DNA from: Kingdonia uniflora | Taxonomy: Eukaryota > Streptophyta > Magnoliopsida > Ranunculales > Circaeasteraceae | Length of the DNA: 64,000 nucleotides | Assembly: GCA_014058105.1 (NCBI GenBank) | Contig: JACGCM010002893.1 | Span: 558,001 to 622,000 of the forward strand | Direction: 5' to 3' | The notes under the pieces: model-generated | What the model was told of the DNA's origin: nothing | Seen by the model: the letters and a program-made list of their open reading frames with translations, nothing else | Databases searched by the model: none | Made by a program: the position numbers and the translations under genes | In this document: positions 1-64,000 of the stretch, in pieces | Position numbering within the stretch: the stretch's first letter is position 1 | Layout: each line of letters starts with the position of its first letter

Positions 1-1249
1 TTCACTTTATACTTCTACCACAACCAATCGCAATTCCAATCTTAATTCCAATCATAGACCCCACCTCTATTTACCATGTTGCAAGGGGATCCCAGTTATG
101 GACAATATCAAAATCCATTTACAGTTTCTCAATCGAAGTGACGCAAATGCGGCAATACCTATTAAAGGGGCGCCCCAGAAAGAAAAAAGAAAAGGAAGAA
201 AGAAAAGAGCACCCACAAAATAAAGACAAAGCGTGCAAGTGCCAGAAGATGCAGCATTTTTGGACGAGACGGATGATGTTGGACTGCATTGGACGGAAGT
301 AAACTTTACGTGTCTCGCAAGGGTGTAGGTAATAGCTTCTATCCAGACAGTGGGCCACACAAAGGGTTTTACTTTCTATCAAAAGGTCAATATTGCCTTT
401 AACAGAGACCCCGAGTGCCCTACATAACGATCAAGTGGGTCGACCAAATCTCAGTAGTATACCCTTAATGCAAAATGTGTGGCGTATAAGGGGATAGTTG
501 CTCAAGAACGATTTAGGAATAGCAGCAGGAAAACATAAGAAGATCATGTCTGTTCTAATTTCCTTTAACTCAATTTCGTTTATTTTTCGCGGATATACAC
601 GTTATTTATTTGTATTTGGTAATTTTGCAAATTGTAAGAAAACGATGTACACAAGATCTATCAAGGCTTGAATGGCAGTAATGACTTCAAACACCGTAAA
701 GCATATAAGATTTTGGCACGATAAACGTGATGGGCCAACCTAAGAGATGATGGGTTAAACCATACGGGGAATGTACTAAGAAATATAACCAGGAGAACAT
801 TGGATAATTCTTCTCAGGGAACTCGGTCGGATCAAACAATCTATCGGAGGACCCCGACGGCCCACTTACACCTCAATCCGCAGACCCAAATTCTAAATTA
901 GATTGTTTGATGGAAGTAGGCCCATCGACCAAAAACTCTTTAGAAAGAACATTGCAACAGAAAAGGCATTGGATGGTGTTGTTGCATTTGGTAGCGGTAT
1001 CCAAATAATGCTAGATGAACTATGGTTGGAGAAGAGACAAGCGAAAGAAAAAAAAATGAAAGAAGAAGAGCGGAAGCAAATCAACAATGGCAAGCCAAAT
1101 TAGATTTGGAACAAGCAAAAGAAGATCGTAAAATCATGGATAAAAACCTTAATAATCTTTCTGGACCTGTATGGCAATATTATCTACAACAGCAAGCTAA
1201 GGTCATGGAACATCTGGCCAAGAGGGGTGGACCAGGCTTGAAGTGGTAA
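1..1249 (+). pseudogene. Harbinger ORF1 (trihelix/Myb-like DNA-binding accessory protein), broken
   Basis: ORF1 proteins of PIF/Harbinger elements carry a Myb/SANT or trihelix DNA-binding domain and assist the transposase at the element ends. The sequence is collinear with A2 from 28677 onward, and the gene's start lies outside the window. Readable pieces include the N-terminal Gln/Asn/Pro-rich region, a middle trihelix-like part (about 240-540), and a Lys/Glu-rich C-terminal coiled coil from about 1020 ending GGPGLKW-stop at 1249. A likely intron lies near 550-650. Compared with A2, roughly 130 bp are missing after about 126. Stops in every frame make it a pseudogene. It converges tail to tail with the transposase. 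Confidence 0.7.
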
Positions 1250-1483
1250 TGAAATATAATTTAACTTTGCTGTATATAGAAGTTTTCTTTCCAAGAATGT
1301 AATTTACCATCCAATAATGTAATCGTTTGAATAATGTGTTTTGCTATTGAAGGATGCAATCTTGTTTTCGAAATATTTATTTCCGATAATATTGCGTTAA
1401 AAACAAATACCAGATTAATGCAATATCAAAAACTTGGTTAATAAACTTGTACGGCAAGAAACATTAAATTGCATGAAGAACAC

Positions 1484-2845
1484 TCAGATAATACAAGAAA
1501 TGGAGTACTTGGTTTGAAGATTTCCCTTCACGACCCACAAATGCCCGATTAGATCATCCTTTAGATCAAAGTGCAGTTCTCGACTTCGAATGCAGTTCAT
1601 TTTCAATATAAAGGATTTTATTGTTCCGCGTTCGCGTATAATATTGAACCATTTGCCTCGATGGTTAAGGGATCGGCCGGATTATTGTCTAAGTATGATG
1701 GGAATGATCATTGTTCCTCTTCGACGATCATATTGTGTATTATCACGCACGCCTTCATGACATTGTTCAAAACCTCGGGTTTCCACAATTTAACCAAAAT
1801 TTTTACAACATTGAACTGAGATTGTAAAATTCTAAAAGCCCGTTCTACGTCTTTTCGGCAACTTTCTTGTTGTTGAGCAAAAAAAAAAATTGTTTCGCTG
1901 TAACCGGATTAGTTATGGTTTGGACAAGTGTTCCCCATTTGGGGTATATGCCATCCGCTAGGTAATACACCATATCATAAGCTTTTCCGGCAATTGTATA
2001 ATTATAAGGCGGGGCGATACCATCGACCAGGTCGGTGAAAAGATGTGATTGTTGTAGGACATTAATATCATTGTTAGACCCTGGTAACCTAAAAGAAACA
2101 TGCCAAATCCAAAAATCGTATGAAGTTACTGCTTCAAGAATCAGTGTCGCCTTGGGGTAATGACCAGTAAATTGACCGTGCCAAGCTATGAGATAATTTT
2201 TCCATATCCAATGCATGCAATCAAGGCTTCTTAACATGCTGGGAAATCCCCGTGACTCTCTGATCGCTTTTAACCTTTCGACGTCGGCCACGTTTGGTGC
2301 TCGAAGATATTCCTCGCCAAAAATTTGTATAACCGCAACATAAAACCTTTCCACACATAACAATGTTGTGTTTTCTCCTATTCGGATATACTCGTAAAAA
2401 AGGTCTGCCATAACACCATAGCTTAAAAAACGTAGCGCTGGGACTACCTTTTGGTACGGTGATAACCCTATAGAACTAGCATTGTTGGGTTTTTGGACAA
2501 AGTAATGATCATGTGCAACGACTGCATAGAATATACGCATAAACATGTATCTACTCATACGAAAACGTCGTCGAAATTCTCATGGCTCATATGTGCAAAT
2601 CGGCTTGAAGTAGTCCCTTATAATGCTGTAATGCCCCAATGGGTGATCTCGCTATTCTTTCTCTTATCCTTACTATCCATGACACTCCCGCCATGACTCA
2701 AAGTTACATAATGTATTATTAGGTTTATTACAGTTTGGTGCAGAACGCAAATTACCGCCGCACAATCAAAGATAAGATCATAAAAGGAAGACGATGATAC
2801 ACGTGGAGGATCACCAATGGATGAATCGGATGATGAAGAAGACAT
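1484..2845 (-). pseudogene. Harbinger DDE transposase (HARBI1/ALP1-like), frameshifted
   Basis: This is an RNase H-fold DDE nuclease (DDE_Tnp_4 type) that cuts and rejoins transposon ends. The start chosen is the ATG at 2845, which begins MSSSSSDSS as in A2. The DHYFVQKPNN and GLSPYQKV segments precede the catalytic core. The first Asp is in SLDCMHW, the second in NNDINVL, and the Glu should follow in VERAFG. The C-terminal LKDDLIGHLW motif reads through to a TGA at 1484. There are two visible frameshifts. One is near 2600, between the N-terminal part and the core. The other is at the A-run around 1878-1889, just before the catalytic Glu. It converges on ORF1. Confidence 0.88.
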
Positions 2846-2962
2846 TTGAGGTTGTGGAGTTGAGAGAAGGGTGTAATACCAGATGGGGAACAAGTTTTCA
2901 ATTGAAGAGAGAAGTGTAAAAAGGGGAAGAAGAAGATATGGGTCTTGGAAATCAAGGATTTA

Positions 2963-3037
2963 GCGGTGAAAAGAACACCGCGTGGTGTTCCTTTTACTGC
3001 GGGTAAAAGGAACACCGCGCGGTGTTCTTTTCACCGC
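2963..3037. repeat. CpG-rich palindrome between transposition and PMD modules of A1
   Basis: A 75-bp near-perfect inverted repeat is built from iterated CCGCGYGGTGTTC units. It begins GCGGTGAAAAGAACACC, has a centre near ACTGCGGG, and ends as the reverse complement of the start. It corresponds to 31776-31867 in element A2. It lies about 120 bp upstream of the transposase start codon, between the two modules of the element. Confidence 0.9.
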
Positions 3038-3070
3038 GAATTGGTCTAAAACCCTATAAACTTGGCAACT

Positions 3071-3230
3071 TGTTCGAACAGCATCCAAGCTCGTTCGAAC
3101 AAAATTTGTCTATGGGACAAAATTCTTGGGGATTGAATATTGGTCGTTCGAACGAAATAGGGGGCCGTTCGAACGACTTGGGTTTCCTGGGCCAAATTCC
3201 AGAGAGTTAAGAAAGGGTCGCTCGAACGAC
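3071..3230. repeat. Array of CGTTCGAACG-type palindromes
   Basis: Five copies of TTCGAA or a close relative, mostly extended to GTTCGAAC, occur in 160 bp at uneven spacing. The stretch TGGGCCAAATTCCAGAGAG at about 3190 has a close counterpart in the array at 52788-53005, so the arrays are related. Similar arrays occur at 31896, 36270 and 39490. Function unknown. Confidence 0.75.
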
Positions 3231-3601
3231 TCTCAACTTCTTTTGGTGGGTCCTTCACAACGGCTTGTTTTGGATCACAACGGCTACTTTTTGCTTTATA
3301 TATATATTGGCTGGAGATGCTCTAACAACACTCCTCTACTTGAACTCAACAATGTCGAGTTTTTCCGCTCTAATACAGGATTCTTCGGTGGTATTTGGCT
3401 GGAATGAAGACTGCGCCCCTGGCTGCGTCCTATCACTATTTTGTTGATAATCTACCTTTCTGACAACTCAACTTCAATTAGTTATGGAATAAGATTCATG
3501 TCCAATTCAGGATGCACACAAAACTTCGATACCCTCCTGGAGATTTATATAACAGGTAGAATATTATTAAGGCTAAGTGTGATGAGTTTTATGAGATACG
3601 G

Positions 3602-3841
3602 ATGAGCATTGATATACGGGTCAGAGATGTTCCACTAACCTATATTCTCCGCGAAGCCAAAGATGAATGGTATGACAAATACAACCAGTTGTTCCCGTTC
3701 GAGACTCCATATCATTTTTTTTACCGGAACTACATCCCGCCTGATCCTTCTGTAAATTATCGGCTAGAAAACTATAGACGGGATCCGCTCCCCCTTACTG
3801 AATGGTCTGAGTATATTCTTTACATAAGATGTGAACGATGA
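3602..3841 (+). other. Unrecognised short ORF in the A1-specific insertion
   Basis: A 79-codon open frame contains a Tyr/Pro-rich stretch (YHFFYRNYIPPDP). The same frame stays mostly readable upstream to about 3470 with one stop. I do not recognise a family. It lies in about 1 kb (3050-4080) that A2 lacks, between the internal palindrome and the PMD 3' end, so it may be a captured or inserted fragment. Translation may be chance. Confidence 0.25.
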
Positions 3842-4092
3842 ATTAAATTTAATTGTATCTGTTTTGAGTTATATTTCGTGCCTAGAACTACTATTTTAAG
3901 AATTGTAATTGCATTTCTATTTAAATTCAAGACTCAAAATAAATTAATTAATATTGATTTATATAAAAATGCGGATCAGGTCGTACAAGTACTTATATAG
4001 AGAAATAAACCCAAAATTAGCAATATAATTTGTTCAACACTAATGTTTACAATAAAAGATTACGTCTACAAAAATATCAAAAACACATATAT

Positions 4093-6276
4093 CTACTGAG
4101 ACAGGTCAGAATCATCTCTAGTACGTCGCCCCCTGTAGCTAGTACCGCTTCCCCTAATTCACGGACCAGATCAACGTTGCCTCGTCCTCGCGCCACCTCC
4201 AGGTGGTAGCGGCACCACCCGTACGTCACGCCCCCTCCTCATATGTAGGTCCTGAACGGGACAAAGACAATTTATAAATATTTTGACAAAATAAATATGA
4301 CATTAAGAAATAAATAAATACATAAATAAATTACTTACATGTGCATATAGCTGGTCGTCTACACTGTCCAAGTGCCTCCTCAGAGTAGCTACCTCATCAG
4401 TCAACTCCTACATCCTCTAGGCGTCCCGCGTAGACTCTGTAAGGCAAAGTCGTTGCATACCATGAGTCAGGTGCCACAACTCCTTTGCATTATAGGAGGC
4501 AGACATCTATAGGGAGTCCTTCAAGCGGTTGATGGGGAGCAGCTCACTCCTCCCTGTCCACTCCATGTGCCACCCCGGGTCTGGCCCCTCGGGCTTGCCA
4601 AGCAAATTGAAGTCCTGGGACAAGCTATGAACCGACGCTGACATTATCACCATGAGTGTAATACCAGCCCTGAGTGCAAAGGGTCCGAATAGATCTATAT
4701 TCCCCATCCTCTGGGAATCTGTCAACAGGGGGCCTACCTCCGCAGTTTGGGCAGCTCAGTATGAAGTGTAAGTCTCTTGCTCCTCCTCTATCACAAACTG
4801 CTCACAGTCAACGAAGCCGGCCTATTTCATCGCCTGTAAATCTATTGGACTAAGATGTGGCGACATGCTAAGAGGAGGATCCAAAGAAATACCCGCAGTG
4901 CCAGTTAATTACCTCCAACATTTATCCCCCAAGTAATACTCGCAGTTTCTATTTGGGACTTGGAGTGGCATCCTCGTATGGGACAGGAGCGACGTTCTTC
5001 GTACATCATCTAACTCTGACACCGCAGGTTTCAACCAAGGTCGCCAGGTGATCATCTTAATAGTCTGGTAGTTAATGTGATATTTGTCTAGCATAAACAA
5101 ATTGCCTACCTGGTCATTTGTTTTCTTCCTGTTCCCCCTCTCCCATGCTCTGAGGTGCGGATAGGCCAAGAACTAAACATCTTCCTTGACAATAGGGTGG
5201 CCAACCCCACAATACTCGTAGAACCAATAATGTATTTCAGAACAACATAAAAAACAATTATAAATTATATTTAAGATGTTATTGGAAGATATTTGATTTG
5301 TAACTTGTAAGAAAAAAGTGTTGGTATACCGTCAAAAGTTGGGAAAATCCAATGATGGCACCCCCGGTCGTGACTGCAGTATCCAAACCATGGTACAAGA
5401 AAGCAAGAATAGCAGAACCCCAGTCATATTGGGCAACCTCGTCCAAATCGGCCACGGCCGTGAGATATCTAAGCGGGACGGTGTCGTTAGCCATTTGGAA
5501 CCACAAATATCCCATCATGAAGAGGATAAAAACATGAACAATAGTAATATTATTCTCCTGATCAGCTGCAATGGTCAAGTACATCCTCAAATATAAAATG
5601 TTGACATTCCCACTCTTTATATGGCTGTAATTAATGTTGGGGAGCAATTGCCTCGTATTGGATAAAACACTCCATGCGTCACCATACGGCACTTGTGTCG
5701 GATATCGGCTGATTGATAATGATGTCAGCATTTGGAAATCGAGAGGAGTGACCCCTATCTCCGCACACGGGAATAGAAACGTGTGCGTGGTCGGCCACCA
5801 ACGCTCTGTAAGCACCTGAATTAGCCGATTACCGGAATTGCCTAAGCGTATATCCATAAATTACCCGAATATATTCACCACGGCATCTCTTACAGGTAGA
5901 ATTGTGGAAATCTCCTTCCACACTTTGATCACCATAACGAATGTGCCGTGCGGACGCATCGAATCCCGATTATGTTCATTGGAGCATTTTGTCAAACACT
6001 TGATTTATGGAAATAACAAATTCACAATTACACTAAAACTTTCTGTGAGTTCATTGCCAGTGTAATAAAAATGAGTGACGCCATATGAAAGTTGGGTAAT
6101 AAATCTCTGCAGGTAGTTTCTTGGGGTGGGTTTGGTATAGGTTGTTGGGCATCTTCAAATTCTACTTGTTTTTTCTTCATTCCAAACCTCGACCGAGTTA
6201 CGGCTCGCTCTGGATCTCTTGTCACTCTAAACCCAGGTAATGTAATGTCGTGCGGGTTTCCCTTTGGTATATGCAT
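4093..6276 (-). pseudogene. Plant mobile domain (PMD, aminotransferase-like) gene of element A1, degenerate
   Basis: PMD proteins include Arabidopsis MAIN, MAIL1 and PP7L, nuclear factors tied to gene expression and transposon silencing. Related domains are often found on transposons. The start chosen is the ATG at 6276 (MHIPKGN), with a basic RSRFGMKKK stretch behind it. The diagnostic block is at 5857 downward: NRLIQVLTERWWPTTHTF, then GVTPLDFQMLTSL, then the ILFMMGYLWF and MANDTVPLRYL segments. A further exon (about 5225-4370) holds YPHLRAWERG and DSQRMGNIDLFGPFALRAG. The C-terminus ends with basic PLPPGGGARTRQR and a stop at 4093. Several in-frame stops are present. It starts 253 bp inside the right terminus and reads inward. 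Confidence 0.82.
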
Positions 6277-6451
6277 TGTGTTTTGAAAGAAATTGGGAAA
6301 ATTTTCAGGTATACCTTCGATTTGAGAGAGAGAGAAGGAAACACTATTATAAAACTCGAGTTGGGTGTGATTTTGGGTTACCGTACAGTGTTTTGAACTC
6401 TTCCAATTAAAAAAAATAAAAAATTACACGTGTACAACTCAAACTTGAGAG

Positions 6452-6532
6452 AGTGGGTGTGGGTTGGGTTTTTTGTGGGCTCCCTGTCAGAGCCCACACC
6501 CAAACTCAAACGGGGTGCTAGAGATGCTCTTA
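6452..6532. repeat. Right terminal region of A1 and TTA target site
   Basis: An imperfect inverted repeat of GTGTGGGTTGGG and CCCACACCCAAACTC (about 6455-6510) lies just inside the terminal GAGCATCTCTAGCAC (reverse complement of 6515-6529). The same arrangement is seen at both ends of A2. TTA at 6530-6532 is the presumptive target-site copy. Confidence 0.75.
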
Positions 6533-6921
6533 ACTCTGAATTCTCATACTCAAGTCTCTCCCCAATTCCCAAACCAGACGATCGAATCCCAAACCCTAAT
6601 TACTCTCAAGTCCCAAACCCAACCAGACGATTGAATCGAAATGAAAGAGTGAATTTGCAAATTTGCAAATTTGAGGAATCGAATCAATCGATTGAGTAAT
6701 ACAACGGGTATCCGGTATCGGGGTATGCTCTCTCTCTCTCTCTGAATCGAATTGCAATGTTGCTGTTTTTTTTCATGGTTTAGGTTGGAGTTCTTTCTTG
6801 TAATGTTGGTTTAGGAACCATATGACTGAATCTGTTTTTTATTTATTTATGGAATTAAGTCGTAATATCCTCTTGTTGCTATTTGGTCTGCTGAAAAGTT
6901 AGTCATATGACTGAATCTGAT

Positions 6922-7146
6922 CTACTCAAATTTTCTCCATTGTGTTTTGAATGTCCATGGTATTTTCTTTGTTTTAAGGGCTGAAATTGCAACTGAAAAA
7001 TCTGAGACAATCCATAGTTTCTTCCAACCTTTCTCAATAGCTTTTCTAGTACCATCATAAATTGTTTGAATTTCTACTGTATATTTGGTAGTATTCCCTG
7101 CAGATCTGCTGTATGCACCAAGGACAGTACCTGTACAATCTAACAT
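6922..7146 (-). pseudogene. LINE-type RNase H (RVT_3) fragment
   Basis: A 74-residue open frame reads DCTGTVLGAYSRSAGNTT, then AIEKGWKKLWIVSDFSVAI. This is the pattern of the RNase H-like domain at the 3' end of plant LINE polyproteins. In the family the second block normally reads xSDSxxxV, and here DF replaces DS. Both ends are cut off and no reverse transcriptase is seen nearby. It is a dead scrap. The flanking 6533-6921 and 7147-7380 hold only low-complexity CT repeats and nothing I can name. Confidence 0.7.
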
Positions 7147-7399
7147 GCCTTAATAATCCTGAGATCTTGACTGTTATTATGCATACTGCTTTCTGAAAGT
7201 GCTGCTGTATCAGCTATGCCTTGCATAATGTGTTGTTTGATGTTCTGCATCTTGGTGGTTTTGTAGTCTTTGATGCATGAGCTTTAATGCTTGTTTCTTT
7301 CTAGAATAGCTCTCCAATTATCTGTAGATTAGGTTTTGTAAGGTGGTGATCCACAAGTATTTGATGACTTGGTCCCCTAATATTTTTTTTAGTTAAATG

Positions 7400-7552
7400 G
7401 GGCGGGTCTGGGATTAGGTCTTGTAAGGTGGTGCGGATTCAGGGATCCCCGTTTAATTTAAACGGGTATCGCGGCGGGGATGGGGGGTTGAAACCTAAGC
7501 AGGGATGGGATTAGCTCTATCGCCCCAAATCCGCCCCATTGCCATCCCTACT
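7400..7552. mobile_element. hAT-like terminal fragment
   Basis: The stretch ends CGCCCCATTGCCATCCCTA. Its reverse complement TAGGGATGGCAATGGGGCG is the usual start of a common group of plant hAT elements. GGGGCGGG and GGCGGGGATGGGG motifs occur at 7399 and about 7470. No transposase is visible and boundaries are uncertain. Confidence 0.45.
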
Positions 7553-7556
7553 CTTT

Positions 7557-8172
7557 CTCTAACACAGTGAAAAACCGAAAAACCTTGAAACCAGCTAGCG
7601 AAGCACTTGATACCAAGCCATAACCTTCGGTGCGCTATTTTTCTGTCTTTCACTCTTTACATATTGAGTTTAGATTTCTTGTTTATGGGTTTTGGGTTAT
7701 GATTGCCATGGCGATCAATTAGGTTTTCATCACTATAGTTGATTCGATTAGGTATCTGTCAACGGTGAGCTGTGCTTGTGTTTTGATTAATTTTTGTGGG
7801 GTTCCATTGTTAGTCGTTGGTGATTTTTATGCTTATGTTTCTAATTTTTATATTTTGATGTATAGTAATTGTGTTGAGTATGATCTACACAGCAATAAAT
7901 ACCTTCTACTTAACAGATGAGGAACTTTCAAACTTGCTTTCTCGAAAATATGGTATTGACGAGGTAACAAAGACTACCCTTAGGATCTATGGCTGTGATC
8001 TTATCCAAGAAAATGACATTTTACTCAGCCTGTATCCTTTATATATTTTTTTAATTTATGTAAATGTTCCATCATTTATGTGTAATTCTATACTTCAGTT
8101 TTCCTACTTGCTTTTTTCCTCCTTAATTTTCCTAACTGACACAGACCGCATGCAGTAATGGCTACAGCCAGG
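7557..8172 (+). pseudogene. Degenerate copy of cyclin-L 5' region and exon 1
   Basis: This duplicates the start of the intact gene (10528-11090): 5' UTR, UTR intron, exon 1 and the first bases of exon 2. The exon 1 copy (from about 7880) reads MIYTAINTFYLTDEELSN, then YGIDEVTKTTLRIYG. Several residues invariant in cyclin-L ([10 protein letters not shown]) have changed. It stops just after GCAGTAATGGCTACAGCCAGG, where the sequence turns into the inverted copy at 8175. There are no later exons, so it cannot make a cyclin. Confidence 0.85.
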
Positions 8173-8174
8173 TT

Positions 8175-8720
8175 AGGGTAGTCTTTGCTGCCTCGTCAAT
8201 ACCATCTTTCTGAGAAAGAGAGTTTAAAAGTTCATCCTATGTTAGGTAGAAGGTGTCTATTGCCATGTAGATCATCCTTAACACAAGTACTATACATCAA
8301 AGTAAAAAATTCAGAAACATAAGCCAAAAAATCACCAATCACTAATAATAGAACCCCAAAAAATTTATCAAAACACAGGCACAACTCACTGCTGACATAT
8401 ACCTAATCGAATCAACTATAGTGATGAAAACTTAATTGATTGCCATAACAATCATAACCCAAAAACCCATAAAGAAGAAATCTAAACTCAGTATGTAAAG
8501 AGTGAAAGACAGAGAGATGACTCACCGAAGGTTATAACTTGGTATCAAGTGCTTCTCTAGCTGATTTCAAGGTTTTTCATTGAGTGAGAGGGAGAGAGAG
8601 GAGGTGTTTGTCTACAGTAGAAGTAGATGTGGCTGACCCTCTCCTCAAACTCAATTATACCGTAACACGGTGGGAAAACGGCTGATAGTCTTTAACACTT
8701 TATGTTTTTTTATAAGAAAT
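8175..8720 (-). pseudogene. Inverted partial copy of cyclin-L exon 1 and promoter
   Basis: Reverse-complemented, this reads part of exon 1 (AGACTACCCT back through TACACAGCAATAGACACC-like sequence, 8175-8290), then the 5' UTR intron, the 5' UTR and the upstream sequence of the cyclin-L gene. It faces the forward copy at 7557-8172 head to head, giving a hairpin with arms of about 420 bp. It also forms a wider inverted repeat with the real gene's 5' end at 10300-10913. Confidence 0.85.
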
Positions 8721-10415
8721 ATAGAGTGTGTTTGGTTCGTGGAAAACAATGGAAATGACAAACTGGATTTCCATGAAATCTGTTTGGTTCGCCATGGAAA
8801 TTAGATGGAAAATGTGTTTTTCACCATAGTGAAATAAAGAGAAAAATATGGAAATCTCCACCACCATCTGTTAGGTTGAATGTTTTGGTTTTCCTTGAAG
8901 CATCGAGGGCTTGGGTTTCACTCCATTTCGAGAAAGAAAAAAAGTGAAACGAGAGAACAAATTTTAAACCCCAAAATCTAAATTTTTAGATCAAATTTCT
9001 CGACCTCACTCAAATCCCTTAATCCAATCGATCCATATCTGCAACTTTGTTAAACAAGCTATGATTTGCTCTCTTTCTCAATTGCTGCTTGGAAGCTTGA
9101 ATTTGTTGTTGTAAGATACATTGATGGAAGTTTAAGATCTGAAACCACTTGAACAGTCGTTGATTGAGTTCTTGAGGTGAAAAATGGGTAAGAACGTAGT
9201 CAAGTTATTGGTTCGCGGAAAACGACGGAAATGGCAAATTGGATTTCCATGAAATATGTTTTCCACCATTTGGTTTGAGATGAAAAGTAATTGGTGGAAA
9301 ATGGGTTTTTCATGGTTTTTGAAAAGAGAACAAAAGATGGAAATTCCCATTTCCTCTTTCAAATTAGAGTTTTTTGATTTTCCATGGTTTTTCATCATTT
9401 TCCATGCGGGTTTTCTACAGTTTTGATAAAACCATGGAAATCCATATTTCATGGAGATTCAATTCACCATTTCCGCGGTTTTCCACAAACTAAACACATC
9501 GAATTATTTGTTTTAAATTCATCTAATCCTTCTTTAATGTAGATTCATTGGTGTTTGTTTTAACTTTAAACAAATGGGTTTAGCTAATTTAGCTTATACC
9601 CAAGTTAAGAATCCCAATGTTTTTGTGTACAATACCATCATCAGGGGTATTCCCTTTATTCTTCGCCGATTGGGGCGCTTGAAATGTACTTGGGAATGTT
9701 GAGAAATGGGGGTTGTCCGAAGGGTTTTACGTTTTTGTCTTTGATTAAGTACTGTAGTTTCAAGATTGGTATTGGAGGTGAGGTTTTGCAAGGGGGTTCA
9801 TAATCAAGTTTCGAAGCATAGTTTTGAATCACATGTTTTTGTAGGAACAATTTTGATTGATTTTTATTTGAACTTTGGTAGAGTTGATGAATTTAGAAAA
9901 TGGTTAAATGAAGAAAGATGATTTTGCATGAATTTAGAAAAGTGTTAGATTTTTAATTAATGATCTGGGTATTGAGTGAATTAGATGGTGGTGGAGATTT
10001 TCATATTTTCCTCTCTATTTCACTATGGTGAAAAACACATTTTTCATCTAGGATGTGTTTAGAAGCTTCAATATTTTTTCTTGAGAAACCATTTCTTGGA
10101 AACTATTTCTCAAGGGTAAACTATGTTTCGCATCTAAGCGGATGGGAAACCGTTTCCCACTTTTTTGGCTTATATTTTCTTATGAGAAAACACATTTTTC
10201 ATATTATTTTGGTTGCCAAACACCCAAAGTGAGAAACCATTTTATAATTTTTATTTTCTTACTTGATTTTTCATTTTTTTGGGCTACCAAACACACCCCC
10301 AATTTCCATGGCGAACCTAATAGAGAAAATAGATTTCATGAAAATCCAGTTTGCCATTTCCACCGTTTTCTACGAATCAAACACACCCTATATTTCTTAT
10401 AAAAAAACAGAAAGT
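8690..10415. mobile_element. Foldback/MITE-like element with captured PPR fragment
   Basis: About 110 bp at 8700-8815 (ATAAGAAATATAGAGTGTGT, then the TTTGGTTCG motif and TGGAAA runs) recur inverted at 10305-10415. Further copies of TGGATTTCCATG and TGTTTGGTT motifs occur at 9200-9500 and 10010-10320. This looks like nested foldback MITEs of the GTGTGTTTGGTT type. Because the repeat continues outward into cyclin-L sequence on both sides, the exact element boundary cannot be set by eye. A PPR gene fragment lies inside at 9574-9893. Confidence 0.6.
9574..9893 (+). pseudogene. Pentatricopeptide repeat (PPR) gene fragment
   Basis: The reading begins MGLANLAYTQVKNPNVF, then VYNTIIRG. After one frameshift at about 9650 it continues GALEMYLGMLRNGGCPKGF, then TFLSLIKYCSF. 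After another shift it reads HSFESHVFVGTILIDFY. This is the order of repeats in organelle-targeted PLS-type PPR proteins, with a pattern of N-x-F-x-Y-N-T-I-I-R-G and a following GxxPxxFTFxxLIK repeat. About 100 residues are present and both ends are missing. It sits inside an inverted-repeat element, so it is probably a captured fragment. Confidence 0.7.
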
Positions 10416-10509
10416 GTTAAAAGAGTATCGGTTGTTTTCCTATCGTGTTGCGGTATAATTGAGTTTGAGAAGAGGGTCAACTACATATACTTAAGACAAA
10501 TACCTCCCT

Positions 10510-10803
10510 CTCTATCTCTCTCACAGTGAAAACCTTGAAGCCAGTTAGCTAAGCACTTGATACCAAGCCATAAACCTTCGGTGAGCCATCTCTATGTCTT
10601 TCACTATTTACATACTGAGTTTAGATTTTATGTTTATGGGTTTTGGTTTATGATTGCCATGACAATCAATTAGGTTTTCATCAACGGTGAGTTGTGCCTG
10701 TGTTTTGATTGATTTTTTTGGTGGGTTCTATTGTTAGTGGTTGGTGATTTTTTGGCTTATGTTTCTGAATTTTTTATTTTGATGTATAGTAATTGTGTTG
10801 AGG
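10510..10803 (+). promoter_or_regulatory. Cyclin-L 5' UTR with probable UTR intron
   Basis: The sequence ending CCATAAACCTTCG is followed by a GTGAGC donor at 10581. A TGATGTATAG acceptor ends at 10789, 14 bases before the ATG at 10804. The same junctions are recognisable in both degenerate copies. The upstream boundary of the transcript is not visible. CT-rich sequence at 10503-10522 may lie near the transcription start. Confidence 0.5.
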
Positions 10804-13800
10804 ATGATTTACACGGCAATAGACACCTTCTACCTAACACTGGAGGAACTTTCAAACTCGCCTTCTCGGAAAGATGGTATTGATGAGGCAACAGAGACTA
10901 CCCTTAGGATCTATGGCTGTGATCTTATCCAAGAAAGCGGCATTTTACTCAGACTGTATCCTTTGTATCTTTTTTTTTATTTCTGTAAATGTTCCATCAT
11001 TTATGTGTAATTCTATAAGCTTTTCTACTTGTTTTTTCCTCCTTAATTTTCCTAACTGACAGACCGCAGGCAGTAATGGCTACAGGCCAGGTTCTTTTTC
11101 ATCGTTTCTATTGCAAGAAGTCGTTTGCTCGTTTTAATGTGAAGGTATATTACCATTTTCTATTTATTGAAATTTTGCCAACTTATACTATATATTGAGT
11201 TATTGGTACTAACAGATCATTTATCTGTATTAATTAGCAGAGAGTTGCCGCGAGTTGTGTTTGGCTTGCTTCAAAACTAGAGGAAAACTTTAGAAAAGGA
11301 AAGCATGTCCTTATTGTTTTCCATAAAATGGAATGTCGACGCGAGAATTTTCTCATTGAACATTTAGATTTCTTCTCAAAGGTTAGCATCAGCCTAGTAT
11401 TTATACCAAATTTTGGCTTTCTATCAACCTATTAAAATGAATTCAGGCTTCTTTATCATTGTTTGTTGTATTTTTTTTCTCCAGAAATATTCAGAATTGA
11501 AAAAGGATTTGGACAGAACAGAAAGACATTTATTGAAAGAAATGGGTTTCATTTGTCATGTTGAACATCCTCATAAGTTCATATCAAACTACCTTGCCAC
11601 TCTTGAAGCACCTCCAGAGTTGAGGCAGGAAGCTTGGAACCTGGCAAATGATAGGTACGTACTTTTCTACCTCCTTTTTTCTACCCCCCTGCTTCATAAC
11701 AGACTGAACGAATTTACAAGAGCTTGGGGTACCCTTAGATGCCTAGAACCCCTAAAAAATAAAACAATACAAAGGACAGAGGAAGAAAATTAGTCATCAT
11801 AGTATTTTGCTCTGTGGCAATGGAGCTGGGGCAAGAACTTCTTCGCCCTTATCAGGGGTTGTCTAGCCAAAAGGTAGGCACGCATGTTTGATTCGTTAAG
11901 AACATAAGAGATAGAGAACTCTTCAGGGCATGCTGAATGTCTATTGATATCACTGAGTATGTGTCTGTACCTCTAAGGTGGTTTGGTCTTCTTGTTGACA
12001 AGCTTCACACTTATAAAGCAGTCTGTGGCCACTTGAACTCTGCTATATCCTTTCTTAATGCACAGGGTAGCTCCTCTGTTGATACTTAGAGATTATGGTA
12101 GATGGCACGGACACAATCTTCCACTCCTTTGTAGGCAAATAAACAGTTTCCTTGGTCAATCTCTGAGCATGCCTTCATAACTTCCTGTATTAGAGAAAGA
12201 TTCTCCTGTATTTAGCAAACTGCAGTTATTAACATACTGCTAGGCGTTATCCATTTACAAAGCCTAACTTGGCAGAAATATTGTGCAGAATTGCGACCAG
12301 TATATTCTATCCTTGATCTCGTTTAGCCTCCCGTGGTAGGTAGACCGGTTCTTCTCTTGGTGAAAAATTTCAAAGTTGACATTATTTTTGTTCATGACCC
12401 AAAAATAAATGTCCGTCTGATCATGTCTGCTGGTGTATGCATGTTTTAGATATAACTTAATACTAAGCTATGTACTACGGTGCTTAGCTGTTGGAAGTCG
12501 AGCAATATTTGTGTTATTCAGTTTTTGTCAGTGGCTTTATTTTAAATATTGCTGCTAGACATTCATAGTGGGAAGGAGCAGGGGCGGCCCTGGGCTAAGA
12601 CCGCCTAGGGCCTCCAAAATTTAGCAAAGCACCTTGGGCTCAAAAGTCCAGCATTTTGTATATGCTCCCCCCCCACCACCACCCACGGAGTTCGCTTAGG
12701 GCCCCTAAAAGTCAGAGGTAATACAAAGTGCTTTCAGAAAGCGGTGGTCACTCATAAAAGATCTGCCTATGTCTTGGTTCTTGGAAATATCAGTTTGAAA
12801 AAGGACGATATGGTCAGAAAGGCCGTAGTCAGTTTCTATACTGATTATTAAAGAGAGGGAATATGCTAGAACCCTCGTTGCAAGTCTTTAACGTTGATAA
12901 CATATCAAAGAGGAACTGCAATCTGTAGGGTTTGGATAGGATAGGTCCCAGGGACAGATGACATTATTCTATAGGTCTAGTTGACTGTGCATTAAGCGTG
13001 ATTTTATGAAAATGGACCATGAGTCAATTCCCTAAATTTTGAGGTGACAACACTTTCTTAATCACATTTCTTATGTGATTTTATGAAAATGGACCATGAG
13101 TTTACTCTTGACCTAGGTAACAACGACACGGATATGGGTGTCGGTGTCGGACACGGGTACGGGGTGTCGGACACGGCAACCCAAAAATATGTAAAAACGG
13201 GGACACTGCTGTAAAATTTTTATTTCTTATTTTCTACTATGCTTATGTTGGTTACTTAACCTATCTAACACACTTATGAGTTAATTTACGACATATTTTT
13301 ACGACTAATAACAAATAAGTCCCAACACTTATGGGTTATATTAACTTATGGGGTAATTTACGACTAATAACAAACAATAAACAATGATACTAGTTAGTAT
13401 GGTTGAATAACATGTATAAGAATTGAAAACTTTCTAAATGCTATGTCAAAAAGGTTATGATCTAAGCAAGAAGTGTCCGTTGGAGTGTCGACAAGAGTGT
13501 CGGTGTGTCCGAGTGTCCGACACATTTGGACACGGATTTTTTTTGGAATATGGAGTGTCCATGTTACATAGCTCCTAACCAATTCCCTAAATTTTGAGGT
13601 GACAACACTTTCTTAATCACATTTCTTATGTGCCTGGTGCTGAAAACATCTGATTCTTTAGACTCATTAGGCTTGCTGAAATGTTTGATAGATCGAGAGT
13701 TGTCACTTGGGCCATTATCTCAACGGAATAGCGAGATTGGTATGTGGAGGAAAAGGGAACAAAACCTGAGGGTAGTGTCTAAAATTGAAGCTTGCGACCA

Positions 13801-16800
13801 TGTTAGGTTTGAATTTTTAGTTACATTCTGTGTGTTTTGGGCCCATTTGGAGAGGGTGAACGAAGAAGCGTAGTTCTTTTACTTTTTCTATCCTAGTAGA
13901 CAGAAACTCGACAAAGTCACTTTCAGAGAATTTAGGTTTAAGATAAGGGGATCAACTGTTCATAGTTTTTATTTTATAGTAGTGGTTGAAGCCATTAGTA
14001 GGGTTTCAAAGAAAGGGGCCAAGACAGGGTTTGAAAGATGGAGGTGTGATGGATGTATTTCTTGTCCTTGTATGAAAGTGTCAAACAGGCTAAAGGATTT
14101 AGAAAAAGACTATCCGAAACTTTCTCTGGCATTGTGTAGATGGATCTTAGATCAGTTGATGATGTCGGCAATGGTGTTTAGGCAAAAAAGATTAAGGGTC
14201 TTCGCATTTTGAAAGCCAGAAGACTCAAATGCCTTGAAAGTGGTAAGGGTATGGAGGTCCAGTGACGTGGTCACCTTAAAATGGTGAAAGAAGTTTGGCA
14301 TTCACAACCTGTGATCGTTTTTCGACTCTGGGGAAGGTCCAACTCCTAAGCGTTTTCTCCATGACGCGGAATGACACGAAATTGTCCCATACGATGACGC
14401 AACTGAAGCTTGGAGAACTTTTCGGACCTGCGCTCTTTCTCAAGATATAACATAACCAAATCGTGTGGCTGAAAGCAACAAGCTGTGACAGAGGCTGGCT
14501 TTCCTTTCACAAGAGGCATACATAGTCTCATGCACTGTCGGACATCCTCATGAATAGCCGAATCGCTGCTGCGAAATCAGTTGTTGATGCTGAAACTGGT
14601 GGTGTTGATGGGATCAGAGTGAGAGCAAGATCTAAATACTGTAGCTCGTGATTGTCTATTACAATGAAGAATAAAGCAGAGAGTTGAGGAACTTATTATT
14701 GATTAGTAATTCACTTGCAAGATACAACCATATATATAGGCAAAACCAATGCTTAAACTAGAAACCTACAAAACATAATAAATTGGAGAACCTACTAATA
14801 CTATTTTTCTAGTACTAGTAAGAGTTGCTAATATAACTTTAATATACTATTCTTCTAATAATAGTAAGTTATTAATATAACTTTAACACCCCACCCTCAT
14901 TCAAACTCATGATGGTACATCAAGTAACATTGAGAGTTTGCTAAGTAGAAAGCGGAATCGCTGTACAGTGTGGGACTTCGTCAAGAAGTCAGCCAAGTTC
15001 ATCTGAGACTGCTGAATGTAAGGCAAAGATAGTGTCGCACTTCAGGTGATGGCGAGTAAAGTGACAGTCAATTTCAATATGCTTTGCTCGCTCATGAAAC
15101 ACAAAATTGTGCGCAATCTGAATGACACTTTTGTTGTTACAATACATAAGCGTGGGAGCAGATAGAGAAACTCCTAAGTCAACAAGAAGCCAACGCAACC
15201 ACACTATCTCAGCCGTGGTCATAGCCATAGCACGATACTCAGCCTCCGCAGAAGATCGAGAAACAACATCCTGCTTCTTCACCAAGAAATAAGTGAATCG
15301 CCCAAAAATATGCAAAAGCCCGGCGATCTGTAGGATCCCCTGCCCAATCAACATCAGAATAAGCCCTAAGTACCAAGGATGATGATGATGGAACTAATAA
15401 GGTCTGAAACAAAGTACTACAAATATACCTTAGGATCCGAATGACTGCAGCCCAATATACAGTAGTAAGAACTGAAACAAACTGACTAACAATATGAACA
15501 ACATATGTGATATCATGTCGAGTAATAGTCAAGTATACTAGGGTACCAACAATGACACGATATAGTGTAGGATCTACTAGAGGTACACCATCAGAAAGAG
15601 TGAACGGACATGAAGCTCAAGAAGAGTGCCATTAGTCCGAGTATCTGTAAGTCGGGATCTCTCAATAACATCAACAACATACTTAGACTGAGACAATAAG
15701 TAACCTTTAAAAGGCAAGGCTACCTCAATGCCAAGAAAGTAACGAAGTGATAGCAGATCCTTCATCTCAAACTCATGGTGTAATTGTAACTTTAGAGCAG
15801 TGATGCCAACCGTATCATCATCAGTCAAAATCATATCATCTATAGAAGAGTAAAAACACACTGCCCGAAGCTGTTGAGCGCACAAATAAAGCAGAATCGT
15901 GATCACTAGGCCCGAAAACCATACTGACGAATAACAACAGATGAAAACTTTATAAACCAAGCACGAGGTGCTTGTTTGAGATCATATAAAACCTTGTGAA
16001 GTTTGCAAACTTCACCAGGCGAATATATGACCCCTGGAGGAGTCATGTACACTTCCTCGGTCAAATCACTATTCAGAAAAGCATTATTTACATCCATTTG
16101 AGATCATCTTCATTGTCGAGCAGACGCAATAGCAATCAAGAGACGGGCCGTAGTCATCTTTGCAACAGGAGCAAAGGTTTCCTCATAATCAATTCCATAC
16201 TCTTGTGTAGAACTACGAGCTACAAGACGAGCCTTGTATCACTCCACTTATCCATCAGATTTCGTCTATTTTATAAATCCAACGGTTGCTAACAACACGC
16301 TATCCTGAAGGTAAAGGCATTAAATCCCATGTCCTTGTCGTATGTAAAGGCATTGGATTTGCTACATAAGACATAAGACAATTTTGTAGAGTCAATGGGC
16401 TTCAGAGCAGTCCCATCAATATAGTCCCATAATCCTTTGCTCATCACGAAATGGGTCATAGCATCAACCCAATAAGAATAATTAGGTCCATTTAATTCCA
16501 CCCCAATAGCTTGCAACGAATCATATACTTGTTTGGCCATTTTTCTCAAACGTTTAAAATCTCTACCAAAGAAACTGTAAAGGAACCACAACAAATTCGT
16601 AAAAGCACCACCCAAAAAAAAGTAATAGCACCAAAGAAATCAGTAAAAACACCCCAATATTTGAAAATAACACCGCAATACTGAAAATCAGCACCCAGAA
16701 TTTGTAAACAGCACTGCAAAACTGAAAATCAGCATCCAGAATTTGGAAACAGTACCACAGAACTTGAAATCAGCACCCACCCAGAATTGGTAAAACCAGC

Positions 16801-19800
16801 AATCCAGATAAGAATAATCAACGAATAAGATATAATCAACCCTCAAACTTAATACTACAATCTCTAACTTGGTTCTAATACCATATTACAATGAAGAAGA
16901 AAACAAAGAGTTGAGAAACTCTTATTATTGATTAGTAATTTACTTACACGGTACAACCATATATATAGACAAAACCAATGCTTAAACTAGAAATCTACAA
17001 AACATACTAAATTGGAAAATCTACTACTACTATCCTTCTAATACTAGTAAGTTACTAATATAACTTTAATATACTATTCTTCTAATAGTAAGTTACTAAT
17101 ATAAGTTGAACACTTGCATGATATGATTCTATGAAATGGGGACAACCTGTCAAACTGTTAATAGAGTTGTTGAATTTGAGCTCGGCTTGAGTAAGTACGA
17201 AATCAAGATGCAAAATGTAAGATGCAACATTTGTTTTCCTCCAAATTATGACGTAACATTCATTTTTTGGCAAGGGAGAAAGTGAGCCATCTTGAAAAAC
17301 CTGTCAACTCAACTATCATGAACACCGAGTCCATCCCCTTATCCTTACACAATAACTTTATGAAGAAATTTCCTAACCTTATGCAATGAAGCCCAGTGTT
17401 TTGCTGTTTACCTTTAGCCTTCACACATTTATTGTTACTTCAGCCTGGATTTTGGCTTGTGATGCATTCAAGGATCTTGTTGATGCGCGTATCGAGACAA
17501 GATAATGATGGACAAACTCGATTTTGTTAGAATGGTCCGAAGAAAATTCTAGTTTGATTAGTAGTTATGAATCCATCCCAATTCCATTTATGGTTATTTT
17601 ATGTTGGAGTTATAAAGTTTTAATCGCTTAAAATTGAATTATGGTTATTTAGTGTCGGATTTACTTGGAAGCTATGGAGTCTTAAGTGTGTAGGAGTTGT
17701 TATCGGCTAGTTAAAATTTCATGGTGTAAGATAACTATGGCAGTTTTAGAGGTGAGTTTTTTGTAATTAAGAAAGAGTTCTCTGATTAGTCTAGTCCTCT
17801 GATATCTTCCAATAGATTCTTATACGAACTACTAGCGGAAGCAAACGAAATAAACACTCTTTCATTAAGTACTATAAAAGAAAGACACTATATCTCTTTT
17901 TTGCTCTCTTTCTACCCCTTTACTAGGGTTTTCTCTCTCAAACTCCAACTGGTCTTACCTTCTTCCCTAAGACTCCTTTATAGAAGGAGCCCCCCTTCTA
18001 AAACACTATCCGAATAAAAAAGGAAGCATATCTAATTAGAGAACAATGCATACTAGGAAACTAGTTAGGGGTCCACGCAAAGTGTGCCAATTAGGAGTCG
18101 CGTCGTCGTGCACGACGACTACGATTCCTATCAAGTCTCCCCCCCCCCAAAGAAGAATTCGTCATTCAGGGGATGGACAGGTCACCGCAGTGACTGTCTC
18201 TTCTTCAATGTCCTTACATTTACTGAAGCATCTCATCAATGTGATCGTGAAGATGTTGAGTGCGAAGAGCTATATGCTTCTTAGGATTTGGACATTCTCA
18301 CCACATGCTCTGTCTTCCCACAATTGTAATATATCGCTACACTTGTCGTACCGGTCGCTTATGGAGTCACCGTTGTGGTTGCTGCGGTAGTCATTGTTGG
18401 TGGTGTAAAAGAGGAATAAACTACTGCTTGATTTTTGTTTTTGCCCATTTGGCCATCTCGACAACTTCTGACGAACTCTGTGCGTTGAATAAGCAATACA
18501 TCTTGTAATCGTTTGGTCAAACCGAGCTTGAATCTACTAATCCGTTTGCATAATCATCAATAGTTTGGTTTCGGGATTGTTAAAATTTTTGCAATTTGGC
18601 AAAAATTTTCTCTTCATAATTACCTGATATAAATCTTGCCATCAACTCCTGCCGCATCGTATCCCAATCAGTAATGTAATCCCATCTGGCTGCTACCCGA
18701 AGTTGTTGCATACCCTCCCACTCCCATTAGTTAAGAGCATAACCTGTGAGTTTCGTTTCCATAAATTTGACCGCACGAGGATCCCCACAACGCTTGAATG
18801 CTAACACATCATCTACCTGGCCGGTTTAGCAAATCAATAAATCCTTCTTCGTCTGTCTTCCCATCAAACTCTGAGACGCTGATTTTAACGTCCTGATTCA
18901 TGTCCTGAAATGCAAAGATAATTGTGTTTACTACTTGACTCTCCGATTTTCCGTAATATCTGTATCCCTGCTACCTGTATCCCTGTTACCTGTATCCTTG
19001 ATATTGTGGTGCATACATGGCACTCTCAATACCTGGTTCATTTTGGAACCCGTCGTTCCTGAAGCGAGACCCCAAAATTTGTTGAATGAACCCCGCGGCT
19101 TCTACCTCACCTGTCGTGAAACCCATCTTTGTCACCATACCCCCGACTGTTACCCGATTCACTATCACCCCAAAAAGTACCTTCATCTGCAAAAGGATTA
19201 CCTGGTGCCCGTTGTTTATGCTGAAAACTCGTACATGTAGGCCTTACACGCCTTGTGGATGAGTAGGTGCACGCTGTGGCCGAGGTGGTACATAAGGTAC
19301 TACCCCCAACTGTTGTTGAAGTTTTGTTGTTTCTCCATTCCCCGTTACCATTCCCAGGTTATTCTTGTGAGCTACCCACTCCAAAGTACATGTTCTGTCC
19401 CCGTCCTTGTACCGAAGTTTGGAAGGGTCGTATGTGGGCCCATCCCAACTACCCGGAGTTATCGGCATGGACCTGCGCCAAGGTTCCCATTGTTGCTGCG
19501 TTATGCCCCCCACCGTGCCCTGTTTGCGGGGTCTGAACCGTGCCGTGGGGTGATGGGTCGTCGGATCTTGGACCGGCGACGGAAAAGAAGTATAGCTGCT
19601 GAGTCAGGACCTGGATCTGCACTCGGACCTGGGTTGCGCTTGGCGGCTAGATCAGGTTCTCGTTCAGGATCAGTAGTTGTTCCGGGATCGGGTCCGGTAC
19701 CTGGACCTGGGTCGGGTTCGTTAACTGGACCTGGTTCGGGTTTGTACTTGGACCTGGTTCGGGTTTAGCCCTGGACCTGATCCGACCCGACCTGGAGTAT

Positions 19801-22800
19801 TCGGGTGCCCACTTTTCAAACCCAAACCCAAACCAACCATCCCTGAAACTCGGACCAAAACCGAACCGGAATGGTCGGGTCGGGCCGGTTATGTAGCTCG
19901 GGTTTGATTTCTCAAAAAAAAAAACTTCAAAAACTCTTCCTCCTTCCTCCAAAAACTCCATATCACGGTTAAATTTCTCCCAAGCTCGTTATCACAAAAA
20001 CTCCTCATCAAAACCTATCATCAGAATCTCCCGATTCCACCCAAAATCCCGAATCAAACACCAACTTAAAACCCCCCAAAATGAAACAAGCTAGTCCTTG
20101 AGATTGATTGATGGATGGATCAGTGAAGGAGGGAGCAATTATGGTGAATCAAGATGTGAAATTGGGGCTAGCTCAACGACGGTGACATCTTCGTACAAGA
20201 AACTTCTCTATGGTTCCTTTATTATTATCCACTCGACAACGGATTTTTGAGACCATTATGGATGTATTTATCTCTTTAACAGTTTGAGAGAGAGAGTTTG
20301 AGGATAGAGGAAAGAAGGAAGTAAGAGAAATTACGATAAAGAGAGGAGGGGACTGCTGCAGAGTCTGAGAATGGAGAGGCCCACTTTGTATTTTAAATCG
20401 GTTCGCGTTTAATATTCAAAACCGAAGCTGACCCGATTTTATCTGGGTATAGACAATCCAAACCGAAACCGATCCGACCTGCCCTCGAAATCGGACAAAG
20501 CCGGTCTGGTCGGGTCGGTCCGGATTGGTTTCTCGGGTTCTCAGGTACAGCCCAAGTGACGACTTCGGTCCTAATTCTCGTGGTGTTATCGTTTGAACTT
20601 GGTCCCCCATATCTTGTTGATGTTCAACTCTCCTTTAGCGCTGATCACAACTTCTCTTTCCTCGAAGTCCTCAAATTTGTCTACACTTTCTATATTGTGC
20701 ACATCGTGACCCTCGATGCTATTTGAGGTAAATGGAACCTCTTCTTCGTTGAACTCCGTCTTTAAGTTAACCCTTGTGGAGAAACCCCTACCTCGCCCAA
20801 CACTTCCAACATTAGTTGGTGAGACCCCAAGTTCCAGCATCCCCCATAAACGCACTGAATGACACCCATGTTCCTCTTGACAATGCCACACTATTCGTTA
20901 CCCCCGCACCAACTCCCCCTTGGTCATTAGTAGTAGCGTTAGACGTGATTACTTGCAAGATCGAGTTTAAGGCTCCATTGGTTTGTTTTGATTGTGCCTT
21001 GAATTCTCCTAGTGAGTTCTCCGTTGTGATTTTAAACTTCTCCATCTTTTCTTCCAAATTGCGTAACCTATCTCATTGAGTTGGTTGACGCGATCCCTCG
21101 TTATACCCTTTATCTTTGATTGTCAAAAAACAACTAAAACTAAAACTTTACTCTGGAACGAATCTTGCTCTGATACCAAGTTTATACGAACTACTAGCGG
21201 AAGCAAACGAAATAAACGGAAATAAACACTCTTTAATTAATTACTAGAATAGAAAAGACAATAGATCTATCTCTCTCTATACCCCTTTACTAGGGTTTTC
21301 TCTCTCAAACTCCAACTAGTCTTACCTTCCTAAAGACTCCTTCAGATGAGGAACCCTCACCTTTTAAAACACTATCCGAATAAAAAGAAATATATATAAC
21401 TAGAGAACAATGCATACTAGGTAACTAATTAGGGGTCCAGGCAAAGTGCGCCAACTAGGAGACGCGTAGTCGTAGTCGATGCGACCACGACGACCGCAAT
21501 TCCTATCAGATTCTTTTTTTGGTTGAGGCTGTTAATTTGCCCCAAAGAACATAACTGGCAATCTCTCACAAGAAAATGAAAGCCACCACTCTATCTGCTG
21601 TACTAGCTCCTCTCACTGAAACTAGCAGGCTCGAACCTGAGAGCCAGCTGCCTCGGCCAAACACCTCCAGTTGCAAGCAAAATGGATCAGAAGAGCGTCA
21701 TGAGAAATATATTGAAAGTGTGCTTCCAAGGACCTTCCACAAAAACCTAGTAAGCTCGATCAAACCGAACTCAGCTGCAATTTAGACCATGTGTAATTCG
21801 CTCCATGCAAGGGCAAACCATTGAGGCCATGAGAGTGATAAAAAATTGGGTCATACTTTTGGCTATCCCACTCCATTTATTTTTACTAGTGAGCAAACCC
21901 GATAATGTTGGAGTCTCCCTCGAATGGGCGAAGGGTCATCCCATATAGCCTATACTGTAATTTAATTCTTCCCATAACTTGTCTCCAGATTTACAGCCGT
22001 GATATTTATTAATTCATAAGCCTCGTCCATTCTGATTAGGTTCTGTTTTGTTAGCATGTTCATCACACCATAGGGAGTATAGTATTGTTGCTTATGTTAT
22101 CAGATTGGCCCTTACAAGTTTTTTTTTGGAAGACAAGACAAATTTAAAGTTGGTTATTTTTGTTTGTTTGTTTTGTTTTGTGGAATATTTAATAATTTTG
22201 CTTATATTTATGTAAGATATTCTTTGACTTTGAGCCCCATTTTGTAATTCAAGGTAGAATACAACCCTGAACCTCTTCAACTTCTTACATAGTCCCATAT
22301 TTGTTGATCAGTTTTTGGTATGTTTTGTTTTGACCCTTATTATATTATTAACGGCAATTGCCAGTCTGGGAATAAAAAACTGAAAACTTTGGTAATGTAT
22401 TTCTATTTTCACTCGTATTATGTGGATCAAAGTTTGAAATATTCTTTTTGTAATGTATGCTGAAATGTGATTTTGATGAAAATTCCCTGTTTTGTACAGT
22501 TTACGTACAACATTATGTGTCCGATTCAAAAGTGAAGTTGTTGCTTGTGGAGTTGTATATGCAGCTGCTCGTAGGTTTAGTGTACCTCTTCCTGAGAATC
22601 CTCCATGGTGGATAGCTTTTGATGCAGACAAGTCTGCTATTGATGAAGTCTGTAGAGTTCTTGCTCACCTCTACAGCCTACCCAAGGCACACCACATACC
22701 AGTTTGTAAAAGTGGAGGCTCTCATACATTATCTAATAAAACACAAGACTCGGGAGCTCAACGAGGTCTAAAGGTGATTCACTGAACCGTTTCTATTCGT

Positions 22801-25193
22801 ATTAAAGATATTGATGAGGATCAAAATTTTCTGTATTTGGGATTCTTTGTTTGATGGAAGTATATGATTCGTACTTACTGCTTGTCTCAGGTCGAGACTT
22901 GGCTTTTTCTTATTGAATTTTCATTCATCAAAACATAAATAAAATGATTAGAAGGGAAAAAAAAGAAGCTCATGCATGTCTCATATTTCCTACAATCTAA
23001 GATAAAATTAATATATTTAAGAAAAATCCTGCTCGTCCCCTTTTTGCTCTAGGATCCCTCAAAGCTCATGCATTTGTCATTTTTCCTGTAATCTAGATGC
23101 CATCTTGCATAGCTATAGATTTGATATCTGAACGGATGTATTACCCATCTTAATGGACTTTACTGAAAGCTCTGCATGTTTGGTAGGTTTATCCACTTGA
23201 TTCAATCTGTGTAAAATGGTTGTAAGGTCAACTTTAGAAAGTGGTCCTTCCAAAACCTTTTTCTTTGTATTCCTTTTAGTTGGTAGTGTTTTGTGAAAGA
23301 ATAGATGGACTGGTGTACATTATTATAACGTGATTGGATTATCCAAATGTCTAAAGAAGTGGTGAATATCATGATAACTTGATAGGGTTACCGTTTTTTT
23401 TTTGTAAACGATGGGGGTTACCGTCAAACAAAGAGGGTGATGGATGACAGTCATAGATTTGATATTTCCAAAATTTGCTTGTTATCCTTTCTTTTTTTTG
23501 CTTGAAATTATACGTTGAGGTGTTGCAAATGTGCCCTCATTTATTTTTGTACATCAGAATAAGATAAATATGTTAAAAAAATTAGCCTTCTTCTAGAAAA
23601 GAATATTGAACAGTAATATATTAAATGAAACGGTTCCCAGAATTGGATAGATATTTTGTTGTCATACACTATCAGAGTGCTGGATTGTAGTTAGAACTAT
23701 ATGTTTATATATCCATTGATGCGGTTCTCAGAAATTTCAATCTTTGATTGACATTTATTTCTTTATCATGAACCCCTGGTTTAATGGACCATATTTGATT
23801 GCTGAAGTATTAATCAATGATGTTTTGCTCAGGAAGGCTCGGTAAATGATGTGGCAGTTAAATTGGATACTAGTACTCCCATGGCACCTTCTTCTGTAGC
23901 TTATCTGGATTCTAGTGACTCCAAAGACCCTTTAATAAAATTAGCCATGGAGAAACTGAAGGAGTCAAAGAAAATTGATGGTGACACAAAGAGTGGACTC
24001 ATTGAGGAAGATAATAAAGAAGTGCCTGTGGGAAAGTTGAAGTCTGACCACAAAACAAGTGTGGGTGGAGAGAGATCGAATAGGGAGAGGGACAAAGACA
24101 AGAAGCCTCGGGACCGGGATAGAGGGAAGGATTTTGATAGGGAACGGGAGGGTGAAAAAGATAGAGACATCATACACAAAGAGAGAAGTCATCGTTCCAA
24201 AGACAAGGGAAAAGATACAGGTTCTGCTCTTAATTTATTTTACAATCTACTTTTGTTCTCTTTGCATTTAACACCTGTTTGTTTCTCTCAATCCTATTTA
24301 CAGTGGCTCTACTTTTTGTATTTGTAGGACATTCTGAGAAATCTAGACATCACCATTCTAGAGGTATGCTTTAACTTTGATGTATGTAGATATTGCAAAC
24401 TTGTCGTTAAGATGCGATATAACTTTTGATTTGCCATTATGATACTGTAAATACGATGGTTGCAGGAAACATAGATCTTTTTTGAACATTAAAAAAAAGA
24501 CTAATAGTTATTATCAAAGAAAAAAAACTTTATTCTCAAAGAAAAGGAGTAATAGTTGCACTAGTATCAGGACTTGGAAGAATGGTGGGTGTTTAAGGTC
24601 GCGATATATTAGAAATTTTTGGGTAAGATATATATGTATCCGACAGCCAATAGTAATTAAACTGCAGTTTTAAGCATATAATTTTTGAATTATGTCTTTT
24701 CGTATTTGGATAAATTATTTTTTGAGTGATAATATATTTATCCATTTAAATATTCTAATAATCAAGTTTAAATGGATAGTGTAACAAGGAGAAACATCTA
24801 ATTATGGTTCTTATAAGGATTTAAGAGATTTTAGTTACAGAACACACGGGCCGACAGTAGCGGTTGGGGTAACGAGCCAATATGAGCACTGAAATAGGCT
24901 CCGTATAGGCATATCCATGTATTTGCCATTTGTCTGATGCTCTCTGTCTGAACGGACCCATGCACTGCCTCTAAATCCGACAATAGTCCCTTGTGACGTT
25001 ACGTAATAATAACTAATCTTGGTGTCATCAAAATGTACAAACGTTTTTCGTATTATATATTAGTTTAGATGGCACTATGAATGAGAATGAGAATGAGATT
25101 TTGCTTCTGTACTTGTCAGATTACGATGAATATCAGGGATCCTCGTATTCATCCCGGGAGAAAGATCAGCGCCACAGACACCACCCATATTGA
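10804..25193 (+). CDS. CYCL1: Cyclin-L (arginine-rich cyclin, CYCL1), 8 coding exons
   Basis: L-type cyclins partner CDK11/CDKG-type kinases and act in pre-mRNA splicing and transcription in the nucleus. Coding exons are 10804-10955, 11063-11144, 11241-11381, 11485-11654, 22500-22773, 23833-24220, 24328-24363 and 25120-25193. All junctions are GT-AG and keep frame, giving 438 residues, close to the roughly 416 of Arabidopsis CYCL1;1. The cyclin boxes cover about residues 30-240 ([20 protein letters not shown], then [40 protein letters not shown]). Exon 6 encodes the basic RD/RE-rich tail ([20 protein letters not shown]) and exon 8 ends RHRHHPY. Exon 3 has [10 protein letters not shown] where relatives usually have LEENPRKARQ. 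The fourth intron is 10.8 kb because of transposon insertions. The gene looks intact. Confidence 0.95.
11655..12578 (+). other. First part of cyclin-L intron 4, nothing recognised
   Basis: The donor GTACGT follows exon 4 directly. The rest is AT-rich unique-looking sequence with scattered stops in all frames. I see no gene or clear repeat before the hAT-like end at 12579. Confidence 0.6.
12579..12715. mobile_element. hAT-like MITE fragment in cyclin-L intron 4
   Basis: It starts CAGGGGCGGCCCTGGG, the typical first bases of a widespread plant hAT MITE group, and continues through GCCTAGGGCCTCC and, at the far side, CTTAGGGCCCCTAAAAG. No clear 8-bp target duplication was found, so one end may be lost. 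Confidence 0.45.
12996..13633. repeat. About 78-bp tandem duplication split by a MITE
   Basis: The unit GTGATTTTATGAAAATGGAC...TTCTTAT occurs at 12996-13072. Its first part recurs at 13073-13104 and its second part (CAATTCCCTAAATTTTGAGG onward) at 13580-13633. The break between the two parts of unit 2 is exactly where the MITE at 13113-13571 sits, so the tandem duplication predates the insertion. Confidence 0.8.
13113..13571. mobile_element. 459-bp MITE, probably Mutator-like
   Basis: The terminal repeats are CTAGGTAACAACGACAC on the left and, inverted, CTATGTAACATGGACAC on the right. Flanks CTCTTGAC (13105-13112) and CTCCTAAC (13572-13579) match at 6 of 8 positions, as expected for an old 8-9 bp target duplication. 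The interior is rich in GTGTCGGACACGG near both ends and contains no coding frame. Confidence 0.75.
13634..14345. other. Cyclin-L intron 4, two short open frames without recognisable family
   Basis: Open frames at 13628-13873 and 13982-14212 (plus) include a Trp/Lys-rich segment ([15 protein letters not shown]). Neither matches a family I know. The second could be retroelement debris because a Gypsy fragment follows directly. Confidence 0.3.
14346..14531 (-). pseudogene. Gypsy integrase C-terminal fragment
   Basis: Sixty residues read [18 protein letters not shown], then [16 protein letters not shown]. This is the FxxGDxVMVYLRKER...KLxxxxxGPFxV signature at the end of plant Ty3/Gypsy integrases. 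Both sides are cut off, and it lies just outside the copia element that follows. Confidence 0.65.
14658..14888 (-). repeat. Copia 3' LTR (231 bp)
   Basis: This is a direct repeat of 16885-17112 with scattered differences and small indels. On the minus strand it begins TGTTAAAGTTATATT and ends CATTGTAAT. The divergence suggests an old insertion. Confidence 0.88.
14989..16097 (-). pseudogene. Copia reverse transcriptase and RNase H, broken
   Basis: In order on the minus strand: [12 protein letters not shown] and [17 protein letters not shown] (RT palm entry). Then [13 protein letters not shown], where the active-site YVDDM has become SIDDM, and [14 protein letters not shown]. Then [15 protein letters not shown] and [13 protein letters not shown] of RNase H, ending HIEIDCHF. 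Several frameshifts separate the blocks. It is a dead copy within the copia element. Confidence 0.88.
16289..16615 (-). pseudogene. Copia gag N-terminal fragment
   Basis: The stretch [20 protein letters not shown], followed by GLWDYIDG, is the N-terminal UBN2-type gag signature of plant copia elements. It is followed within 200 bp by RT sequence, so the rest of gag, protease and integrase have been deleted. Confidence 0.75.
16885..17112 (-). repeat. Copia 5' LTR (228 bp)
   Basis: Partner of 14658-14888. It begins TGTTCAACTTATATT on the minus strand, and the primer-binding site follows at 16883-16869. The 700 bp to its right (17113-17814) are intron sequence with nothing recognised. Confidence 0.88.
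17820..18133 (-). repeat. TR-GAG 3' LTR (314 bp)
   Basis: Direct repeat of 21182-21508. It starts TTATACGAACTACTAG and ends CCTATCA on the plus strand. The left duplication GATTC abuts it. Confidence 0.9.
18180..19513 (-). pseudogene. Retrotransposon gag C-terminal half, degenerate
   Basis: Read on the minus strand, segments include [20 protein letters not shown], the [20 protein letters not shown] stretch, then [15 protein letters not shown] and [10 protein letters not shown]. These are typical of the plant retrotransposon gag domain. A weak CCHC-like YNCGKTEH follows at about 18320. Stops and frameshifts are frequent. No pol gene follows. Confidence 0.7.
19520..20580. mobile_element. GC-rich low-complexity insertion interrupting gag
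   Basis: The two ends are rich in related strings (GGACCTGGGTCGGGTTCG at 19600-19780; ACCGAAACCGATCCGACCTG and GGTCGGGTCGGTCCGGATTG at 20455-20530), partly in inverted orientation. The middle is AT-rich without coding frames. It separates the gag N-terminal part (20586-21057) from the C-terminal part. Exact ends and any target duplication could not be fixed. Confidence 0.5.
20586..21057 (-). pseudogene. Retrotransposon gag N-terminal part
   Basis: The frame begins [19 protein letters not shown], a coiled-coil start usual for gag of this group, and continues with one frame change through an acidic stretch ([19 protein letters not shown]). It is truncated at about 20586 by the nested insertion. 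It starts about 110 bp after the primer-binding site. Confidence 0.6.
21182..21508 (-). repeat. TR-GAG 5' LTR (327 bp)
   Basis: Partner of 17820-18133. It begins TGATAGGAATTGCGG on the minus strand. The right duplication GATTC is at 21509-21513. The remainder of intron 4 (21514-22499) shows nothing else, apart from the splice acceptor TTTTGTACAG before exon 5. Confidence 0.9.
22774..23832 (+). other. Cyclin-L intron 5
   Basis: GTGATT donor at 22774 and GCTCAG acceptor ending at 23832. AT-rich, with no repeats or coding frames recognised. Introns 6 (24221-24327) and 7 (24364-25119) are likewise empty apart from AT-rich runs. Confidence 0.7.
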
Positions 25194-25333
25194 GCCTCAA
25201 GTACTACCACATTTCTGCATTTTGGATTAAATAGCTGATGAGATCGAAGTCCTTGATTTGTGTATTTAAGATTTTTGCCATTTCGCAAGAAGGGTTCAAC
25301 AAATTTGATATCAACCCTTAGTCTGTAATTTTG

Positions 25334-25363
25334 TATTAGTATTAGTATTAGTATTAGTATTAG
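25334..25363. repeat. (TATTAG)n microsatellite in the cyclin-L 3' flank
   Basis: Five consecutive hexamers TATTAG lie about 140 bp after the stop codon, probably within the 3' UTR. The rest of 25194-26010 has no recognisable gene. Confidence 0.85.
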
Positions 25364-26011
25364 TTTATACCACTTCAGTGAACTATTATTGGATCTGAAC
25401 ATACACTGTTTTTTGAAGAGGCAACCAGAGGGTTAGTTTATTCATATATATCTTTTGATTGTGTTTTGCATCATTTTATGATAATGGATTCTAGGTATTG
25501 AAACTGAGTTTTACCGCTGTCCATCTAGGCTGAAGTCATGGAAACTTGGATGCATGCACACATTTTTCATTTCTGATTTGTATCTGTACATTTGAGTTAT
25601 TTTTCTGTAAATAATTGGCTAATGACTATATTTAACTCATGTCTTCAATCTCTTAATAAGTTATGTTTGTTCGATAAACAAACTCGTCAGAATTTACAGT
25701 TTGTTCTTACTACACAATATCATTATTAATGGAGCATCCGAATTCATGACATAGCACTGTTTCCTTATCTCTTAGGCATTTCCCATCGGTTATTGATGGT
25801 CACTTAATAAGGCTTATACCATGAACATATTTTAATCTAAGAACTTTTAATGCTTTGATTTGGGTTAAATTTCCAGATTTAACCACTGAATATTGGGATC
25901 TACAATCCCTTATGTCAATTTGGAAAGCTCTTGGAAATACTGCAAATAGATGAAGGAACAAGTTTGCGTATTAGTTGTAGACCTGCTTATAAAGGAGGTC
26001 TGGGCACTCGG

Positions 26012-26131
26012 AAAGCCATTTTTCACAACCAATCTCTCCTCACTAAGTTAGTAGCAGGTTCGAGGAACAACAAAGCCATTTTTCACAACCAATCTCTCCT
26101 CACTAAGTTAGTAGCAGGTTCGAGGAACAAC
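26012..26131. repeat. Perfect 60-bp tandem duplication
   Basis: Two identical 60-bp units begin AAAGCCATTTTTCACAACC. Together with upstream 25931-26011 they form an 85-codon open frame (to 26188). I recognise no protein in it. The lack of any difference between units points to a recent duplication. Confidence 0.9.
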
Positions 26132-26592
26132 AATCACAATACCGAAAAAATGAAAACCATTACCCCCTTGGGGTGTTTAAAAGGCTAGAGAAATCCTAAA
26201 GCCAGCTTAGAGGCCTTCAGGACAAATGAAACAACAACTATAATTCCACAACAACTTGATATTTCTGAGGGTAAGGAGTATGAGGTTCAAGCAACACTTG
26301 TTGAAGTGGGGTATTCACGATCTTTATATTTCCCGCTAGCTGTTGTTCTCCTTTCAGTATTGCTTTCCTCAGATAGATCTTCACTGTTGTACTTTATCTT
26401 TTTCTTCTTGACTTCTGCCTAATGGGATCGAGTCTGGAGGGTTGAGTCATGTCCTTGTTGATTTTGCGTGAGTGTAGCGAGTGTAAACTTAGGTCACTAC
26501 AACTTCATATTTTTGATGGTTTTTGAAGAATTTATATTTGGTATTTGTTTCATTTCGTGTCTAGAATAAGTGTCAGACTATATATATTTCGC

Positions 26593-27963
26593 TTATTCTT
26601 TATTGGTTACATTATGTTTCGTCATCATCTGTTTGAGGAATGTATATAGGCCTTGAAGCGCGATTTCTGTATCGTCGCTCTTCATCAGTTCTCCTGCAAT
26701 TTCAGCTGGGGTGGTCTCGACTTCCTCGATCAGACCTATGATTTCTTTGAAGAGGAGGTGGTCATGGATCCCAAGATAATTGGAGGCCAAGACTTTGAAG
26801 CCGTCCGGAGTGCAGTAGGACATGTGGACGTGAATGTCCATGCGACCCGGACGAAGCAATGCAGGATCGAGCTTTTCCTTGTGGTTTGTGGTAAATATAA
26901 TGATACGTTCATCTCCACAACTTGACCAGAGTCCATCGATGAAGTTAAGTACTCCCGACAGTGTTACCTCGTTTTCGTGGTTGGACCTCCCGTCTATCTC
27001 CATTTCTCTATTTTCTAACTTACTAGTACAATCAATGTCTTCAAGAACTAGGATCGACCGGTTGGACGTTGCAAGCAATATTCTCCTGAGATCCGAATTG
27101 CAACGAATATCCGTGAGGTCCATATCGTATATGTCGAAGTTCAAATAGTTTCCCACGGCTGCGATCAAGCTAGATTTTCCGGTTCCCGGAGGTCCGTACA
27201 ACAAATACCCGCGCTTCCAAGCTTTGCCAACTCTTTTATACATGTCCTTCCTCTCAATGAACTTGTCCAAGTCGTGAATCAGCGTGTTTTTAAGATCCGA
27301 ATCCATTGCAATAGTATCAAAGGTTGCTGGATGATCAAGATTCACTGATCTCCAATAGTCTCCGCTATTGAAATCTATAGTGTGAAGCTTTAGTACCTTG
27401 GATTCTTCTTTAATGGCTTGGAATTCTCTTAACAAGTACGGCAGATAATGATCCAACACCGTCTGTTTGTGTTTCTTATGAAAACTAAGCTCGAACGCTC
27501 TGTTCTCCGACCTGAAGCTGAACATATTCTGACCATGACGGTTGAAGCCAGTGTTCAAGGTTTTTAAAGGTGTGCAAACGAATCTCCATTTTAACTTCAC
27601 ACCTTGGAAGACGTCCACGACCTCTTCATTCTTGTCCATCGTGATCTCAAATTTCTTCTCCTTTTCAAGTTTGCACACTTTGAGTCTCCGTGTAGAGCGG
27701 TTCACTTTTGTGCCTAAGTAAGTATTAGTAGCTTCGTAGATTTTGTTTACGGAGAGGCCATCGGATTCTTCGATGACAATGGTGAGTTGTGAGGAAAGGT
27801 GGTTAGAGATGCTACGAAAAGTCGAGAAGATGTAATTTTGGGCTTCTGATGGGAGGAAATCATTGGCAATTGTTCGAATAAGCATAGCGGATGCTGCCAA
27901 TGAGGCCGCAGTTGATAGGACTAGTTTAGTGGAGGGAATGTTTTCTTTGCTGAACATTGACAT
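26593..27963 (-). CDS. AAA-ATPase of the AATP1/HSR4 (BCS1-like) family
   Basis: This is a membrane-anchored AAA ATPase of 456 residues in a single exon, as is typical of this plant stress and defence-responsive family, whose members lie on ER or mitochondrial membranes. A hydrophobic N-terminal segment (LVLSTAASLAASAMLI, about residues 14-29) is followed by the family's N-terminal AAA-associated region (about 30-125). The ATPase core has Walker A GPPGTGKSS at about 257, Walker B ILVLEDIDC at about 304, the sensor FTTNHKEKLDPALL at about 357, and the arginine-finger motif RPGRMD at about 371. All key residues are present and the frame is intact. Element A2 begins 320 bp upstream of its ATG, so its promoter is short or includes transposon sequence. 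The exact orthologue cannot be set by eye. Confidence 0.95.
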   Translation of the reverse strand: MSMFSKENIPSTKLVLSTAASLAASAMLIRTIANDFLPSEAQNYIFSTFRSISNHLSSQLTIVIEESDGLSVNKIYEATNTYLGTKVNRSTRRLKVCKLEKEKKFEITMDKNEEVVDVFQGVKLKWRFVCTPLKTLNTGFNRHGQNMFSFRSENRAFELSFHKKHKQTVLDHYLPYLLREFQAIKEESKVLKLHTIDFNSGDYWRSVNLDHPATFDTIAMDSDLKNTLIHDLDKFIERKDMYKRVGKAWKRGYLLYGPPGTGKSSLIAAVGNYLNFDIYDMDLTDIRCNSDLRRILLATSNRSILVLEDIDCTSKLENREMEIDGRSNHENEVTLSGVLNFIDGLWSSCGDERIIIFTTNHKEKLDPALLRPGRMDIHVHMSYCTPDGFKVLASNYLGIHDHLLFKEIIGLIEEVETTPAEIAGELMKSDDTEIALQGLYTFLKQMMTKHNVTNKE

Positions 27964-28280
27964 AATGATGTAATGGAGTCACTAGAATTATTTGAAGTTC
28001 TGACTGAAGAGACCGGGATAACCACTATAATGTAAGTGAGTTTGAAGATGAGGACGTTATTCCGGATATTAAAAGAGGTCGCCCGGGGAGGATTGGAAAA
28101 AACTTGTAGAAAGATGGAATTTATAGAGATTTTTGTGAACAAGAAAGTCATTCCCATATGAGAAATTTCTAAACAATGGATGGTCTTTGCGCGTGAAATT
28201 TCTTGCCCACCAAGTCTTGAATTAATCTTTGAACTTGTCAAGCAAGGTTCCATTTTTGTTGTGTGACTATAAACCTCTGT

Positions 28281-28283
28281 TAA
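28281..28283. repeat. TAA target-site duplication, left of A2
   Basis: TAA precedes the terminal GAGCAAACGCAGCAG. The same TAA follows the right terminus at 34720-34722. A 3-bp TWA duplication is the PIF/Harbinger hallmark. Confidence 0.85.
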
Positions 28284-28429
28284 GAGCAAACGCAGCAGGG
28301 TGTGGGTTGAGTTGGGTTTGCAAACCCACACTCAAACGTCTCCCAGCAGCGACTGTTTGGGTGTGAGTTGGATGACTTGGCGCTACAGGAACTCAACCGA
28401 GTGTGAGGAACTCACACTAATTTTTTTTT

Positions 28430-28500
28430 GAGTTTGGCGGTGTTTAGATCACCGCGCGGTGTTCTTTTTACCGCGCGGCGATCTAAACACCTCCAAACTC
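28430..28500. repeat. Palindrome at the ORF1 side of A2
   Basis: A 71-bp inverted repeat starts GAGTTTGGCGGTGTTTAGAT and ends as its near reverse complement, with a core of two CCGCGCGG units around TGTTCTTTTTA. It lies 146 bp inside the left end and 80 bp before ORF1. Confidence 0.92.
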
Positions 28501-28581
28501 AATTATTTTGATCAACACTCCCTGACAACTTCTTCCCCAACCCAATTGCGGAGCTGAGGAGAACCTCTACGCTCTCCCCAA

Positions 28582-30060
28582 ATGATGAACTCCGGCACCA
28601 GTAGTAATAACTCTACACCGTCGACCCCATCCTCCCATAACCCACGTTCAGTACCATTCGCTCAACACCCATCATCATATTCACTCCATACCTCTACCAA
28701 AACTCATCGCAATTTCAACCTCAATTCCAATCATAGGCCCCACCTCCGTTTACCATGTCGCAAGGGGATCCTAGTTATGGACAATATCAAAGTCCATTTA
28801 CACTCTCTCAACCACAACCTCAGACGTTTAGCCCGTACTATCAACCCTCTCCGCTCACTTAGCCTCAAGGTTTTCAACCTCCAAATTACTTTTAGAACTA
28901 TCTATTCCATGGTGAATCTACTCAGCACAATCAAAGTGACGCAAATGCGTCAATACCTGTTAAAGCGACGGCTCCCCAGAAAGAAAAAGGAAAAGGAAGA
29001 AAAAAAAGAACACCCGCAAAACAAAGACCAAGCGTGTAAGTGCCAGAAGATTATGAGTTTTTAGACGAGACAGATGATGCTGGAATGTATTGAACGGATG
29101 TAGACTTTACGTGTCTCGCAAGGGCGTGGGTAACAACTTCTGTCCAAACAAATGGCCGCACAAAAAGTTTTACTTTATATCAAAATATTAACATTGCCTT
29201 TAATAGAGACCCCAAGTGTTCCACACGATGATCATCTGGGTCAACCAAATCTCAGTGGTATGCCCTTAATGCACAATGTGTGGCGTACAAGGGGATAGTT
29301 GCTCAAGAACAATTTAAGAATAGCAGCGAAAAAATAGAAGAAGATCGGGTACGCTATAATTTCTTTTAATTCAATGTCAATTATTTCTCGCGGATATACA
29401 CGTTATTTATTTGTATTGGGTAATTTTGCTAATTGTAGAAAAATGATGCATACAAAATCTATAAAGGCTTGAATGGCGACAATGACTTCAAACACCGTGA
29501 AGCGTATAAGATTTTGGCACGAGAACCGCGATGGGCCAAACTAAGGATGATGGGTTGAACCATGTGATGAATATACCAAGAAATGTAGCCAGAAGAACAT
29601 CAGACAATTCTTCTCTGGGGAACTCAGTCGGATCAAACAATCTATCGGAGGACCCCGACGGCCCACCTACACCTCAATCCCCCGGCCCAAATTTTGACTT
29701 AGATGGTTCGTTGTATGAAGGTGGAAGCAGGCCCATCGGCTAAAAACTCTATAGAAAGAACCTTGCATCACAAAAGGCAATAGAGGGTGTGACTGCATCT
29801 GGTAGCGGTATCTAAATAATGCTAGATGAACTACGGTTGGAGAAGATACAAGCAAAAAAAAGAAAAGGAAAGAAGAAGAGCAGAAGCAATGCAACACTGG
29901 CAAGCTAAAATGGAATTGGAGCAAGCAAAGGAAGACCGCAAAATCATAGAGAAAGACTTGAGTACTCTTTCTGGACATCAATTGCAATACTATCTGCAAA
30001 GGCAAGCTGAGATCATGGAACGTCTGGCCAAGAGGGGCGGACCAGGTACTTGAAGTGGTG
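28582..30060 (+). pseudogene. Harbinger ORF1 (trihelix/Myb-like accessory protein) of A2, frameshifted
   Basis: The start is the ATG at 28582 (MMNSGTSSNNSTPSTP), giving an N-terminal Ser/Asn/Pro-rich region. The frame shifts within the first 60 codons. Later blocks include a trihelix-like part (FLDETDDAGMY, then FNRDPK and YALNAQCVAYKGIVAQEQF) and, after a probable intron starting at the GTACGC donor at about 29349, a segment ending EDPDGPPTPQSPGPNFD. The C-terminal coiled coil (about 29826-30053) is acidic and basic in turn and ends HLAKRGG-like (ERLAKRGGPGT). The domain arrangement, Myb-like head plus NAM-associated-type coiled tail, is standard for Harbinger ORF1. It is broken by several frameshifts and converges on the transposase. 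Confidence 0.72.
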
Positions 30061-30425
30061 ATGAAATATAATTTAACTTTGTTGTATATATAAGTTTTTT
30101 ATCCAAGAATATAGTTTAATAACCAATAATGTAAACGTTTGAATAATGTAATACTCAAAATTCTACAGTTTGTTTTTGAAATGTTTATTTCTGATAATAT
30201 TGCGTTAAAACAAATACAAGATCAATATTGTATTAAAAAAACAAGTTTAATAAACTTGTACGACTAAGAGAAGCATTAAATTACATCAAGAACACACAAA
30301 TAATACAAGAAATGGAGTACTAATTTTGAAGATTTCCCTTCACGGCCCACAAATGCTCGATTAGATCATCCTTTAGATCAAAGTGAAGTTCTCGACTTCG
30401 AATCCGGTTCATTCGATATAAAAGA

Positions 30426-31655
30426 TTATATTGTTCCGCGTTCGCGTACAATATCAAACCGTTCGCCTTCGATAGTTGAGGGCTCGACCAGATTGTAGTC
30501 TAAGTATGATGGGAATGCACCTCGTTCCTCTTCGATGATCATATTGTACATTATCACGCACGCCTTCATGACATTGCTCAAAACTTGGGGGTCCCACAAT
30601 TTAACCGGATTTTTTATAACATTGAACCGAGATTGTAAAACCCCAAACGCCCGTTCTACGTCTTTTCGGCAACTTTTTTGTTGTTGAGCAAATAATTTTT
30701 GTTTCGCTGTAACCGGATTGGATATGGTTTGGACAAGTGTTCCCCATTTGGGGTATATGCTATCCGCTAGGTAATACCCCATATCATAAGCTTTTCTGGC
30801 AATTGTATAGTTGCAAGGCGGAGCGATACCATCGGCTAGGTCGGTGAAAAGATGTGATTGTTGCAGGAGATTGATATCATTGTAAAACCCTGGTAACCCA
30901 AAAAAAGTATGCAAAATCCAAAGGTCGTGTGAAGCTACCGCTTCAAGAATCGGTGTCGCATTGGGGTAATGACCAGTAAATTGACCGTGCCAAGCTTTGG
31001 GACAATTTTTCCATATTCAATGCATGCAATCAAGGCTTCCTAACATGTCGGGAAATCCCTGGGACTCTCCGATCGCTTTTAACTTTTCGACGTCGGCCGC
31101 GTTTGGTGTTTGAAGATATTCCTCGCCAAAAATTTGTATAACCACAACACAAAACCTTTTCACACATAACAAGGTTGTGTTTTCTCCTATTCAGATATAT
31201 TCGTCAAAAAGATCTACCACAACACCGTAGCTTAGAAAACGTAGTGCTGTGACTACCTTTTGGTACGGTGATAACCCCATAGTACCAGCGTTGTTGGGTT
31301 TTTGGACAAAATAATGATCATGTGCAACGACTGCTTCGAATAGACGCATAAACATGTCTCTACTCATACGAAAATGTCGCCGAAATTCCCATGGCTCATA
31401 TGTGCAATTCGGCTTGAAGTAGTCTCGTATAATGCTGTAATGCCCCAATGGGTGATCTCGCTTCTTTCTCTTATCCTTACGGCCCATGACACTCCCGCCG
31501 TAACTCGAAGTTGTATCCTCAACTACTATGTTCACTGCAGCTTGGTGCAGAACGTAAATTGCCACCGCACAATTAAAGATAAGATCGTCATCGGAGGACG
31601 ACGATGATAAACCTGGAGGATCGGGTATGGATGAATCAGATGATGAAGAAGACAT
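30426..31655 (-). pseudogene. Harbinger DDE transposase of A2, with nonsense codons
   Basis: The start is the ATG at 31655 (MSSSSSDSSIPDPPG), about 120 bp from the central palindrome. The N-terminal region has KDKRKKRDHPLGHY and a helix-turn-helix-like FRMSRDMFMRLFEAV. The catalytic residues are Asp in GSLDCMH, Asp in YNDINLLQQS, and Glu in DVERAFGVLQ, so all three acids are present. In-frame TGA codons replace Arg in EYIRIGE (about 31189) and Trp after DCMH (about 31021). Homology with A1 continues to about 30290, past a further stop at 30426. It is otherwise full length for a plant Harbinger transposase (about 400 residues). Confidence 0.9.
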
Positions 31656-31775
31656 TTGAGGCTGTGGAGTTGAGAGAATGGTGTAATATCAGATGGTGAA
31701 CAAGTTTCCAATGGATGAGAGAAGTGTAAAAATATGAAAAATATAAAAGGGGAAGAAGTTGTGGGTCTTTTTCCC

Positions 31776-31867
31776 TAGATTTGGCGGTGAAATGAACACT
31801 GCGCGGTGTTCCTTTTACCGCGCGGTAAAAGGAACACCACGCAGTGTTCATTTCACCGCCAAATCTA
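31776..31867. repeat. 92-bp palindrome between transposition and PMD modules of A2
   Basis: It starts TAGATTTGGCGGTGAAATGA and ends with the reverse complement of that string. The core has three CCGCGCGG-like octamers separated by TGTTCCTTTTA and its complement. The match to 2963-3037 of A1 places it at the same junction in both copies. Confidence 0.95.
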
Positions 31868-31895
31868 TATTTTTATTTGAACTCAGTGATAATTT

Positions 31896-32067
31896 TGTTC
31901 GAATAAAATTAGGTTCTATTCGAATAAAACTGCTCAGTGCCAAATTGTGTAAAATTGTTAAAATTTATTCGAATAGACATTGAAAAAACTCTACCAAGAA
32001 CCTAAAAACTTCACCAAATAGTCAGTAGAAATGTAAAATACCTCAGTGCAAATTTATTCGAACAGAC
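31896..32067. repeat. Array of TTCGAATA motifs
   Basis: Four TTCGAA motifs (GTTCGAATAAA, ATTCGAATAAA, ATTCGAATAGA, ATTCGAACAGA) lie between the central palindrome and the 3' end of the PMD gene. A1 has GTTCGAAC motifs in the equivalent place. Confidence 0.7.
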
Positions 32068-32218
32068 AAATAGTCAATTTCAACATTAGATAATCATGGC
32101 TAATGAACATTAAGAACATCCAAAACATTGTCTACAAATATATCGTCTACTCATAATCATCTACATAATCAAAGTTGAGCTTCTACATCGTCTAAAAAAA
32201 CATAAAAATTACCTATAT

Positions 32219-34398
32219 CTACTCAGAATCATCTCCAGCACCCCGCCCCTGCGACTAGTACCGCCTTCCCTGGTTCGCGGACCAGATCTACGCTGCCTTA
32301 TCCTCGCGCCACCTCCAGGTGGTAGCGGCACCACCCGTATGTCACGCCCCCTCCTCAGCTGTAGGTCCTGAACGGGACAAAAAAACTTTATAAATTTTTT
32401 GACAAAATAAATATGACATTAAGAAAAAACACCGCAATAAATACATAAATAAAATACTTACATGGGCATTTAGCTGATGATCTATACTGTTAATTTGCCT
32501 GCGGGCAATAGCAAGCTCATCCTCCACCTCCTGGAGCCTCTATGCGTCCCGCGCAGACTCTGCAAGGACGAGTCACCGCATACCATGGGTCAAGTACCAC
32601 AGCTCCTCTACGCCGTAGGAGGAAGACATGGGTGGCGGGTCCCTCAAGCGGGCGATGGGGAGTATCTCACGCCGCCTTGTTCACTCCATGTGCCATCCCG
32701 GGTCTGGCCCCTCCGCCTCGCCAGGGAAACTAAAGTCCTGGAACATGCTATGAACCAACGCTGACGTCACCACTGCGGGTGTAATACCAGCTCTAAGTAC
32801 AGTCGGTCCGAACAGATCTATATTTCCCATCCTTTGGGAATCTGTCAACATGTGGCCTACCTCCAAAATTTGTTCAGCCCAATATGAGGCATAAGTCTCT
32901 CGCTCCTCCCCTACCACAAACTGCTCACAGTCAAGGAACCCGGCCTGTCTCATCTCATGTAAAGCCGCTGGACTAATATGTGGTGACATGCTAAGCGGAG
33001 GATCCAAAGGAATATGCACCTCGCCAGTCACCTGCCTCCAGCATCTATCCCTCAAGTAATATTCATAGTTTCCGTTTGGTACTTGAAGTGGCATCTTTTT
33101 ACGGGATATGAGTTTTGCATTCAGTACGTCCTCTGTCTCAGACACTGCAGAATCTAACCAAGGTTCCTATGTGATCATTTCAACAATGCGGCGATCAATA
33201 TGGTATCTGCCTAGAATAAATAGATTGGTTGTCTGGTCATTTGTTTTCCTCATGTTCCCCCTCTCCCATGCTCTGAGACGCGGATAAGCCGAGTACTTTA
33301 TCTCTTCCTTGACTATAGGGTGACCAACCCCACAATACTCGTAGAACCAATACTGCATTTCAGAATAGCATAAAAAATAATACGAATTTATATTTAAGAC
33401 ATTTATTGGAAGATATTTGATTTGAAAAAGGAAAAAGTGTTAGTGTACCGGAAGAAGTTGCACAAATCTAGTGATTGCACCCCCGGTCGTGACTGCGGTA
33501 TCCAAACCATGGTACAGGGAAGCAAGAATAGCAGAACCCCAGTCAAATTGGGCACAACCGAGTCCAAATCGTTTACGGCCGCGAGATATCCAAGCGGGAC
33601 GATGTCGTTGGCCATTTAGAACCACAAATGTCCCATCATGAAGAGGATAAAAGCACGAGCAATAGTAATATCATCATCCCGATCAGCTGTAATGGTCAAG
33701 TACGTCCTCAAATGTGCAATACTGACGTTCCCACTCTTTATATGGCTGGAATCAATGTTGAGGAGCAATTGCCTCGCATTAGATAAAATAGACCATGTGT
33801 CGTCATATGGCACCTGTGTCAGACATCGGCCGATGGACAATGATGTCAGCATAGTAAAATTGAGAGGAGTGACCCCTATCTCTGCACAAGGGAATAAAAA
33901 TGTGTGTGTGGTCGGCCACCAACGCTCTGTAAGCGCCTGAATTAGCCGATTATCTGAATTGCCCAAGCGTATATCCATAAACTGTCCAAAAAATTCACCA
34001 CGGCGTCCCTTACAGCTGGAATTGTAACAATATTCTTTCACACTTTGAACACCGTAGTAAATGTGTCGTGCACGCATCGAATCCCGATTTTGTTCATTGA
34101 GACATTTTGTCAAACACATGATTTATGGAAAAAACAAATTCACAATTACACTAAAACTTACCGCGAGTTCCTTTCCTGTGTAATAGATGTGACTGACTCC
34201 GTCTGGGAGTTGGGTAATACACCTCCATGGGAAGTTATCTTCGGTTGGGTTTGGTATATCTTGGGGTTGGACATCTATAAATTCCACTTGCTTTTTCTTC
34301 CTTCTGGACCTCGAGCGAGTTACGGAACGCTCTGGATCTCTTGTTCCTATAAATTCAGGCAGAGTACTGGGGTGTGGGTCTCTCTCTGACATATGCAT
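32219..34398 (-). pseudogene. Plant mobile domain (PMD) gene of element A2, nearly complete
   Basis: The start chosen is the ATG at 34398 (MHMSERDPHPSTLPEF), 321 bp inside the right terminus. Exon 1 has a basic RSRSRRKKKQVEF stretch. After an intron, 34119-33616 reads GQFMDIRLGNSDNRL, then LTERWWPTTHTFLFPC, GVTPLNFTMLTSLSIGR and ARAFILFMMGHLWF, the core PMD pattern. A single stop follows before MANDIVPLGYLAAV. A later exon (about 33350-32480) holds YPRLRAWERGN, MPLQVPNGNYEYYL and DSQRMGNIDLFGPTVLRAG. The C-terminus is basic (QLRRGRDIRV, PLPPGGGARIRQRR), ending in an acidic DDSE-stop at 32219. Few lesions are visible: a stop near 33613 and a frame change near 33530. It is the best-preserved family-A PMD copy. 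Confidence 0.85.
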
Positions 34399-34510
34399 TT
34401 TGATTTTGTTGGAATTCAAATATTTTTTACCAAGGGATTTTTGAGAGAGAGCTAGATGTAAAAATTGTGAAAATAGTCGAATTACTAGTAAGTTTTACTT
34501 ACAGTTGATG

Positions 34511-34580
34511 CGGCGGTGTTTGGAACCCCGCGCGGTGTTCCTTTTACTGCGCGGTAAAAGGAACACCACGTGGTGTTTTA
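34511..34580. repeat. Palindrome at the PMD side of A2
   Basis: An inverted repeat centred on ACTGCGCGGT, with arms of GCGGTGTTCCTTTTA and TAAAAGGAACACC (strongest at 34529-34570). It is the third member of the palindrome set, about 140 bp inside the right end and upstream of the PMD start. Confidence 0.88.
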
Positions 34581-34722
34581 ATCTTCTCTAAATTAAAAAA
34601 AGAACTCCACGTAGGAAACTTACACTATCTGCTGGGAGAGGTCGGGTGTGAGTTGTGGGTTTAGCGGGCCAGGGTGTCAGAACTCAGACCCAAACCCACA
34701 CTCGCTGCTAGAGATGCTCTAA

Positions 34723-36020
34723 GTATATTTAGAATAGCGTAGGGGCCATTGGCCATGACTATATATATATACACCTTTTTGGCCTTTGTTGATTACCCAA
34801 TATATATCTATTTGTCGCCTCTAGAGCCTAAAGATGTCGTAGTTTGTAATCACTCTCTTTTTAAGAGACTTGTGAAAAAGAGCTCAGAGAAAGAAATATG
34901 AGTTTAAACTTGATGGAGTGTGAAAAAGAACTCAATGAGAAATATGTATTCAAAAATATTGTTAAAGTGATAAGGTGAACCAAGAACTCAAGAACTAATA
35001 GTTGAAGGTTGATGTGGTGAAAAGTGAGGTGTAAGAGGATTTAGAAAGTGGAGTAAGGTATAGTTCGAGTGAGCTAGTTATAATGTGAAGACTGGAGTAT
35101 TCTCAGAATGCAAGCAAAATACCACGCCTGTCACTTACCTCACCTTAGCCTTCATTACAACCCTTATAATACCTATTTGATCCTGAGTCTAGTGTGGTCA
35201 ATTTAGTGAAGATGAGAGATATGGAGTCTATGGTCGTTAACTTGACACTTTCACTAATAATTGATTTTTTTTCCATGAGATTGTTCCAGATTTGTTCGCC
35301 TATTCAAGGTATATATATAAGTATTCGTTGCACTTATTCATGCTCATATTACCAACGAGTGTTTACTCAATAAAATCTCAGTGATTTTTGAATGACCACC
35401 CAAGTGAGGCCTCAATCAAAGCAAATTTTCAACATAGCTCTCTAACTGCGGCTGAGTAATACGTTGAATATAGGTGTCTATCTGACTATGCACACACGCA
35501 CACACCAAGTAATTCATTTTACTAATTTTTTATAACACATAGGCAATGCTCTGATCTCTCGAAGATATTCTTGATTTGTTTTCTTTTGATCATGTATTGT
35601 ATTAGGGGGAGTGTTTGTCAATGTCTATTTATACCATTTATTCTTGGATTTTTTGTGTGTGTTTGTGTTCTAATTGGGGTCACCATTATTTTGAGGTGGA
35701 GATGCATCTTATTTTGAAGAAGAGGAAATAACTAGTACTTTTTAATGTGATATTGTTTTGGTTCTTCTTCTTTCCATTTACCCTTTTGTTCATCTATGAC
35801 AAAAATGGGAGAAATGATTATGACAGGCAAGCCAGATAAGTTTTGGTGTTCTATTGGATTTCTTTTTATTTAACGGTTACTTGATACATCTTGTTTAGTG
35901 TGCAGGGATTCAGAGAAGATGGTATAGGATGAAAGAGTAACTTTGAGCATAGATGTTCAGTGATTGAGTCAGTTCATTGAGTTGTAATTTTTTCTTTTTT
36001 ATAGTCGTAGTTTTGTCACG
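34723..36020. other. Non-coding, repeat-derived sequence right of A2
   Basis: AT-rich with short direct repeats (for example GTGAAAAAGAGCTCAGAGA and a similar string at 34860-34940). There is no coding frame above background. The GGGGGAGTGTTTGTCAATG string at about 35605 resembles a polypurine tract followed by an LTR start, but no partner LTR was found. Confidence 0.4.
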
Positions 36021-36040
36021 AAATGAACCAAAGTGGGAGA
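36021..36040 (+). other. Possible LTR polypurine tract
   Basis: CCAAAGTGGGAGATTGAAAC resembles the polypurine tract and LTR start of plant copia elements. Similar downstream sequence (ATATTTGGTATTGGTTTTAT) occurs at about 26532 as ATATTTGGTATTTGTTTCAT, so this is a dispersed repeat. No complete element could be delimited. Confidence 0.35.
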
Positions 36041-36269
36041 TTGAAACATCCATATTTGGTATTGGTTTTATTTCGTATCTTGAATAAGGGTCAACATTAT
36101 CTCGTGGTTATTCATTGTCATAAAGTGCACGTAGAACGACTACAGCTGGACTGACACTGAACATGTACGTTGGTTTTGTACCTCTTCACTCAAGTACTTT
36201 AGCCTATTAGTGTTTTACAAAAGTTCAAAAGAATTGGGTTTTTATTTTTTATTTTTATGAAAATAGGTT

Positions 36270-36434
36270 TATGTTTAAATAGACAAGACAAAACCCTTTC
36301 TATTCGAATATACTTTTTCTCTGTTTGAATAGACCAGACAGAATCCTTTCTGTTCGAATTGACTTTCTTTATGTTAAGGTAGACCTGGTAGAAGCCTTTC
36401 TGTTCGAATAGACTTTTATTCTGTTCGAATAGAG
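36270..36434. repeat. Array of TTCGAATAGAC motifs
   Basis: Six imperfect units of roughly 25-35 bp each contain CTNTTCGAATAGAC or a variant and often CAGAANCCTTT. This is one of five such arrays in the window. The sequence from 36435 to 37700 is otherwise AT-rich and without recognisable genes. Confidence 0.75.
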
Positions 36435-37426
36435 TACAAAATTTCAATTTTCTAATAAATGACTTCTTTTCTATTTTGAACTTTACCTCTTCCAAAACCA
36501 ATTTTAGGGCTTGAGATACTTACGAGAAGAGAGAAGAGAGAATTAACCTCAAGTTAAATTGATCTAGAATTACATAAACCTAATTTTAATTTTATAATTT
36601 AAGAGCTTGAGGTATTCGAGCTCAAAAAACTTTGGTGCGTAATCCGAAACGAGACGTTACGAGAACGAATGGCGTTGCGAGAAAGGATAATTAATTGCAA
36701 GAATAGTGATTTAAGATAGGTAACCACGGGATGTGGTTATCGAGTTTGTAAATGATTTAGATTATTGTAATTATTTCTTCATAGTGGATTTTAGTTTTCA
36801 AGGATTTAACAACGACATGTGGGTGTTTCTCCTGAAATTTTTTTCCGTAGGGTTTATATCGTGTGTTCTTGTACGTTGATTATCGTTGCATATTGATCAT
36901 TATTTATTCTTACTAAATTATAGAATCAATTTGGATTAGATTAGTACTTCGTTATTGGAAAATTGATTCAAAGAATTTTGGACCTAATTAGTTAACCTAA
37001 TTATTCATAATTGATTAATCTCAAATGACTCTAAAATTTCAATTCCTTAATCTGTTGTATAAATTGAAAATTTGTGGGAGTTCTATTATGAGGTTAGAGA
37101 TCTCATGTGTGAGATCTCTTAATAGCTTGTGTAGTGGCTTATTCCGCATCTCGGACTCATGCTTCATCTTCGATCATCATACGACCACTCGACCTTATCA
37201 ACATAACACGTGATACTATTGAAGACATATTACAGTTACAGAGTTCTAATCATCACTTTCGACCTTTAAATCAACAGTTCGAGCTAAGCAAACGTACCGT
37301 CATCAATGAAGCCGTTACAACACAGTAAGATCATACCGTTACACAGTCTGTTTAAAGATTATCAAATATACATTGTAACGTCCGCCATTAAGGATAATAA
37401 TGGTCGTCAAATGGTCATATTATAAG

Positions 37427-37850
37427 ACCTATAAATAGGACCAGAGAATCCCAGATGAAAGACAGAGGAATACTCACTCAAACGCTATACTAAAATACTC
37501 AAAGCATCTCTTGTAATATCTAGAAGCATTAATAAACTTCTCTCTTTCTAAATCCTCAAGACAAGTTATGGTTTTTTACATATTCAAAGGTTTTTCACGC
37601 TAAACTTTGTGCTAACATTCGTTTATCATTCATCTAGACGCTCTGAATATCTTTGGTGTAAAGGCTAAGTTCGAGATACGAAATTAGGCTATTACAGCTT
37701 GTAATTGTTTCTCAGATACATAATGAATTATTAGGCTTGATGGGTGTGGATGTAGCCATTCGGGCTGAACCACGGGTTATATTTGTGTTGTCTATGCATG
37801 GTTTGTCTTTTATTACTTGTTGTTATCAACCATGGTTAATCGAGAAAGCT
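37427..37850 (+). repeat. Probable copia LTR 3' part
   Basis: CTATAAATAGGACCAGAG at 37428 looks like an LTR promoter. GTGGATGTAGCCATTCGGGC followed by TGAACCACG at 37746-37775 is the usual U5 string of plant copia LTRs. Copia integrase sequence begins soon after, on the same strand. The left boundary was not found. Confidence 0.5.
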
Positions 37851-37964
37851 GAATGTCTTATGGGGATGTGTTTAGCGTGATGCCCCATACGAGGTTTTCC
37901 AATTCCTGCAAGTATGTCGGGATGAGGGGATAGTTTCACACTTCACGGTTAGAGAGACACCGTA

Positions 37965-38870
37965 ACAAAATGGAGTAACTGAGCACATGAACTGTACTTT
38001 GCTGGAGATGGTGCGATGTATGTTATCCAATTCTGGGTTGGGTAAAACGTTTTGGGCTGAGGCCTTGACATATACATGCTACTTCGTTAATAGGTTGCCT
38101 TTAGCTGCAATTAAGGGTAAGACACCAATGAAATCTTGGTTGCTATAGATTATGATACTCTTCATATATTTGGGTGTCTGACATACTATCATGTTAAAGA
38201 TGGTAAGTTGGATCCATGAGCAAGGAAGGTCATTTTTCTAGGTAATAAGAAGGGTGTGAAAGGCTACAAGTTGTGGGATACGAGAGACCGAAAGATTATT
38301 TTGAGCAGAGATATCATTTTTGATGAGACTTTTATGATGAAGTCACATGTCTCTGAGCACACAAAGAAGACGATCAGTGAGGTTTTACAGTAGGTGGAGA
38401 TTGATGCGTCTTCAGATTGGTGAGAAAGTTCTGTACTAAAAGGGGTGTCATCTACCGGTGTGACAACGGGTGATGAGTTATTAGTTCATGTTCCAAATGA
38501 TGAAGATACAGACGATGGTGGAGCATAAGGTAGTACGGATGAGGAGACTCAGGTTGTGGAGTCAATTGCAACTAATAAACAATAGAGGAACGTGGGTAAG
38601 CTGGAATAGCTTACAAAGGAGATGGTACTTCCAAAAGCCAAGGCCATGGTAGCCTATGCACTACTGGTCGTTGAAGATGATGTTCCTTCCACGGCAAAAC
38701 ATTGGGAGGGAGCATTGAAGGAAGAGATGCATTCTCTTCACAAGAATAAAACTTGGCAACTTTTAAGGTTGCCTAAGGAAAAGAGGGCGATTGGTGGTAA
38801 ATGGGTCTACAAAAGGAAGCAAGGATCTCAAAATGATGTTACGCTTCAAGGTAAGAGATCAATATGACTC
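37965..38870 (+). pseudogene. Copia integrase and N-terminal RT fragment
   Basis: From 37966 the reading is NGVTEHMNCTLLEMVRCMLS, then GLGKTFWAEALTYTCYFVNR, followed by HVKDGKLDP-like and KGVKGYKLWDTRDRK segments of the integrase C-terminus. From 38622 it is AKHWEGALKEEMHSLHKNKT, then KEKRAIGGKWVYKRK, the entry to the copia reverse transcriptase. It breaks off there. Many stops and frameshifts. No RNase H follows. Confidence 0.8.
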
Positions 38871-39104
38871 AGCCGAGTGGGTTTACAATTTTTAGAAAGA
38901 AAAACGATGTGTGTCAATTGATGAAGAGATCGTTGTACAGTTTGAAGAGGTCTCCAAGACAACGGTACAAATAGACTATTGATATGAAGATTCATAGAGA
39001 TAAAGATAAGGGAACGGGGCGTCTCTTTCCTATGGATTGATTTGGTCCTTCACGGGGATTGGTGAGAACTACGGGCGGCTTGATCCACGCTACGTAGGCA
39101 ACCA

Positions 39105-39335
39105 TTGATTTGGTGCAGTCGATTTTGGTTCCTTAGAACGTTCGTTTGGTTTGGATTTGGTCCTTTGGCACGCTTGGTTCGATTAGGTCCTTTGGGACGC
39201 TTGTTTCGATTTGGTCATTTGGGACGTTTGGTTCGTTTAGGTCCTTTGGGACGTTTGGTTTGGATTTGGTCTTTTGGGATGCTTGGTTCGATTTGGCCGA
39301 TATTGGTTCTTCGGGACGTTGGTTTTGTTTGAGTT
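39105..39335. repeat. Degenerate tandem array, about 27-bp unit
   Basis: Seven or so units resembling TTTGGTCCTTTGGGACGCTT plus GGTTCGA lie in a row. They account for the repetitive open frames of both strands here, which I do not regard as genes. Confidence 0.8.
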
Positions 39336-39489
39336 TTCTTGGGTCGTTTGTGTGTTTGGGTCTTTGGGGACATTTGACGGTAAAGAGGGTTTATTTGGAT
39401 GGTGGCTATGTTCGGCTCAAATTTCGGTTCGTTTGGTTGAGGAGAATCTTTACCGAGGTGGAGAATTGTAGGGCTGTTTGTTAACAAAG

Positions 39490-39640
39490 TCGTTCAAACG
39501 AGGCTTATCGTCGTTCGAATGAAATTTGGTCTGTTCGAACAAAAAATGTTTATGTTCGAATAGAGTCACCCCGAACCATGATAGTTCGAATAGACATTGT
39601 TTTTGTTTGAATAAAAAGAGGTTTGTTCGAATAGACATCG
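39490..39640. repeat. Array of GTTCGAATAGA motifs
   Basis: Seven imperfect copies of GTTCGAA(T/C) with the AGAC extension seen at 36270. It lies just before LTR-like sequence (39700-39910). Confidence 0.75.
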
Positions 39641-39699
39641 GTAAAACTCAATTTTGAGGTTTGTTTGGAACCCTTGATTTGCCTTGAGATCTGAGCGGT

Positions 39700-39910
39700 T
39701 GTAAATAGTTCCCCAAGTATATAAGGGGGACTTGGATTCTTTTAGAGCTATCCCTTGGTGAGATCTATTGAGAGGAATTCTTGAGTGAGAAACTTCTAAT
39801 TGTATTAAGTGATTGTAACTTTGGATCTTGAATAAACTCTCTCTCTCTCTTGTACGGTGGATGTAGGCAATTGCCGAACCACCTTAAACTTTGTGTGTGA
39901 TTGTTTTTGT
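39700..39910 (+). repeat. Probable copia LTR promoter and U5
   Basis: AAGTATATAAGGGGGACTTGG may be a TATA region. GTGGATGTAGGCAATTGCCG followed by AACCACCTTAAACTTTGTG is a standard plant copia U5 string and is related to 37746. The stretch 39911-40613 has no recognisable genes. Confidence 0.5.
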
Positions 39911-40613
39911 ATATTCCTTTATATTGTAGCTTGTTTGTTGCTAACCAAATCGAATTGGAGTTTCGGTTTCCGTGGCTTGAGAATCAACAACAATTTGTTT
40001 CAGTTTTCAGAGATAGATCCATCAACTAATCCATCCCTGTTAATCTTTTTCAATATTCATTAAGGAACATGGTTTCAGAATTCTCAAGATATGGTAGTAA
40101 TATATGGTCTTGTGGCGCAACAGGATATGGTAGTCATGGGAAGGAAGAGGTGCCCTCAGGGTTTCTAGACCAATCCATGCAACATTTTCTTGGGTATTGA
40201 TGCATGTAGTAAATTGGGACTTGCCTACCAAGGGATGATTACAGCTGCAACAGAAGAATTTGATCTTCTTAATTGATGATCCTGAAAAATTAACCAAAAT
40301 CTCAGCCACAACAAACCAAATTTCAACTCAGAGATCAGAACAAGCAATAATCCTGCCTCTGTATTCACATTCTAACATTACAACTAAAAACTACATCAAA
40401 ACAGTCATCAAGATACAACACAATACAAAGGTTCCCTGACCCTCGTTTTTGCATACCCTAGTTACAACTTACAAGGAAAGTCGTATCTCCACCCTCTCCT
40501 TGTAACTATAAATAGCTTTCAGTTCACAATATACTTCCATTTTTAATCTGTCAAAGCATTACAAAGCCCTCACTACAGGAAGGAAATTAGAGTAAGCAAT
40601 TTTCCGCGTTCAG

Positions 40614-43081
40614 TTAGCCATTAAGTTTCAAACCATGCCCGATTTCGAGATCAGCAGCCAGTACATTAATATCAGGTGACATCTCCCAATTCTCCTTTTG
40701 ACCCCGGCTTGCATGTATTGGCTGCTTGCCACACCTCTCTAAGCTGGCTACACTCCCTATATGGTTCTGTATATCTTGAAAGTCTTCTTCGGCAACAGTC
40801 TCCCTCTTATGACCTAATTCTATGTCACAGCTTTTCTTGGCCATCTCTGGACTCATAGCGCGACCCATTGACAATGAAGCATTGAAGATCGAAAGTGAGT
40901 CCTCCTTCACTTTTGCTCTGAAGTTGTTCTTAGATTCAGGAACTTCTGAGCAGAAAGTCTCCCACATGTTACGAGCCAACCCATGGTTATAAGGATTTGT
41001 CGTGCTACTGTACCGGTATCTGAAATTCTCATATGTAGTCTGCAAATACAATATACGGATTTGGCAATAGTTGAGCCAAAAATATGGAAAGATGTTTGAT
41101 ATAAAAAGGAGTTAATACCTTCAAAAAAATAAATAAATTATACCTGGTTGGTGCAAATTAAGTATAAATGAAAGGCTGTTAGGCCTCCTACGAACCAAGC
41201 AGCAGCAAATGTGTATAATATGAGAATCCCTGACACTGGGGATTTAACAAGTGCCTTCCAAAGGTGACAGTGGTATGCTTTCATTATGCTCATGACGTTT
41301 ATCCAGGTGAAGGCAAAAATATATAGGCATAGCACGGTTGTGGAAGATACAAACATGAAAAAGAACCGGTAATTCCTCTACACAAGCAAAAAAATAAAAA
41401 TAAATCAGCGGTGCTAAAAGTCAGTATACAATCATAAAAACATATAGCCAGCCACATAGGCTTAAAATATGAGAAAACCTGACATATATCGAGGGGTAGA
41501 AAATTGATCTTTTGCAGGCTGGGGATGCATCAAGATTTCTGCGCCAATTGAGATGGCGCAGTGCCAAATCAATTGGCGCATAACTATTTATTTAAGAAAA
41601 AAATTATTTATTTAAAAAATAAAAATAAATACACCGCGCCAATTGAATTGGCTCAATTGGCGCACAACTATTTACTTCTAAAAAAAATTACACCGTGCCA
41701 ATTCAATTGGTGTAAAACTCTTTATTTTATTTGTTTTTAGATTATTGTGTGCACCACTTCAAGTGGCACACAAACACAATAAAACAATTAAACAAACATT
41801 AAACTGTCGGCCTCTAACAAACTCTGAACATCAGAGTATCGCCACAGATAGCTACTAATTTTATGAATCGGAGTGCAATTTGAGCGCTGGTTGTCCTGAA
41901 AAAGAGATTTTTACATAATTTGGATTGTTATGTTAGCGATATAACGATCACAAACCAGGATGTAGAACCAACATCCATTTATATATATATGTATATTATA
42001 TATGTGGTTATAAATCTTTTGAGTTGTATGGACCTACTGATTACATGTGTGATGGTCCAACACTGGCTGAACATGTTATTTTATTGTTCATTATCTACTT
42101 ATAATTTGGGAGGAAGGGGGTCCTAATCCAAACCTTGACAGTTAAAGAAGAATTAAATGTGAAAATAGGGCAGTGAAATTGATCGTTGAAGCATACCTTC
42201 CCAATGCATTGACCGACCCATGGACAATGATGATCAAAACGATCCACACAGTTATTGCAGATAGAGCAATGAGAACATCGGGGTGGACGGTACAACATGC
42301 ATGTCTGACAATACTTGATCTTGACTACCTTTCCGTTAACAACAACATCTTTAGTAGGTGCTAAATTTGGGACATTACGCTGATTATTTCCTAACCAGTC
42401 CGTAGACATGTTAGAGGAGGCGTAATCAGGTTCAGGAGGGTGAAGATTACGAGGAATAATGCCGGGATCTCTTGCAGAAGTAAGCAAGAGAAGAATAAGA
42501 ACCTACAAAAATAAGGAAGTAATGGTAATGTGGAGTAGATAAAGGTCTTTTAACAGCTTTAAGATAAAAGTGATGCAAAGGAACTCACATAAGCTGTGAA
42601 AACTGCGGAAGCAACTACTACGAGATTGCCAAGGCAGTTGCCAAACCCATGAATCAACCATTCAGAATTGAAAACACAAAACAAAACCACTGGAGTTACA
42701 ATAAGTAATATTGTGAATATCAGGGATCTCATATCGGGACCAAATATAAGTCTGCCTCCGAAGACAAAATTCTGCAAGATGTTATGAATGAGTAAGTTGT
42801 AATTGAAAGAGTGATTAGTTACAAGGTTCCTTTAATACGAAATAGGACATAGATGCATGCATTAGGAAAGTGTTGTAATCATCAAGTTTTACATAACATG
42901 TTGCAGGTAATAGAAGTTAATGGATAGCTAGCTAGCTAGCTATAAACATATCTGAACTCACATTGCTTCCTTTCCAAACTTGATAAACTCGCTTAGAGGG
43001 ACCAGTGGGTTCGAATATGCGGCGATTTGAATCGGACGTTTCAGGTGGCCGAGGAGTGGTATACATTTTCCCATAAGCCAT
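40614..43081 (-). CDS. DHHC-type protein S-acyltransferase (PAT), 5 exons
   Basis: This enzyme transfers palmitate from CoA to cysteines of target proteins at the Golgi, plasma or vacuolar membrane. Exons are 43081-42962, 42771-42589, 42502-42197, 41377-41144 and 41039-40614. All junctions are GT-AG and in frame, giving 422 residues. TM1 and TM2 lie at about 55-100 ([19 protein letters not shown] and [19 protein letters not shown]). The cysteine-rich domain ([15 protein letters not shown]) leads to DHHC at residues 191-194 in [18 protein letters not shown]3 and TM4 follow in exon 4, then [10 protein letters not shown], the family's TTxE motif. The Ser-rich tail is typical of plant PATs near Arabidopsis At4g24630. 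The start is the first ATG before the conserved [11 protein letters not shown]. It appears intact. Element B1 ends 476 bp upstream of the ATG. Confidence 0.96.
41512..41830. repeat. GCGCCAATTGA repeat cluster inside PAT intron 3
   Basis: Five to six GCGCCAATTGAATTGGC-type palindromes or half-palindromes alternate with AT-rich AACTATTTATTT spacers, in about 75-100-bp units. It occupies the intron between exons 3 and 4 (41378-42196), a probable foldback MITE. The rest of the intron holds only an AT microsatellite near 41980. Confidence 0.7.
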
Positions 43082-43557
43082 ATCTTAATGATGAGATGTA
43101 AGCGCAATTGCTGGATCTACGCATAAACCAAATTCAACATTTGAAAAACAATAATGTAGAGCGGATAAAGATGTTTTGGAAAGAAAGACAATGTGATCTG
43201 ACCTGAACCAAGGAATACAGTAACAGAGTAATGAGAGATTGAAACCCCTTCTTCTCCTCTCCCTCTCTGTTACTGCTTCGGTTTTGGAAATTGAATTGTA
43301 AAATAGCAGATGATGATGAGAGACACAGATAGGAGAAGAGAGAGAGAGAGAGAGAGTCTATTTTTGTCCAGAGTATTACGAATGCTATTTTGGTCCAACT
43401 TGGATTATTTCTGATTAACAACAACAAATCTGATTTGCACCAAAACCAAAACCTGAATGGACCCTCACTCAATCAGCCTCAAAACTAAAAAACATTCACT
43501 ATGTCACTAGCAAACATTCATTTGGTTTGCTGGCCTGGCAATTTAATTATACTTGCA
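43082..43557. promoter_or_regulatory. PAT 5' flank up to element B1
   Basis: The 476 bp between the PAT start codon and B1 contain a (GA)8 run at 43338-43354, in 5' UTR position, and no other recognisable signal. Read on the minus strand, this is the only non-transposon upstream sequence left to the gene. Confidence 0.5.
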
Positions 43558-43647
43558 GAGCATGGCCATCACTAGGGTCGGTGAATTCACCCAAATCCAA
43601 TCCACCCAACAAAAGTTTGGTCTAAAACAAGGTGAATATTACTCATC

Positions 43648-43740
43648 GCAGTTCTGAACCGCGGGGGACAACCAACGTCTGAGATTAGCCACGTGTCTCC
43701 ATCATAAGCGTTTAAACCATACACGCAGTTCAGAAATGCG
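43648..43740. repeat. GCAGTTCWGAACTGC palindromes, left cluster of B1
   Basis: GCAGTTCTGAACCGCG (43648) and GCAGTTCAGAAATGCG (43725), both slightly decayed. They lie 90-170 bp inside the PMD-side terminus. A further GCCGCGCGGC palindrome at about 43794 precedes the PMD start. Confidence 0.8.
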
Positions 43741-43951
43741 GGGAGTGATAACCAATTAGACAGTGCTACGTAGCTGTTTTTGATTTAAATATTGCCGCGC
43801 GGCATCAACTGCAAAGAAAAAGCCACTCCCTCCCCTCACCTACTTCATATTTTGTTCCCCAAGTTTCCCTCCAAACCATAATCACCCAAAACCAACATAT
43901 TCCCAGCCCCCACATTTTTCTACCGAATTCAACGCCATTAATAGAATAACA

Positions 43952-45153
43952 ATGTCGGGAGAGTCTAGTTTGCAACTGGGGCTATGTATATCCCAAAATA
44001 AGACGTAGTGTAAGCTCCGAAGTTAAGCGAAGGGGGAAAGAATTGGTAACCAACATGTGGTCGCTGCACCTCACGGAAAATAATCCTGCCCAAACCCTCG
44101 AGGATTTACACCAAGTTTATATTATCCCGGACAACTGGGTCCATATTTCTGCTGGATCAGAGGAAATGCCGGTAAGCTTTTTGCGTAAAATTAGTGTTAT
44201 TAACGTTGTTTGCGAAATGTTCGACAAAATGCCAGAATAAAAATTTAAAGTGTTAATGTGATTTTTTTCAGAACCGAGATCAAATACAATGTAGGGGATC
44301 ACTATATAAGGTATTGAAGTGGTACCAATGGATTACCAAGTATCCGACGTTGAAGAGGTTGGTCGACGATATGGGTTTCAAAGAGTTTTTGTCGATTAAG
44401 GTGGGAAACTCTAATAACCGCTTGATTTATGCTACCGTGAAACGATAGTGGCCTTCCACCCATACATTTCACTTCCTTTGCGGGGAACTTGGTTTTACGC
44501 CATTAGACTTCGTCATGCTAACGAACTTATTTTGTAGGATGGGTCTCGAACTCCTGTACAACGATAAGTACTCGAGGTTCGATGAAGCAGAACAAATGTT
44601 TACCATAATCATAAGCAATGATATCAGGTATGGTAACATCACTCTCACGTATTTGAAAATGTAGAAAGAGATTTTAAATCCAGAACTCAACAATTACAAC
44701 CAAGACATGGATATAGTGTATGCGAGGACATTTATTGCATATATGATGGGTAATATCTTTTTCTCAAATGCTAGCACGTCTTTTCCAACGGGTTATCTTA
44801 CATCTTTGACAGACCACCATATTATAGGTACATCAAAGTTTGACTGGGATACTCCGATCCCGGCCATTCAGGTACCACACCCGTGTCCACCTAGGTATGA
44901 TGTGGATGAGTTGTGGCATCAAAATATTAGAATGTGGTATACGACATATAAAGAGTCCAGACAATACGTTGAACGTACAGAGAAGTTAGAGGAACAGGTG
45001 TGCCAGTCATAAAATATTATCAGAGTCACGGGAGAAAGACTAGCTGATATGTCTATCAACTACCAGACAGAGCCGGATGTACAATATACCTATGATGAGA
45101 GTCTCGCACGTAGTAGACGCGTCCGCCAAGCGAAGAGAGGCCATCCCACTTAG
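43952..45153 (+). pseudogene. Plant mobile domain (PMD) gene of element B1, internally deleted
   Basis: The start is the ATG at 43952 (MSGESS), 394 bp inside the left terminus. Exon 1 ends at 44171 with a GTAAGC donor after VHISAGSEEMP. Exon 2 begins at 44272 after TTTTTTTCAG. Core blocks are KWYQWITKYPTLKRLVDDMG, GNSNNRLIYATVKR, STHTFHFLCGELGFTPLDF and RTFIAYMMGNIFFSN, the PMD pattern of family B. After TPIPAIQ it jumps directly to PPRYDVDELWHQN, near the C-terminus. B2 has about 0.8 kb between these points, so a central part is deleted. It ends RQAKRGHPT-stop at 45153. There are in-frame stops near 43989, 44447 and 44662. Confidence 0.8.
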
Positions 45154-45372
45154 GCCATAAAATTTATTATGCTATGTTTAAACTACGTTTGATATACTAT
45201 GTTTTGTTCAGAACTTTGATATACTATGTTTAAACTACGTTTAATTGATTATTCATTGTCTAAAAATTATATGTTGTGATACTTGTGTTTACTTCAAATA
45301 TGTTTGTCCGTACTTGATTTTTTCAAGTATTTGAAGAAATGCCTAAAAGAAAACCACAAAAAAAAATATATA

Positions 45373-45600
45373 GAGAGGGGAACTCCAAAGATTTCATGCA
45401 GGCTTTTGCCGCCCAGTTCTGAACTGCGAGGCAAACATGGGGGACACGTGGCTCCATCTGAGTTGTCTATCTAACTTGCAATTTTGTACTGTAGGGCAAA
45501 CAGGGAAACCAGATTAAGCCACGTGTCCCCCTTGTTTGCCACGCAGTTCTGAACTGCGCGGCAAGAGCCTACATGAAATCTTTGGAGCTCCCTTCTCTAT
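45373..45600. repeat. 228-bp inverted repeat between PMD and ORF1 modules of B1
   Basis: The left arm (GAGGGGAACTCCAAAGATTT to about 45456) and the right arm (45515-45600) are near reverse complements. Each contains CAGTTCTGAACTGCG (45414 and 45544) and GGGGGACACGTGGC. The right arm is also the outer part of the ORF1 promoter block and recurs inverted at 49580-49630. Confidence 0.92.
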
Positions 45601-45894
45601 ACTTATTTTTTTTATAGTTTTCTTTTAGGTATTTCCTTAAACACAATCCCTTACCCTCTATTGTGTGTGCATCTCTTCATACTTAGTTTTTTTTTTCTCC
45701 ATTTCTTTTAGGCATTTCCTCAAACACCTCTCCATACTTAGTTGTTTTATGATCACCTCTCCATACTTAGTTATTTTATGACCTCCTTGGAAATTATCAT
45801 CACTTAGTTGTTTTACAAAAATTATCATCACTTAGTTATTTTATGACCTCCTCTCTATATTTAGTTTTTTTGGTGATCAAAACCCTTATATATT

Positions 45895-46150
45895 TTTGGG
45901 CAAACTTGTTGACCAAGTAGCTCAACAACTAGTTTTTGGGGCAAAACAATTAGTTTTTGGGACAAACTTGTTAGCCAAGTAGCTCAACGACTAGTTTTTT
46001 GTGTAAACTTGTTGACCAAGTAGCTTAACGGTTAGTTTTTTGTGCAAACATGTTGACCAAGTAGCTCAACAGCTCATTTTTATTATCTATAAAGGTCATT
46101 CATCTTCTGCACTTTATGCTATTAATCTCTACACTCTCCTCCCTCCTTAG
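45895..46150 (+). promoter_or_regulatory. ORF1 promoter of B1 with about 43-bp tandem repeats and TATA box
   Basis: Four tandem units of roughly 43 bp (CAAACTTGTTGACCAAGTAG, then CTCAACGACTAGTTTTT) are followed by TATAAA at 46088-46093, about 80 bp before the ATG, and TCATTCATCTTCT. The same block in inverted orientation precedes the transposase (49357-49560). ORF1 and transposase therefore share promoter sequence. Confidence 0.7.
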
Positions 46151-46168
46151 CTTATAAACAAAACCACC

Positions 46169-47730
46169 ATGTCATCCTCAAGCTCCCAATCTAATTCTCA
46201 AAACCACTCTTAATCCTTTAATACAAACCAATAGGATAACTTATTTTCGGCTCAATTCGACGTATTTGATTCGTTACAAATGCCTAACTCTTCCCAATAT
46301 CGGGATCACCATATTCGATAACTATTCCCGCCACCCGATATTCATTTTTAATCTCAACTCTATCCCCAAAGTACCAATTATAACCCTTATTACCAAATCC
46401 AAGAATATTATCCTCAATTTGATACTCATACGGGCTCGTACTCTCAACCAGGGAATTCATATTTTTCTTTTCAAATTGATTTAATCGGTGGAAGTTCGAG
46501 TACCATGCCGATGAGAGGTACATGGGGTTTAAATAATTTAAACCTCAATACATCACCGGTTGTATCTCCGATTGTCAATCCGATTCTCACGAGAAGTAAT
46601 ACGCACGGAAAGGCGAAGCCTAAAAGAAAGACGGCACCAACACCTATTTGTAGTTGAGGATGTAGTTGAGGTTAAGGATAAAGTTGATGACGATAAAGAA
46701 AGATACAAGAACTCCAAAAATTGGGCGTCCAATGATTTCGTGAATCTCGCATGTATTTTGCCCCAAGTCTCTCAAAACCTCGCTACCACGAACAACCAAA
46801 AAGCTGTTACATTTTGGTTCAAGGTGCGTGACCAATTCAACTCATTTTATAATAATCAATCGATCTTGCGATCATACAACAGTGTCAATTACGCGTATAA
46901 GGGGTGGCTCAATAAGGATTGATCGATCTTCAGAGGCATCATTCAAGATCTTGAAAGCCGATATTTTACCGGTATTGGATCAGGCGACGTTATAAGTATT
47001 TAATTTTTTTTCTCATTTCATTAATTTTACTAGGTTAATCGTACTCATAAGAATTTGAAATTTGATTTCTAGGTTGGTATGGCATGAGAGACCTTCGAAA
47101 AAATACAAAAAAAAATCATTTTAATTTCGGGAAGCTTACAAAGTTTTGGAGCAATGCCCAAAATTGTCACAAATTCATCACATCGGGCAACCCGACCGCA
47201 ACGTCGCTAGGAAGTCAAATTTTAGCGATAGCCCGGGCAACTCCACCAACACCGAACCCTCTACACCTACTTTCAACACTCCAATGTCATAGTTCTGAAT
47301 GATTCTACCGACATGAATGTACCACTATATGCTTACGGGGAAGTACGACCAGACGGTAAAAAAAAATGCAAGGCAAAAGAAGCGACAAAGTCAAATATAG
47401 GTATTGGAGGAAGAAGATGCTTGAAACGACGACAAACATGATGGCGGCATGGAATAAGAGAGATGAGAAGAAGAAAGAGGAAAAAGAAGCTAGATCTAGA
47501 GTACGAGAGGAACAAAAGTTAGTTAGAGAGGCAGAGATTCAAATGAGGCGTGAAGTGGAGCTAACTAGAAAAGAAGCCATCGAAGAGAAAAAAATTGGTT
47601 AAAGTGATGATAACGAACAAAACTAACCTATTACCGGCACAAAAGCATTGAACGAAGAAGCAAATTAAACTTTATTTTAAGAAGTTAAAAAGAACAATGT
47701 CCAAGTGATGACGACGTTTTTAGTGATTAA
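46169..47730 (+). pseudogene. Harbinger ORF1 (trihelix/Myb-like) of B1, degenerate
   Basis: It starts MSSSSSQSNSQNHS at 46169. The N-terminal half is Gln/Asn/Tyr-rich (QDHHIR to YYQIQEYYPQFD). The trihelix-like domain spans about 46700-46990: NWASNDFVNLACILPQVSQN, then FWFKVRDQFNSFYNNQSI and IFRGIIQDLESRYFTGIGS. The C-terminal part is a Lys/Glu/Arg-rich coiled coil (MAAWNKRDEKKKEEKEAR, then EEQKLVREAEIQMRREVELT), ending SDDDVFSD-stop at 47730. Several frameshifts and stops. Layout and composition match ORF1 of B2. Confidence 0.75.
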
Positions 47731-47942
47731 GATTGATATAATCCTTAACGTTAATAGTAGTTCTTAAGTTCTATGTTATGGTTTATTTGAATAAAATTGT
47801 TATCAATCATTTTATTTTGCAAAACATATTTCAATCAAGTAGAAAAAATATATTACAACTTCAACATAAAACTACAAACTTCAAAATAAAATACATTACT
47901 TTAGAAAATAAAAAAACAATCTTCATGTAGAGAAACTCTACA

Positions 47943-49278
47943 TTACTCCGCCCCTTTTTGATTCCACAAATGCGCGACAAGTTCATTTCGTAATTGAAAA
48001 TAAACACCTTCATTTCTAATTTCATGAATCTTTTCGATGTACTATGCCATAGTGTTGAGAGCGTGTGCTGGATGTAATGTCTCATCCCAAGTATCCAGCA
48101 ATTTTCTAAACTTGGGATCAATATCCAATTGCCGGATGTAAGTATTACGTTTATCTTCGACGATCATGTTGTGCATGATTATGCATGCGTACATAACATT
48201 TCCAAGATCACTAGGCTTCCAAAATTGCGTACTGTGTGCCAATATTTTAAACCTAGCTTGTAATACCCTAAAAGCCCGCTCTACGTGCATCTTTGTAAAA
48301 TATCTTTGGGCATCGCTCGACGGATTTCTTATGGTTTGAACAATTGCTTTCCATTTTAGATCATCTGCTAAATAATACCCCATAATGTGTGGGACCGTGC
48401 CTATATTATAATTGCATGGCGGTGCAACTCCATTAGACAAGTTGTTGAAAAGCCACCCTTGATGCAAGACGTCCACGTCGTTGCTAAAACTGAGCACCCC
48501 AAAGAATGCGTGCCATATCCAAAGATCTTACGATGCAACTACTTTAAAATTACAGTTGGATGCTTTTATACCCAGTATATTATCCTACCCACCCGGTAGG
48601 ACAATTCTACAATTTCCAATACATACAATTTAAGTTACCTAACATCCCTGGGAAGCCTCGTGATCCATTCACTTCTGACAACCGTAATATATCATTTTTA
48701 TCAGGAGATCTAAGGTATTGAGCTTTGAATTATGTTATAATTATTTTACAAAATTCTTTCAAACACAAATTACCCATAGACTCCCCAATCCGAACGTATT
48801 CGTCTTGGGCGTCTGCGCTCGCATCGTAACATAACATGCGAAGTGCACACGTTATCTTTTGGTGCGATGATAAGCCCATCATTTTAGCGGCATTTTCTTT
48901 TTGAACAAAATAGGTAATCAAATAAATAACTTGATCATGAATACGTTGATGCACACCTTCGCTCATACGGAATCGACGACAAAATGGGATGTCATTGAAA
49001 ACTTGGTTGGAACCAAAATAATCCAGATTAAGACTAAACTCACCCAATTTATGATCACACACTTTCCGCTTGTCAATCCTTCCCATTTTACTACCCCCCC
49101 CCCCCCCCCCCCGCCTCCATGATCTTTTTGCCTTTTGTTCTATTTCTTCTGCTTCTCCCATCTCAATGAGAACCGTGCTATACTCATGCATCATCATAAT
49201 TTCATATTGGAAGAGCTCTTCGGTTCCGTACGAGGATGAAGACGACGATGACAAGGATGAGAGTAATAGGTCAGACAT
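47943..49278 (-). pseudogene. Harbinger DDE transposase of B1, catalytic Asp changed to Asn
   Basis: It starts MSDLLLSSLSSSSSSS at 49278. A Ser-rich head is followed by a poly-Gly run coded by an 18-bp G/C tract at 49096-49113, then KMGRIDKRKVCDHKLGEF. The first catalytic Asp is replaced: LGNLNCMYW, coded AAT at about 48622, against SLDCMYW in B2. The second Asp (NDVDVLHQG) and the Glu (VERAFRVLQ) remain. In-frame stops at 48730-48732 (ITxFKAQYL) and 48580-48582 (WVGxYTGY) occur at the same codons in B2. Another TAG is at about 48604. It ends HLWNQKGAE-stop at 47943 and converges on ORF1. Confidence 0.88.
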
Positions 49279-49289
49279 GATTAATCTAA

Positions 49290-49600
49290 ATTAATAACTA
49301 GAGAATGAAGTAGAGTATAAAATAGTAAGAGAATAGAGTGTAGTGGATGAATGGCTTTTATAGATGAAAAAACTAGCCGTTGAGCTTTCTTGTTAAACAA
49401 GTTTATGAAATAAGCTAGCCGTCGAGCTGCTTGTCAAATAAGTTTGCCCAAAAATAGAGAAGTTGAGCTTCTTGTCTAACAAACTTGCCAAAAAAACTGG
49501 CCGTTGAGTTTCTTGTCAAGCAAGTTTATTCATGGATATAACCATTTTGATCACCAAAATAACTAAGTATAGAGAGGGGAACAAAGAGGATTTCATGCAG
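49290..49600 (-). promoter_or_regulatory. Transposase promoter of B1, inverted copy of the ORF1 promoter
   Basis: Read on the minus strand, four roughly 43-bp units (AACTTGTTTGACAAGAAGCTC-like, then AACGGCTAGTTTTT) lead to TATAAA (49362-49357), 79 bp before the ATG, and the TTCATCTATAAAAGCCATTCATC context. It is homologous to 45895-46150. Confidence 0.7.
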
Positions 49601-49609
49601 GACCTAGCC

Positions 49610-49860
49610 GTGCAGTTCAGAACTGTGCGTCATGAACTAGCCATTGCAAACTACGTTTAAACCACAACCATTCACATGTCTCCATCATAAGCGTATATAT
49701 ACCCCGCAGTTCAGAACTGCAGGGAATGAGAGCCACTTGAATCTTGATAAGTGTCATCATGTAATTAGTTTATAGCCTACGCGCAGTTCAAAACTGTAGG
49801 GCATCAATCCACCAAAAATCTACCCTGAGGGTGGTGAGACCACCCTCAAGGTGGGTTTTA
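49610..49860. repeat. GCAGTTCWGAACTGC and CCACCCTSAGGGTGG palindromes, right cluster of B1
   Basis: GTGCAGTTCAGAACTGTGC (49610), CCGCAGTTCAGAACTGCAGG (49703) and GCGCAGTTCAAAACTGTAGG (49781) are spaced about 80-90 bp apart. CCACCCTCAAGGTGG-type palindromes follow at 49818-49856. The B2 left end has the same two palindrome types at matching positions. Confidence 0.85.
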
Positions 49861-50159
49861 CGTATATAGCTCAGTAGATTCACCTATATGTTGTGGGTGG
49901 ATTGGTGATCAAACAAGGTGAAGGATGGTTTTTACCTTGTCATGCCATCCTTCACCTAGCTGCTGGCCATGCTCTCACTTCAAAGATAAGAGTTCAAGTT
50001 TCACCGAATACCTTATGATTGCCCGAATCGGACTGACCTACAATTTGACCAAATCGTCCTTACTGTTATGAGCTTGAGCTTTTATTAACTATTTTATCCT
50101 TTGATCCATATGTTCTTGTGTGACGTATTGATGAGGGGTTGGAACTGTTTGGCGTGTAG

Positions 50160-50700
50160 GTCATGGATTATGATTGTCGCTTCCCTCGCTCAAATATTCA
50201 TGAACTGACACCCTAGATGGAGGTCGAGGATCGTCCTCCAGTCATTTGGAGTGTCCGCGTCCCCAACTAATTTTGGATTGACCTTCTCGTTCCAAATGAA
50301 TTGAGGCTTTCGGTATCTGATGGTCATTACGGTTGTTCCTGGAAGCTCATTTGCTAGTGGCTCCTCTAGGTTCCAACCTGTTTCGCGCTAAAATCTTGGA
50401 AGTTTTGAGTATGGCCTCACGTTCCCTGGGAGCTTAACCCTGTTGATTGTCTTGCAGAGCCTTCAAGGCAGTCTGTAGTGTTTTCATATGTTCTTCATGT
50501 CGATTAAACTCCAATTGTCGAGCTCGACGCTCTTCTTCGAGTTCCTATTCATGAAGCTCTCGGTCATGTATAAACTGACGTTCGAGTTCATTGTGTTTCT
50601 TTGTTTCGGCGTTAAGGTTCGCCCTTAGCTCTACTAGTTGGTCGGGTTCTGTGGATTGCTCTTGGAGAATCACTGAAGCTGGTCATTTAGGATTCACCAT
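50160..50700 (-). pseudogene. Gypsy gag N-terminal fragment
   Basis: The frame starts at the ATG at 50700 and reads SVILQEQSTEPDQLVELRAN, then LNAETKKHNELERQFIHDRE and EEERRARQLEFNRHEEHMKT. This is an acidic and basic coiled coil like the gag start of plant Gypsy elements. A primer-binding site lies upstream at about 50815-50798. It breaks off near the B1 right end, so B1 or a deletion truncated the element. The stretch 49975-50159 shows nothing else. Confidence 0.6.
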
Positions 50701-50816
50701 GACTAAATATTGATCTTAGAGTAACTGTCTACCTTAGGATTTTGTGGAAATGTCTTCTTTCCAACAGACGAGGCCAAATGGCCTAATTTTGTAGCTCGAA
50801 TGGCTCTTACACCAAA

Positions 50817-53337
50817 TGTACCTGTGACTCAAATATAAGAACAAAAAATATAAATTGACACATGTCACGCCTCAAAATCAAATAATCGGTAAGCTTGACC
50901 AATTACTAGATTTGAAGCTGTGCAGGTCGGGGAATTCACAGATTTACCCCACGAACAATCGAGTCATAGACAAGTTCAGGTTCAGTCATTCACTTAAAGC
51001 AATAATCATCAGAGTAAAGAAATAATAATAAAGCAGAAGCAAAAGATATATATACATATCAGACTAAAATCAGAATATAATATCTCAAATAAAGTACAAC
51101 AACATATGCTGATGTCAAACTAAAGAAAATCTGCAGCGGCAAAACTAGCTCCAATCAGGCTGAAGATCACAGCAATCCAAGTTACTCAACCTCTGAAAGG
51201 GGGGAACAATGCGAGAGTGAGCAAAACCACGACTTACTAATACCCAATAAGTCTAAACAACCCAATAATATAACAAGTGCAGAGAAGAGGGTGGGGTGAA
51301 TGAGATAGAGAAAGTTTAAAGTAAAAGAATAGTAAACTAAGTGATTATGATCCAGATAATAGAGTTATAAGAACAGAAGAATAGAGATAGGAGTTTAGAG
51401 AAAAGAAATAGTGACAAAGAATAATGATATGCGATGATGATATGATATGACATGATGAACTGGGATAATCTCACAATTATCCCAAATGCTGAATGCTATG
51501 ATATACTCTATTATAGTCCTAATGTTGAATGATTTGATGTTTTTAAAACGTGTTACAATCCTATTATAATATTGGTTGATCAACCGCTAACATGTTTATC
51601 TTAAAGAGATCTATTAAGGGGATACAATCGGTACAATTTTTGTCAAGCTCGACCAAACAAGTGGATACTCACTTGATCAAAGTGTTCCGGGCATTTTAAC
51701 CCACGGAGCCAACGTCCGAACTGTATTTTCATTCCAAGAAATTTTAACCTCACCGAGGATAAGTCTAGCACCAGATTCAAACTGTCTCATACCTTCCCAC
51801 ACTTCCGGATAGGTATTAAAGATATGATAATGTTCACAGCCAGTTCTTCACCTACTATTTTAACCTGATTTAGGACTCCTGCGATCCTATCAGAGGTCAA
51901 CCGATGTAGAGCTATATTATGTATCCGATCTCGTTAAGTTAAAAGAGTTTTACATGATTTAAAAGATGCAACAGATCCCAAGGATCAAAATACAATAGCC
52001 GTAAACCCGACATCACACATAAGACGACCACCTGCATAAGAGCGTGGCAAACAATCCTAACAATAGAATGAACAATGACCGGGTTGCACCATCTAAACCT
52101 AGATGAGACAGCAACCTAACCGTCACCACAACTAACCAACATCAGTCTCTAGAAGACCAAAACCAACAACAAGAAATACAGCTATGAGAAATACCCCATT
52201 AATAGCTTCTAACTAAACCCAAAGTCCAATACAAACTACAACCCAAGCTAACAGACTAACTAACATATATGTTAACAATTTACTAAGAAAAATATATTAA
52301 TAGACCCTAACTAAATCGCATGCACCTCTCTACACAGAGTACTACTCTAATCAACATCTATTAACTAGTAGAGGAATTTAGAAATGAAGGGGAAACTCGC
52401 TTGATAATAATCCCGAGTCCTGACGAGACTAAAACCGAAATTCCAAAACCCAGAATCAGCGATTCGGCTAACAGAACATAGGGTAAGCTACAGTAGACAA
52501 ACGCAACAACAATTAAACAAACAAATACAGGAAACCAATTAATAATCCAAACCCTAGAAATCAACCCAACCACAAACCCTAAAAATCAAAACCAATAACA
52601 CAGGGAGGAGAGGGAAAATACTCACCGAAGGAATTGGCGAGGAATCGACCCAACAACAGCCACCAATCTCAAGGAAGAGCAAGGATTAAGTGAGGGAGAG
52701 GGTTAAGTAGAGAGAGAGGGGGAGAGAAAATTGAGAGAGAGAAATAAAATGAAAAATACAACCAAAATGAAGAAAATAACTGCCAGACTCGTTCGAACGA
52801 AAAGGAGGTCGTTCGAACGAGAAGGATAAGAAGGTAAAAATTCCAGGGAGGTACCTTAATCCTTCGAACGAAAAAAGGTCGTGCGAATGGACAAGGAAGT
52901 CGTCTGAATGGACCTAGAAGTCGTTCAAACGACTTAGAGATCTTGGGCCAAGTTCTAGGAGATTAGTCGACTCGTTCGAACGAAGATGAATGCCGTTCGA
53001 ATGACTACTGGAAAATTTCAAAATTCTCCCAGAATTACACGAACACCCAAACACAGAACAACCCACACACAGATACCACAACAACACCACCAACAACACC
53101 ACAACAACACTAACTCAACCATGGGTCCTCGAACACAAAACACAACCACCTCCTCATAATAACCACCGAAACACCGAAAACGCCAAAAATGAATCTAACT
53201 CCAAAACTTGCCCAAAAGGAATAAAAAGGATGCACAAGGGATAAAAAGGGATGTACGGAATATGCAAGAACTTAATGGATAGGAATATGCAGAAAAGGAA
53301 TAATATACTAATAAAAAAAATACGAGTCACTACAACA
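50817..53337 (-). mobile_element. Long LTR (about 2.5 kb) of a truncated Gypsy element
   Basis: On the minus strand it starts TGTTGTAGTGACTCG (53337) and ends GAGTCACAGGTACA (50817). It is followed by TTTGGTGTAAGAGCCATT, a decayed initiator-Met primer-binding site, and then gag. No 3' LTR is present, so only the 5' LTR and the start of gag survive. No coding frame is recognised inside. An array of GTTCGAAC palindromes lies near the promoter end (52788-53005). Confidence 0.6.
52788..53005. repeat. Array of CGTTCGAACGA palindromes inside the Gypsy LTR
   Basis: About nine units of CGTTCGAACGA or decayed forms, in unequal spacing. CTTGGGCCAAGTTCTAGGAG follows a GTCGTTCAAACGACTT unit, which parallels GTCGTTCGAAC-ACTT plus TGGGCCAAATTCCAGAGAG at 3160-3207 in element A1. 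Confidence 0.8.
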
Positions 53338-53339
53338 CA

Positions 53340-53765
53340 TGTGATTAGCGTGAAAACCTCTGAATAAGTAAAAACCGCAACCTCAGTCTAAGGGTTTAGT
53401 AAAAGAGTTTTATTGCTTTAGATTGATATCTATAGATTTTAACTTTAGATCATTTTAGCCGAAAAAACTTGGTCCCCTTTCTCCTATGTATCTTGCTCCT
53501 TATATAGACCTTATTGTCAGTTTGTTTTTGTGTGTAAGCACGTTCTCCTGAAATGGGGGAAAGTGGGAGTTGCTCATGTAACCGTCAATTCATAAGAGAC
53601 AGGTCTCCTTGACTTGTTTTGTTTCATCTAGAGTGATCGAGCCACGTTCTTCTTCAGTTCATGGTCCAGGTTTATTGTTGATAGCGTGTATGTCACGTGT
53701 ATGTTGCATGAGTCAGGCATGGTACTAGTTTGATGTTATCCAAGCTTGAGGGATAGGTCCCTACA
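53340..53765 (-). repeat. LTR of a second retrotransposon (426 bp)
   Basis: On the minus strand a purine tract AGAGGGGGCGAT (53777-53766) precedes TGTAGGGACCTATCCC. The LTR ends GCTAATCACA at about 53340, two bases from the Gypsy LTR. Internal sequence would lie to the right (53780-55052). It has a 110-codon minus frame at 54085-54417 that I cannot assign and no recognisable pol. Confidence 0.5.
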
Positions 53766-53779
53766 ATCGCCCCCTCTTA

Positions 53780-55052
53780 ACTGAAGGTACGGGTGCCTTG
53801 AGCTGAGAAGGTTCAATCGTGCTTGTTAGTGGAATGTGAATAGGTTTTGTCTGACGTATGCAATGATGGATTTACTGATGTGGACATCTTCTTCTGAGAA
53901 TTGTAAAGCACTGTTGGAGGTTGGATTACAGTAATAATGTGACTATTGGGTTTCCCAAAAACTATTTCTTTGAATGATCACTGCGTTAGAAATCCTTCTT
54001 TGTATTGAATGCAGTTACTTTATAAGTATTATTACCGGTGAACTGACAATTATTATTCTGTAAGCACTCCTGATATTTCAAATTTTATTCAAGTATTCTT
54101 CTCTGTTTCTCTGTAATTGAACAATGGTGACTACTAGGCAGCAAGCATACGAGGCTAGGGAGGCTAAGGTTCTTGCAAAAATTTAAGAACTGCAATTTTG
54201 ATATTTTAGGACCCAGTCCCTTGACTTTCCATATCTCATCCCAGTCCGTCTTACCTACCATAGTATGACTATTGCTGAGGTGGAGGAGGTTGACGAGGAA
54301 TATTATCAAATAGTTCACTTCCGTTATTATGTTACAACGGGGCAACAAAGCAGGGCCGGTCTTCGTCTGCTTGCGGAGGAGGCCATTGATGATGAGGACA
54401 AGGTTGTGGGCATCCAAGCAAGGAAACCGCGTTGATATTGTGCGTGCGAGTGCCTATCTTAAAAAATTTGGTCTCACATCAGTACGCGTGGGACCCACTG
54501 GTACACCTCTCCTGGAATGACACGTCAGTACTGTGGGTCCCACCACAGTCTGATGACATCATCAACCCTATGAGATGACATCAGCAAGCTATAAACCCTA
54601 GGATGATGTCATCCTTAGGTTAGTGCTGTAAAAAAAATTGACAGATTCGTCGTGGTTTTTCACTGTTTTCACGACCAATTTTCCGATGATTCATTCACTT
54701 CGAGAAGGCGTGTAATATACGACTGCGATCGTTAAAACGCAGGCTTCGCAACAAAAATATTACCGTAGTCTAATATTGATGAAAAAATACCCAAAAATAC
54801 CTTTGTAAACAACCCTTCGAAATTGGTGAAAATTAGGTAAAAATAGGTAAAAACCCCCAAAATCTTTTTTTTTTCTTCATCAAATTGGATCTAAACTTGT
54901 AATATACTATATAAATCTAACATATATTGAATCATAAAATGACATAATTAAAGATTGAATTATACCCCTCCGTAATACTAATTATCCAAAATAAGAGAGA
55001 GAGAGAGAGAAAAAAAAAAAAAAAAACCCAATAAGCTCCTTGTAGAGTTGAT
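53780..55052. other. Retrotransposon-derived sequence, nothing assigned
   Basis: Contains the unassigned minus-strand frame at 54085-54417 (SLPSLVCLLPSSHHCSI near its end), AT-rich sequence, a (GA)n run and a poly-A run near 55000-55026. No reverse transcriptase, integrase or host gene was recognised. Confidence 0.4.
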
Positions 55053-55267
55053 ACTGATAACGTGTTATGAACAAAAGCTAACACAACTATATAATCACAC
55101 AATCACGGATAAAGAAAGAAGGTAGGCTTTCATTAGGTTAACTTAGGTTACAGAATACAGAGCCCTTATAGGGTTATAAATATAAGCCTTAAAACTCTCT
55201 AGGTTAGGAGTTGGTGGGCAACCTAAACCCTGCACGAGTTGGGCCTAGACCGAATGGTTCCTAACAT
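55053..55267 (-). repeat. Probable copia LTR (215 bp) with primer-binding site context
   Basis: On the minus strand it begins TGTTAGGAACCATTCGG (55267), ends TTCATAACA (55053) and is followed by CGTTATCAGTATCAAC, a variant of the ACGTTATCAGCACG primer-binding context of many plant copia elements. The interior is missing. Confidence 0.5.
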
Positions 55268-55487
55268 TAGCCAAATAAGCCAAGTCTACATCAGATGTGC
55301 TATTTACTAATTTATTTATTTTTGCCATTTTTTCATTGGGCCTTGTACGATCGTACACCCCAAGGGCCGGGCATGACCATGAGTAGACTATTCTTTAGAG
55401 CCCACCCATCGACAATATAAGAATAGGGCTCACCTGTTAAATCTGGTATGTGCAGGCTAGGCGTGGTGGTGAGTGTAGCAAGTGAAG

Positions 55488-55490
55488 TAA
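55488..55490. repeat. TAA target-site duplication, left of B2
   Basis: TAA precedes GAGCATCCACAACAG. TAA also follows the right end at 62130-62132, as expected for a PIF/Harbinger insertion. Confidence 0.85.
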
Positions 55491-55609
55491 GAGCATCCAC
55501 AACAGCTAGGTGCACCATGACGTAGCAAGGTAGATTTGAGAATCCACCCTCTTCTCAAATCCTTCACCTCCCAGAAGCTAGGTCAAAAATCCACGTGGCA
55601 ATGAATTTT

Positions 55610-55850
55610 CCACCCTGAGGGTGGAGAATCCACCCTCAGGGTAGATTCTTGGTGGATTGATACTGCGCAGTTATGAACTACGCGTAGCCTTCGAGCCAAT
55701 AAGATGATGACACTTGTCAAGCTTCTAGTGGCTCCCATGCCGCACAGTTCTGAATTGCACGTATATACAACGGTTAAAATTAAAACACGTGGACGGCTTA
55801 GATTTAAACAAAACCAAACGGCTAGTTCTTGCCGCGCGGTTCAGAACAAC
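55610..55850. repeat. Palindrome cluster at the transposase end of B2
   Basis: Two CCACCCTSAGGGTGG-type palindromes (55612-55641), then GCGCAGTTATGAACTACGCG (55665), CACAGTTCTGAATTGCACG (55743) and GCGCGGTTCAGAACAACTCG (55834), spaced about 80-90 bp as in B1. Confidence 0.82.
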
Positions 55851-56069
55851 TCGACAAGAGCCTGTATCAAATATATGTTGGTTCCCCTCCATACTTGGTT
55901 TTTCCCTGATCAAACTTCTTCAACAAGATGCTCAACGGCTATAAACGGCTAGTTTTTCTCTATTTATAAAAGCCATTCATCTTCTACTCTCTTACCCTTC
56001 TACAATCAACTCATTCATCTTATATCTCAAAACTGAACTTTTTTCCTTTGTTATCAATTTCGCCGAATC

Positions 56070-57449
56070 ATGTCTGACGAAATCTTGGTTGATCTATTCA
56101 TGTCTAACCCATCACTTTCATCTTTGAAGTCATCGTCTTCATCATCGTCTAGAAGCGAAGAGCTCTTCCGACGTCAAATTAAGTTGATGCACGAGTATAG
56201 CAAGATTATGATTAAGATGGGAGAAACAAAAGAAAAAAAGTAAGAAGCGACATCATCACGAAGGCGGGGAGGTAGTAAAATGGGAAGGATTGACAAGCGG
56301 AAAGGCCGTGATCATAAATTGGGGGAGTTTAGCCTTAATCGTGATTACTTCGGTGACAACCTAAGATTCAAAGGTATCCCATTTCGCCGTCGATTCCCTA
56401 TGAGCAAAGGTGTGTATCAACGTATTTATGATCAAATACTTTCTTCGAACCCCTATTTTATTCAAAGAGAAAATAGCACTAAGATGATGGGTTTATCCTC
56501 ACACCAAAAGATAACGTGCACACTTCACATGTTATGTTACGGTTCGAGCGCAGATGCCCAAGAAGAATACCTTCGGATTGGGGAGTCTACGACTATTTTG
56601 TCCTTGAATTTTTTTTATAAAACTATTATAACATAATTCAAAGCTCAATACCTTAGATATCTCAATGAAGATGATACATTACACTTGTTAGAAGTGAATG
56701 GATCGCAAGGCTTCCCGGGGATATTAAGTAGTTTAGATTGTATGTATTGGAAATATAACAATTGTCCTACCGGGTGGGTAGAATAATATACCGGGTATAC
56801 AAAAATTCCGACGATGATTTTAGAAGCTATTGTATCGCAAGATCTTTGGATATGGCACACATTCTTTGGGGTGCCCGGTTCTAACAACGACGTGAATGTC
56901 TTGCATCAAGGGTAGCTTTTTAACAACTTGCCTAATGGAGTTGCGCCGCAATGCAATTATAATATAAGAACGGTACCGCACACTATGGGATATTACTTAG
57001 CGGATGGAGTCTATCCAAAATGGCAAACACTTGTTCAAACCATAAGAAATCCGTCCAACAATGCCAAAAGATATTTTTTGAAGATGCAAAAAGCATGCCG
57101 AAAAGGCGTAGAACGTGCTTTTGAGGTATTACAAGCTAGGTTTCAAATATTGGCACACGGTACACGATTTTGGAAACCTAGTGATCTAGGAAATGTTATG
57201 TACGCATGTATAATCCTACACAATATGATCGTCGAAGTTGAACGTCATACTTACATCCGGCAAATGGAGATTGATCCCGAGTTTAGAACATCCATGAAGA
57301 ATTGGAAGGATGACTTAAATCCAAGATACGCGATCAACACTATGGCAGAGTACATCCAGAAGGTTCATGAAGTTAAAAATGAAGGTGCTCATTTCCAATT
57401 ACGAGATGAACTTGTCGCGCATTTGTGGAATCGAAAAGGTGCGGAGTAA
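56070..57449 (+). pseudogene. Harbinger DDE transposase of B2, with nonsense codons
   Basis: It starts MSDEILVDLFMSNPSLSS at 56070, about 100 bp after TATAAA (55965-55970). Blocks: KMGRIDKRKGRDHKLGEF, YFIQRENSTKMMGLSSHQ, first Asp in LSSLDCMYW, second Asp in PGSNNDVNVLHQ, Glu in KGVERAFEVLQ, HNMIVEVERHTY, and the C-terminal LRDELVAHLWNRKGAE-stop at 57449. All three catalytic acids are intact. In-frame stops lie at about 56241, 56634-56636, 56784-56786 and about 56913. The second and third are shared with B1. Apart from these it is full length and nearly readable. Confidence 0.9.
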
Positions 57450-57823
57450 TGTAGTCTTCATCATTGTTTTTTTATTTTCTAAAGTAATATATTTTGTTTC
57501 TAAGTTTTATGTTGAAGTTGTAATGTATTTTGTTTCCAAGTCTTCATCATTGTAACACTTTAAATAAACTTGGTTTACAACTTATACTTTTTGATTTTGT
57601 ACCCATTTCTTATGTTTTATTATTTTGGTAGAGATAAAGAGAATGAGAAAATCTGAGGTCCTGTAAGAAAGAAGTAAGAAGTAGAGTACATTATGGTAGA
57701 GTACATCCAGAAGGTTCAAATACGAATTAGATTAATGACAATTTTAAGGATTACGTACGATTAATAACAATTTTATTGAAATAATGAAATTACATAGAAC
57801 TACTATTAACACTAAGGATTACA

Positions 57824-59388
57824 TCAATCTTCATCACTAAAAACGTCGTCATCACTTGGACACTGCTCCTTCAAATATTCTTTAATTTGCTTATTCATCC
57901 AACGCCTTTGTACCGGTAATAAGTTACTTGGGTCCGTTGTCATCACCTTAACTATATGCGCATCTTCGATAACTTTTTTTTGAATTAGCTCCGCTTCACG
58001 TCTTCTTTGAATCTCAGCCTCTCTAGCCAACTTTAATTCCTCTCATGCTTTAGCTCTAGTTTCATTTTCCTCTTTCTTTTGCTCGTCTCTCTCATTCTAT
58101 GTCTTTTATCATGTTGGTCATTGTCTCAAACATCTTCTTCCCCCAATAACCTATACTTGACTTTACCATTTTTTTTGCCTTGTATTTTTTTTTTTGCCGT
58201 TCGGTCGTACATCCCCACAAGAATATAATGGTGCATCCACGTCGATAGAATCATCCGGAATTATAAAATTTGGAGTGCCAGATGTAGGTGTTTCAAGATC
58301 GTTATTGGTGGAGTTACCCGGGCTATCGTTAAAATTTGACTTTCTAGCGACGTTGCGGCCGGGTTGCCCAATATGACGAATTTGTGATCATTTTGGGCAA
58401 GTTTCTAAAACTTTGTACATTTCCCCAAGTATAAATAGTTTGTGTTGTAGTTGTGTGAATGTATCGTATGTCATACGTTCCTAGAAATCAAGTTAGAAAA
58501 TTCTTTAGAGTATGATTCACCTTTGAACATTAATGAAATGAGAAAAATAAATGAAATACTTACGAAGTCAGCTGTTCCAATACCGATAAAATATTGGCTC
58601 TCAAGGTCTTGAATGAGACCTCTAAAAATTGAACATTCCTTATTGAGCCGTCTCTTATACACACAATTGACTCTATTGTACGATCGCCACATCGATTGGT
58701 CAACATATAAGGAGTTGAATTAATCACGCACCTTAAACCAAAATGTAGCAATTTTTTGGTTGCTCGTGGTAGCGAGGGTTTTGAGACACTTGGGACCAAG
58801 CGCTTGCAAGATTCACGAAGTTATCGGACGACCAATTTTTTGAGTTCTTATATCTTTCTTTGTCGTCATCAACTTCATCCTCAACTACATCCTCAACTAT
58901 AATAGGCGTCGATGCTATCTTTCTTTTAGACTTTACCTTCCCACGCGTATTACTTCTCTTGAGAATCGGATTGAGTTCCTTGGAGATGACCGAAGAGACA
59001 ACCGGAGATGCAACCGGCGATGTATTAAGATTTAAATTATTTAAATTCTATGTACCTTGCATCGGCGTGGTACTCAAACTTTCACCAGTGAAAGCGGTTT
59101 GAGATGAATAATATGGATTCCTCAGTTAAGGGTGCGAGCCCGTATACCCATCAAATTAAGGGTAATATCCTTGGTTTGGGTATAAGGGTAATATCTATGG
59201 ATTTGGGATTGAAATTGATTGTCGGATGCCAGGAATAGTTGGCGAATATACCTTAGATCTTGGGAAGTGTTAGGCATTTGCGACGGATCAAATATGCTGA
59301 ATTGAGGAGGAAAAACATTTCCTTGTTGGTTCGTATTGAAGGATTGAGAGTAGTTTTGAGAATTAGATTAAGAGCTTGAGGAAGACAT
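57824..59388 (-). pseudogene. Harbinger ORF1 (trihelix/Myb-like) of B2, degenerate
   Basis: It starts at the ATG at 59388 with the same MSSSSS start as B1, followed by a Gln/Asn/Tyr-rich region. The acidic linker VEDVVEDEVDDDKERYK leads into a trihelix-like domain (NWSSDNFVNLASAW, then ATFWFKVRD and IFRGLIQDLESQYFIGIG). The C-terminal coiled coil (AREAEIQRRREAELIQKK) ends PSDDDVFSDED-stop at 57824. It is longer-framed than B1 but still has stops and frameshifts. Upstream lies TATAAA (59472-59467), about 80 bp before the ATG. Confidence 0.75.
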
Positions 59389-59459
59389 AATGGTTTTGTT
59401 TGTAAGGTAAGGAGGGAGGATAGTATAGAAGATTAGAATGGAGGAGAGTGTAGGAGATG

Positions 59460-59600
59460 AATGACATTTATAGCTGAAAAAAACTAGCCGTTAATATGGC
59501 CGTTGAGTAACTTGGACAACAAGTTTTAAAAAAAAACTAGCCGTTAATATGGCCGTTGAATAACTTGTACAACAAGTTTGCTCAAACAATAATAAATTTT
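59460..59600 (-). promoter_or_regulatory. ORF1 promoter of B2
   Basis: Read on the minus strand, AACTTGTTGTCCAAGTTACTC and AACGGCCATATTAACGGC repeats lead to TTTCAGC, TATAAA and TGTCATTCATC. This matches the promoter block of ORF1 and transposase in B1 and of the transposase in B2 (55905-55990). Confidence 0.6.
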
Positions 59601-59783
59601 TTGTGACCCGATGAATAAAACATAGTTTAAACAAAATATAGTTTAAACAAGATTAATACTCAACATATTTAAAAAAAATATAGTTTAAATAAAACATAGT
59701 TTAAACAAAACATAGTTTAAACAATATTAATACTCAACATAGTTTAAAAAAAATATAAATCAAAGTTCTAAATAAAACATAGC

Positions 59784-61772
59784 CTAACTGGGGTGACCTC
59801 TCTTCGCTTGATGGGCGCGTCTGCTATGTGCGAGACTCTCGTCATAGGTACATTGCACAACCGGCTCTGTCTGGTAGGAAATGGACATCTCAGCTAGTCT
59901 CTCGGACGTCTTTCGGATGACCTCGTGTGCCCGCCTCAGCTCCCTCTCTAACTCAAAATTGTGGTCAACTAGTTACCTCGAGTCTTCATATGCCGCATAC
60001 CGCATTCCTTGGGATTGATGCCACAACTTATCTATACTATACGTAGGTGGACACAGGTATGATACCTGCATTACCAGGATCGGTATCCGTGTACGTTGAT
60101 CGCTCATTCCCGCCATATCCATGAACCATCATATATCACGTAGATCACCGTTCGCCTGAACACCATAGTCTTGTACCTGTGAAGACGTAGCTAAACTCGA
60201 CGTAGGTGGCAAATGTACATCGGGCCTCACTAGATCACGCCCGACGCTCTAAATTGTAACAGATCTTGGGATTTGGATGAACAACACGCCAATATGTATA
60301 ATCTACGTTTGAAACTAGATAATTGCGACCATCGTAGAAGTTTACATCTTTCAGACCCTAATATAACTCCCGATCGTACCTTGAGAATTCCATAATCTCT
60401 TGAGGGGGGGGGGTCATAGGGCACATTATCATGCCCGGTCATCTGACGCATATACTAGTCTCCTAAATACCAAAGCGTACCGTGGCTGTATGGGACTGAC
60501 ACCAATGCAACCCTCTAGAAGCTCAGCGCTGAAGCAACTCTTACCTGTCGATGGATTAATTGCATAGACCTGTGCCATGGTTACCAATCAATGTTGATTA
60601 TGTCATTCTATTCTATCATATCTCTGATTACATCAAAAAAATGATGGATTTCAGACCCCGTACTAGCCCTTTTATCTCTCCACGCACTCATACGGGGATA
60701 ATTATGGTTAAAGTTATGTACCTTCACTAGATACATTCCAACTTGACAGTACTTGAAGAACCAAAACTCCAACATCACATAGAATCCAATGATCGATTTT
60801 TTCACCTTCCCGTCCTTTAGAACTGAGACTTTATCAAGTCCCCGATACAAAGTCGGCATAATCGGCGTATCCCAATAAAAAATTGACGCACCAATAATAT
60901 CGTAGTCTGTCAAGGCTATAAGATAACCCGCCCGAAGAGATGTGCTACCATTTGAAAAGAAGAGATTACCCATCATATAAGCAATAAATGTCCTCTCATA
61001 CACGATATCCATTTATGGGTCGTAATTGTTGAGACGTAGATTCAAAGGCTCTTTCCACGTTTTTAAATAGGCGAGAGTGATGTTACCGTACCTGATGTCA
61101 GAGCTTGTGATTCCTGGGAACATCTTTTCTGCTTCCTCTAACTTGGAGTACCTCTCGTCGTATGAGATTTCGCGACCCCTCCCAAAAGATATGCCCGTTA
61201 GCATGACGAAGTCTAACGGTGTGAAACCCAGTTCCCCGCAATGGAAGTGAAAGGTATGGGTGGAAGACTACCACCGTTCCACGAGAGCATGAACAAGACG
61301 GTTATCAGAGTTTCCTGCCTTAATCGAGTAAAACTCCTCAAAACCTAAATCGTCGACCAACTTCTTCAACGTCGGGTACACGACAATTTATTGGTACCAC
61401 TTCAGTACCTTATCCAATGATTCCCTATACTGTATTTCATCTCGGTTCTGACAAAAAAAAATACATTAACACGTTAGACTTTCATTCGGGCATTTCATCG
61501 AACACGTTGTAATATACGTTAATAACACTTAAAATTTATACAAAACTTACTGACATTTCCTCCGATCGAATAGAAATATGGACCCAGCCGTCCGGGAGGA
61601 TATCTACTCGGTTCAACTCTTCGAGCGTTGGGGAGGGATCGTTGTCCGACGCCAATTGTAACGGCCAAATATTTGTTACTTCGGCGTTCCCCCTTCGTTT
61701 TACTTCGGCGTTTATGTTGCGTTTAGTTTTGGTAAAATTATACCACGGTCGCGAACTAGACTCTCCCGACAT
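59784..61772 (-). pseudogene. Plant mobile domain (PMD) gene of element B2, full length with stops
   Basis: It starts MSGESSSRPWYNFTKTK at 61772, 357 bp inside the right terminus. Exon 1 ends at 61551 with a GTAAGT donor after RSEEMS. Exon 2 reads KVLKWYQ, YPTLKKLVDDLGFEEF, GNSDNRLVHALVERW, STHTFHFHCGELGFTPLDF, SDIRYGNITLAYLKTWK, then RTFIAYMMGNLFFSNGST, PTLYRGLDKVS and FKYCQVGMYLVKVHNFNHNY. The central part (about 60600-60060), missing from B1, is present. It ends ESLAHSRRAHQAKRGHPS-stop at 59784. Stops near 61390, 61276 and 61013 and a frame change after 60608 break the frame. Confidence 0.83.
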
Positions 61773-61924
61773 TTTGAAGTGATTAACGGCGTCGATGACG
61801 GAGGAAATGGGTTGGGTTGGGAAACTTGTGGAGTAAGGGTGGAGTATGCCTTGGGTATGTTATGCCTAAAACTTGAAATAACACTTGAGAAAGTTAACCA
61901 AAGTTTATGCCTAAAAGTTACAGG

Positions 61925-62070
61925 GAGTTGCTGCGCGGTTCTGAACTGCGCGGCTAATTAAAAAAAAACGTGTTTAGAACTGCACTGGAGAGATAAACGT
62001 TTGAGATTAAAACACGTGACTGGATCGTGAGCGTTGATGTTCACGAGCAGTTATGAACTGCGCGAAGTGA
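61925..62070. repeat. Palindrome cluster at the PMD end of B2
   Basis: CTGCGCGGTTCTGAACTGCG (61931), a decayed TGTTTAGAACTGCAC (61970) and GAGCAGTTATGAACTGCGCG (62045). Same motif and spacing as the B1 left cluster. Confidence 0.82.
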
Positions 62071-62303
62071 ATTGACCTTGATTTGTTGATCGAACTGCTA
62101 TGGGGTGGAATGGGGTGCTCTGGATGCTCTAAACGACATACCTTGGATGTTGCATTTGAAGAAACCATGAGACGTTGTTGACATTAGAAACGACAAACAA
62201 ATAAAATAATGAGCTGTGTTGTTGCATCTGACCTGATAAAAGAAGAGAAATAGTAATATGAAATCAGAGTTGAATCTTGAATCCAGAAAGTTAGTTTAGG
62301 AAA

Positions 62304-64000
62304 ATGGAGAGTTGTTCGCACCCATACGTTCCAGCAGAATTGGATCTCCCCGGATTCGTTCCAGGCGTCCTTTCTCAAATTCAGATCCTTGGTGTTTATC
62401 TTTCCGCATCTGTACTCGTCATCTCTTTAGTCTGGATTCTTTCAGGTATACTAACTATAAGTGATCGTGTTGATTTTGATTTGTAAATAATAAATATGAT
62501 ATTGAGATCTTGAATGGTATAATATGGTTTAGGAAGGTCACTTAAGATATCCAAGACTGATAGATTACTAATGTGCTGGTGGGCTTTTACTGGATTCACT
62601 CACATTATTATTGAAGGTTACTTTGTTTTCTCCCCCCAATTCTTCAAGGATAAATCTGCCTGCTATCTAGCTGAAGTCTGTAAGTGTTTTTATCTTACTT
62701 TTCGCTTCCAAAACTTTCATTATTATTATTCAATAAATGCTCCTTAGGGAAGGAATACAGCAAAGGTGATTCAAGATATGCTGCAAGGGATTCTGGGGTT
62801 ATTGCTATTGAAGGAATAACTGCCGTTCTAGAGGGCCCTTTATCCCTTCTCACTGTGTAAGTATAAAGCGTAAACCCCCTAATGTTACTTACATGCCATT
62901 CTCTTTATTAGTTCAAAATCATTTAGAATACAATTGTTGCCTGTATGACGTTCCTTGCATTATACATAAATATGTTTACTTTGCAAACAGAGTCTAATCT
63001 CATGGTTAAATGGGATACAGATCCACTTAATATTGAAATTAAAACAAAACAAGATCCAAAAATTGAATTTCAGGCATCAGGTCAAAGTTCTCACATCTTA
63101 GCCCTCTCCAACAGTTGTTTATATTATGTGCTCTCTTCTTCACAACACGATCATACACCCTCCAAATGCAGTCTAACCAACAACATCCTTTGCCTCTAGG
63201 CTGTCACTTATTATTGTAACGCCTTTTGAGTACGCTTTCACGCCCTCCATCCCCATCTTAAAGGCCAGGCATATAGATCGTTTGTTCATTATGTGTTATA
63301 TCCTTCAGAAGTTTCCTACTCAAAAATGATGGTGAATTTTTCGCAAAGCCCCTACTAACATGATTGAGTTCTTAAGAGGTCATAACAATGGTGGGGTTTC
63401 TAATGTTTATTTGGCAGTGTGTGCGGAACAGAAAGCTTCAGAGAAATTAGCTCTAGATATGAATGTGGCGATGAACTTAGCTTCGCAAAGGGTTCGCCTA
63501 AGGTTTCATTTACTACCATGCATGTTGTTGGCTAACATAGAGGTTGTGGATGTCCCAAAGAACTAAAACTATGAAGTCTAAGTAATGGATCCCTCTTCAA
63601 TAATCAAAGAACATGGGAAGAAGTTGGGGAAATTAGAGCTGTTGTGATCTGGCTTCTTGGCGAGGAGTAATAACACCAAAATAAGAAGAAAACACCATAC
63701 CCCATAGGCTGAAAGTAATTCAGATTATATTATTAACATTGGATAATGGGCTTTAGTTTTGAGACTAATCAAACCTATAAAGTTACTATTGAATATGGGT
63801 AGAAAGAAAGCATAAGTAGCTTAAATGCCTTTTATTCTCAGTAATTCCTACATGTGCTTCTTAGTTTATATATTATTTTCAATTGTTTAGTGTCTTACTA
63901 TCAGTTAGCTAAATAATGATGCTTCTCAAGTACAATTACCTTGAGTGGTGCTCCGAAGGTAATTTTTTAGGGTTATTAGGTTTAACAACCATAGGATTGA
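62304..64000 (+). CDS. HYD1: 3-beta-hydroxysteroid delta8-delta7 isomerase (HYDRA1/EBP), 5' part
   Basis: This ER enzyme moves the B-ring double bond during sterol synthesis (delta8 to delta7), and its loss in Arabidopsis gives the hydra1 phenotype. Exons visible are 62304-62445, 62533-62679 and 62748-62856, with GT-AG junctions in frame. The remaining exon or exons lie beyond the window. The protein starts [20 protein letters not shown], matching the family start (xHPYVPxxLxLPGxVP). TM1 follows ([20 protein letters not shown]). Exon 2 has [20 protein letters not shown], containing the His and Glu of the active-site helix. Exon 3 has [17 protein letters not shown], then [17 protein letters not shown]. 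About 132 residues of a normal 220 are present. Element B2 ends 174 bp before the ATG. Confidence 0.93.
62857..64000 (+). other. HYDRA1 intron 3, continuing beyond the window
   Basis: The GTAAGT donor is at 62857. No acceptor followed by the expected EBP continuation is seen before 64000. A 68-codon open frame at 63360-63566 lies inside. It resembles no family I know and is probably chance or transposon debris. Confidence 0.55.

Follow-up and report, generated by a model that had tools for sequence, protein, structure and literature searches.

The two-gene plant PIF/Harbinger elements PIF, Pong and Master carry a DDE transposase and ORF1 between TIRs, with a 3-bp TTA/TAA duplication and an order of ORF1 and transposase that varies between lineages (PMC2213677). 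Plant mobile domain (PMD) sequences have been described in other transposons: in MULEs of grasses and Amborella, as a PMD-C fused to the transposase and held to have been captured from host PMD-C genes (PMC5418596), and in Ty3/gypsy elements, as a lineage-typical additional PMD-A ORF found in 57% of Ogre elements (PMC6317226). VANC21 of VANDAL21 provides an example of a DNA transposon gene, other than the transposase, that lifts silencing from its own family, and the general idea that TE-borne PMDs counter silencing has also been published (PMC8616336). In Arabidopsis, the PMD proteins MAIN and MAIL1, together with PP7L, are needed for the expression of genes that have a short promoter motif, the DOWN motif, in common (PMC7156037; PMC9899485). 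No report of a PMD in Harbinger elements was found in the literature searched, in which PMD is known from Gypsy and MULE elements.

The window analysed here is a stretch of 64,000 nucleotides of Kingdonia uniflora DNA (genome 1.0 Gb). It contains elements of two families, A (E1, E2) and B (E3, E4), with the following features.

1..6529, E1, family A element; right terminus ...GATGCTC at 6529, left end truncated outside the window
1845..2579, minus strand, E1 transposase piece (Plant_tran; PF04827, 8.5e-60)
4105..6276, minus strand, E1 PMD gene, decayed (PF10536, 1.1e-21)
28284..34719, E2, family A element; GAGCA...TGCTC, TAA on both sides
28558..30053, plus strand, E2 ORF1 region, frames broken, start at about 28584; named ORF1 by its place and by eye
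30426..31655, minus strand, E2 transposase (Plant_tran; PF04827, 1.2e-76)
32222..34398, minus strand, E2 PMD gene, four exons (34398-34162, 34116-33449, 33352-32462, 32367-32222)
43558..49974, E3, family B element; GAGCA...TGCTC, no clean duplication
43952..45069, plus strand, E3 PMD gene, with an internal deletion
48042..49290, minus strand, E3 transposase, decayed
55491..62129, E4, family B element; GAGCA...TGCTC, TAA on both sides
56244..57449, plus strand, E4 transposase (Plant_tran), decayed (PF04827, 4.1e-42)
57500..59400, minus strand, E4 ORF1 region; named ORF1 by its place and by eye
59868..61772, minus strand, E4 PMD gene, decayed

E2, E3 and E4 are PIF/Harbinger elements that combine a transposase and a putative ORF1 with a PMD gene reading inwards from one end. 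Families A and B have the TIRs and 3-bp TTA/TAA duplication of PIF/Harbinger elements and a Plant_tran/DDE_Tnp_4-type DDE transposase (PF04827); the order of ORF1 and transposase varies here too. They differ from PIF, Pong and Master in the third gene, PMD, added at one end, and measure 6.4-6.6 kb. The initial annotation had described four elements, each within one pair of GAGCA termini, which holds for E2, E3 and E4 but is not supported for E1: the similarity of E1 to E2 ends at E2 position 187, a point lying 218 bases outside the left edge of the window, and the 501 bases upstream of the window revealed no left terminus for E1. Its count of two elements with TAA on both sides is borne out by E2 and E4, as is the start of the PMD gene at 253-394 bases from one terminus, always reading inwards (E1 253, E2 321, E3 394, E4 357).

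The Pfam scan for the transposase covered E1, E2 and E4, and the E3 transposase was recognised by its similarity to the others in the window. A conserved second reading region is the candidate ORF1; the sole ORF1 piece scanned (46542-46922) gave no Myb/SANT match and one sub-cut-off match to another family. The PMD assignment of family A follows from PF10536 matches above the curated cut-off of 34.9 bits (E1, 77.9 bits; E2, 1.7e-9, 37.8 bits). In E3 and E4 the gene was identified by its resemblance to two annotated PMD proteins of Kingdonia, P0123 and P0002, and a PF10536 match in another family B copy (5.6e-19, 69 bits) supports this identity; P0002 and P0004 scored 105.6 and 92.3 bits, both above the cut-off, and the sole E4 PMD piece scanned (60608-61012) had no Pfam match. 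All four window copies are decayed. Exons 1-3 of the PMD gene contain eight in-frame stops in E1 and six in E2, the E3 gene is without the part corresponding to about 220 residues of P0123, the E4 reading frame is broken, and the family B transposase frames have four and five stops.

Across the genome, all or part of the PMD gene was present in 23 of 23 scored places matching E2 (E2 included; end to end in 16) and in 14 of 18 places matching E4 (window copies included; four without PMD), both samples being biased towards close relatives of E2 and E4. Among the 30 family A loci nearest in transposase sequence, 29 continue into PMD. The family B locus reached by transposase alone (L071) also contains it, and in two short family B loci among 30 (L043 and L062) internal deletions place sequence from the PMD side close enough to be sampled. 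In ten A copies the alignment extends from the terminus across the PMD exons, stopping before exon 4 in two of them. Of the 16 copies read at both ends, 10 have identical TWA triplets, scored by eye, outside the entire element (exact triplets in five of seven A and five of nine B copies).

The PMD gene had been proposed beforehand to be a stable part of these transposons, a proposal that would have suffered if most copies lacked it or if PMD stretches were bounded by their own TIRs and TSDs inside the elements. Neither situation appeared, and the proposal is thus supported by the copy counts and boundaries of families A and B, and by a third family as well. In families A and B, PMD is almost certainly a standard third gene, moved together with ORF1 and the transposase inside one TIR pair. 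The insertion of a PMD-bearing element into an ancestral Harbinger copy would find a trace in the 92-nt palindrome that separates the transposase from PMD in E2, but this type of palindrome also precedes ORF1 and PMD, no TIR/TSD pair enclosing PMD alone was observed, and the gene occupies one place in the 16 end-to-end copies. A recent nested insertion is rejected on these grounds, and we consider nesting in general to have a negligible probability.

The third family, C, was reached by testing one transposase copy. In this family 19 of the 40 PMD copies have one of the listed transposases at a distance of about 1 kb, where about 0.012 would be expected; its termini were sought and not found, and its place in the anatomy described here is defined by this close linkage only. 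At least three Kingdonia uniflora transposon families go with a PMD gene in addition to the two of their own. The Harbinger elements point to a third transposon superfamily with PMD uptake. The transposases of the three families are 48-51% identical, and the A and C PMD genes have an intron position in common. Two further Plant_tran copies (C397:2768968 and C2198:542196) were considered possible members of family C, but an 800-base probe placed as in that family revealed no convincing PMD (a single match at E 0.009 for the first, L109, none for the second, L110). Since neither has a match to the DNA of families A, B and C with which they were compared, they may represent another family.

The A-family PMD descends from a kept reading frame: in ten A copies its 599 codons contain an average of 4.5 stops, compared with 30-31 in the shifted frames, and the 409 codons of the transposase contain 2.7. 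The dN/dS of PMD, 0.56 against 0.70 and 0.76 in the shifted frames, is too weak to prove selection, and that of the transposase (0.61 against 0.57 and 0.75) likewise separates true from shifted frames poorly. These ratios, the decay of every window copy and the internal deletion of PMD in E3 and in C579:1061420 are what might be expected of a gene caught by an ancestral element and hitch-hiking without use. Such a passenger would nevertheless have been retained in three families with transposases as divergent as those of A, B and C, with few stops in its frame and with an intron position common to A and C, and we regard this explanation as very improbable.

Short palindromes accompany the genes in both families of the window.

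28436..28502, family A palindrome upstream of ORF1, E2
31776..31867, family A palindrome upstream of the transposase, E2; 92 nt, self-complementary
34512..34577, family A palindrome upstream of PMD, E2
43647..43740, two CGCAGTTCNGAACTGCG palindromes upstream of PMD, E3
49611..49798, three palindromes at the transposase end, E3
55666..55851, three palindromes at the transposase end, E4
61934..62062, two palindromes upstream of PMD, E4

In E2 one palindrome recurs ahead of each of the three start codons (ORF1, transposase and PMD), at a distance of about 80-210 bases, and the copy upstream of the transposase is present in 30 of 30 A loci. Such promoter palindromes fit, without proving, a PMD that counters silencing or helps expression, and suggest that these Harbinger transposons may bring their own tool to stay switched on. 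We propose that PMD could be a nuclear transcription-sustaining or anti-silencing factor for its own element: alone or with host PP7/PP7L-type partners, it would act at the short palindromic sites in the element promoters, so that ORF1, transposase and PMD would be co-expressed long enough for transposition. We rate this role, judged from sequence, at slightly under an even chance, and the three-gene Harbinger with an expression function for PMD, probably the best explanation as a whole, at about an even one. VANC21 offers a works-like comparison and is active, whereas we only infer an anti-silencing role for the Harbinger PMD; to our knowledge, VANC21 is unrelated to the PMD protein. More doubtful is the wider proposal of a complete expression module in a plant Harbinger lineage, in which PMD and the promoter palindromes it recognises would form an anti-silencing system older than the divergence of at least three transposase families and present in other plants too.

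The family B palindromes lie at both ends, two to three at each and mostly 75-94 bases apart; being near both termini, with none upstream of ORF1 in E4, they fit transposase binding equally well. Some PIF/Harbinger elements have subterminal repeats (PMC2213677), and the palindromes could be subterminal sites for transposase, ORF1 or PMD, with PMD acting as a co-factor that helps to build or restrain the transposition complex. We hold this to be unlikely: one of the three family A palindromes, that upstream of the transposase, lies mid-element, about 2.9 kb from the nearer terminus, and elements limited to transposase and ORF1 are regarded as putatively autonomous (PMC2213677). Against the proposed expression role, the 420 bases inspected upstream of the family C PMD showed no palindrome. 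The Arabidopsis DOWN motif, searched as the single example sequence CATGCAGTTT with one mismatch allowed, had no match in any element promoter, the sole match in the whole window being at position 1466, between genes of E1; the palindromes resemble the example only in the half-site TGCAGTTC. Earlier TE-borne PMDs suspected of countering silencing are retrotransposon extra ORFs or MULE fusions, and a small DNA transposon that has PMD as a gene of its own, numerous copies and promoter palindromes would be a much simpler test bed for PMD binding and action.

The Kingdonia uniflora genome also contains host-like PMD genes (L001-L003), which we read from their sequence as PMD-C (MAIN/MAIL type). 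The A and B PMDs are 14-18% identical to them (12-21% once the non-Kingdonia PMD proteins in the tree, X, are included), and the A, B, C and X proteins are split from L001-L003 with support of 100/100. On sequence grounds, the transposon PMD is of a transposon type far from the host-like genes, in contrast to the MULE fusion, and the capture of a host PMD-C gene is unsupported given this separation. The A, B and C PMDs may have a common origin relative to X (support 78/72, C being a long branch). The presence of L001-L003 would allow PMD to act as a decoy against the host MAIN/MAIL1/PP7L silencing pathway, for instance by pairing with host PMDs or phosphatase partners. MAIN and MAIL1 silence Arabidopsis transposons (PMC5418596), and the model of one A protein includes a confidently predicted long helix at the C-terminus that could serve for such pairing. 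Against this stands the low identity between the A and B PMDs and the host-like proteins, which makes partners in common uncertain, and we judge a decoy improbable.

Structure prediction of the PMD protein gave a mean pLDDT of 38.5, too low for an overall fold to be used. No relative was found by sequence in the PDB (best E 0.19), and the plasmid collection search returned no match. A region like the C-terminal helix of A was also recognised by eye in B, C and X. Many transposon PMDs are listed as ordinary proteins in the public Kingdonia protein sets.

The four PIF/Harbinger elements of the window, which lies at G000:C190:558001-622000 in a 1,003,380,622-base assembly of the early-branching eudicot Kingdonia uniflora, fall into two families. 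E1 (1..6529) and E2 (28284..34719), with main pieces 81-87% identical, form family A, and E3 (43558..49974) and E4 (55491..62129), in opposite orientations and with larger pieces 73-81% identical, form family B. Stops, frameshifts or deletions occur in all four copies. The initial annotation had enclosed each element within one pair of GAGCA... termini; on inspection, a GAGCA start and a TGCTC end were found in E2, E3 and E4, for which the description holds, and it fails for E1, which lacks its left end. TAA flanks two elements on both sides, E2 and E4, as annotated, and does not flank E3. The transposases of E1, E2 and E4 match PF04827 (Plant_tran), and the plant mobile domain (PMD) proteins of E1 and E2 match PF10536. 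One piece of the E4 PMD scanned against Pfam gave no match; the PMDs of E3 and E4 resemble annotated Kingdonia PMD proteins, and a further family B copy matches PF10536.

Along family A elements, ORF1 comes first and is followed by transposase and PMD, which both point back from the opposite end; along family B elements, transposase comes first, followed by ORF1 and PMD pointing back. The positions of ORF1 and transposase are therefore exchanged. Plant lineages with either order are described in PMC2213677. The position of PMD is constant, just inside one terminus and beginning 253-394 bases from it in all four elements, in agreement with the earlier description.

PMD had been proposed as a standard third gene of these transposons, and most of the copies sampled indeed carry it: all or part was present in 23/23 family A places, in 14/18 family B places and, in a sample chosen by transposase, at 29/30 family A loci. 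The first sample came from a DNA search with the whole of E2 (23 places scored from 3,902 first-look candidates, E2 included). Sixteen places aligned as a single piece spanning practically the full 6,436 bases, with 87-100% identity, and five as two or more pieces; C579:1061420 lacks part of PMD, and G000:C890:155753-159094 is a family A derivative that kept the left end and PMD without transposase, a PMD-only element. Because such a search favours long matches, a second sample was drawn with the transposase protein alone, comprising the best 30 of 150 scored loci (5,596 candidates), close relatives of E2 with E2 among them, each with 1.5 kb on either side. At every locus except L022, where it ended before PMD, similarity reached the final PMD exons, at the limit of the flanking sequence. 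Two of these loci extended further (L013, L019) contained PMD and a terminus, as did L017, extended as a full-length copy from the E2 search. The family B places (scored from 4,375 candidates, E4 included) without PMD were C436, C459, C1414 and C744, and the one family B copy chosen by transposase alone and extended contained PMD.

Movement as one unit was assessed by inspecting both ends by eye in seven full-length family A copies (E2 and six others) and nine family B copies. Identical TWA triplets lay outside the unit in 10/16: E2, L072, L078, L082 and L076 in family A (not L074 or L080), and E4, C1302, C1666, C1401 and C2530 in family B (not E3, C850, C502 or C1624). The C2530 triplet was counted after a one-base shift for a deletion in the terminus, and a tenth family B copy, C869, stood outside the count with its right end beyond the sequence read.

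The PMD gene of E2 has four exons:

34398-34162, reverse strand, PMD exon 1
34116-33449, reverse strand, PMD exon 2
33352-32462, reverse strand, PMD exon 3
32367-32222, reverse strand, PMD exon 4, its end taken from a protein match

In ten family A copies, the reading frame of exons 1-3 (599 codons) holds 4.5 stops per copy and the shifted frames hold 31.2 and 30.4, so these copies come from an open frame; the transposase has 2.7 stops in 409 codons. Mean dN/dS in family A was 0.56 for PMD (0.70 and 0.76 in shifted frames; E1-E2 pair 0.48) and 0.61 for the transposase (30 copies, E1 excluded; 0.57 and 0.75 in shifted frames; E1-E2 pair 0.68), a measure of little power in such decayed copies since one shifted transposase frame scores below the true one, and one given no weight here. 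The annotated protein P0002 (663 aa, one intron apparently read through) suggests that an open PMD copy exists. The PMD copy from C1349 aligns at 100% identity, across 79% of the query, with an annotated Kingdonia uniflora protein.

PMD and transposase are also closely linked in a third family, C, outside the window. Its first copy, C1:1089248, was picked from 150 listed Plant_tran matches (6,233 candidates) for its open frame and seeming position outside family A, its neighbourhood unseen. This transposase is preceded on its own strand by a PMD gene and followed on the opposite strand by an ORF1-like frame, judged by eye. Transposase identities are 51% (C-A), 50% (C-B) and 48% (A-B). In a DNA search with the family C PMD (40 places scored from 506 candidates), 19/40 copies, C1 included, were followed by a listed transposase on their own strand at a distance of 0.95-1.5 kb, against 0.012 expected; the other 21 had none nearby among the 150 transposase matches listed, which weighs little. 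Two more Plant_tran copies probed at the family C PMD position showed no convincing PMD and look like another family. Termini of family C were looked for and not found. An intron common to the family C and A PMDs, identical in phase and in place, follows GGLFQLIE in one and GFVQLLP in the other; the family B PMD reads through this position. Identity to the C1 copy (G000:C1:1086237-1089853) is 90-95% among family C PMD copies, compared with 87-90% between family A copies and E2, and 82-89% between family B pieces and E4; by this higher identity family C is apparently younger than A and B.

PMD proteins are 34% identical between A and B over 389 residues, 28% between C and A, and 31% between C and B. 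Three non-Kingdonia proteins, P0169, P0177 and P0178 (transposon-type PMDs from short contigs, with 32, 11 and 1 member sequences), share 27-33% identity with P0002 of family A and P0122 of family B. Together with A, B and C they split from the host-like Kingdonia PMD genes L001-L003 with support of 100/100; a single A + B + C group is unsupported (78/72). By this grouping, the Harbinger PMDs belong to a transposon-type lineage extending beyond Kingdonia. All 120 listed matches (of 153) of the A protein and 56/57 of the B protein are from Kingdonia. Six Kingdonia gene models (P0131, P0138, P0141, P0164, P0167, P0171) join Harbinger PMD pieces to ordinary domains (P450, NB-ARC, PPR and others), either through errors of annotation or as genuine chimaeras.

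A palindrome with core GAACACCGCGCGGTGTTC occurs three times in E2, about 80-210 bases upstream of the gene starts:

28436-28502, palindrome upstream of ORF1
31776-31867, palindrome upstream of transposase
34512-34577, palindrome upstream of PMD

Scored as present at five or fewer mismatches in 18, it was found in family A at the transposase position in 30/30 loci, the ORF1 position in 7/7 copies and the PMD position in 8/10 (E1 has none, L069 six mismatches). Family B has a different palindrome, CGCAGTTCNGAACTGCG, of which at least two lie at the transposase end in 28/30 loci and at the PMD end in 8/8 copies; none lies upstream of ORF1 in E4. One first-order Markov resample per set yielded 3 occurrences for family A, where the real sequences have 42, and 1 for family B, where they have 90. 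No palindrome was seen in the 420 bases preceding the family C PMD. That many copies share a palindrome is a consequence of descent and does not by itself prove use; the telling point is recurrence at separate places inside one element.

In Arabidopsis, MAIN, MAIL1 and PP7L sustain expression of promoter-motif genes and silence transposons, according to PMC7156037, PMC5418596 and PMC9899485. By analogy, the transposon PMD would act on sites in its own element's promoters, keeping the three element genes on; that it is such an expression-sustaining factor is our tentative reading, to which we give slightly less than an even chance. The published example of the Arabidopsis motif was absent from the element promoters in the window, even with one mismatch allowed. 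PMD could instead be a transposition co-factor, which the family B palindromes at both ends would fit and which we consider rather unlikely, or a decoy, which seems improbable.

A recent study reportedly describes modules of PMD protein and DNA motif acting against Polycomb silencing; it may touch on transposons, and may bear on the novelty of a Harbinger PMD. PMD is reported from Ty3/gypsy elements, including 57% of Ogre elements (PMC6317226), and as a fusion in MULEs (PMC5418596), a review proposes that transposon-borne PMDs counter silencing (PMC8616336), and PMC4583175 mentions PMD and Harbinger in separate places. No report of PMD in PIF/Harbinger was found in the literature searched, a scope that left out most subscription papers, Repbase and preprints.

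Several minor features were also observed. The near-perfect 92-nt palindrome at 31776-31867 and the shorter one at 28436-28502 would fold into strong hairpins once transcribed and might give rise to small RNA. By eye, the transposase and ORF1 promoters of family B share a tandemly repeated block resembling CAACGGCTAGTTTTTT...TATAAA...CATTCATC (E4 55900-56000 and 59440-59580; E3 45930-46080 and 49370-49600), which the PMD promoter seems to lack; the E4 pair also showed in the family B DNA search. Within E3, 45336-45635 is an inverted repeat of 100-119 nt that contains two family B palindromes, perhaps a nested short element, and the inverted-repeat cluster at 7577-10904 (84-94% complementary) perhaps represents nested short transposons. 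Also by eye, frames at 14989-15981 resemble a decayed Ty1/copia polyprotein end, an open frame adjoining E2 (26593-27978) a BCS1-type AAA ATPase, and a frame left of E3 (42095-42502) a DHHC palmitoyltransferase.
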